Virus record (IMG/VR): IMGVR_UViG_3300037963_001839
Coordinates: 1-32,737 of that record
Direction: 5' to 3' (one strand)
DNA from: a virus
DNA length: 32,737 bases
In this document: positions 1 to 32,737 of the stretch, one piece after another
Layout: every line of letters starts with the position of its first letter
How positions within the stretch are numbered: the stretch's first letter is position 1
Program-made: the position numbers and the translations under genes
Notes under the pieces: model-generated
The model's database searches: none
Told to the model about the DNA's origin: nothing
The model's input: the letters and a program-made list of their open reading frames with translations, nothing else

Positions 1-632
1 CATGTGGTCGATGCTTCTCTGGATGACCAGGATATTTTTCGAGGATCGTTGTTGGCCCCAATCGCAATGATGTGTCGCTCATTGCTTACAACAACAGATT
101 GACAAGCGGTGGGTGCATTGGTCAGTGCCACACCCGCAGCATCGGGTGATCCACTTCCCGCATCGGGTCGCCATTGATAAATTTTTCCATCACTCGAACA
201 GCAGAAGATTAGGTACTCACCCCAATTGTCGAAAGAATAGCTGTGTGCGTTAAATCCTAAACCCGATTGACTCCTGGCATCTCCATAATCTTCTTGACCA
301 TATTGATATGCACCGTAACCCAATGGGTCGGTGCTGGATGGTGTGGTGAATCCCGATGGTGTGATGTCGTACCAAACAAAGTTATAAAGCACATAAACTT
401 TCTCAGATGTGCCGACAGCGAGTATTTGATCGCCATCGTTCTTGTTGTAGGCATACAAGCCAATCGGCGTGCCTGTTAGAGCTGTGCTTCTTAAATTATC
501 CCAGCCACCAATCGGTCGCAATACTCCTTCATCGAAGCGAATTAAATTCGAGTCAACCCATCTTCCTTTTTCAGAATAATCAGTACCAGATGTGACCACA
601 CCTGGTGGGGGAGTGACTGAAACAAGGGCCAT
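1..632 (-). CDS. Phage tail protein, C-terminus beyond the window edge
   Basis: The frame is open from an ATG at 632 to the window edge, giving about 210 residues of N-terminus with the rest missing. The start follows AGGCGG by about 8 bases and lies just after the stop of the 116-aa gene upstream. The N-terminal third carries GRWVDSNLIRFDEG followed by RPIGGWDNL, then LYAY, AVGTSEKVYVLY and YDITP. From memory this order is typical of a tail or packaged-DNA-stabilisation-like protein widespread in marine podoviruses, probably beta-propeller-like with Trp/Gly-rich blades. It is the last gene seen in the late operon, after the fibre genes, which fits a tail structural role. The exact position in the virion is unknown; a tail tubular B or P22 gp10-like role is only a guess. 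Confidence 0.7.
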   Translation of the reverse strand, partial: MALVSVTPPPGVVTSGTDYSEKGRWVDSNLIRFDEGVLRPIGGWDNLRSTALTGTPIGLYAYNKNDGDQILAVGTSEKVYVLYNFVWYDITPSGFTTPSSTDPLGYGAYQYGQEDYGDARSQSGLGFNAHSYSFDNWGEYLIFCCSSDGKIYQWRPDAGSGSPDAAGVALTNAPTACQSVVVSNERHIIAIGANNDPRKISWSSREASTT

Positions 633-634
633 GA

Positions 635-985
635 TTATCCGCCTATCGTTTTGGTCTCTGATGTCGGATTGATCTGCTCAGCGATGTTTGCATCAAGCGC
701 GTCTTTTAGAGCTTGCACTTCATCTTCACCCATTGCTGTTTCAGTCCAGCCTTCAACGATTGACTCAGTGAGATCAGCGAAAGGAATAAAATTTTCAATG
801 TCATCAGTAGAGATGCTCTGCGTACCATACACGCTTGCAGTGTAAGGCACTTGCTCGCCATCGACTTCGTGCGTCTGATCGCTTGTCGCATTCATTCTCC
901 AATGCACATTATAGACGACATCGCTGTGATCATCGTGTGTGGGGTACACATCAACTGTTTTACAATCCCATGCGTAGTTTGCCAT
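635..985 (-). CDS. Small conserved phage protein in the tail cluster
   Basis: This 116-aa acidic protein starts at an ATG preceded by AGAGGAAAC. It has the order MANYAW, DVVYNVHWRMNA, YTASVYGTQS, FIPFADLTE and VEGWTE, ending in a helical tail with NPTSETKTIGG. From memory this is a small single-domain family often found beside tail fibre genes in marine and other phage genomes; its function is not known to me. The first half looks like beta strands and the second like a helical segment. It lies 25 bases after the S74 fibre gene and 2 bases before the next tail gene, so it should be co-expressed late. A small virion or fibre-accessory protein is an inference from position only. Confidence 0.7.
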   Translation of the reverse strand: MANYAWDCKTVDVYPTHDDHSDVVYNVHWRMNATSDQTHEVDGEQVPYTASVYGTQSISTDDIENFIPFADLTESIVEGWTETAMGEDEVQALKDALDANIAEQINPTSETKTIGG

Positions 986-1010
986 TTTAGTTTCCTCTTA
1001 GTTTATTTAA

Positions 1011-3749
1011 TTAGCTTTCTAAAGCTGTAATTCTTGCTTCTAGTGCATCAATCTTGTCATCTGCTTCTTGCAAGGCTTTAATTAATATTGGTACAAACAC
1101 AGAATATTTAACTGTTTTGACATCTTCTTCTTCATCAATTGTGACTAATGAAGGAAAAATAGTTTCTAGTTCTTGAGCGATTACTCCGATTTGTTTTAGA
1201 TCGTCACCAATAAAATTAAAATTTCTAACTCTTATTTGATTGATTTCGTTCAGCTTGTCTGTGGCATCAACAATGTTTTCTTTAAGGCTGACATCTGATA
1301 TCTGTCCGTAAGAGTTATTGGTATTTTGAACATCACCATCACCATAAACCCTGAACTCACCAGCATTTCCATATACATTCATCACATGGCTTCCACCAGT
1401 TACATCTTTAGAAAATTTGGGTCTACCATCAGCAAATAAACAGATTCCAAAATTAGAAGAATTAACTGTTGTATCACCCCGACCCACCAAGAAATTTCCA
1501 CCACTAGTAATTCTTGCTCTTTCAGAAGCATTAACTTTAAACTCCATTCTATCGCCACCATGAGAATAGGTTATTCCTCCAACATCGTTGTCATCAGCAT
1601 CAGCAAAATGGATTACACAATCATTATCATTTGCAGAACCCAAAGTTATTCTTGCGGCTGCATCATCTTCAAAGAAAGCAATCGTTCCCGCTCTTGGAGT
1701 AACACCCGAGCTTGCACTATCTACAACGTGCAAAGGTTCTACAGGACTTGAGGTGCCGATTCCAACATTCGCACCAGAGACAGTTATTCTGTCGGTAGTA
1801 CCTAGTGCTGAACCTTGAGATATTTTGAACTTATCTCCATCGGTATTATCTATACCAATTTCATAGTTTTCATATCCAGCTATGGTGAATCTTACTTTCG
1901 GATCACCAGCACCATTTTGAGTCGTTATGTCAAACAAAGAGTCATCACCAGCAGTTGTGCCGCTATTGCTTATTGTGCAATTTAAATCTTGACCATTTGT
2001 ACTATTGGAGACTCTAAATGCACTTGCACTTCCACTTGTATTTACGTCAAGCGTATATGAAGGACTTATGGTGCCGATTCCAAGTCTTTTATTCGGCAAA
2101 TCAAAAGCAGCAACATCTGCATTAGTTCCACCTGACCCACCATAAATTATAAATTTTCCGCCTGCGTTATATATTTCAGCGACATCGTTAGCTGTAGAGT
2201 CTTTTAATACTATGCCGGGATCACCACCTTCTACATATAAATACTTTGAAATTCCTGCAGCAGTTGCAGGAGTTGCACCAATTCCAACTTGGTTATTAAA
2301 GATAGCTGTTCCTGCATCTGACATATCAAGGGTAAGAGCTGTGATTGTTGACCCACCATCTTTCCCTTTAAATATTAAATCTCTATCATCTGCTCTTGAC
2401 ATAATTGTAAAATCAGTAGAGTCAGCAGATAACAATCCCCACTCAGTACCGCCATCTTTTAAGATTATGTCTTCTCCATCTGCATCAAGAATAATGTCGC
2501 CTGCAACATCTATTGTTAAGTTTCCACTTGTTTTCTCAATGTAATCCCCAAGAGTAAGCGGACCACCAGTTACTACACCACTATTGAAGGTAGCTTTACC
2601 TGCTTCGGACATATCTAAAGTAAGAGCAGTTATATCAGAACTACTGTCTGTACCTTTAAAGATAATGTCTTGATCTCCAGTTACAGCGTCAATATAGTTA
2701 TGTGAACCGTCGTGGTAAATCTCTAAGTCGTCCCCTGTACCTAGTTTTATCTTAGCGTTGTCTGGCATATCCAGATGGGAAGTCAAATCTAAAGTAGAGG
2801 ACATCTTCACATCGCCAACAATATCTACAGGCACAGACGGGCTCGCCGTACCCAAACCCACCCGCGAGTTTGCGTTATCGACTACAAAAGTAGGAGAATC
2901 GAAGGCAACGTCATTCGAGCCAACGGTCAAAGTGCCTGGCATCGTGATATTACCTGAGAGTTTTGCTGAAGTAACAGTACCATCGCTAGGAGTACCGATA
3001 TTGACGGGGTTGATAACATAGACAACTACCTTCCTACCCGTCGTAACGCCTGCAGACATTGTCAAAACGTTGTTAGAAATACTATATGAATCTTGGTTTT
3101 GGAATACACCCTCAATAAACACGATCAAATTATCTTCTGCCGCTGGTGTATCACTTAAAGTAAAAGCTGTTTGCCCGTTGGTTGCAGTAAATGTGTCTAC
3201 TGTCAAATTAGAGCTTTGTAGGTTGATAAGGTTATCTATGATAACCTCAAGTTTTAAACCATTCGATGGCGCAGCGTCAAACGTCAGTGTTGAACCACTG
3301 AACGAAAAAGTGTCATGGTGTTGCATGACACCATCTAAAAACACCATCGCATTATTCTCATTCTGCGGATTAGTACCAACATCATACGATGTCGCACTGC
3401 TTGCCGTTGTCGCGTTGTAGACTGTTTGGTTAGCTGACTTAGCCGCGATATTCTGTTGAATATCCGTTAGCAACGCAGCTGCAGCACGCAGTTGTACCGT
3501 ATCGCCTGACGAAAACGTTCTGGCAGTAGTGTTATCCGATGCACGGACCACGGTCCACGTTGTACCACTAACCGCTGTAACTTTGACTATTTCATTATTA
3601 GTGCCATCATCTATTGTGGCATAGAAGTACTCGCCCGCCCCTGGAGCAGGGAAGGTTGAGCTACTCGCCACACTAATACTTGTAGCACTTGTACTACTAA
3701 TCGCAGCAGAAAGAGTAGTGCTGGCGTTATTTGTAAACAGTACGCCCAC
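1011..3749 (-). CDS. Tail fibre/spike with C-terminal S74 intramolecular chaperone
   Basis: This 912-aa fibre starts at GTG with TAGGAG about 8 bases upstream. The N-terminal 100 residues are Ser/Thr/Ala-rich and probably attach to the tail. Residues about 105-260 hold two similar modules, with VFLDGVMQ and VFIEGVFQ as equivalent points. The middle is a long beta-rich stalk with repeated RVGLGTASPS / RLGIGTISPS / NVGIGTSSPV segments and two near-copies of an ITALTLDMS block. The last 95 residues match the peptidase S74 / endosialidase chaperone domain: SDVSLKENI at 818-826, IGVIAQELE, and a final coiled coil. The Ser818 and Lys823 spacing matches the known self-cleavage dyad, so release of the tail piece near Ser818 after trimer folding is expected. 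It probably binds the host receptor. Confidence 0.9.
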   Translation of the reverse strand: MGVLFTNNASTTLSAAISSTSATSISVASSSTFPAPGAGEYFYATIDDGTNNEIVKVTAVSGTTWTVVRASDNTTARTFSSGDTVQLRAAAALLTDIQQNIAAKSANQTVYNATTASSATSYDVGTNPQNENNAMVFLDGVMQHHDTFSFSGSTLTFDAAPSNGLKLEVIIDNLINLQSSNLTVDTFTATNGQTAFTLSDTPAAEDNLIVFIEGVFQNQDSYSISNNVLTMSAGVTTGRKVVVYVINPVNIGTPSDGTVTSAKLSGNITMPGTLTVGSNDVAFDSPTFVVDNANSRVGLGTASPSVPVDIVGDVKMSSTLDLTSHLDMPDNAKIKLGTGDDLEIYHDGSHNYIDAVTGDQDIIFKGTDSSSDITALTLDMSEAGKATFNSGVVTGGPLTLGDYIEKTSGNLTIDVAGDIILDADGEDIILKDGGTEWGLLSADSTDFTIMSRADDRDLIFKGKDGGSTITALTLDMSDAGTAIFNNQVGIGATPATAAGISKYLYVEGGDPGIVLKDSTANDVAEIYNAGGKFIIYGGSGGTNADVAAFDLPNKRLGIGTISPSYTLDVNTSGSASAFRVSNSTNGQDLNCTISNSGTTAGDDSLFDITTQNGAGDPKVRFTIAGYENYEIGIDNTDGDKFKISQGSALGTTDRITVSGANVGIGTSSPVEPLHVVDSASSGVTPRAGTIAFFEDDAAARITLGSANDNDCVIHFADADDNDVGGITYSHGGDRMEFKVNASERARITSGGNFLVGRGDTTVNSSNFGICLFADGRPKFSKDVTGGSHVMNVYGNAGEFRVYGDGDVQNTNNSYGQISDVSLKENIVDATDKLNEINQIRVRNFNFIGDDLKQIGVIAQELETIFPSLVTIDEEEDVKTVKYSVFVPILIKALQEADDKIDALEARITALES

Positions 3750-3762
3750 TTATCTACTCCTA

Positions 3763-4194
3763 TTAACTAACAGTTACAGTCCAAGTGACAGTCATGGAGT
3801 CATTAGCGCCTTTGTTTACTACAGAAAAGACTGTTCTACACAACATAGTACCACTAGAACTTGCGTTCAAGATGCCTGCTTCTGTTACCGCACCTGTACC
3901 TGTACCAGCTGCAAATGTAGCTGTATAAGTAACAACGGCGTTAGAAACAGCAGTACTGGTAAGTGATACACGCCCTAGTTCAGAACCAAGAGCAGTGTTT
4001 CCAGCTGCAGCAGCAGTAGTACCAGAGCCAACAGCCATGTGTGACATGGCAGTTGCTGAAGCATCTTTTATTCTGCTTGCAACGTAGTTTTTACCAGCTG
4101 TAACAACCAAGTTGTCAACGTCCTGTACAAGTTCATCGTTAAGATGGATCTGTAGGTGTCCTTTTAGCTGTAGTTGATCATTTATGCCTGACAT
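3763..4194 (-). CDS. Small tail/fibre-associated protein
   Basis: This 143-aa Ala/Thr/Ser-rich protein has its ATG preceded by AGAGGT. It shows the order NLVVTAGKNYVASRI, MSHMAVGSGTTAA, TALGSELGR, TYTATFAAGTGTGAVTEAG, GTMLCRTVF and MTVTWTVTVS. This run resembles a family seen often next to fibre genes in marine phages. It looks all-beta and has no signal peptide or membrane segment. It lies between a repetitive Ser-rich protein and the S74 fibre, with 13 bases before the next gene, so a role in fibre attachment or adsorption is likely but unproven. Confidence 0.7.
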   Translation of the reverse strand: MSGINDQLQLKGHLQIHLNDELVQDVDNLVVTAGKNYVASRIKDASATAMSHMAVGSGTTAAAAGNTALGSELGRVSLTSTAVSNAVVTYTATFAAGTGTGAVTEAGILNASSSGTMLCRTVFSVVNKGANDSMTVTWTVTVS

Positions 4195-4203
4195 AATTAC
4201 CTC

Positions 4204-5232
4204 TTATGCATTTAACATGGAGTTGTTTAGAGCCGTGGTATTTAATGGCCCGCCTCCAATAGTTAATTCTACCGATATTGAATCCGATAATGAAGCAGTA
4301 TCTGCATAGGTAGGGCTAAACAGCGCTGTTAATGCTTCTGACATCGTTACCGAATCCGCCTGAGTGCCTCTACTAAAGGACCAACTTGAAGATTCAGCTA
4401 AACTAGCTGTTTCCGCAATAGTACCTGTAGAAAAGGCGTTCGCAAAACTCTCTGATATTGTAACACTTTCAGAGGCAGTTGTGCTAAACGCATATGAAAG
4501 AGCTTCAGAAACTGACACAATGTTGCCTTTAATCAACGTTACATCGGTCTGTAGCTCATCATCTACACTGGCTGCGTCATCCAATGTAAATGAATCCGAG
4601 AAAGTACGCGCAAATTGCACGACTCTGCTGAAGGAATCTGAAAAAGAAAAACTATCCGCTATGGTGTAGTCAAGAGAATACGCTAGCGAATCTGAGAATG
4701 AAAAAGTTTCCCCCGTGGGTTGTATAGAAACATTAAAAGTTGGGGCATCTGAAAAACTAAACGAATCAGCTGCTGCTTTACCTAAACTATACGACAATTG
4801 TTCTGTTACAGATGGTGTTTCCGCAAAAGCCCTAACAAAGTGCATTGTTTTAGATAAAGACTCTGCCAAAGACACTGTTTCAGACTTAGCTGTATTAAGT
4901 GCTTTAGCCACAGTTTCATTTTCTGCATCAAACGTAGCAGTGTCTGCCTTAGCTAAACTAGTTGCCAACGAAGATAAAGCATCGGACATAGTGACTTTAA
5001 AGTCAGCCTCGTCCTGTCCAAAGTAATTATGCTCAGCAGTAAAGTACATGTTCTTACTGTCTGCATCTGTAATGATGTCTGCGGCAGTTAAGTTAATGTA
5101 ATCTACAACGTAATCAAGAGCAACATAGGTAACAGTAGATTTTGCAAATACAAAAGTAGACACTGACTCCACAGAATCAGTATCAATCGTTAATTTTAAA
5201 TCAACGTAATCAACTGTTATTTTAAATGCCAT
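4204..5232 (-). CDS. Repetitive Ser-rich fibre-like protein
   Basis: This 342-aa protein has a short beta-rich N-terminus (residues 1-75) followed by about a dozen degenerate repeats of 18-20 residues between roughly residues 80 and 328. Each repeat centres on a core like S-F/V-S/T-F/M/I-S-D/E-S/A, as in DSFSFSDS, ESVTISES, DSVTMSEA and TASLSDS, followed by a hydrophobic/aromatic stretch. The ATG overlaps the stop of the BppU-like gene upstream (TAATG). The composition is acidic, rich in Ser/Ala/Phe and nearly free of Cys. The regular spacing suggests an extended fibrous or beta-solenoid rod, or a flexible linker. Its place in the fibre cluster supports a tail fibre or decoration role, but I do not recognise a named family. 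Confidence 0.75.
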   Translation of the reverse strand: MAFKITVDYVDLKLTIDTDSVESVSTFVFAKSTVTYVALDYVVDYINLTAADIITDADSKNMYFTAEHNYFGQDEADFKVTMSDALSSLATSLAKADTATFDAENETVAKALNTAKSETVSLAESLSKTMHFVRAFAETPSVTEQLSYSLGKAAADSFSFSDAPTFNVSIQPTGETFSFSDSLAYSLDYTIADSFSFSDSFSRVVQFARTFSDSFTLDDAASVDDELQTDVTLIKGNIVSVSEALSYAFSTTASESVTISESFANAFSTGTIAETASLAESSSWSFSRGTQADSVTMSEALTALFSPTYADTASLSDSISVELTIGGGPLNTTALNNSMLNA

Positions 5233-5606
5233 TAATCAAAATCGTCTCTAACTACAAACTTAATAAAGTCTTGAACCGTTTGTACTGCAGAAGCAGACGT
5301 CGTATATTCAATTTCACCCTCGAAAGTGCCTGCTGCGGTCCACGTGCCACTAGGAAATGTACATGTACACGTTCCATTTGCCGCAGAAACAAGAGCGCAA
5401 GTGATTGTAGAAGAAACGGTAGTTGAACCTACTTCACGGATTCTAAGTTTTACTGTGCCCCCAGTTAGGTTTATAGGCGCCCAAGTGTCTGAATCCTCAG
5501 CATCTAGGGTTGCCCCGGAAGCGGCAGTATTACTATCCTTTAGCGTAAAGTTCAAAACGGGGAGAGTATCCCCTACTACTAATTTGATTGTCGATGAATA
5601 TGCCAT
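5232..5606 (-). CDS. BppU-like / Ig-like tail protein
   Basis: This 124-aa all-beta protein has its ATG preceded by GGAG 6 bases upstream. It shows VGDTLPVLNFTLKDS near the N-terminus, INLTGGTVKLRIRE in the middle, a CTCTFPSGTW turn, and AGTFEGEIEYTT near the C-terminus. That order (GDT-x-P, L/F-x-hydrophobic-KD, LTGxxVxLRI, AGxFxxExE) resembles the N-terminal domain of phage baseplate upper proteins (BppU/DUF2479-like). In that family the domain anchors receptor-binding proteins to the tail. It directly follows the giant virion protein and overlaps the repetitive fibre gene, which supports a connector role between tail and fibre. Confidence 0.65.
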   Translation of the reverse strand: MAYSSTIKLVVGDTLPVLNFTLKDSNTAASGATLDAEDSDTWAPINLTGGTVKLRIREVGSTTVSSTITCALVSAANGTCTCTFPSGTWTAAGTFEGEIEYTTSASAVQTVQDFIKFVVRDDFD

Positions 5607-5618
5607 ATTAATTCTCCA

Positions 5619-8600
5619 TTATAACCCAAGTAGTTCGCCAGCGCCAAGATCATAAAAAGGAAGGAAATCTTTACCACGGACTTTGCCGTTCATAAGTTTT
5701 TCTACACGCTCTGCTGTAGGACCAAGAGGTGGAACCCACCATTGTCCCCCATATTTACCAGCGTCTAACATAGGTATTATTAAACCAAATGCTCCTAACG
5801 CACCCGAACGGTCTATAATTTCTCCGGTATACTGAGGCCAAGTCATGTTATCAGAACGGAATACCGCTGGATCCATGCCCCTACCAAAATATTTAATTAG
5901 TTCTCTTATCTCTAAACCAAGCATAGTTAGAGGTAAAAGAGCTGTTGCTCCTAAAACTAAAGGTATAGCTGCAGATGTAAGTTTACCATCTTCAGAATAC
6001 CTATTGTTAGCTTCTCTAAGCGTACCGCCTATAATATTTTTACCGTATGCATAGAAAAACGATTTAAGCTGCCAGACTACAGCAAAATGTGGGCTAGAAG
6101 CCCAGCCTGGACGCTCAGCTGAATTTGGTCTCATTATAGATTCATCTACAAACCTTGCAATTGCAGCTCTTACTTTTTCGCCTTCCGCTGTTTCAAAGCT
6201 GCGCCCATTTTTTACCCATTTCTTTATATCTTCTCTTGTAATTTGAAGTTCTTCTAGGTGTCGGGTCGCAATGTCAGAGTTGTCTGCAGCTTTAGTAACC
6301 AAAAATTGTTCTCCCATTCCCGCAGCAAATACCCTTGTAAACTTAGTGTAAGCTTCTAGTCCTGTAGCAATAAAGAATTTTTCAGTGGCAAACTTACTCC
6401 AATCCCCCATAAACCCAAGTTCAGCTGCATTAAGATACATCGTATTAAGCGAGTCAAAACTAACTACACCTACGTCCCTAGCAAAAGCACGAGCTTGCTC
6501 TCTGTTATTAAAATACTTACGCATCTGTTGACCAAAAGTTTTTATTGCCCCAAAGTCTTTAGAACGTAGCACAGTTCCACCTAAATCTGGCAAAGAAGCA
6601 AGAGCCGCAAAGGTAAGCATAGTCACTACGTTAAACGCCAATATAAAATTATTAAGCTGACGAAGGGGTTTACTTTTGATCCCACCTACAACACCTAACA
6701 TAGAACGAACTGCATTTCTTGCTTTTGCTCGTTCTCTAGGATCAGCTATTCTATTAATATGAATTTCACTAGCTTGCCAACCGTTAAATTCTTGCCCAAC
6801 TTTTACATCAGACTTTAATAAAAAGCCTAATGGGTTATCAAGTTTTTCATTTGCTTTTAAATTAAGGTTTTTCTGACGTGTCTCTTTTGCAAGTTTTTTT
6901 GCATTATCAATATCTGCTTGAGTTACTTGTGCTGTAACCCGTTCTTTATAATCAATACGTTTAGTCATGTCCTGCACGTACGTAACTAAAGCTACATAAG
7001 GGTCTTGTAATACACCTATATCACGCAAATCTTTGTTAGGAATCTTAGTAAACACATCTGAACGCTCTTTTGCCATACCAAGAGACACTTCTGAAACTGT
7101 GTCTTGTGGGTCATCTGGGTTTCTTTCATTTTCTTGAAGCATTTTCTCCACATACGCTTCTGCTGCCTCCAAAGGCATTTTGTTATGTTTTACAATAACT
7201 GAAGCTAAAGCAGCCCGTTCTCCATTTTCATTATCTAACAACGCTTCCATATTAATAATACGAGGGTAAAAGTTTTCTCTAAATTTAATAAGGGGGTCTT
7301 TGCCTTCAATATTATCTTTATAAAAATCTTCTAAGAAACGCCTAACTTTTTTAGCTTCTGGAGACAACTGCCCGTAAGCTAAAGTGTCGTCCTCTGCTTC
7401 TTTTAAAGTTGCTTCCCATGCATCTATATCTGGCTCTCCGTTCTTTTTCTGGGGCGCCAATTTGCCAAGCTCATTTAATCGCATGTACATTAAAGATATA
7501 CGACCGTTTAATGTTCCAGTAGCAGCTTTTGACTGAGAAGGGTTATAAATCATATCTGCAAAAGCAGGATCTAGTCCTGCCCTAGTTAATACTCTTTTTA
7601 ATACGTTGTGGGCAGGTAAAAATAAATATTCAACGCCCCAGTGTCTTCTATCTGTAGGCAAAAGTTCTCCCATTGTCTTGAGAGTTTGCACCGCTTTATT
7701 TTTTATTCGGACACGTAGGGGCTTAGGCATGTAAGCATCATGCACACCGCTAGCGACATCATCTACCATGTCTCGTATTTCTATTTCTTGTTCTATCGAA
7801 ATAGGGTTTTTACTATCACGTATTGCTTCACTAAGTTCTGACACATAAGCATCAAAATCCATATTTAAAGTAAAACGTTTTTGCAAAAGTTGATCTAACT
7901 GCTTAAACACGCCTATTAGTTTTTTAGCTAAGCGTTTAAAGAAACTATCAACCGCGTTAGTCGCTTTTGTCGTTCCTTTAGGCCCCGCTTGCATTTCTTT
8001 AAGTAACCAAGTGCCCATTTGATCAGAAAACCATTCCTCAAAACCATACTTCCCTTCATATGCTACAGTTCCAACTCTTTTTTTATCTGCTTCAAAAGCT
8101 TTTTGTAGTCTTTGCCGCATATTTTTATTAACTACAGCGTTTTCAATTGCTTGGTTATATATCGAATGTCCTATCTCATGTCCCAAAGCTAACAAGGCTT
8201 TTTGTAGTTGTATGGGTGTAGCATTTTTAGGTAAGTTTATTAAAATAACCTCTGTGTCTGCAAACTTAATCCATTTACCATTTTTATTCCCTGCTTGCAT
8301 ATCAGTAGCCAACATTTTTAAAATATCGCTTGCTTTGTGTTCTTTTCCGTCAAATTTAAACTTGCCTCCAGCTTCTATATATCCTTCTCCTGCATTTAAC
8401 CTAATGCCTCCTTCCTTTAAAACCTGTTGTATACTCAAAACAGTTAAATTCCTACGACCAAAAAACTGTCTAGTTATGCCACCTAAAACAGGAATGATAC
8501 CTTTAAACACTGCTTCTATATCGTTACCAACAAAAGTTTTTTCTTTTGGTGTTGTTGCTTCTTTTTGCGAAGGTCCAAAAACAGTAGGAGAGCCTAGCCC

Positions 8601-11600
8601 CCGTTTCTCACGTCTTTCATCTCTCATTCTAAGATTTGTTTTAGTGATTGCTTCGCTTGCCTTACCTCCTTCGCGGAAATTATCATTCTCCATATAGACT
8701 TGTTGAGTATCTGGATCTATTTTAAGTCCAGCATATAAATAACCTTCTTGATCTAGTCTTTCTTCTGTTGCGGTTTTTTCAACGTCAATCTCCATACGAT
8801 CCGCTAAACCTTGATCCAAAAGCCTTGAGATAGTGCTATATACAGGGTTATCCATTAAAGAAGCAAAAGCATAAATAGCTTCTGCGTTATCTGCTTGCCA
8901 AAAGTTTCTTTGGTAAAGAGCTTTAACATTTTCGCTCGCTTTACTTATATCTCTATTTAAAGTTTCATTCGCTTTTTCAATTGCTGGGTTAGCCCTGTTT
9001 GCTTCTTGTTGAGAAATAGCAACATTTGCTCCTTTTGGTTTACCTTTACCTTCAACGTAATAATGGTTCTGTTTGACGCCTTTTTTCTCGCCAAGTTCTT
9101 TACCAATCATGTCAACGCCTATAGCCCCACCTGAGTGGTTTGTGTATCCAGAGTCAAGTCCACGTCTCTCAGCAACAAAAGCGCTTAAAGCTTCTGCGTG
9201 GTTTGGGCTTTGCTTGCTGTAATACAACAAAGTAGCATTATCCAAAGCTCCAGAATCAATTTGTTGTAGCACCCAGTTGCGTCTTTCCTGTTTAAAGTCG
9301 GTGTGGGCTGTACCTTCTAACCATGCTTTATATTGATCAACACTATCTTGTAAATTTTTAGTTTTTCTTGTGTCTCTAGTTTGTGTTTCAAGGTGACTAA
9401 AAGGATTACCATAGTGTTGTTCACCTTCTTTACGAAGAACATTTATACCTTTGCCCGCAGCCTCATCTGCTTTAACATTTTTAGATACAACAACGGTAGG
9501 GCCTGTGCCCACGCTATCAACTCCGCGATAAAGCGCTGCGATTTGGTTTCTTATTCGCTTATTAAAGGCTTCGTTTACGAAAATTTCTTTTGAAGGAACA
9601 CCCCTTATTTTTTCTAAAAGCTTAGGAAATTGGTTAGTCCAAAAATCTTTTTTCCCAGAGGGGTTGTTATGTGTAAGTTTAGCGTTGCCTGTTTTTTTAA
9701 GAAGAGCCATTGCTTCTGGGTTAGCAGCAAAAGAAGCCCGCATAAGTTTTTCCATTAGTTTTATGTTCCAGTCATTGTCTTTTTTCGGTTCGCCTTTTTT
9801 AAATACTTTACCTTGCTTCCACCTACTATCGTTATAGACTGTTTCATTAAACTGGCCAGTTTTCCAACTTTGATATGCATGTTCAACTGAATAGTACTGT
9901 TTACCATCTACATATTTAAATGGGCGTTTTGCAAAATTACTGAGAGACTCGAAAGTATTTTTGTCTGTAGACCATACATTAATAGTTGTAGGCGAAGTAA
10001 ATTTAGGCTCTGCGTCTCGCGTACCAATAATGGCATGGTCTTTTGTAAGGTCTGGTGCCTTTTTTAATTCTACAAAACCTTTTTTACCTGAAGGTAAATC
10101 TTCAGCAAACATGTCTTGTTGTTTACTAAGTGTTGTCCATTCATACCATTTACCCCCATCAAAAACATATACAGGTTTACCCATGTCAAGAGCCATTTGT
10201 ACAGCCCAACCCGTACCGCCGCTAACGACCTGCTGTGGCACAGTCTCTAAAAGTTCTCTTAATTCAAGGCTTGTTGGTACTGGGTCGCCTTCTTTAACGT
10301 CCATTCCAGCTTTATTCAAAGCTTCTGCTTGCCGCTTGCTAAGTCTACTAGGTTCTAATTTTTCGCCTCTATTACTTATCGCTTGGCTATAAGATACGTT
10401 TTTCTTTCCGTGTCTATACAAAGGTGTATTAACCCATCCATCAGATTGGTTTAAAGGCTTGCCAGCAAAATGTATTTTATATCCTTGTTCTGCCAACAAA
10501 TCTAAAGCTGTATCAAAAGCATCAGCTACATACCCCGCTTCCAAAGTATATTCTGTAGTCAAGCCTCGTCGTTCTTGGTTAACCTGCATTGCAAAATCAA
10601 TTAGAAAACTAATATCTACAGCCTGGTATTTTGTATCTTCCCCTGGTTTTTTGACAGACCAGCGTTCCGCAAGAGCAAATTTTCTTCGTTCAGCTATTCT
10701 GCGTCCAAAACCTTTATTAGATTCTCCTAAGTTTCTTTCTAAAGCAAAAGTAGAACCAATACCTTTTTGAACAATGTTTGAAAGTTCTGCTTGTACGCTA
10801 ATCGTTTCTGATTCAGGGGTTCTTTGTTTTACTATGCCCCACTCGTTGTTTTCGTTAAGCTCTAAACTGTATACTTCTGTAGGGTTGTCTTTAGATTCTT
10901 TAATAAAAGCCTGTAAGGCTTCATTTGGAACACTGTTGATTCTGCCAGTAGTTGCCATTCCAAATTCTTCTATTGTTTTAGAAACCCATGTTGTTCTTTC
11001 TTCCGGTCCTATAATGTCATAAAAATCTTCTTCTAAATTAATACGTGCCCTTCTTGCGGCTGCTTGTTCTTTTGGGTCTTTTATCGCTGCAATAATTGTA
11101 GACGAAGCGACTTGAGAAAAAGACATTGCGGCTTTTTGTTCGCGTCTACGTCTTTGTGCTGCTTGTCTTTCTCTACCAGGTCTTTCAGCGCTTTTTAATC
11201 TTTCTGTAACAATAGTTTGGCCATCGTCCGGGGCATCTTGAATGGTTACTCCTGGCCCAAACTCGTCGAGTACTGGATCTACTCTATCTACAATCTCGCC
11301 TGTTTCGGGGTCAATGTTTTCTTCGCCTTCAAATCCGCGAACCTCGGCTTCTATTTTTTTGTTCCTTGTGTTAACTACCTCTTCTTTAGTTTCCTGTTTA
11401 ACAGTGTAGCCTTCCTCAGCGATTTGTTTTGCGTACTCCTGTTCTAACTTTGCAAGGACTGATTGTTCTTCTTTAGGTTTAAAAGCTTCTTCGTTTGGAA
11501 TACTCTCTGCATGAATCTCGTTTCCATCTTTATCCCTAACTACAACTGCGTCTGTTTGAGACGCATCTTGTTCATAGGTGTACCCTAAATTTTTTCGCAG

Positions 11601-13196
11601 TTGTCCTTCACTAAAACCATTAGCTTGAAAATCATTAGCAAGTGCTTGGCTTTCTGAGTTACTTCTATCATAAATAAAAAACCCTGACCCATCAGGGTCT
11701 ACAACAAAATCTAGTTTAGCGGCTGTTTTATCATCAATAACGCCTTGTTTTTGCAGATTGTTAAGGATGGCCATAAAGTAGCCTGCTTTATCTGCAGCGG
11801 TTTCCGAACCTTGAAAAGGAACCCATACTCCTTTCTTAGGTTTACCAGGAGTTAGCATGTCTCTTGTTTGGGCGGTAAGATCTCTAAGCGACTCTTGTGG
11901 TAATTTAGAAGCTGCTGTAACTTTACCCGACTTTATAGCCTCAACTATGTCACTTGCCCCTTCTACATTACTTCTAGCCAAACCAATAACATTTGCTACA
12001 GCTGAAGTAGGAGCAGATCGAGCACCACCAGCCCAGAATCCAACAAAAGCAGATTCTGCTCTACGTAGGTTTGCGTCTTGTGAAGAATATTCTGGGTCAA
12101 TGGCCATTCTCTGACGAATCAACAATTCTTCTTGTCCAAGTTCTGTTAAACCTTCTTGAGTACCCCCTTGAAGCAGCCCCCCACCAAGACCACGGGCCAT
12201 TTCTTTCATGTAGTTACCAAACTTTTTATCGCCCGTTTTAACAAAATCTTTAGCTGCTCTTTTAAACAAAGCACCTACAAAAAGCTTTTCGCCTAAAGTA
12301 CCCAATACGGCTTGTGGTATACCTAAACCAAGGGCTGCTTTAGCTTCTTCTTTTGTTAATTTATACCCCGCTTCATCATATTCTGCTAACGCTTGAGAAG
12401 AACCTACCACATACTCCTGGCCAAAAGCACCTGCCCAAAAACCTACGTTTGCTGCTGGAAAATTAGCTATGGCTTGAACTGATGCAGGGCGTCCTAAGTT
12501 AGCGGCTTGTCCAGCTCTAGCTACATTTAAATAATTTACGTATTGTCCTGATTTTTTCGCTGTCTCATATGCCGCATCTAAAATGGCTTTTTCATTTACG
12601 TTTAATGCTGCTCCTTTACCTGCTTTATGTAGAGCATGTTTTTTAACAATGCTCGCCATCATGTCGTTTGTAACTTTCTTAGAAGCCGAAGATAATACTC
12701 CTTTACCTATAGTCGCAACGGCACCTCCAGCAAAGCCTGACGCAATAGAAGACACAGCCATAGGAGTAAACTGTCCTATGCCTTTTATGACTTGCTCAAA
12801 AAAACCTTCTACCGTAGGCTCCTCAACAAAAGCACTAAACTCTCCAAGGTCTCCTAAAATTTTGCCTGATGTTTGGCTTAATACTTCGGCTTGGTTTAGT
12901 CTTTTTTGTGCTTGCTCTTCGTCACCTTTTATGAGGTTGTAAATAGCACCAAACCTTTTTACATCTCCTTCAAGTTGTTGAGCCCCCGCCTCTGCTGCGG
13001 CACCAAAAGTTTCGCCTAGCGTATAACCCAGTTGCATGTCCTGCGGCGCAGGCGCATACGCTGCTTCTGTCGCTATTTGTGTTTCTCGTAGCATGTTTGC
13101 CACAGCGCTCTGTGGTTTCATTGCTTGTTCTGTAACTAATAAAGATTGGTTAAGAAGGCTTGCTACTGGGCTCGGCTTGCTTTTATTAACTGCCAC
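5619..13196 (-). CDS. Giant polyvalent virion protein with SLOG-like, NADAR, DUF4326-like and HEIGH peptidase domains
   Basis: About 2,525 aa from a GTG with AAGG upstream, two bases after the previous stop. An upstream in-frame TTG at 13223 overlaps that gene and has no clear Shine-Dalgarno. Order of segments: Ala/Gly-rich helical N-terminus (to about 420); charged linker; Rossmann/SLOG-like segment with VVSGGTGWAVQ at 990-1000 and KPVYVFD; NADAR (YbiA/DUF1768) domain about 1070-1198 with LSNF and SVEHAYQSWK (Glu1105); DUF4326-like domain about 1232-1344 with HYGNPFSH at 1261; second SLOG-like segment with HSGGAIGVD at 1354-1362; zinc-peptidase HEIGH at 1673-1677; helical C-terminal region with hydrophobic stretches near 2181-2206 and 2409-2431. 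Its position after the internal protein genes suggests packaging and ejection with the DNA, as proposed for phage polyvalent proteins. Individual enzymatic roles are inferred from motifs. Confidence 0.85.
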   Translation of the reverse strand: MAVNKSKPSPVASLLNQSLLVTEQAMKPQSAVANMLRETQIATEAAYAPAPQDMQLGYTLGETFGAAAEAGAQQLEGDVKRFGAIYNLIKGDEEQAQKRLNQAEVLSQTSGKILGDLGEFSAFVEEPTVEGFFEQVIKGIGQFTPMAVSSIASGFAGGAVATIGKGVLSSASKKVTNDMMASIVKKHALHKAGKGAALNVNEKAILDAAYETAKKSGQYVNYLNVARAGQAANLGRPASVQAIANFPAANVGFWAGAFGQEYVVGSSQALAEYDEAGYKLTKEEAKAALGLGIPQAVLGTLGEKLFVGALFKRAAKDFVKTGDKKFGNYMKEMARGLGGGLLQGGTQEGLTELGQEELLIRQRMAIDPEYSSQDANLRRAESAFVGFWAGGARSAPTSAVANVIGLARSNVEGASDIVEAIKSGKVTAASKLPQESLRDLTAQTRDMLTPGKPKKGVWVPFQGSETAADKAGYFMAILNNLQKQGVIDDKTAAKLDFVVDPDGSGFFIYDRSNSESQALANDFQANGFSEGQLRKNLGYTYEQDASQTDAVVVRDKDGNEIHAESIPNEEAFKPKEEQSVLAKLEQEYAKQIAEEGYTVKQETKEEVVNTRNKKIEAEVRGFEGEENIDPETGEIVDRVDPVLDEFGPGVTIQDAPDDGQTIVTERLKSAERPGRERQAAQRRRREQKAAMSFSQVASSTIIAAIKDPKEQAAARRARINLEEDFYDIIGPEERTTWVSKTIEEFGMATTGRINSVPNEALQAFIKESKDNPTEVYSLELNENNEWGIVKQRTPESETISVQAELSNIVQKGIGSTFALERNLGESNKGFGRRIAERRKFALAERWSVKKPGEDTKYQAVDISFLIDFAMQVNQERRGLTTEYTLEAGYVADAFDTALDLLAEQGYKIHFAGKPLNQSDGWVNTPLYRHGKKNVSYSQAISNRGEKLEPSRLSKRQAEALNKAGMDVKEGDPVPTSLELRELLETVPQQVVSGGTGWAVQMALDMGKPVYVFDGGKWYEWTTLSKQQDMFAEDLPSGKKGFVELKKAPDLTKDHAIIGTRDAEPKFTSPTTINVWSTDKNTFESLSNFAKRPFKYVDGKQYYSVEHAYQSWKTGQFNETVYNDSRWKQGKVFKKGEPKKDNDWNIKLMEKLMRASFAANPEAMALLKKTGNAKLTHNNPSGKKDFWTNQFPKLLEKIRGVPSKEIFVNEAFNKRIRNQIAALYRGVDSVGTGPTVVVSKNVKADEAAGKGINVLRKEGEQHYGNPFSHLETQTRDTRKTKNLQDSVDQYKAWLEGTAHTDFKQERRNWVLQQIDSGALDNATLLYYSKQSPNHAEALSAFVAERRGLDSGYTNHSGGAIGVDMIGKELGEKKGVKQNHYYVEGKGKPKGANVAISQQEANRANPAIEKANETLNRDISKASENVKALYQRNFWQADNAEAIYAFASLMDNPVYSTISRLLDQGLADRMEIDVEKTATEERLDQEGYLYAGLKIDPDTQQVYMENDNFREGGKASEAITKTNLRMRDERREKRGLGSPTVFGPSQKEATTPKEKTFVGNDIEAVFKGIIPVLGGITRQFFGRRNLTVLSIQQVLKEGGIRLNAGEGYIEAGGKFKFDGKEHKASDILKMLATDMQAGNKNGKWIKFADTEVILINLPKNATPIQLQKALLALGHEIGHSIYNQAIENAVVNKNMRQRLQKAFEADKKRVGTVAYEGKYGFEEWFSDQMGTWLLKEMQAGPKGTTKATNAVDSFFKRLAKKLIGVFKQLDQLLQKRFTLNMDFDAYVSELSEAIRDSKNPISIEQEIEIRDMVDDVASGVHDAYMPKPLRVRIKNKAVQTLKTMGELLPTDRRHWGVEYLFLPAHNVLKRVLTRAGLDPAFADMIYNPSQSKAATGTLNGRISLMYMRLNELGKLAPQKKNGEPDIDAWEATLKEAEDDTLAYGQLSPEAKKVRRFLEDFYKDNIEGKDPLIKFRENFYPRIINMEALLDNENGERAALASVIVKHNKMPLEAAEAYVEKMLQENERNPDDPQDTVSEVSLGMAKERSDVFTKIPNKDLRDIGVLQDPYVALVTYVQDMTKRIDYKERVTAQVTQADIDNAKKLAKETRQKNLNLKANEKLDNPLGFLLKSDVKVGQEFNGWQASEIHINRIADPRERAKARNAVRSMLGVVGGIKSKPLRQLNNFILAFNVVTMLTFAALASLPDLGGTVLRSKDFGAIKTFGQQMRKYFNNREQARAFARDVGVVSFDSLNTMYLNAAELGFMGDWSKFATEKFFIATGLEAYTKFTRVFAAGMGEQFLVTKAADNSDIATRHLEELQITREDIKKWVKNGRSFETAEGEKVRAAIARFVDESIMRPNSAERPGWASSPHFAVVWQLKSFFYAYGKNIIGGTLREANNRYSEDGKLTSAAIPLVLGATALLPLTMLGLEIRELIKYFGRGMDPAVFRSDNMTWPQYTGEIIDRSGALGAFGLIIPMLDAGKYGGQWWVPPLGPTAERVEKLMNGKVRGKDFLPFYDLGAGELLGL

Positions 13197-13197
13197 A

Positions 13198-15507
13198 CTA
13201 ACCTTGTCCTGCGTTTTGGGCAACTACCGCAGAAAAAATAGTAGCTGTCGCTTGTTTGCCAAGTTCAGTGGACATTTTATAAGTTGAAATTTTACTTCCT
13301 CGGCCATCTCTTGATTTAAAGTGGTCAATTTTACCGCCCTTCTCCAAATATTGTGGGTCTGTTATTTCTTTACCGTTTTCGTCATAAGCTGCCATATTCG
13401 GAAGAAGTGTATAAGCTCCAGTTGCAGGGTCTTGAGCAAACGTAGCAGTCAATATTTCTTTCCAAAGAGGCGCTTCAGCGTTGTCAATCATATAAGTATT
13501 AAAAATTTGCATTTGAATATTTGAGACTTGAGTAAGATCTTGTAAAAGCTCAGGAGTATACTTTCCTCCATTCTGTGCCACAGCTGTTGCGATTCTAGCC
13601 TGTTCTGCCATTATTAAAGGTGCTGCCTTTTTATAGTTACCTGCTTGGAAAAAAGTAAAACTGCCATCGTCTTCTTTTTCTTCAAACATCTCGGTTCTAA
13701 AATTGTTTCCTTCTGGGGTTAAAGAGCCAGCTCTGTCTTCTTGTTTATCATAATATTCTTGCCACTGTCTTTCAGAGTTGCTTCTAGAAGTTGCTGAATT
13801 TGCCTGATTTACTTTTAACGTTTCTCCTGCCAAAGACCACATTCCAGTTTCCAAAAACACAGGCATTGACTGAATCATTTGTTGATAAATTTTCCTATCC
13901 TCTCGAATAGAAGCTAAATAATTAATCATAACCGACGACCTATCTGTTTTAGACATTCTCATCATGTTGCCGTTATGTACTTGTGTGTTAAAGTCGACAA
14001 GCGCTTGTTCCTTTTCAGCTGAAAGTGTTTTAGCCTTATCTAACTCAGCTTCCAAAGCTTCTATGTCTTTATTTACAACTGCTTCAGCCGCTTTTGCTGG
14101 ATCTGCGTCTCCCACACCTTCGTTAAGTAAGTCTTTTTCTTCTTTTGGTATAGTTTTTCCAAAAAGGGTATTAGAGTCATTCATATATTTTTTAGAAAAA
14201 GCAACAGGGTCTGCATTAAACTCTGCTCTTGCTTCAGGGTTTGTTTTAAACACTTCGTCTAGTTTTTTCTTGTTTCCTGTATACCAAGCTTTTGCTTCTT
14301 GTACTTGTGTTTGCCCTCTTTCAGCCATTGCTCTTCTAAAAGCAGGTTCTGCTTCTAAGTGCATTGCGTTTAAAGTCTCAGCAGTTTGTTTTTTAGACAA
14401 CGCGTCTAATCTATTACGTTCGTTTGGGCTAAGGCTAAGGTATTGCTCCTCGGTTAAATTTTTAGGTTTAAGTCCAGGTGTTTCAAGGTATCCGTCTTTT
14501 TGTTGTATCGGAGAAGGTCTCATAGTAACAACCCTACCCTGCGATTGTAGTCTGCCTTCTGTGTTTTCATTGAAAAGCAAACCAGCAAGCTCTTCTCCCA
14601 TAGGCAAAGAGCCATCTTCTTTTATACCGTACCCAGCACCATAATTAACTACATTATCTTCAATTGGTGTTGGATCGGCTTTAGCCGTTTCTAAAGCTGC
14701 TTCGGCTGCAGTTACGCCTTCTTGTGCTGCGGTTGCTTCGCCTTCAAGTATTTTTAAGCGTTCTTGTCTAGAAACCCCCTCATTAAAAAGATTTGCTTCA
14801 CTTTCATTAAAAAAACGAAGGTTTGTGTCAATGCCTGCTTGATCCGCTTTTGTTTTTTTATAAACCCGCATAAGATCATCTATTTTTGATAGAGGAATAG
14901 CGCCTACCGCTTCTAAGTCTACAGCTTCTGCTCCACCTTCTGCGGCTATTTCGTTTTCATCTCTGCCACTAGTTGTCATGTTATTTGTACGAATATTTCC
15001 GGTTTCAGGGTCAACTGTTCTAACTTTTGGAATAATAAAAATTTCGCCGTTTTCATCTTTGTATAGTGTTGAGTTTGTCTCATCTAACCTTTTTCCAGGC
15101 CCTAAAAACTCGCTTGCCATCCCACTTAAATTTACATAATCATAAAATTTATCTTCGCCCAAAAGTGCAAAAATATCTGTGGCTTTCATGCCGTACGTCC
15201 CTTCATCCACTTCTTGTCGCCTATAAAAATCCTCTGCATAAGATTTAAAATCGTCGCTAAGAGACATATCTTCTGGTTTTGCGTTTGGGTCTTTACTTAT
15301 CCAGGCACTAGTCTGCTCTTTAGTATGTTGTCCAGTACGAAGATTTTGTTCTAGTTGGTTTAAAGCCATTTGTTCAATTTCAAAAGTGTCACGAAAGGCT
15401 CGCTCTGCTGCTTGTTGTTCTTGCTCTCTGTTATCCAAAATAATAGCAAGATCCGTCGCATCATTACGCGGGTTCATTTGGTTAGCAATGTTATCGAATA
15501 ATCCCAT
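13198..15507 (-). CDS. Large helical internal/ejected virion protein
   Basis: This 769-aa protein begins MGLFDNIANQMNPRNDATDL. It is largely alpha-helical and rich in Ala, Glu, Gln and Lys. Heptad-like runs near residues 245-275 and 490-520 suggest coiled coils. There are no Cys clusters, signal peptide or clear membrane segments, and no catalytic motif I can name. The ATG follows the previous stop by only two bases with no strong Shine-Dalgarno, so translational coupling is likely. In podoviruses the genes between the adaptors and the fibres at this point code for internal core proteins that are ejected into the cell; that role is inferred from order and size. I do not recognise a family by sequence. 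Confidence 0.7.
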   Translation of the reverse strand: MGLFDNIANQMNPRNDATDLAIILDNREQEQQAAERAFRDTFEIEQMALNQLEQNLRTGQHTKEQTSAWISKDPNAKPEDMSLSDDFKSYAEDFYRRQEVDEGTYGMKATDIFALLGEDKFYDYVNLSGMASEFLGPGKRLDETNSTLYKDENGEIFIIPKVRTVDPETGNIRTNNMTTSGRDENEIAAEGGAEAVDLEAVGAIPLSKIDDLMRVYKKTKADQAGIDTNLRFFNESEANLFNEGVSRQERLKILEGEATAAQEGVTAAEAALETAKADPTPIEDNVVNYGAGYGIKEDGSLPMGEELAGLLFNENTEGRLQSQGRVVTMRPSPIQQKDGYLETPGLKPKNLTEEQYLSLSPNERNRLDALSKKQTAETLNAMHLEAEPAFRRAMAERGQTQVQEAKAWYTGNKKKLDEVFKTNPEARAEFNADPVAFSKKYMNDSNTLFGKTIPKEEKDLLNEGVGDADPAKAAEAVVNKDIEALEAELDKAKTLSAEKEQALVDFNTQVHNGNMMRMSKTDRSSVMINYLASIREDRKIYQQMIQSMPVFLETGMWSLAGETLKVNQANSATSRSNSERQWQEYYDKQEDRAGSLTPEGNNFRTEMFEEKEDDGSFTFFQAGNYKKAAPLIMAEQARIATAVAQNGGKYTPELLQDLTQVSNIQMQIFNTYMIDNAEAPLWKEILTATFAQDPATGAYTLLPNMAAYDENGKEITDPQYLEKGGKIDHFKSRDGRGSKISTYKMSTELGKQATATIFSAVVAQNAGQG

Positions 15508-15509
15508 AT

Positions 15510-16265
15510 CTATATTAAAAATGCAGCAAGAGCAGTGCCCATGCTACCTATCATTGAGTTTCTTTGTGCTTTACTTTGCGCTTTAGCTTGTTCAAACGCA
15601 TTTCTACGCATCACAGCATTTTCACCTGCTGATCCTAGCTGAGACAAAGAGCTTCTATTTACGCCCTGTCCAATATTTATTAAGTCTCCTAAAAGCTGCA
15701 TGTTTTGTTCTCTTTGTGCCAAACGAGCATTTGTTAGTCCGCCCGCTAAATTTAAGGCTGCTCCTCGTTGTATATCTCGTTCAGCCTCGGCTTCTTCTGC
15801 CATTGTGCTCGTGTAGCCGTATCTTTTTCTATTTCTTTCGGCTATTTCTTTAGCTAGTCGTGTTTGCGTTTCTACATCCTCTGGCACTGCGTCAATTAAA
15901 GAAGTATCATCTCTCGCAGCAATTAAAGCATTTTCAAAGTCTCTAAAATTAGTTATATAACTATCATATTGGCTCTGTGCCACATTTGCCATTGTTTTAT
16001 CTGGGTCAGATACAGGAGGAAGGCTAGAAGAGTTATATCCAGCTTGTGTGTTTTCATAGTTTAAAGTACCAATGTTTGCACTGCCTGTTGGTGCAGCTGA
16101 AGTGCCTGGAGCTGCTTGTTGAGAACTAACTAATCCAGCAGTTCCGCCCCCTACAGTCCAATTGCCATGGGGGCCTGCTTGTTGTGTATACCCCATAAAC
16201 GAGTCTATATAATCAGGGTAAGTAGACATTTGCTGTGGAGCTGTAGATGTTCTTTTCTTAGGCAT
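15510..16265 (-). CDS. Probable internal virion protein (251 aa)
   Basis: The first 90 residues are low-complexity (Gly/Ala/Ser/Gln/Tyr-rich, PQQM, QQAGPHGNW, GGGTAGL). They are followed by a helical region with ETQTRLAKEIAERNRKRYGY and REQNMQLLGDLINIGQ. The C-terminus MIGSMGTALAAFLI is short and hydrophobic. The ATG overlaps the preceding stop (TAATG). The disordered head, helical body and hydrophobic tip resemble small ejection proteins of podoviruses in general design, similar in role to T7 gp14, though no direct homology is visible. Its position between another small Ala/Gln-rich protein and the 769-aa protein supports a virion-internal or membrane-contacting role. Confidence 0.65.
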   Translation of the reverse strand: MPKKRTSTAPQQMSTYPDYIDSFMGYTQQAGPHGNWTVGGGTAGLVSSQQAAPGTSAAPTGSANIGTLNYENTQAGYNSSSLPPVSDPDKTMANVAQSQYDSYITNFRDFENALIAARDDTSLIDAVPEDVETQTRLAKEIAERNRKRYGYTSTMAEEAEAERDIQRGAALNLAGGLTNARLAQREQNMQLLGDLINIGQGVNRSSLSQLGSAGENAVMRRNAFEQAKAQSKAQRNSMIGSMGTALAAFLI

Positions 16266-16906
16266 TATCCACCTGGGTAGTATTTGGGTCCTTTTTTACC
16301 AAAAGAACCTATGGTTGTATATCCTATCCTACGTTCACCCGCCTCGTCTTTATCCTCAAACATTTGACCTCTAGAATACCTCCAATCACCTGTTTGAGAT
16401 TTATTACTCATGGCTTGTTGGAAACCAGCCCTACCAAGATCAAACATCATATTGTTCCTGGACAGACGAACATCTTGTTTAGCTTTTGCTTTAGCTAACC
16501 CTTCAGACCTAGCTAAACGTGACGCTTGTGCCAAAGCATCACCAGCATCAGCTGCTTGCCCACGTGCTGTACCAAGTACACCTACCTGCTGAGCAGTTTT
16601 AACGCCTTTTGCTGCTTGGTTAGCAGACAACATCTGTCCTACGGCTCCGGAAGCAAGGTTACGAGCTTGGCCAAGACCTTGCACTAAACCCAAATTACTC
16701 TGTCCGGTAAGCGCTTGCATAGTATCAGCTTGTGCTCGACCCCTTAGCGTAGGTGCAACTTTTTCAGTGGCTGCTTGGTCTCGCATTTCTACTAATAAAG
16801 GATCATACGTTTTTTGAAAATAACGCTGGTCCGCAGCTGCTATAGCTGCTTGTGTTTTCTCCGTTTCGCTCGGCTGATAGTCTTGTTGTTTAGGTTTACT
16901 TCCCAT
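16265..16906 (-). CDS. Probable internal virion protein (213 aa)
   Basis: This Ala/Gln-rich helical protein starts MGSKPKQQDYQPSETEKTQ. It has a central run with QADTMQALTGQSNLGLVQGLGQ and repeated Ala-Gln segments, then a Gly/Tyr/Lys-rich C-terminus (IGYTTIGSFGKKGPKYYPGG). Its start overlaps the stop of the GNAT-like gene (TAATG) and its stop overlaps the next start, so the three are translationally linked. Design and position resemble small internal or ejection proteins of podoviruses. No catalytic motif is visible. Confidence 0.65.
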   Translation of the reverse strand: MGSKPKQQDYQPSETEKTQAAIAAADQRYFQKTYDPLLVEMRDQAATEKVAPTLRGRAQADTMQALTGQSNLGLVQGLGQARNLASGAVGQMLSANQAAKGVKTAQQVGVLGTARGQAADAGDALAQASRLARSEGLAKAKAKQDVRLSRNNMMFDLGRAGFQQAMSNKSQTGDWRYSRGQMFEDKDEAGERRIGYTTIGSFGKKGPKYYPGG

Positions 16907-17349
16907 TACATCTCTTTTCTATACACTTGCATTATGGGTTCATACCCATGCCTCTTTGCAGCTTTAGTCCATCCTTTCCTACTAGAATGAAACTCAACTG
17001 CCGAAACATTACATTCCTCTGCAAGTTTATCCAAGAAAATAAATCCATTATCCTTGTGGTTAAATTTAGGATTTTGATACGTAGCCCATAAGAACAAAGT
17101 AGGTTGTCCTCCTGCGTCCTGAATAAACGACGTAATAATAAATCCAGCATAATAATCTTTTTCATACCCTATAAATAAATCTGCACTTCCAACTTTTAAA
17201 GCTGCATAAATATCTGCAGGTATCCAATCCGCATATGATTTTTTTCTTATTTTATGGAGATCCTGTTCTATGCGCTCATATGCAACACGCACATCTTCTA
17301 CAGGTATGTGTTCAAACACGACTCCATTAATAGTCGATCTCCGTACCAT
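16906..17349 (-). CDS. GNAT-fold-like protein in the virion cluster
   Basis: This 147-aa protein carries strands YEKDYYAGFIITSF and QPTLFLWATYQNP, followed by FLDKLAEECNVSAVEFHSSR and GWTKAAKRHGYEPIMQVYRKEM. The final helix-strand pattern (EFxSxRxGWxxAAxRxGYxPxxxxYxKE) is characteristic of GNAT-like proteins found among structural genes of T7-like and related podoviruses. The classic acetyl-CoA loop (Q/RxxGxG/A) is not obvious, so an enzymatic role is uncertain and a structural or internal-protein role is possible. The start overlaps the adaptor gene by 23 bases; the stop overlaps the next start. Family membership is by pattern; substrate unknown. Confidence 0.7.
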   Translation of the reverse strand: MVRRSTINGVVFEHIPVEDVRVAYERIEQDLHKIRKKSYADWIPADIYAALKVGSADLFIGYEKDYYAGFIITSFIQDAGGQPTLFLWATYQNPKFNHKDNGFIFLDKLAEECNVSAVEFHSSRKGWTKAAKRHGYEPIMQVYRKEM

Positions 17350-18010
17350 ATCTCTTATACCTTTTCCTTGGTGTCAAACCCACGCCTTTGTATTTGACCA
17401 ATCTTCTTACTCCTAAGTCTCCTCCTCTTCCTCTAAGTTCAGCATCAGCTATCTCACCCTGAAACAAGGCATAATAATCATTTGCTGCTGTTGGGTCACT
17501 CCAATCTTTAGAAGGGATTCTTAATAAACGAAACAAAGTGCCGTAAATAATAGCATCTCTGTAGTCCGTAGAAAAATTTGTATTTATGTTATTTGAAGTT
17601 CTTGTAGGTTTAAGAGCAACACTTAGTTGTACTGCATTTGTTTTTGAACTCGAAGGAACAGGAACCAACCAAAAAGTGTCTGGGTTTTTTTGTAAATAAA
17701 CTCGTGGAATACTTGAGCGGTTTCTCCAATCTGGAAAATTAAGTTCCAAACTTCTAGGGCTAATAGGGTCTAAATCATTTCCATCATGAATCATCCAAAG
17801 GATTTGATGGACTTGTGTACCAACAGGTTGACCAAAGTCGTATTCGTAAACACCAGACACAGTGCTTATAGGATCTAAATCATGTACATATGCTTGGCTT
17901 TTTTCACACGCTTCAATTGTAGCCGCGCGCAGGTGGTTAATTACCAACGAATCAGGACATCCTGGAACGTAGGGTAATATTTCTTTAACCAATGAATCAT
18001 ATGTTGCCAT
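17327..18010 (-). CDS. Head-tail adaptor / tail connector protein
   Basis: This 227-aa protein starts MATYDSLVKEILPYVPGCPD and contains VINHLRAATIEACEKSQAY, IHDGNDLDPISPRSLE, RVYLQKNPDTFWLVPVPS and FSTDYRDAIIYGTLFRLLRIP. The helical N-terminus, beta middle (YLQ...LVPVP) and helical C-terminus match the design of podoviral adaptor or tail-tube A type proteins that form a ring below the portal. It lies downstream of another adaptor-like gene (DUF6682-like) and upstream of the internal proteins, the usual position. Family assignment is by design and context rather than a diagnostic motif. Confidence 0.65.
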   Translation of the reverse strand: MATYDSLVKEILPYVPGCPDSLVINHLRAATIEACEKSQAYVHDLDPISTVSGVYEYDFGQPVGTQVHQILWMIHDGNDLDPISPRSLELNFPDWRNRSSIPRVYLQKNPDTFWLVPVPSSSKTNAVQLSVALKPTRTSNNINTNFSTDYRDAIIYGTLFRLLRIPSKDWSDPTAANDYYALFQGEIADAELRGRGGDLGVRRLVKYKGVGLTPRKRYKRYGTEIDY

Positions 18011-18013
18011 TTT

Positions 18014-18160
18014 TTACTTCTTTGTCTGTGGTAGTTTACCTAAATTAGAAACCGGCGGCGTATATAAAGGATGTGCCATTGAATGGTTAGGTACATTTGG
18101 CACTCTTTTTACATGCTTAACTCCGTTAATAACTTTTTCTACTGGTTTTCTTACGCCCAT
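18014..18160 (-). CDS. 48-aa basic protein between connector genes
   Basis: An ATG at 18158-18160 is preceded by AGGAGG seven bases upstream, the strongest Shine-Dalgarno in this stretch. It opens a 48-residue frame ending at TAA 18014-18016. The product starts MGVRKPVEKVINGVKHVKRV and has 11 Lys/Arg, Pro-rich segments (PLYTPPVSNLGK) and no acidic cluster. It sits 13 bases after the histone-like gene and 3 bases before the connector gene, filling the gap exactly. The family is unknown. The basic character is shared with its upstream neighbour, so a small DNA-contacting or capsid-accessory protein is possible. Confidence 0.6.
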   Translation of the reverse strand: MGVRKPVEKVINGVKHVKRVPNVPNHSMAHPLYTPPVSNLGKLPQTKK

Positions 18161-18173
18161 TTATGTTTCCTCC

Positions 18174-18608
18174 TTATGAGTCATTCCAATTTCTATATCG
18201 TGCTGTTGGCTTTATAAAAGCTGCTCTTCTTTTTTTATAGTACTCAGGCGGGTGTTTTCTTGTATCCTTCTTCTTTGTACTTGCGGTTGTTGTCTTCTTT
18301 TTAACGTCTGTTTTTTTCTTAACGCTTTTTTTAGTTGTTGTTTTAGGAGGACTCTTTTTTAAAGCTGCAGTTGCACTTGCTGCTCTTTTTCTACCTGCCG
18401 CCTGTGTTTTTTTAGTTGTGCGAGCTGCTTTTCTTTGAGACCTTTTAGCTGTTCTTGCTGAAACCCTAGCAGCTCTTCTTGAAGCTCTAGCTTTTTGTTT
18501 AACTGCCCTTTTAGCTTTTCTAGCTTCTTTTCTAGTCCCACCAGAAGCAAGTACTTTACGTTTTGCTGCTCTTCCCGCTTTTCTAGCTGCTCTTCTTGTT
18601 GTTGCCAT
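18174..18608 (-). CDS. Protamine / histone H1-like basic protein
   Basis: In this 144-aa protein 54 residues are Lys or Arg (37%) and only about five are acidic. The first 75 residues are Ala/Arg/Lys repeats (RRAARK, RAAKRK, RKAKRAVK). The next 45 are a Lys/Thr/Pro tail (KKSPPKTTTKK, KKKTDVKKK) like the C-terminal domain of histone H1. The last 25, with PPEYYKKRRAAF, look more ordered. The ATG has AAGGA eight bases upstream. It is embedded between two adaptor genes in the late operon, so it is probably made with and packaged into virions, where it may neutralise or condense DNA. Which DNA it binds, viral or host, is unknown. The strongly biased sequence produces long shadow frames on both strands. 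Confidence 0.8.
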   Translation of the reverse strand: MATTRRAARKAGRAAKRKVLASGGTRKEARKAKRAVKQKARASRRAARVSARTAKRSQRKAARTTKKTQAAGRKRAASATAALKKSPPKTTTKKSVKKKTDVKKKTTTASTKKKDTRKHPPEYYKKRRAAFIKPTARYRNWNDS

Positions 18609-18610
18609 TT

Positions 18611-19327
18611 TTATCCTTGCGCTACAGGAGCCATTTGTGGAACAGCTCTTGCCGCATCCATATTAGGGCTCAACATTGTTTGTGATTGTCCACCAGCGCC
18701 TAAACTACTTGTAAATAGTTGATAATGCATGCCTGCTCGCTGTTGGTTGCCTGCAAACTCTGCGTCTTTCATGTACGCTCTATATATAACAAAATCAATA
18801 ATTGCGTTTGCGTAAATATCGTCTACATAAATAGTAGCACTCGTGTTAGCTAAATCTGTAGGAGCCCTAGAAAAAACAATTTCTACATACGCATTGCCTG
18901 CAACTCCAGGATATACATAATATTTACGAGGATCATCTTCGTCAAACACGTAATGCTTTACAGTTGTTGTATGCGCTGCATCTCCAGAAACCGTTGGGTC
19001 GTGCCAATTAGGTTCTTGTGAATCTAATATTTCACGATCAACTATACGAATAGATCTTTTGCCCGTTGCGCTTCCTCCAGCTGCAGACATATTACGAACT
19101 ACTTTTATTAGCCTTAATCCAACGTCTGGAATAGCTTGTTCAGTTCCGGTAGCCAACTGTACATTGGCATGGTCCGCAGACGAATCTGGTCTTAAATTTA
19201 CAATCTCCCTTTGTGCGTCATTTATATAACGCAAAAGTTCCGCCTCAGTCCAACGAACACTTGTCGTATCTTGAAGCGTGTCTTTAACTCTTAAAAGAAT
19301 ATTGGCGCCTGTTATGGTCCCAGCCAT
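18611..19327 (-). CDS. DUF6682-like head-tail adaptor
   Basis: This 238-aa protein starts at ATG with GAGGT upstream. It carries VKDTLQDTTSVRWTEAELLR, YINDAQREIVNLRPD, GLRLIKVVRNM, IRIVDREILDSQEPNWHDP, VKHYVFDEDDPRKYYVYPG and VEIVFSRAPTDL. This order matches, from memory, the phage protein family DUF6682, found with N4-type capsid proteins in podoviruses and thought to serve as a head-tail adaptor. The C-terminal 50 residues are Gln/Met/Ala/Gly-rich and probably flexible. Its place one gene after the capsid protein supports the connector role. Confidence 0.75.
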   Translation of the reverse strand: MAGTITGANILLRVKDTLQDTTSVRWTEAELLRYINDAQREIVNLRPDSSADHANVQLATGTEQAIPDVGLRLIKVVRNMSAAGGSATGKRSIRIVDREILDSQEPNWHDPTVSGDAAHTTTVKHYVFDEDDPRKYYVYPGVAGNAYVEIVFSRAPTDLANTSATIYVDDIYANAIIDFVIYRAYMKDAEFAGNQQRAGMHYQLFTSSLGAGGQSQTMLSPNMDAARAVPQMAPVAQG

Positions 19328-19331
19328 TTAT

Positions 19332-19562
19332 TTATACCTCTATAATAATATCTTCTTTTTTCTTAGTTGCTTTTTTCTTCTTAGGAGCCGCTTTTGCTTT
19401 AGGTTTAGGTTCAGGTGTTACGTCTTTTATTTCCGTACAACCTGCATGTATACATTCGTATCCTAAATCGTCACCGACTTCTCTAATTTCTCCCGCCTTA
19501 ACGGTAATTGCTGCACCCCATGGGGTAGAAACATATGTGTCAACTTGTGCTGTAATTTTCAA
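19332..19562 (-). CDS. Small protein with Lys/Pro/Ala tail, downstream of capsid gene
   Basis: This 76-aa protein begins at TTG with AGGAG about 9 bases upstream. Residues 1-48 form a small, probably beta fold (VDTYVSTPWGAAITVKAGEI, two Cys at 37 and 42). Residues 50-70 are a Lys/Pro/Ala tail (PKPKAKAAPKKKKATKKK) followed by an acidic/hydrophobic tip EDIIIEV. It follows the capsid gene after a strong hairpin. The first half could be a capsid decoration or head-completion domain with a DNA-contacting tail; that is inference. The Lys tail resembles that of the histone-like protein two genes on. Confidence 0.65.
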   Translation of the reverse strand: MKITAQVDTYVSTPWGAAITVKAGEIREVGDDLGYECIHAGCTEIKDVTPEPKPKAKAAPKKKKATKKKEDIIIEV

Positions 19563-19580
19563 TTTTTTTCTCCTGATTAT

Positions 19581-19606
19581 GTGGGTAGCCCCGAGGGACT
19601 ACCCAC
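19581..19606 (-). other. Strong hairpin just after the capsid gene
   Basis: Perfect 8-bp arms GTGGGTAG and CTACCCAC enclose a 10-base loop that can add CC/GG pairs around CGAG. It begins 11 bases after the capsid stop on the minus strand and ends 19 bases before the next start. No T-run follows, so a normal intrinsic terminator is unlikely. A role as mRNA 3' stabiliser, partial terminator or processing site for the abundant capsid message is more likely. Confidence 0.6.
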
Positions 19607-19616
19607 AAGACTCAAC

Positions 19617-20762
19617 TTAGTATGCCACGTCTAAGCGGATAACACCAAAGTCTTCAACAGCACCGTTATGGTCACTGTTGTACTTAGGCTTCCTGAAACC
19701 AAGGATCTTACCAATTGAGATACCGTTTTGGTTCCCGTAGTCGAAAGAATCTTCAACTATTTCAGGGAGACCGATATCAGCCATAGCAAGAGCTTGCGCT
19801 CCACAGAATAAGCAAGCTGCGCCATCAATATCAGCATCAGCACCCCACTTATATCCGGCAGAACCAGCATTAGATGATGTTCCAGAAGTTGCGCCTGATG
19901 TGTTAAACACATGTCGGAACTCATGGATCATAACGCCATCAACCATAAGGCTTGAAGAACCTGAGAACAATTCGTTGCTAGGTCCTCTTACTCCAGCATT
20001 CCTGACGTTAGCTAGGAAGTCTGAATCAAGTTTAAGGTCAGCCATAACTTGAGGAGTCACAAACATGTGATAAACCTCGTCGCCACCTGAACCTCTCAAA
20101 CCACGGATATAGTTATCCTTAGCATAGGCTTTAAGAGCAACGATAGTTTTGTACTGAATAGTGTCAGCAGCTACAGTAGCTGTAACATCACCAGCAACAA
20201 GACCACTAGTTGCATCCCATCTTCTATGCCTGTTGGTTGTTGGTGTAGAAACGTCACTAGCAAAAGCAAGGTCGCCTAGGTTTTGACCAGTAGTCATAAC
20301 TGATCTTAGGGCTCCATTGTTTTTCTGAGTGTACGCAATACCAGAAAGCGTCAAAAACGCAATTTGGTCTATACGATCTGCCATTGCATACGCAAGGGCG
20401 TCTCTTGAATGCTCACGAAAGTTGACAACTGATTTTTGATCAGCAAGACGTCCAGCTAGACGGTTTGCAAATCTCATTTGATCAAGTTGAACAACGATAT
20501 CGTATGCTCTCAATGCTTCTTCATTACCTTCGAGAGTGTAGTCTCCAATGATACCATCTCCAGTCATGTCAGCTAGAAGGGTTATTACCGCTCTCGCTCC
20601 TTTCTCAGATTTGGTTAGTTCAGAAATTTTCTGAACCATTGCATTAGGGCCACTACCCGCAAATTGGTTAATGAAGGACATATTCCGAGCAACACGCCAA
20701 AAATCACGTGACCAAATAGTGAGCTGTTCACTGGTCAGTGATGCAAAGTTAGTATTTGCCAT
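19617..20762 (-). CDS. Major capsid protein, N4 gp56 / DUF4043-like
   Basis: 381 aa from the ATG at 20762, which has GGAG seven bases upstream and begins MANTNFASLTSEQLTIWS; an in-frame ATG 33 bases further up lacks a comparable site. Key features are FWRVARNMSFINQFAGSG, VQKISELTKSEKGARAVITL, TLEGNEEALRAYDIVVQLDQ, RFANRLAGRLADQKS, EHSRDALAYAMADRIDQ and a C-terminal DNQN-like GNQNGISIGKILGFRK. This matches the N4-gp56 / DUF4043 capsid family with an HK97-type fold. It lies after the scaffold gene and before the adaptors. A structured 219-base leader upstream and a hairpin downstream suggest its own mRNA control. Length fits the family. Confidence 0.9.
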   Translation of the reverse strand: MANTNFASLTSEQLTIWSRDFWRVARNMSFINQFAGSGPNAMVQKISELTKSEKGARAVITLLADMTGDGIIGDYTLEGNEEALRAYDIVVQLDQMRFANRLAGRLADQKSVVNFREHSRDALAYAMADRIDQIAFLTLSGIAYTQKNNGALRSVMTTGQNLGDLAFASDVSTPTTNRHRRWDATSGLVAGDVTATVAADTIQYKTIVALKAYAKDNYIRGLRGSGGDEVYHMFVTPQVMADLKLDSDFLANVRNAGVRGPSNELFSGSSSLMVDGVMIHEFRHVFNTSGATSGTSSNAGSAGYKWGADADIDGAACLFCGAQALAMADIGLPEIVEDSFDYGNQNGISIGKILGFRKPKYNSDHNGAVEDFGVIRLDVAY

Positions 20763-20981
20763 TTGAATACTCCAAATTAATAGATTTAAAACCAATCGAC
20801 TTATTTGGGGCGATATAATACCCGTATACCCTTTATCGTTGGGATACGCTCTCGTAGTTTTACGAATACGACCTCGCGCAGTTTTACGTCGGATGCGAGA
20901 CGAAGAACGATTTTTTACGGGAACGACCCCGGCTAGATATCGTACTAGCAGACGAAATACTCTTTTATATTACATTAACTT
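20763..20981 (-). promoter_or_regulatory. Structured leader between scaffold and capsid genes
   Basis: This 219-base gap is unusually long for this operon. It contains two imperfect tandem copies of a CTCG...AGTTTTACG unit (+ strand, 20851-20866 and 20873-20890) and a weaker third at 20908-20923. It also has a hairpin TCGTA/TACGA (20852-20865), a CTCGC/GCGAG pair (20873-20899), and an 8-bp stem with one bulge formed by CGTATACCC and GGGATACG (20823-20848). The capsid Shine-Dalgarno lies at the end nearest the gene. A promoter, processing site or translational leader for capsid expression is likely; no clear host -35/-10 pair is visible. Confidence 0.5.
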
Positions 20982-22100
20982 CTAACCAAAGTCACCACGC
21001 ATTCTACGTAATGTTTCTTCAGGTAATGCCATAAATTCATCATCAGACAACACGTCTATGTCTACAGGTTTCTCGCCGCGTTCTCCAGCGCCTTCGCCTT
21101 TCATAGCAGGCGGTTGCGATTTAGCTGCAGCCACTTTCTTTTTAACTGTAGTTTTTTGTCTGCGTTCTTGTACTTGCTCTTTAGTAACAACATTTTCGTT
21201 GCCCTGCAAACTACTATCACCTGTTGTCATGTTTAACAAATCTGGTCTTTTTGCAGCTAGTGTATATTCAGTTGCTCGTGCCAACGAATCAGCCGCACCA
21301 TAGCCTTGCACAATAAAAGCATCTCTAAGTTCCATAACCTCTTGAGTTATACCTTCATCAAAAGTAGGACTGTTTTGGTCCAATATAGGAAAAGTAGATT
21401 CAATTTCGTTTGCTTTTGCTTGTAGCTCTTGCGCTTCTTGACTCTGTTGAACTGTTTGACCCATCTGTTGTTGAACTTCAAACATCATTGCTTCTTTTTC
21501 AGCTTGTCGAATTTCATTACGAACCACAGCAGCTTGATTCATTTCACCATCAAGTAGCAATTGTTGATACTCTTGCTCTTTAGATGCGAAGTCATATTGA
21601 GGAGCCTCAGCTTTAGCTGCCGCTTCTGCTTGTTCTATCTCTTCAATTCTTTTTTGCATTTTTTTGTTTTTAGCAAGAACTTCATCAAGTCGAGACTTAG
21701 GAACCATAGGTGCTTTAGGTTTGTCCTCTACCTGTTCTTCCGCCACCTCTTCTTCAACTCCTCCATCGTCTGATCGTGTAGCGTCTGCATCTGCGTCAGC
21801 CATTGTTTCTTCGACCACCTCTTCTGGGCTGTCTTCTGCCTCTGGTTCTGCTTCGCTTTGTTCTTTTGCCTCAAGTTCTTCTGGGCTCGTTTCAAGATTA
21901 GTCTCGTCTCCAAGTGTGTCTTCTTGCGATGTCTCTGTTTCTTCATCAGTCACTCCTTCGTCTTCTGATACTGTTTCAAAGTTCATATCTACATTAAAGC
22001 CTTCTGCGTCTTCTTTAGTAATCGCGTCTGCTCCTGGCATTCTGTCGTAAATAATATCGCCTTGTATATCTTCGTTTGGGTTTGCTTTCTTCTTAGCCAT
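20982..22100 (-). CDS. Scaffolding protein
   Basis: This 372-aa protein has residues 20-128 extremely acidic (runs of Glu/Asp/Ser/Thr). Residues about 135-230 form a Gln/Glu/Lys/Ala coiled coil (VLAKNKKMQKRIEEIEQAEA). A Lys-rich stretch lies near 320, and the C-terminus is short and conserved-looking, LSDDEFMALPEETLRRMRGD. The acidic disordered head, coiled coil and small C-terminal capsid-binding tip between the portal and capsid genes are typical of phage scaffolding proteins. The ATG follows GGAGG and overlaps the end of the portal gene by 8 bases. Confidence 0.8.
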   Translation of the reverse strand: MAKKKANPNEDIQGDIIYDRMPGADAITKEDAEGFNVDMNFETVSEDEGVTDEETETSQEDTLGDETNLETSPEELEAKEQSEAEPEAEDSPEEVVEETMADADADATRSDDGGVEEEVAEEQVEDKPKAPMVPKSRLDEVLAKNKKMQKRIEEIEQAEAAAKAEAPQYDFASKEQEYQQLLLDGEMNQAAVVRNEIRQAEKEAMMFEVQQQMGQTVQQSQEAQELQAKANEIESTFPILDQNSPTFDEGITQEVMELRDAFIVQGYGAADSLARATEYTLAAKRPDLLNMTTGDSSLQGNENVVTKEQVQERRQKTTVKKKVAAAKSQPPAMKGEGAGERGEKPVDIDVLSDDEFMALPEETLRRMRGDFG

Positions 22101-24216
22101 CGTTATTACCTCCTGTTGGTGTTTTCATAGCTGCTACAGCAATTTTACTCGCTGCTTGAGTTTCAGAGGCAAGGTTTCTTTGCTCGTTGGTTAATCCTGC
22201 TAACCTTTCGCGCAACTGAAGCTCTTCTCTCTTAATTTGAAGTTGGTTTTGCATTTCTGCTATTTTCATTTGTGGGTCCACTTGTGCTGTTCCTTGAGCT
22301 TTAGCAGTATTAAGGGCTGCTTCGCTTTGTAGTTTAGTTACTTCTGCTTCTAGTTTACCAATCTCTAACTGCATTTGTGTCATAGCTGCCTCTGCCTGGA
22401 ACTGTTGTATAGCTGCTTGTTCTTCTGTTGGCGGCTCTGTACCTTGCATCATACGTATTCTTTGTGCCACTTCGCCTTTACGTGATAAATGTGAATAATC
22501 AACAATAATGTCATCTGGTATTGGAACACCAACTTGTCGAAGTTGTATTGCTTCAGCAAATTGCATTTCATCAAAGTTATCTCTAGCTGGGCTAGTAGAT
22601 ACAACAACATCGTACTCCCCTAAAGTAAGGTCGTTTATAATTTCCCCTTCTGGTGTCATTTGGTTAAGTACCATAGGTTCACTTGCCTTCATAGGATCAG
22701 ACTCGTCTACAATTTGCACAATACGCTCTTCTGTATAATAAGCTTGAACAAGATTTAAAACTTTCTCCGCTAAATACTGTCGTGTTTTAGCTAAGTTGTC
22801 CAAAGGCACTTGTACCATCATTGCGCCTCTGTTTTGTTTTGCCTGAATTGCAACACCTGACACTTCTGGACTGTCTGTACCTAACATTGAGTCACTGATG
22901 CCACTAATCTGTTTTATGTTAATAGCAGCTTTTTGACTGATACGATCTAAACCGGTAGGAATCTGGTTCGGCGGAATTTTAGCCGGAGGGTTAAACCCAC
23001 GGTTAAATTCGAGTACTAGTCCTGTCTCAGCACCATGCTCTTCTAAGTCATCTGCATCCATGCCACTTAGAGAACCAGCTTCCACAATCCAACCGCTGTT
23101 AGCAGTTGTGTTTACAATGTGTAGTTCTTGAGAAGAGATCTTGTTCAGCTGTTCCTGGGGGGATATCAGATTACGAACCATACCAAAAGGTCGACCTCTT
23201 CTCCAGAAAGGAAAATAAGGAACTAAAGTAAAATGGTCATAAGGAGACCAATCATCATGTAAAACTACCAAATCTGCTGTTACTGTCCAACGTACTTTAC
23301 GTACAAGTTTTGTAAGAATTTCTAAGCCAAACTCATCTGCAAAGGCTTCTCGTTTTTTCTTTTTCCAATTATATGGTACTTCGCGCATGTCTCCAGTAAC
23401 AGAATCGACATAGAACATACACTCTTTTAATCTATAATATTGACGCTCTACTACTCGAACCGAGCGAAGCGCGCGATTTTCTTCTGGGTTAGTTGTGTTC
23501 CCTTGTTGATATTCAACACCGCTATAAGTGTCACCATATCGAACTTCCTCAAACTCAATTGAATCTGTACCTAAAACTGACCCTTGTTCTACAGTTATAC
23601 GCAGTTTGTCTGCTTGCTTTTGTCCATAGGTCTCTTCTATCTCATCAAGACTTAACCACCGCGTTTCAAAAATCTCGTTCCACGTTCGGGGGTCATAATC
23701 TTTTGCATCTGGGTCAATAAGAATATCTAACGGGTCTTTAGCTGTTATACGAACTTCGCCTTGAATGTGGTCATCAAAGTCTACGCGCACATCAAACCAA
23801 CCCCTGTCTTGTATAAGACCATCAGAAAACACTTGCGACTCTACCCACTCTAACTTGTTGTTATCAGAAATCTGCATAAACAACTTAGTAAGTGTGTCCG
23901 CAATATCCTGTTTGCCCCGCCCCCTAGGTTTAAATGTCACATCAGCTCTACGTGTACTTTGCTCACCGAGCACAGTATTAATTGTAGGTAATATAGTATT
24001 AATAGTAAGGGCGGGTCTGCCTTGATCATCTAATGTAGATAAATCAGCAGCATCCCATTGTTCTCCTCGATAAAAAGCATCGCATCTTTTTGCGACTGCG
24101 ATGTAATCTTGATGTCCGTTGTCACGGGCGCGTGTATATGCGTCCCATTGATCACGGGCAAGTTGGTGTTCTTTTGCTTTACTTAACCTTTTGGGTTTGT
24201 CGGATCTGTATGCCAT
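22093..24216 (-). CDS. Portal protein
   Basis: This 707-aa protein contains KRCDAFYRGEQWDAADLSTL, GRPALTINTILPTINTVLGE, RRADVTFKPRG, DVRVDFDDHIQGEVRI, DPLDILIDPDAKDYDPRTWN and a C-terminal Gln/Glu-rich coiled coil (about residues 600-680). This matches P22 gp1-like portal proteins of podoviruses, whose dodecamer is the DNA channel and docking site for the terminase. The ATG shares one base with the terminase stop (TAATG). The length of about 700 residues and the long helical C-terminal barrel fit the family. Confidence 0.9.
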   Translation of the reverse strand: MAYRSDKPKRLSKAKEHQLARDQWDAYTRARDNGHQDYIAVAKRCDAFYRGEQWDAADLSTLDDQGRPALTINTILPTINTVLGEQSTRRADVTFKPRGRGKQDIADTLTKLFMQISDNNKLEWVESQVFSDGLIQDRGWFDVRVDFDDHIQGEVRITAKDPLDILIDPDAKDYDPRTWNEIFETRWLSLDEIEETYGQKQADKLRITVEQGSVLGTDSIEFEEVRYGDTYSGVEYQQGNTTNPEENRALRSVRVVERQYYRLKECMFYVDSVTGDMREVPYNWKKKKREAFADEFGLEILTKLVRKVRWTVTADLVVLHDDWSPYDHFTLVPYFPFWRRGRPFGMVRNLISPQEQLNKISSQELHIVNTTANSGWIVEAGSLSGMDADDLEEHGAETGLVLEFNRGFNPPAKIPPNQIPTGLDRISQKAAINIKQISGISDSMLGTDSPEVSGVAIQAKQNRGAMMVQVPLDNLAKTRQYLAEKVLNLVQAYYTEERIVQIVDESDPMKASEPMVLNQMTPEGEIINDLTLGEYDVVVSTSPARDNFDEMQFAEAIQLRQVGVPIPDDIIVDYSHLSRKGEVAQRIRMMQGTEPPTEEQAAIQQFQAEAAMTQMQLEIGKLEAEVTKLQSEAALNTAKAQGTAQVDPQMKIAEMQNQLQIKREELQLRERLAGLTNEQRNLASETQAASKIAVAAMKTPTGGNNDG

Positions 24217-25862
24217 TAAGCGCTCATTGCTGTTTTCTTGTTATCACTTTTTACTAAGTGTCTTAGTCTATCTCTCCAAGATGGCTCAGGTGCAATGTTC
24301 TCATAGAATGTTGCAAACTCAGTCATCATAAGACCGATCCACGCCAAGGCGTCGACCTGGTCATCGTGCGTACCATTAGGAAACCGTAAAAGTTCTGCGA
24401 CAAGAGGCCCAGTCCACACAGTTTCCTTTGGAAAGTATACCATGCCTTGTTGCATTCGTCCTTGAATTGCGCGCGCTCTTGCTTCCTTATCTCGTCGTCC
24501 AACTTTTAAGTCTTTAAAATACGCTTCATGTAGTCTACGCTCTTGGACTCTTTTTTCCAAGAACGGACCAATTGCCATCTCTATGTGACCCTTCTCTATG
24601 CCAACAATTCCCGGCCTCCAAGTCTCATAAAGATCTAAAATTTGTTCTACCAATTCAAAGCCATCAAACTTGCCGCGAACAGTATCAACAACGTACATAT
24701 TATCATACTCATCGACCCCGACCACAAGACCAACCGAATAGTCATTTCTATCTCTTTGGCCAATCGCGAGATCCCATGCGCAATAATATCGTAACTGCGA
24801 CAAATCAACGTCTTCATCTTCATAATAGCGTATCATATCTCGCGTGAAATAATCACCTTCATCTGCAACAGGGTTCTGCTGATAAAGTGCGACCCAATCC
24901 CGCGGACCCACCGCTTTTTGTATTTGTTGCAGCGCATCGAGGTTGTATCGCTCAGGGTGTAATGCTTCGCCAGTTTTTCTAAATTCTTCGTCTTTTTCCG
25001 CAATCGCAGGGTATTTAACTACTTCCCATTGGTCTGCTCCGTCTTTAGCTGCAGTCAACAACCGCCCCGCCAAATCATCATCGTGCCACCGTGTAAGAAT
25101 AATAAGTACACCACCCCCGGGGGCCAGACGTGTATACGCAGTTGATGTGTACCAGTTCCATACTGACTCCCGATTAAATTCGGATTCGGCGTCTTCCCGG
25201 TTTTTTACAGGGTCATCGATTACCAAAATATTTGCACCTTTACCCGTGATACCTCCACCAACACCAGCAGCCACGTACCCTCCTCCTTGGGTCGTGAGCC
25301 ACGCTTCGACGGATTGACTTGTTCGATCCAAAAGTGTCTTAGCAAAAATGTTTCTATAGTTAGGTTCGCGCAAAAGTTGCCGCACTTTTCTAGAGAACGT
25401 CATTGCGAGCGAGCCTGAATACGAACAACTGATAAACTCGTGTTTGGGGTTTTTACCCAAGTGCCACGCCGGAAACGCGACACTCGCCAAAGTGGATTTA
25501 CCATGCCGCGGAGGCATAAACAACATTAGTCGCGGCGATTTACCATCTTCGACGTCTTGACTGAACTGTTCGAGCCTCTGGCAAATGTCTTTGTGCACCC
25601 ATCCCGCAAGGTAGTCTGGGTTAAACCTTTCGACAAAAGGCAGAACATGCTTGCGAGACAGGGCTCTTAGGGCGAGCTCTCGCTGAGCAGCCTCTTCTCT
25701 AGAGAGTTCAGGCTTAGAAGTGGGAGATTCTTCTTTCTCAACGGGAGCCGCAACTTTTTCTGCTGCATCTGCTTTACAATATACGCAGACCCCTCCTTCG
25801 GGTATAAGAGTTTCTGGGTAAGAAGTCAAACACTCCTTACATTCAATCTTTTTTATTTCCAT
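24216..25862 (-). CDS. terL: Terminase large subunit
   Basis: 548 aa. The N-terminus carries a four-Cys zinc-ribbon-like motif (C8, C11, C26, C29) not usual for TerL. The ATPase has Walker A PPRHGKS at 117-123 and Walker B ILVIDD with D216/D217. The C-terminal nuclease has WDLAIG with D364 and HDDQVDALAW at 499-508. It acts at the portal to translocate and cut DNA. The start overlaps the small subunit by 20 bases and is preceded by AGAAGG very close to the ATG; a TTG a little downstream has a better-spaced AAGGAG but would cut the Cys motif, so the ATG is kept. Confidence 0.95.
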   Translation of the reverse strand: MEIKKIECKECLTSYPETLIPEGGVCVYCKADAAEKVAAPVEKEESPTSKPELSREEAAQRELALRALSRKHVLPFVERFNPDYLAGWVHKDICQRLEQFSQDVEDGKSPRLMLFMPPRHGKSTLASVAFPAWHLGKNPKHEFISCSYSGSLAMTFSRKVRQLLREPNYRNIFAKTLLDRTSQSVEAWLTTQGGGYVAAGVGGGITGKGANILVIDDPVKNREDAESEFNRESVWNWYTSTAYTRLAPGGGVLIILTRWHDDDLAGRLLTAAKDGADQWEVVKYPAIAEKDEEFRKTGEALHPERYNLDALQQIQKAVGPRDWVALYQQNPVADEGDYFTRDMIRYYEDEDVDLSQLRYYCAWDLAIGQRDRNDYSVGLVVGVDEYDNMYVVDTVRGKFDGFELVEQILDLYETWRPGIVGIEKGHIEMAIGPFLEKRVQERRLHEAYFKDLKVGRRDKEARARAIQGRMQQGMVYFPKETVWTGPLVAELLRFPNGTHDDQVDALAWIGLMMTEFATFYENIAPEPSWRDRLRHLVKSDNKKTAMSA

Positions 25863-26367
25863 CCCTTCTTGGCATTAAATACTGGTTGTCCACACCAGCA
25901 ATTTTAAGTAATTCTGAATCCGGCAGTCGTTCTAACTGCTGTACATTCTTCTCTATATTGATATTTATCTGTGTTGGGTTCTCAGGAGCATGTAGACCGT
26001 GAAGCTTGCACAACGAATCGGTAATCTTGCACTCTTCGGTCGCGGTTACCGACTTACGATGCGCTTCTAAGTACATATTAGTAGCAACACTTTTGTCGAA
26101 TTTTACCTCATCGCGCAATTCTTCACGGAAATAAGCTACCGCTTTTTGAATTTTGGGCTTTTTAAAGATTTTATACACATATTCGGCGTCTCCGTACCCC
26201 GCTGCACGGCCCGCGGCTGCTTTTGACATGCCACGAAGGAAAAAATGCACTAATCGCTCTTCTTGAGTCGACAATTCATTGAGTTGTAGTCCCGCGTACG
26301 GGTAATGTGACTGCATTTCAGCTCTATCCTCGTCCGAAAGCTCCAGTTTTTCGATTTCTTCCGTCAT
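25843..26367 (-). CDS. terS: Terminase small subunit
   Basis: This 174-aa protein has a helix-turn-helix-like segment at residues about 35-75 (ERLVHFFLRGMSKAAAGRAA, GYGDAEYVYKIFKKPKIQKA). A helical oligomerisation region follows, then a C-terminal tail with QININIEKN and a charged end. The HTH-plus-helix design and the position immediately before TerL, with a 20-base overlap, identify it as the DNA-recognition subunit. It should bind the packaging site; no specific site was identified in the window. Confidence 0.85.
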   Translation of the reverse strand: MTEEIEKLELSDEDRAEMQSHYPYAGLQLNELSTQEERLVHFFLRGMSKAAAGRAAGYGDAEYVYKIFKKPKIQKAVAYFREELRDEVKFDKSVATNMYLEAHRKSVTATEECKITDSLCKLHGLHAPENPTQININIEKNVQQLERLPDSELLKIAGVDNQYLMPRRDGNKKD

Positions 26368-26384
26368 AAATAGGGTTATTATAG

Positions 26385-26858
26385 TTAAAAGTCTTCTTTT
26401 TTAGCAATTATATTCTTACACCACCAATAAAATTCGCTTTCTCCGAGAGTATGCTTCATTACATTTACACGAAAGGCCACTAATTGTATGTTTTCGGGTA
26501 CATATCCTTTATTGGGGTCTTTTCTATCAATGCTAACGTTAAAATTTTGAGATCCTTCGCCCGATTGCCACGTTAAATACACACCAGATAACGCACATTT
26601 ACCCTCTTGGTGGTCCCATAACTCGTACAGTTGTTCAATTTCAAGGTTCCAGGTTAACGGTTCACGTTCCTTGGCTCGGGCGTACTTCAATTTGGAATAA
26701 ATCTTTTTTAAATACGCGTACGGAGAATAACTAGATCTAGCCGTACGTTGTGCATTTTCACATGTTCGGCATGTAGCTCGTTTGTTCCCGCTCTTCGTCT
26801 TGTTGTACTCGTCCGAAGGTAAGTCCCTTTTACATTTTGCGCAAATTTTTTTCGGCAA
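26385..26858 (-). CDS. HNH-type nuclease with zinc ribbon, upstream of terminase
   Basis: This 157-aa protein begins at TTG with AGGAAA about 8 bases upstream. A zinc-binding N-terminus (C6, C9, C30, C33) precedes a basic helical linker and an HNH-like core: EGKCALSG around C88, SIDRKDPNKGYVPENIQLV at 109-127 with D111/R112, then FRVNVMKH with N132 and H136. The family cuts DNA with a single metal ion. HNH proteins next to terminase genes are known to support cos cleavage in some phages; here it is the first gene of the late operon. It could also be a free-standing homing nuclease, but no interrupted gene is nearby. Confidence 0.8.
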   Translation of the reverse strand: MPKKICAKCKRDLPSDEYNKTKSGNKRATCRTCENAQRTARSSYSPYAYLKKIYSKLKYARAKEREPLTWNLEIEQLYELWDHQEGKCALSGVYLTWQSGEGSQNFNVSIDRKDPNKGYVPENIQLVAFRVNVMKHTLGESEFYWWCKNIIAKKEDF

Positions 26859-26888
26859 AATTTTTCCTAAAATATTTTTTCTTTAAAA

Positions 26889-26897
26889 AGTATAACA
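26889..26897 (-). promoter_or_regulatory. Possible extended -10 promoter of the late operon
   Basis: On the minus strand the bases read TGTTATACT, a TG-N-TATACT extended -10 element with five of six consensus hexamer bases. It lies about 30 bases upstream of the TTG start of the first late gene. No convincing -35 is seen 16-18 bases further up. A sigma70-type start near 26,882 is plausible, but a phage-specific promoter is equally possible. Confidence 0.4.
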
Positions 26898-26959
26898 CAA
26901 TCGCTCACGGATTGGCCCCCCTCTCCGTGTGCGGAGCACCCGTAGCCCCGATTCGACAT

Positions 26960-26999
26960 TTGGAACCTTGTTTCTATATTTCTTCCCTTGGAACCTTGT
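26960..26999. repeat. Direct repeat TTGGAACCTTGT, two copies
   Basis: TTGGAACCTTGT occurs at 26960-26971 and identically at 26988-26999, 28 bases apart (nearly three helical turns). The position between divergent operons suggests a regulator binding site. The second copy overlaps a CCTTGG hexamer like that in the repeated gene-leader module. Confidence 0.55.
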
Positions 27000-27086
27000 C
27001 CAAATTTACTCTCATCGGGGCATCTTATATCGCTATCGCTTATGATCGAGCAGAGCTCGAGTTATTTAAGACGAGCATAGCTCGAG

Positions 27087-27124
27087 CACGCTAGCGCGTG
27101 AGTCCTTGGTGTTGTGTTATTAAT
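27087..27124 (+). promoter_or_regulatory. Hairpin-CCTTGG module, copy 1
   Basis: Arms CACGC and GCGTG close a TAGC loop (27087-27100). Three bases follow, then CCTTGG at 27104 and TGTTGTGTTATTAAT. The GAGGAG ribosome site and the ATG at 27145 come next, 41 bases from the hexamer. No T-run follows the hairpin. Confidence 0.7.
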
Positions 27125-27144
27125 CAATTAGAGGAGTATATCCT

Positions 27145-27588
27145 ATGAAAGAATGGACAGAAAGAGAAGAGCTTGAAGCTTATATCTACGATGGACATAA
27201 AGATGCGTATGGCTTTAAAGGCAGGCATTATAACTTTGATGCAATGTCAATTGAAGAGCTTCGCGCTGAAGCTAAAGAGATTGAGTCTGCTATCGTTGAA
27301 GCTATGAAGCTTGAGGCAGAGCTAGAGCAACTTCGTCTTGCTCAGTTTGAATCAGAAGTAGCTGATCTAATTACTATCACTGGTTCTCGTAGCGAGGCTA
27401 TCAAAAGCCTTTTAAAGAGCAAAGATCTTGATGAACGCATCAGATGTGAAGACGACCTTGGCTACATTTGTTATTGCTTAGGCATTCCATATGAAATGAA
27501 GAAAGAGTTCGCTGAAGTCTATAATATACCGACTTACGATGAACCTCAGCTTTTCATCAACCGTAGTATAGATTGGAATTCCATCTAA
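27145..27588 (+). CDS. Conserved phage hypothetical protein (147 aa)
   Basis: This acidic helical protein starts MKEWTEREELEAYIYDGHKD and continues AYGFKGRHYNFDAMSIEELR. The segment (KDAYGFKxRHxNFDxMSxEEL) resembles a small protein family found across many phages of proteobacteria, function unknown to me. Residues 40-70 form a likely coiled coil (EELRAEAKEIESAIVEAMKL). The C-terminus has two Cys (C106, C109 region) and aromatic residues. GAGGAG lies 9 bases before the ATG. It is the first gene of the rightward arm and follows module copy 1. Confidence 0.7.
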   Translation: MKEWTEREELEAYIYDGHKDAYGFKGRHYNFDAMSIEELRAEAKEIESAIVEAMKLEAELEQLRLAQFESEVADLITITGSRSEAIKSLLKSKDLDERIRCEDDLGYICYCLGIPYEMKKEFAEVYNIPTYDEPQLFINRSIDWNSI

Positions 27589-27613
27589 CTACTATCACTG
27601 CTTCACCTTGGGG

Positions 27614-27653
27614 CACGCCTATGGGCGTGTTTCCTTGGTGTTGTGTAATTTAA
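27614..27653 (+). promoter_or_regulatory. Hairpin-CCTTGG module, copy 2
   Basis: Arms CACGCC (27614-27619) and GGCGTG (27624-27629) close a TATG loop. Three bases follow, then CCTTGG at 27633 and TGTTGTGTAATTTAAC. AAGGAG and the ATG at 27676 follow, 43 bases from the hexamer. Confidence 0.7.
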
Positions 27654-27675
27654 CTTTAATTAAGGAGAAAAAACT

Positions 27676-27873
27676 ATGGTTAAGTCTATTGCTTTATTCC
27701 TGTTCTACTTGTTCTTACTTGTAGGCGGAATCTTCATGGCACTAACTGGTGTTGTTTTATATCAGCCTGATATAGATGACTTCTGGCTACTGCCTTACGC
27801 ATACGGCTCGTTCGGGCTCGTGATGATATACGCATCATGTCTCGTAGCAAGTCATTTTATAAAAGGGGAATAA
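27676..27873 (+). CDS. Small two-pass membrane protein
   Basis: 65 aa with two hydrophobic segments, about residues 4-26 (IALFLFYLFLLVGGIFMALT) and 42-60 (AYGSFGLVMIYASCLVASHF), joined by a short acidic loop YQPDIDDF. AAGGAG lies 9 bases before the ATG. The next gene starts one base after its stop, so they are co-translated. Family and role unknown; small early membrane proteins of phages often act at the host inner membrane, but nothing here is specific. Confidence 0.6.
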   Translation: MVKSIALFLFYLFLLVGGIFMALTGVVLYQPDIDDFWLLPYAYGSFGLVMIYASCLVASHFIKGE

Positions 27874-27874
27874 C

Positions 27875-28465
27875 ATGCATTCTACTCTTATCAATCGCAA
27901 CGGCTCAGTTCTTAAACGGACTGGGCTGTTGTGTCACCCTTTCGATAAACAGTTCGGAGATCTTCTAGACATTAGTCGGGAGTACCGAGAGCTAGAGTTC
28001 GGAAGGTACACTAGTTTCTTTGGGCTTGATGGTGCTAACTACAAGTACTCTGGCAAGAATCACCTTGCTAGACCTATGCCGTTAGTACTATCATCATTCA
28101 GAGATCTAGCCCTAGAACGCGCGTACTACTCAGGCTTTCTGAAAAACGCGCCACTAATTGACCTCTTCAACCACATTCTTCTCAACGAATACGAAGAAGG
28201 TCAAAAACTAAATGCACACAAAGACGACGAACCCGACCTCATCGGACCAATTGTCAGCATTAGTTTAGGTGCACCTGCAAACTTCAACTACGGAGTTAAT
28301 CGCAACTGCACTACGTCTACGCTCTTAGAGCACGGTGATATTCTCATTGGAAACAAACATTTCTTTGATAACTACTATCATTCAGTCTCAGAGCCACAGG
28401 ACGGAGTAAGGATCAACCTTACTTTTAGAACTGTTAAGGACACGATCTCTTCAAAGAGATCGTGA
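27875..28465 (+). CDS. AlkB-like 2-oxoglutarate/Fe(II) dioxygenase
   Basis: 196 aa with the AlkB-family pattern: NEYEEGQKLNAHKDDEPDL with N104, Y106, and the iron ligands H115 and D117; GPIVSISLGAPANF; GDILIGN; the third ligand H169 in NYYHSV; and RINLTFR with R179 and R185 for 2-oxoglutarate and the core strand. The family oxidatively removes alkyl groups from nucleic acids. The first 60 residues are less typical. Role here is probably repair or modification of phage DNA or RNA; the substrate cannot be told from sequence. Its last codons form part of the next regulatory hairpin. Confidence 0.88.
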   Translation: MHSTLINRNGSVLKRTGLLCHPFDKQFGDLLDISREYRELEFGRYTSFFGLDGANYKYSGKNHLARPMPLVLSSFRDLALERAYYSGFLKNAPLIDLFNHILLNEYEEGQKLNAHKDDEPDLIGPIVSISLGAPANFNYGVNRNCTTSTLLEHGDILIGNKHFFDNYYHSVSEPQDGVRINLTFRTVKDTISSKRS

Positions 28466-28487
28466 TTCCTTGGCATTATGTTATTAA
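28441..28487 (+). promoter_or_regulatory. Hairpin-CCTTGG module, copy 3 (overlaps AlkB-like gene end)
   Basis: Arms CACGATCTCT (28441-28450) and AGAGATCGTG (28455-28464) close a TCAA loop that can pair further to leave two bases. Three bases follow, then CCTTGG at 28468 and CATTATGTTATTAAC, then GGGGG and the ATG at 28512, 44 bases from the hexamer. The longest stem of the set; the hairpin doubles as the last codons of the upstream gene. Confidence 0.72.
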
Positions 28488-28511
28488 CAGTCAAATACGG
28501 GGGAAATACCT

Positions 28512-28799
28512 ATGACAAATAGAAAAGAGTTAACTGTATCTCAAGTAAAATGCAGAATCCAAAAGAACGACACAACAGCTTACGCATATCCTATGGGAGC
28601 TGTTTGGTTAATGGAAAAAGCTATGGGAGTCAACATTGTTCCAAACTTTGAACTTCCTAAGCGTGTAGATAACCAAGGCAACATAAAAACATGTCCCTTG
28701 GAGATTTACTTTGACAACTTAACTGATGACATTCTTCAAGCTGTCGTCAACTACGCTAAAACATTAGACATCGTCGCTGACGAAGGAGATAAATCATGA
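28512..28799 (+). CDS. Hypothetical protein (95 aa)
   Basis: This small soluble protein starts MTNRKELTVSQVKCRIQKND. It contains AYAYPMGAVWLMEKAMGVNI, a Pro/Val segment and LEIYFDNLTDDILQAVVNYA near the C-terminus. A mixed alpha/beta fold is likely, with no catalytic motif I can name. GGGGG lies 9 bases before the ATG. Its stop overlaps the next ATG (ATGA), giving translational coupling, and module copy 3 precedes it. Confidence 0.6.
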   Translation: MTNRKELTVSQVKCRIQKNDTTAYAYPMGAVWLMEKAMGVNIVPNFELPKRVDNQGNIKTCPLEIYFDNLTDDILQAVVNYAKTLDIVADEGDKS

Positions 28800-28999
28800 C
28801 AATAACGCGTAAACTCGGTGGAGTATCACAAAAATGGTACAGCATCGTTAAAAAAAGAACACTTCCAGTCGCTCAAGGACTCATAGACGAGTTTAAAGTT
28901 GGTTGGAACTATGAAAAACATGGTGGAGAAGTCGAGATAAAAGTCGACGAAGACGGAAACTTTGTCTTTACACCTACACGGGAGAACAACCATGACTGA
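28796..28999 (+). CDS. Hypothetical protein (67 aa)
   Basis: 67 aa starting MTITRKLGGVSQKWYSIVKK. The N-terminal half is basic and the C-terminal half carries beta strands (GEVEIKVDEDGNFVFTP). The start overlaps the upstream stop by four bases (ATGA) and the downstream 24-aa peptide starts within its last codons, forming a three-gene chain. Family unknown. Confidence 0.6.
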   Translation: MTITRKLGGVSQKWYSIVKKRTLPVAQGLIDEFKVGWNYEKHGGEVEIKVDEDGNFVFTPTRENNHD

Positions 29000-29066
29000 A
29001 TTACTTTTAGTCTTTTCCTTAATTCTACTAGTTTTAGTCATTGACTATTACTTCTGGAAGGCTTAA
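28992..29066 (+). CDS. 24-aa single-span membrane peptide
   Basis: An ATG inside the last codons of the upstream gene opens MTELLLVFSLILLVLVIDYY followed by FWKA and a TAA at 29064. Almost the whole peptide is one hydrophobic helix with a charged C-terminal tip. Upstream GGAG (in GGGAGAAC) is about 8 bases away. The terminator follows 15 bases after the stop, which supports it as the last gene of a short unit. Too small for family recognition. Confidence 0.5.
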   Translation: MTELLLVFSLILLVLVIDYYFWKA

Positions 29067-29081
29067 CGGGTTTACCCCTGG

Positions 29082-29122
29082 GGCATGGTGGCCGACAAGC
29101 GGACACCATGCCTTTCTTTTTT
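29082..29122 (+). terminator. Intrinsic terminator
   Basis: Perfect 9-bp arms GGCATGGTG (29082-29090) and CACCATGCC (29104-29112) enclose a 13-base loop. TTTCTTTTTT follows directly. This is a standard Rho-independent terminator ending the AlkB-to-membrane-peptide unit. Confidence 0.85.
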
Positions 29123-29186
29123 ATTTAACATAGAGTCATCGTGTGCCGTTTACTACTATCATCGCGAGCCTGTGAGCGTGATTCTA

Positions 29187-29552
29187 GTACCGTGGTGCAA
29201 AAAACTTGACTCTGTGTACCGCTTGTACCAGATGTGTACCACCACTTTTTGCAATTAGCGGTACAGCTACAGCCCCCGTAAACACGGACCGTGAACCGTG
29301 AAACGGCACCCGTGTACCGCGTGTACCAGCTAAAACTCTCGGATACTAGTTATTTAACCTATGTTCTATATTAATGTCTAAAAGTCTAACAGACCTAAAA
29401 ATAGCGGTACAAATGGTACAAAGTCCTACAACCCTTATCCTAGAAGCATCTCAGCTGTACCACCACTTTTCAACTCGTGGTACACTTAGCATCCGCTCGG
29501 ACCCCCAGCCCTTACAGCTACTGCATATCAGGTGTACCACTAGTCCTGGTAC
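29187..29552. repeat. GTACC iteron-like array in a 543-bp non-coding gap
   Basis: GTACC occurs on the plus strand at 29187, 29216, 29225, 29236, 29314, 29323, 29457 and 29534. Its reverse complement GGTAC occurs at 29260, 29406, 29415, 29479 and 29548. Three pairs have the form TGTACC-N3-TGTACC (29215-29229, 29313-29327, and inverted at 29406-29420). A longer direct repeat, TGTACCACCACTTTT, is at 29235-29249 and 29456-29470. Thirteen pentamers in 366 bases, against under one expected by chance. No convincing gene lies here; the small open frame at 29374 crosses the repeats and has no ribosome site. A replication origin or regulator-binding array is likely. Confidence 0.7.
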
Positions 29553-29592
29553 ACGGGCAGAGCCCGTGGTTCCTTGGCTTTGTGTTATTAAT
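29552..29592 (+). promoter_or_regulatory. Hairpin-CCTTGG module, copy 4
   Basis: Arms CACGGGC (29552-29558) and GCCCGTG (29562-29568) close an AGA loop. Three bases follow, then CCTTGG at 29572 and CTTTGTGTTATTAAT. AGGAG and the ATG at 29610 follow, 38 bases from the hexamer. The left arm overlaps the last GGTAC of the iteron-like array. Confidence 0.72.
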
Positions 29593-29609
29593 TAAATTAG
29601 GAGTAGATC

Positions 29610-29813
29610 ATGGACATAGATTTACCACAATACATACTTGATGACTTGTTTACTAAACATGAAGACGAGCGAGATCGTGTTCGTGACGGTATACCTAGTG
29701 TGATGCTTATGAAGTATTGGACTAGTCGCAGTTATGGTAGACACCAAGAGATTGGTTACAAAACTAGGCGTAAACGAAAGTATGGTAAGAGATATAAACT
29801 GCTTAAATTTTAA
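29610..29813 (+). CDS. Small basic protein (67 aa)
   Basis: 67 aa starting MDIDLPQYILDDLFTKHEDE, acidic in the first third and strongly basic at the C-terminus (TRRKRKYGKRYKLLKF). AGGAG lies 10 bases before the ATG, after module copy 4. The basic tail suggests nucleic-acid contact but no fold or family is recognisable. It is the only gene between the iteron-like array and the 243-aa gene. Confidence 0.6.
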   Translation: MDIDLPQYILDDLFTKHEDERDRVRDGIPSVMLMKYWTSRSYGRHQEIGYKTRRKRKYGKRYKLLKF

Positions 29814-29834
29814 TTGCGGTTTGTTGAGTGCTTA

Positions 29835-29854
29835 CCTTGGTGAGTGAATATTAA
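29835..29854 (+). promoter_or_regulatory. CCTTGG module, degenerate copy 5 without the hairpin
   Basis: CCTTGG at 29835 is followed by TGAGTGAATATTAA and then GAGGAG and the ATG at 29879, 44 bases from the hexamer, the same spacing as in the other copies. The upstream CACG/CGTG hairpin is missing; only a weak overlapping CTTACC/GGTGAG pairing is possible. Confidence 0.5.
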
Positions 29855-29878
29855 CCTTCTATATAGAGGAGAATAAAA

Positions 29879-30610
29879 ATGGCTAATGTAGATCATTTTG
29901 ACCCGTCGGAGATGGAGACGGAAGAACTAATTCCATCAAATGAGACCCCTGAGTCTGCGTATCGTCCAGATACGATCGGTGACCCAGAAGGCTCCGAAGA
30001 AAGAGATAAGCAAGTAGCAATTGTGTTACCTGATTTCTTTTATCGCAGATATAAACTAGACGATGCAGGTAATCCTACCTTCAACGAAATAGTTGTATCT
30101 CAAATCATGGAAGTCTTTGATGCTAAGTATGGCACTGAGCAATCGCATAGTGACGACAAAGCTGAAGACTATTTTAACAGCCAAGTTGAACAAGTCGTTG
30201 ACGGTTTCAGCCAGCTGTTAGAAGTTGATCCACAAACAACTGGTATCAATGCATTGCAATTGGCTACCAGAACCTGGGCTGAGTTCGCTAGTGTTGCTTA
30301 TGAGTATAAAGACTCAATTAGCACCATTAAAGAAGATCAGGAGATACCAGATTGGCTAATCGATAGAGAAGACAAAATGGTTCAGCTCGGTCGTAAAGCT
30401 AGAATGTTGTCAGCTTTTCTTAACAAAATGGATGACAAGTTTGGTCTTAAAGATGTTGAGATCAGTCGCTTCAGAGTCCAACAAGCAGTTGAGAATCGTC
30501 TACAGCGTTTAGCTGAGTGGAATTACAATCAACATGCAGACAAATCTGGCGCTGTTACTAGTAAGACTATTACTAATCAGACAGCTTCAGCAATGTTTGA
30601 TAATGCGTAA
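29879..30610 (+). CDS. Acidic hypothetical protein (243 aa), possible partner of the AAA+ ATPase
   Basis: 243 aa. The N-terminal 45 residues are acidic and probably disordered (SEMETEELIPSNETPESAYR). The rest is largely helical, with VAIVLPDFFYRRYKLD, VEQVVDGFSQLLEVDP, LQLATRTWAEFASVAYEYKD and LGRKARMLSAFLNKMDDKFG. The C-terminal tail is Thr/Ser/Gln-rich. GAGGAG lies 9 bases upstream. No family recognised. It precedes the MoxR-type ATPase but is separated by a structured 240-base stretch and a terminator, so a functional link is only a possibility. Confidence 0.65.
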   Translation: MANVDHFDPSEMETEELIPSNETPESAYRPDTIGDPEGSEERDKQVAIVLPDFFYRRYKLDDAGNPTFNEIVVSQIMEVFDAKYGTEQSHSDDKAEDYFNSQVEQVVDGFSQLLEVDPQTTGINALQLATRTWAEFASVAYEYKDSISTIKEDQEIPDWLIDREDKMVQLGRKARMLSAFLNKMDDKFGLKDVEISRFRVQQAVENRLQRLAEWNYNQHADKSGAVTSKTITNQTASAMFDNA

Positions 30611-30809
30611 TTAATGTCCCGAAGTGTCAGCTCTACTTTGTTACTCAAAGGGCTTTAGTCACCCCCAACTTTTGACCTGTCGGGTTGGAACGACTTAAAA
30701 AGCTCAGGCAGGTCATTAGGTTGGTGCTCAACCTGTTGTCTAGACCTAAAATCTAGTACATCTACCAAAAAGCACCCCTTGGTCTGGTTCGGGGTATAAA
30801 CCAGAGGGT
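30611..30809 (+). ncRNA. Candidate structured non-coding RNA or 3'UTR
   Basis: The 339-bp gap has no gene but folds readily. Stems: AGCT+CTTTG with CAAAG+GGCT (30629-30654, bulged); GACCTG with CAGGTC (30674-30714) as a longer closing pair; AGGTTG with CAACCT around GTGCT (30718-30734); CTAGA with TCTAG (30740-30756); CTGGTT with AACCAG (30784-30804). CCCGA at 30618 can also pair with TCGGG near 30680. An 11-bp terminator hairpin follows. The GGTTCG stretch is not part of a tRNA. It may be a free small RNA or a structured 3' end of the 243-aa gene message. Confidence 0.5.
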
Positions 30810-30853
30810 AGCCTGGAGTCCTGTTGGCAGATTCTAGGCTATCACTTTTTTTT
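30810..30853 (+). terminator. Intrinsic terminator after the structured region
   Basis: AGCCTGGAGTC (30810-30820) pairs fully, with two G-U pairs, to GATTCTAGGCT (30830-30840) around a 9-base loop. After ATCAC there are eight consecutive T residues. A good Rho-independent terminator, ending either the 243-aa gene message or a separate RNA. Confidence 0.75.
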
Positions 30854-30949
30854 ATTTATGCAAGTAATCATGTGCTGTTTAAATATCTTATTCAGTAAAA
30901 CCCATTTGCCAGTTTATTGGCTGTTTTAATTTAATTTAGGAGTAGGAGT

Positions 30950-31993
30950 ATGCATCAAATACGTCCAAAGCATCTCGTTTCAGAGATTGTTGATAACATG
31001 CGTGCCGGTCTTAACACCATGATTTGGGGTGGACCAGGTATCGGTAAATCAGAAATACCAGAACAAGTCGCCACGAGCCTTGGTCAAAAGTTGTTAGACT
31101 TTCGTGCGAACTTGTTTGATCCTGTTGACGTTCGTGGTGTCCCACGAGTTGTCAAAGTTAAGGATCAAGACAAATATTTTACATCGTGGGCTGTCCCAGA
31201 TGTATTTCCAATTGTGGAGCGAGATGGTGAGCGTGGCTTATTCTTCATTGATGAATTGCCAACGGCGCCGCCTGCAACACAAAATGCGTTCCTGCAGTTA
31301 TTATTAACCAGAAAGGTTGGGGATTATCATCTACCGCATGGCTGGTCTATCATAGCTGCAGGTAACCGTTTGACAGATTCTGCTGCTGTCTACCAAATGC
31401 CATCACCTGTCAGAAACAGGTTAGCTCATTATGAGTTAGAACCTAATGTTGATGACTGGTGTGATTGGGCAATTGGCAATGGCATCAGCGATTCGCTTAT
31501 CTCATTTATGAGATATCGCCCTGGGCTGTTGTATTCATTTGACGCCGACCACTACTCTTTTCCTACTCCTAGGAGCTGGGCGTTAGTGGATAAGAAGTTG
31601 AAGATAAACAACAATGAAGAGACATTGTTTTACGGTGTGTCTGCATTAGTTGGCGATGGCCCAGCAGGTGAGTATGTAGCATTTAGAAAAATTGCTGACT
31701 CACTCCCTGATATTGACAATTTGATTGAGAATCCACAGAAATACAAACATGATTCTGATCCAGCTATCTTGTATGCCCTCACAGGTGCTTTGGCAGCTAG
31801 GGCAACCGAAGACAAGATAGCTAATATTATGCGTATTGGCGACAAGTTGGAAACCGAATATCAAGTTGTTCTTGTCAAACAGTCAATTCAACACGACAAG
31901 GCTAGGGCTAACTCAAGTCCAAATTATAAACCTATTATTGATTCTCCTTCTATACAGAAATGGATCAATGATAATTCAAATGTAATCTTATAA
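30950..31993 (+). CDS. MoxR-type AAA+ ATPase
   Basis: 347 aa with Walker A GGPGIGKS at 27-34, Walker B LFFIDE at 97-102, sensor-1 IIAAGN with N139 and arginines R155/R157 in PSPVRNRLAHYEL, the usual MoxR order. The C-terminal 150 residues form a helical lid (DDWCDWAIGNG, YSFPTPRSWALVD). MoxR-like proteins act as chaperones or remodellers, usually with a von Willebrand A partner encoded next to them; such a gene may lie beyond the window. AGGAG occurs about 13 and AGGAG again 5 bases before the ATG. A weak CCTTGG-like leader (TATTGGCTG at 30915) precedes it. Confidence 0.88.
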   Translation: MHQIRPKHLVSEIVDNMRAGLNTMIWGGPGIGKSEIPEQVATSLGQKLLDFRANLFDPVDVRGVPRVVKVKDQDKYFTSWAVPDVFPIVERDGERGLFFIDELPTAPPATQNAFLQLLLTRKVGDYHLPHGWSIIAAGNRLTDSAAVYQMPSPVRNRLAHYELEPNVDDWCDWAIGNGISDSLISFMRYRPGLLYSFDADHYSFPTPRSWALVDKKLKINNNEETLFYGVSALVGDGPAGEYVAFRKIADSLPDIDNLIENPQKYKHDSDPAILYALTGALAARATEDKIANIMRIGDKLETEYQVVLVKQSIQHDKARANSSPNYKPIIDSPSIQKWINDNSNVIL

Positions 31994-32003
31994 GGAGAGT
32001 GTT

Positions 32004-32177
32004 ATGGCTTTTTACGAAGTTCTTATCTTTATTATAGCTTTCGTTGGTACTTTGTTACTTCCAATAGGCTATACGGTCTATGACCGGCACCATACAAAAA
32101 ATGGTGTTTTCATTATGGTATATGGTTTCTTTTGTTCAATAGTAACCATTGCTGGCATTATTAATCTTTTAACTTAG
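32004..32177 (+). CDS. 57-aa two-pass membrane protein
   Basis: The ATG at 32004, with AAGGAG 7 bases upstream, opens MAFYEVLIFIIAFVGTLLLP and ends at TAG 32175. Hydrophobic segments at about residues 5-24 and 36-56 flank a basic loop YDRHHTKNG. It starts 10 bases after the ATPase stop and stops 9 bases before the next gene, so it sits in the same unit. Family unknown. Confidence 0.6.
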   Translation: MAFYEVLIFIIAFVGTLLLPIGYTVYDRHHTKNGVFIMVYGFFCSIVTIAGIINLLT

Positions 32178-32186
32178 AGGTATATT

Positions 32187-32737
32187 ATGGCAACTGTCCG
32201 TATGGCTGACTACCTTCGTCACAATATTGTCAAAAAGTTTAAACAACTTTATGACAAGTCTAACCCACCAATTGAGCAAAAAGCTTATCACGGTGACAAA
32301 CTCTATGAGACTTTATTGTCTGGCAAGATTGAGAAACTCAACGAGAAGATTGTAGAGTCTTTTGGAAACATTATTGAGCTTAATGAGCTTCTTATGGAAA
32401 CAGATACTCTTAAAATCAAAACAGACATGATGCTTTATGACTATGAAAGAGAGTATGACGAAATCAAAAGCACACACTTTTATAAAATTAAAGAAAAGTT
32501 TAAAGAAGATGTTGAAATTGAAGTACCTTTGTCTTCTCAGTCTTTAATGTTTTGTCAAAGAGGAGGGTATTACGACACTCCAGCAGCAATTCACGTTGAT
32601 GAATTAACTAGTGTTGATATACCTGACGCAGCAAAAGAGTACATAGAGAAAATTAAGAAGAACCATCAAGATGAATCTTATCGTTATGCTAAAAAGTATA
32701 TAGATTCTGAAAAAGTTGATGAAACTCTTCTTCAGTT
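32187..32737 (+). CDS. Hypothetical marine-phage-type protein, C-terminus beyond the window
   Basis: The ATG at 32187 with AGAGGT 7 bases upstream opens a frame of at least 183 residues running off the edge. It starts MATVRMADYLRHNIVKKFKQ and continues through AYHGDKLYETLLSGKIEKLN. From memory, proteins opening with MATxRM followed by a Lys-rich helix and GDKLY recur in marine phage genomes without known function. The body is Lys/Glu-rich and mostly helical with coiled-coil character. The position beside the MoxR-type ATPase is the only functional hint. Confidence 0.65.
   Translation, partial: MATVRMADYLRHNIVKKFKQLYDKSNPPIEQKAYHGDKLYETLLSGKIEKLNEKIVESFGNIIELNELLMETDTLKIKTDMMLYDYEREYDEIKSTHFYKIKEKFKEDVEIEVPLSSQSLMFCQRGGYYDTPAAIHVDELTSVDIPDAAKEYIEKIKKNHQDESYRYAKKYIDSEKVDETLLQ

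Follow-up and report, generated by a model that had tools for sequence, protein, structure and literature searches.

Proteins in which DUF4326 is fused with SLOG, Macro and NADAR domains have been described in phages and giant viruses, and the removal of ADP-ribose-derived signals has been proposed as their function (PMC7824862, PMC9503650). DUF4326 itself has been placed in the rhodanese-phosphatase group (PMC9503650). The functional residues of NADAR domains comprise a Glu, a Lys seven residues further on, and a Glu, Asp or, in phages, His of the last strand; Asp at this last position is found in NADARs linked to DarT1, and His characterizes the phage type (PMC11543638). The gp30.3-type NADAR of a phage frees guanine of ADP-ribose in vitro and does not rescue cells from DarT1 (PMC11125620). 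Finally, polyvalent proteins with zincin peptidases have been defined as injected effectors (PMC5512222).

The protein described here carries the same three domain types as the SLOG/NADAR/DUF4326 fusions, with the same proposed role, and is encoded in a 32.7 kb virus record (the whole stretch of DNA analysed, hereafter the window) in which terminase, portal, major head protein and other structural genes share the strand of one giant open reading frame. Within this phage protein, of the polyvalent type, the three domains probably constitute one composite unit of cargo, in which a single cpYpsA-like SLOG has been re-permuted around NADAR and a DUF4326-like domain. Two features set this unit apart from the published fusions (PMC9503650, PMC7824862), for which no report was found of a SLOG interrupted or permuted by the other two domains, and from which the window also differs in having a DUF4326-like domain without cysteines. 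The re-permuted SLOG enclosing NADAR and DUF4326 is new and rests on one metagenomic contig; no report of a permuted SLOG with this arrangement was found in the open-library literature, which is not proof of absence.

A giant virion-type protein and its variable stretch

The features of the giant protein, all encoded on the minus strand, are as follows.

5619..13223, minus: giant protein of 2534 aa, polyvalent-type virion protein (open reading frame and C-terminal PHROG matches)
10008..10235, minus: C-terminal part of SLOG, placed first, residues 997-1072 (model nodes 108-168, i-E 5e-18)
9597..9989, minus: NADAR domain of the phage type, residues 1079-1209 (fold, profile and YbiA sequence matches)
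9171..9470, minus: DUF4326-like domain of a cysteine-less clade, residues 1252-1351 (profile, and identity to two related giants, L057 and L062)
8847..9152, minus: N-terminal part of SLOG, placed last, residues 1358-1459 (model nodes 7-108, i-E 5e-27)
7890..8360, minus: zincin-like metallopeptidase region, residues 1622-1778, HEIGH at 1682 (conserved in most relatives)
5943..6722, minus: conserved virion-structural C-terminal region, residues 2168-2427 (PHROG 30152, E 5.5e-21)

The TTG with which the protein begins is the mechanical start of the frame, and a later ATG is possible. A first-pass annotation of this DNA had placed five motifs within one giant protein, and all five do lie in a single open frame at the positions claimed: VVSGGTGWAVQ at residue 999 (base 10229), LSNF at 1094, SVEHAYQ at 1112, HYGNPFSH at 1270 and HSGGAIGVD at 1363 (base 9137). 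As sequence matches, these motifs are far above chance. Profiles made from relatives, with seeds that included the window sequence, match the giant protein with E-values of 6e-18 for the SLOG C part, 9.5e-49 for NADAR, 1e-39 for DUF4326 and 2e-29 for the SLOG N part.

Relatives of the giant protein's C-terminus are encoded by 58 IMG/VR loci. An N-terminal region, an HExxH region and the C-terminus are common to the giant relatives, and the stretch between them varies; two cassette-free members (L016 and L037) align with the giant up to approximately residue 955 and again from approximately 1550-1570. As in polyvalent proteins, several unlike domains and a zincin-like peptidase are combined in one large protein, and with its zincin, its structural C-terminus and its neighborhood of head and tail genes the giant looks like a virion-packaged polyvalent protein. 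Packaging is likewise suggested by the PHROG structural C-terminus, by a homologue in KPP25 (approximately 2009 residues, calculated from coordinates) that is annotated as virion structural, by the polyvalent-type zincin, and by the presence of a SLOG on the virion RNA polymerase of phage Pylas. The likeness to the described polyvalent proteins (PMC5512222) thus extends to size, multidomain composition, zincin peptidase and virion-type region; the differences are that the text of that report does not mention NADAR and SLOG by name, and that packaging of the giant is a prediction, made from the structural annotation of homologues. In Klebsiella phage Pylas (L002, 6001-6477), an intact cpYpsA-like SLOG lies within the N4-type virion RNA polymerase.

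One SLOG domain in two exchanged halves

Intact SLOG relatives of phages form a family that is cpYpsA-like and hence already permuted, with the FAGIGTR strand and its helix at the C-terminus. Members match Pfam cpYpsA ('circularly permutated YpsA SLOG family', PF12694) weakly, and a profile search of PDB sequences using the SLOG alignment gave no match. The model of one intact member (from L064; pLDDT 95.6) has 3imk as its top fold match (Z 13.0, 3.4 A, 138 aligned). The likeness to cpYpsA (PF12694; 3imk) lies in the fold of the intact relatives (Z 13.0), in weak sequence matches and in the C-terminal IGTR strand. In the window, by contrast, the chain bears a further cut in front of the GGT helix, and NADAR-DUF4326 takes the place of the last helix; since the family is already permuted, this second cut makes the window SLOG a second permutation.

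The evidence for a single domain comes from a full SLOG model of 187 nodes, constructed from 60 intact phage SLOGs. The part placed first, which holds the GGT helix, the KPVYVF strand, the W strand and the IGTR strand, and the part placed last, which holds the SGGAxGxD and RNxxQ motifs, abut at node 108 without overlapping or leaving a gap, and a search with the same model found no further SLOG remnant in the giant protein. The DprA-like profile PHROG 768 (191 positions) divides correspondingly, with the first segment matching 142-175 and the second 32-121. Two SLOG-like segments had been counted in the first-pass annotation; because the segments cover complementary node ranges (108-168, then 7-108) and no other remnant exists, they are halves of the same SLOG, and two SLOG domains are rejected on the basis of model coverage. 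Approximately 285 residues holding NADAR and the DUF4326-like domain separate the halves, and the last helix of SLOG is missing. With high confidence, therefore, this contig carries a single swapped SLOG, subject to the correctness of the assembly. Annotation based on motifs can evidently count one permuted domain twice.

The motifs SGGAxGxD, RNxxQ, GGT and IGTR are all present across the two halves, in an order that departs from the standard cpYpsA order of SGGA half, GGT half, and IGTR strand with helix in one stretch. Of 40 columns that at least 85% of the family conserves, the window retains 32 across its two SLOG halves, compared with 32-40 in intact members; SGGAxGxD, RNxxQ, GGT and, in the last strand, G-T-R are among those retained (the tally was made by hand, with spurious columns omitted). 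This conservation is counted as support for the suggestion that both halves are under selection. The C half scores 63 bits, ranking 149 of 161 and below most intact members, and the invariant Gly preceding IGTR is replaced by Ile. Ranked by their similarity to relatives, the two halves show no correlation; the C half is short, and the comparison is uninformative as to a shared ancestry of the halves.

The window order is, to date, seen in one contig only. SLOG loci were collected separately with each half, so that the search favored neither order, and each of the 116 distinct intact domains so obtained has its halves adjacent and normally ordered, as in Pylas, cr113_1, L056 and L064. Close relatives of the SLOG-NADAR-DUF4326 cassette were found neither in a direct scan of IMG/VR nor in plasmids, and a scan of GTDB genomes yielded one ordinary intact SLOG. 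Separate SLOG halves in crAss-like genes were rejected as candidates: these genes are TAG-recoded, and the order is normal once TAG is read as Gln. Permutation does recur. In a second permuted case (L079/L185, one contig), itself new, residues 1440-1618 of the giant open reading frame match SLOG nodes 146-184 and then directly 7-143, with a DUF4326-like domain directly after them; this SLOG begins with its IGSR strand and helix, an arrangement that departs from the window order as well as from the one usual in the family.

An AlphaFold model of residues 975-1490 (mean pLDDT 72.3, pTM 0.59; the five models range from 52 to 72) is consistent with this analysis. The underlying alignment was shallow, with 26 rows of which 5 are the window sequence, and was kept small because MAFFT misplaced large sets of single-domain fragments. 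The SLOG elements, mostly at pLDDT 80-94, correspond one-to-one with those of the intact SLOG model except for the last helix. Numerous Rossmann chains can be aligned from model positions 25-35 to 472-475 using only approximately 100-135 residues, and consequently use both halves and skip the middle; their Z values of 3-4 are uninformative alone by the yardstick of the tool. A further match, spanning model positions 86 to 484 (109 residues, 3.4 A), is 8e6v, the human TRPM2 MHR1/2, which we take to be a SLOG. That 3imk and other SLOG structures are absent near the top of a Foldseek search is not evidence against a SLOG fold, as Foldseek aligns sequentially and the chain is permuted. The two halves probably fold jointly, although the spanning Z values are weak.

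The enclosed NADAR and DUF4326-like domains

The NADAR domain, proposed previously from motifs, is confirmed by fold and by sequence. Fold comparison (VIA) matched the NADAR-ADP-ribose structure 8bau (Z 10.4, 3.3 A, 128 aligned) and YbiA (Z 10.1, 5.2 A, 133 aligned), the latter also being matched by sequence; PHROG 1017, a profile spanning the NADAR region, gave E 2.8e-11, and Pfam NADAR gave 25.8 bits, below its curated cut-off of 35.1. Glu1114 and Lys1121 are kept, with SVEHAYQSWK aligned to TSEHYFQAQK of YbiA, and His1185 in AKLTHN aligns with the Glu of AKLVEH in YbiA. Fold, Glu and Lys are thus as in the DarT1-linked NADAR antitoxin (PMC11543638), which differs in having Asp where the window has His; in addition, no DarT gene was identified adjacent to the window NADAR, nor was any DarT-like gene identified among the annotated open reading frames of the window, a contig that may be a fragment. 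The catalytic Glu and Lys and the last-strand His are instead shared with the gp30.3-type NADAR of phages, a free early protein, whereas the window NADAR is embedded in a giant virion-type protein. The connection to DarT drawn in the first-pass annotation is weakened by the His, by the lack of an identified DarT-like gene and by the failure of the gp30.3 type, active on guanine-ADP-ribose in vitro, to rescue cells.

In other giant open reading frames of the same chassis (L022, L026-L029, L033, L034, L042-L044), NADAR is nested within the zincin-like region (e.g., 1824-1976 in L022), and matches to the zincin model flank the nested NADAR on both sides.

The second enclosed domain, likewise correctly anticipated from its motif, belongs to a clade without the CxC..CHG cysteines (clade profile E 1e-39). 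It is 69% identical to the corresponding domain of two related giants (L057/L062), scores 17.7 bits against Pfam DUF4326 (PF14216; cut-off 25; E 0.0059), and carries the GNP/ANP/HNP motif as GNPF at 1272. Five DUF4326 members fetched from cellular genomes carry CxC..CHG; the window has YYS..NHA in its place, and cysteines at this site are absent in every relative that covers the motif. The domain is called DUF4326-like because CxC..CHG is missing, and this cysteine-less clade in phage giants is new. Given both the missing cysteines and the rhodanese-phosphatase grouping, a cysteine-dependent reaction is unlikely, and we infer binding as the preferred role over cysteine catalysis. Outside phages, a NADAR-DUF4326 fusion with CxC..CHGD intact was observed in a cellular genome (L230, a 183-aa open reading frame from approximately base 1300).

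Origin and possible role of the unit

As the unit is presently pictured, the SLOG chain would start just before the GGT helix and continue along the edge of the sheet into the IGTR strand; where a helix normally follows that strand, it would leave SLOG as the approximately 285 residues of NADAR and the DUF4326-like domain, and the SGGAxGxD half would re-enter last and complete the sheet. The swapped order would result equally from a tandem duplication whose two outer parts were then lost and from a copy that circularized and was inserted again, and the data are compatible with either. A 10-nt match, GGCAAGCAGA, occurs near both SLOG break points (approximately residues 964-968 and 1442-1446) and may reflect microhomology or chance; with a chance expectation estimated at approximately 0.03, it was given little weight.

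A different history, in which two SLOGs once flanked NADAR-DUF4326 and decayed separately, the first losing its N half and the second its C half so that neither would work, draws on relatives that have a full SLOG at either of the required junctions: DUF4326 precedes a full SLOG in L064, L068 and L127 (with a linker RRGxxS common to the window and L163, of the L064 contig), and a full SLOG precedes NADAR in cr130_1. These junctions count equally in favor of the single re-permuted SLOG. The nearest relatives of the two halves are, moreover, not clearly common, and the C half scores below average. Two independent losses would nevertheless rarely leave halves that meet exactly at node 108, each half retains conserved residues, and no SLOG remnant lies outside them, leaving this history unlikely. 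An assembly chimera, in which reads from two phage variants differing in the order of their cargo were joined, is very improbable. The evidence is a single metagenomic contig and cargo order is highly variable among relatives, but the frame is uninterrupted across either break point, G+C at third positions stays uniform (0.22-0.28) over the length of the giant protein, and the break points coincide to the residue within SLOG.

For a single re-permuted SLOG enclosing the other two domains, the most likely role in infection would be the following. The giant protein would be packaged in the virion and enter the cell with the DNA. There, the SLOG part would bind, and perhaps cleave, an ADP-ribose-derived nucleotide; NADAR would act on ADP-ribose adducts, guanine-ADP-ribose for example, by hydrolyzing their N-glycosidic bonds; the cysteine-less DUF4326-like domain would bind nucleotide or phosphate without cysteine catalysis; and jointly the three would reduce, at an early stage of infection, the signals or marks that the host derives from NAD. 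A role against NAD-derived defence is plausible and not new, as the functional idea of the first-pass annotation restates a hypothesis already published (PMC7824862, PMC9503650). The packaged counter-defence kit that it described is borne out insofar as the domains occur together in a polyvalent-type protein and agree with that proposal, and has to be amended to one SLOG in place of two.

Salvage or repair early in infection, directed for example at damaged NAD, riboflavin intermediates or by-products of RNA repair, appears a rather doubtful alternative to counter-defence. NADAR proteins do clear riboflavin intermediates and have been linked to RNA repair (PMC9503650), and an AlkB-like repair gene lies within the window; packaging with the DNA, however, suits an immediate task better, and the published co-occurrence analysis favors immune-signal removal.

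More tentatively, the twice-permuted SLOG of the counter-defence unit may serve as a scaffold. With NADAR and the DUF4326-like domain inserted after the nucleotide-contacting first strand, the three sites could be arranged face to face, handing a single substrate from one to the next, and should the zincin cleave the connecting region, the unit could still be held together by the fold.

Apart from this scaffold reading, the giant protein indicates that phage cargo proteins re-thread domains and not only string them, with an already permuted fold cut again and two ADP-ribose-handling domains built in; if the three sites work together, NAD-based immunity of bacteria would be countered by a compact device that lends itself to testing.

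Several other genes of the window were also recognized. These encode an AlkB-like 2OG-Fe(II) oxygenase, a predicted alkylation-repair enzyme (27875-28465, plus strand; PF13532, E 8.9e-17), an ATPase, probably of the AAA/MoxR type (30950-31993, plus; PHROG 1297, E 1.2e-87), a tail protein with a C-terminal S74 endosialidase-type chaperone domain (1011-3749, minus), and an Endonuclease VII-like product whose gene (26385-26858, minus) lies directly upstream of the terminase genes.

Follow-up and report, generated by a model that had tools for sequence, protein, structure and literature searches.

What is the function of a dense array of TGTACC words that lies between the genes of a marine phage? 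The array was found in an IMG/VR record of 32,737 bases, which was analysed as a whole (hereafter the window) and is a linear fragment of a tailed phage. To our knowledge, the replication origins of most environmental phages are unknown. A sequence-only reading of the window had offered three candidates for the array, namely a replication origin, a partition-like site and a master operator. The first was supported by the conservation of the array, its two-sided layout, its link to a primase-helicase and its co-variation with the C-terminal wing of that protein, and no positive support was obtained for the other two. We consider it highly probable (about 0.87) that the TGTACC array is the replication origin of this phage, and slightly less probable than this that a VapE-type helicase is its binder.

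The array and its surroundings

In the window, the genes for the large terminase, the portal, the major head protein and other structural proteins are read leftward, and rightward early-type genes begin at about 27 kb. No DNA similarity to named phages was found for positions 28500-32737. A gene for an AlkB-like 2OG-Fe(II) oxygenase (27875-28465, plus strand; PF13532, E 8.9e-17) adjoins the putative origin region. A 2534-aa virion-type protein is encoded at 5619-13223 (minus strand), and its match to a NADAR domain is weak (E 0.00076, below the cut-off). The array stretch itself is non-coding, with a hairpin (29082-29112) on one side and an ORF starting at 29610 on the other. The features are as follows.

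29082..29112, plus strand: hairpin with 13-nt arms and a 5-nt loop, then a T-rich tail; resembles a terminator that closes the upstream gene block, from the inverted repeat and tail in the sequence
29215..29229, plus strand: left outer iteron pair TGTACCGCTTGTACC, 9-bp step; kept in 5/5 close relatives
29235..29265, no strand assigned: left facing element, TGTACCACCACTTTT (+) and GGTACA at 29260 (-); both sites in all relatives
29313..29327, plus strand: left inner iteron pair TGTACCGCGTGTACC, directed towards the core
29328..29405, no strand assigned: AT-rich core of 78 bp, proposed melting site; 71% A+T versus 47-50% in the flanks; conserved in relatives
29406..29420, minus strand: right inner iteron pair TGTACCATTTGTACC, directed towards the core; spacing 8 bp in contig L008
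29456..29484, no strand assigned: right facing element, TGTACCACCACTTTT (+) and GGTACA at 29479 (-)
29532..29554, no strand assigned: right outer inverted pair GTGTACCA-N7-TGGTACAC; first site in all relatives, second lost in L008
30950..31993, plus strand: MoxR-like AAA ATPase (phrog_1297), a marker for finding relatives; no array binding is proposed

The earlier count of 13 GTACC/GGTAC pentamers in 366 bases (29187-29552) holds. Their density is 32 per kb in 29187-29592 versus 1.6 per kb across the remaining window sequence. Twelve of the 13 are TGTACC, the density of which is 30 per kb in the array versus 0.65 per kb elsewhere in the window. The density outside the array is 20-45 times lower, where genome-wide means the 32.7 kb of the window. 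In 2000 dinucleotide shuffles of the region TGTACC occurred 0.67 times on average and 5 times at most. The thirteenth pentamer, at 29187, is AGTACC and is not conserved in relatives. The three TGTACC-N3-TGTACC pairs that had been pointed out (29215-29229 and 29313-29327 on the plus strand, 29406-29420 on the minus strand) occur nowhere else in the 32,737-base record, and the 15-bp direct repeat TGTACCACCACTTTT was found again at 29235 and 29456.

These sites form a two-sided layout, in which two sets of 9-bp-stepped iterons face each other across the 78-bp AT-rich core. The inner pairs, 29313/29322 (+,+) and 29406/29415 (-,-), both point at the core. The further sites are the pair 29215/29224 (+,+) and the facing sites 29235 (+)/29260 (-), 29456 (+)/29479 (-) and 29533 (+)/29548 (-). 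The 9-bp step had been taken as a sign of an oligomeric binder, which fits the superfamily 3 helicases, since these form hexamers.

Two claims about the borders of the array stood in part. The hairpin and T-rich tail of the terminator said to precede it are present at 29082-29112, but the hairpin was not called by a consensus terminator scan. The small basic ORF said to follow it is present at 29610-29813, but is not tied to the array, as its homologue in contig L005 lies about 1.8 kb away with ORFs between. Because of this lack of linkage in L005, the small basic protein was rejected as the array binder. A local minimum of the GC skew close to the array was left out as evidence because the gene strand switches at the same place.

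Conservation in close relatives

Relatives were found by scanning viral contigs with the MoxR-like ATPase of the window. All five close relatives with sequence at this position (contigs L004, L005, L006, L008 and L012) carry the array. In the alignment of these contigs, the TGTACC words stay in register and much of the intervening sequence differs; the AT-rich core is likewise conserved. Among the TGTACC sites, only L008 shows losses: one outer site is missing, and the step of one pair differs by a single base. Another relative, of 48% identity (L010), carries TGTGCC at the matching place.

An ORF over the array (29374-29595), whose reading frame is broken by alignment gaps in L006 and L008, was rejected as a shadow ORF. 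A cluster of 24 ORFs across arrays was likewise rejected as shadow ORFs.

Link to a primase-helicase

In long contigs of the window's kind of phage, a protein of about 830 aa, which is DUF5906/VapE-like and belongs to the NrS-1-like superfamily 3, is encoded 10-12 kb from the array, and its gene adjoins those of a family-A DNA polymerase and an SNF2 helicase. The positions of the array and the helicase gene are, respectively, 23637 and 35431 in G001, 13983 and about 25271 in G002, and about 21970-22260 and 9307-11817 in G013. The contig of the nearest relative (G018), whose ATPase is 94% identical to that of the window, encodes the helicase. The helicase gene of the window's own phage lies outside the 32.7-kb fragment, which ends before the replication genes, and it is known from relatives; none of the contigs examined joins the exact window array to its own helicase.

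A VapE-type primase-helicase gene adjoins the array in 20 other loci, and the distance from the array to the 3' end of this gene is 48-190 bp in almost every case. In further unrelated loci, the adjacent proteins carry DUF5906, VapE-like, D5 or NrS-1 polymerase HBD domains, or DUF927 with Cch-type HTH domains. The primase parts in front of these proteins differ. DUF5906 was detected in 26 of 40 records with TGTACC arrays and 27 of 40 with TGTGCC arrays, though most of the records are fragments. The helicase was detected by the VapE-like (PF05272) and DUF5906 profiles where D5_N was not; D5_N (PF08706) was found in none of 21 long records.

The link was also seen in the reverse direction. Twelve large records were selected solely because they encode the helicase, and a detector that does not depend on the iteron word found an array of the same layout in nine of them and in none of 32 shuffled sequences. 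This detector found no array in the other three (L417-L419 of G134, L423-L425 of G142 and L448-L449 of G140), which may have another type of origin or diverged repeats.

These facts bear on two other readings of the array. Clustered iterons resemble some plasmid centromeres, and the array might thus be a partition site for a phage-plasmid state. However, ParA/ParB-like families are absent among the nine proteins around the array in this fragmentary record, an AT-rich core between inward-facing iterons is a feature of origins, and the array associates with primase-helicases. A partition function is therefore very improbable. We regard as equally improbable that the array is a packaging or recombination site (pac/cos, or arm sites of attP): although terminase genes lie about 3-5 kb from it, in other phages it adjoins the primase-helicase and not the terminase, and no integrase was found among the scanned neighbours.

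Spread of the layout and other iteron words

For the origin reading, it is of importance how widely the layout recurs. A core pattern, TGTACC-N3-TGTACC-N(65-95)-GGTACA-N(2-4)-GGTACA, was searched. It gave at least 119 matches in the viral collection, many of them redundant (phages of the window's own kind account for 89 loci), whereas the backwards pattern, used as a control, gave 5. It was also found in 15 genome contigs, from Actinobacteria, Bacillota, Proteobacteria, Chloroflexota and one archaeal MAG.

Seven loci with this pattern (L155, L159, L161, L162, L164, L166 and L168) lie in actinobacterial chromosomes (Plantibacter, Microbacterium, Curtobacterium), and no recognised primase-helicase was found within the 8 kb examined. 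These arrays perhaps belong to satellites that use the initiator of a helper, or have another function. Of two other arrays, that of a Methanosarcinaceae MAG (L165) has a DnaG-type primase as its neighbour, and that of a gammaproteobacterial MAG (L167) has a DUF3854/AAA_25 protein; the array may also serve replication proteins outside superfamily 3.

The same layout occurs with other words. The TGTGCC version was found in 56 viral contigs, and further versions were TGTTCC, TGTAAC, TGTAGC, GTGTGAC and GTGTACAC, with the helicase on each record. Arrays of this layout directly 3' of the primase-helicase gene are also present in prophages, often with another iteron. The named phages with an array of this layout are as follows.

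NrS-1: iteron GGTTACACTT, array directly 3' of the primase-helicase gene
APSE-1: iteron GTAACAACC, array directly 3' of the primase-helicase gene
YeP4: iteron AGACAACCT, array directly 3' of the primase-helicase gene
Caulobacter Jess A: iteron TGTAACC, array directly 3' of the primase-helicase gene
KPP25: iteron TGTTACGAT, array in an intergenic stretch

Aeromonas phiA008 showed no array in the intergenic stretches examined. A literature search found no description of TGTACC or TGTGCC iterons in phages.

The NrS-1 array includes TTTGGTTA, which is the priming site of the NrS-1 polymerase (PMC8718748). A second NrS-1 copy of this sequence, mentioned in PMC7102993, was not present in the 9 kb examined. 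The "hypothetical protein" BAN05338 (L231; AB746912, 17055-17456), annotated directly 3' of the NrS-1 primase, overlaps the iteron array and is probably not a gene.

Fold of the helicase and its C-terminal domain

The closest solved relative of the helicase part is NrS-1 (6k9c/6k9e). A profile made without NrS-1 matched the C-terminal region of NrS-1 with E 1.3e-39, and fold comparison gave Z 18 for this region and Z 10.6 for the SaPI5 primase-helicase. Further fold matches were the ring-forming helicases of poxvirus D5/E5, ASFV PrimPol, papillomavirus E1 and AAV Rep.

The C-terminal domain was modelled with a pLDDT of 87 and has the order strand-helix-helix-strand-loop-strand-helix, and it is predicted to be a winged helix. 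Its nearest match in the PDB was the NrS-1 Tail (Z 5.7), followed by RFX-type winged helices, matches that are too weak to prove the fold. The Tail is termed a novel fold in PMC7102993. It may be an origin-binding winged helix.

Concerted change of the iterons and its apparent link to the helicase wing

If one protein reads all the sites of an array, the sites should change as a set. When the four sites demanded by the search pattern are excluded, 140 TGTACC arrays contain 894 further TGTACC versus 19 TGTGCC, and 58 TGTGCC arrays contain 310 TGTGCC versus 3 TGTACC. The arrays are nearly pure, and the sites therefore change as a set. On the helicase tree the iteron type changed at least 3-4 times (about four), with or without the C-terminal domain, including changes between the close sisters L142/L246 and L139/L247.

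Only one of the 813 columns of the helicase alignment separates the types, with S, T or K for TGTACC and N or H for TGTGCC. This column lies in an RKR...RG loop near the C-terminus, which is the wing of the predicted winged helix, and the TGTTCC proteins carry I one place on from it. The wing residue was concordant in all four independent pairs (sign test p 0.125, significance being out of reach with four pairs). When labels were permuted with equally many changes, 28% of the permutations gave some separating column somewhere and 1% gave one in the wing, a region that was defined after seeing the result. Four TGTACC records outside the discovery set carry S, and they are near relatives of those used. 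Because of the 28% figure, the significance of the whole column was rejected as sole proof. The change of the iteron words and that of one helicase loop appear to be coupled, and site and protein could then be matched by sequence. The wing residue code is a strong lead and not a proof.

The concerted change also bears on the reading as a master transcriptional operator, in which a phage repressor or activator on TGTACC would set early and late expression of divergent blocks. The array does lie near the switch from leftward structural to rightward genes, and regular 9-bp steps would suit a cooperative regulator. However, a single promoter-like site lies in 28500-30000 and shuffled sequences have more, the layout persists 3' of primase-helicase genes in phages with quite different neighbours, and the iterons switch with the helicase wing. 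An operator is therefore quite improbable.

It is worth noting that the array might be an origin and yet be bound by another phage or host protein. The helicase gene lies 10-12 kb away in the window's group, and the wing correlation comes from only four independent pairs. On the other hand, phages that are otherwise unrelated share a VapE/D5-type helicase as the recurrent neighbour of the array, and helicases of the SaPI and SCCmec types recognise their origins by the C-terminal domain (PMC7581432). Another binder would therefore seem unlikely.

Comparison with known systems and proposed mechanism

The two-sided layout of iterons around an AT-rich core is shared with the SaPI/PICI rep-ori, experimentally tested origins of phage satellites, the phage-inducible islands of Gram-positive and Gram-negative bacteria, in which the initiator is a primase/Rep helicase; a tested EcCICFT073 rep-ori replicon was kept as a plasmid (PMC6092414). 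The rep-ori lies directly 3' of the rep gene, as in other lineages here, whereas the two are 10-12 kb apart in the window's group. In addition, SaPI/PICI are satellites without a full structural set, whereas the window encodes large terminase, portal and major head protein. Because it lies in a full phage and apart from the initiator gene, the window's putative origin was not filed as a PICI origin.

In SCCmec, the C-terminal domain of the D5-type helicase Cch2 binds a 23-bp direct-repeat region downstream of its gene, a putative origin with three 5-nt iterons AAGTG (origin fragment TACCACTTAAT; PMC7581432). By our inference, the numbers of these iterons fit a 9-bp step. SCCmec differs in having only three iterons in one region, a separate polymerase pair as primase, and a resistance island in place of a phage. 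NrS-1 resembles the window's kind in the helicase part and in having an iteron array, which lies directly 3' of its gene, and differs in its iteron; the available parts of PMC7102993 and PMC8718748 do not describe this array as an origin with iterons. In the Vibrio cholerae PLE, RepA and the origin iterons co-vary and work only as cognate pairs, as seen in origin swaps, but the initiator is of the RepA_N type and the repeats are semi-palindromes of about 30 bp (PMC8263062). A lambda-type origin has its iterons inside the initiator gene, whereas the window array is intergenic.

By analogy with these systems, the best reading is an origin opened by a self-loading helicase, which would work like the SaPI/PICI and SCCmec origins. 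We infer the following course for binding, melting, loading and direction. The subunits of the phage VapE/DUF5906 (NrS-1-like) primase-helicase would bind TGTACC via the C-terminal winged-helix domain, the wing of which would read the fourth base of the iteron. The 9-bp step would stack the subunits along one face of the DNA, and from the two inward-facing iteron sets a pair of helicase rings would be loaded across the AT-rich core, oriented in opposite directions. The core would melt and the rings would move out, so that the fused primase and the phage family-A polymerase could start bidirectional synthesis.

Implications

A broader proposal is tentative, and we would put it at somewhat below even odds. 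It holds that widespread modular phage origins have a superfamily 3 initiator whose wing reads the iteron by a simple residue-to-base code (S/T/K for TGTACC, N/H for TGTGCC, I one place on for TGTTCC), and that an array of about 12 sites is rewritten whenever the loop changes. Phages might in this way escape satellites or rivals that steal origins, and cognate origins would be predictable from the protein. The natural pairs L142/L246 and L139/L247, closely related initiators with different iterons, offer material for studying such a joint change of specificity. The results suggest origin binding as the function of the orphan Tail fold of the NrS-1 polymerase. The layout provides a searchable signature of an origin together with its initiator, and it extends to a large range of full phages an organisation that has been described as particular to phage satellites.
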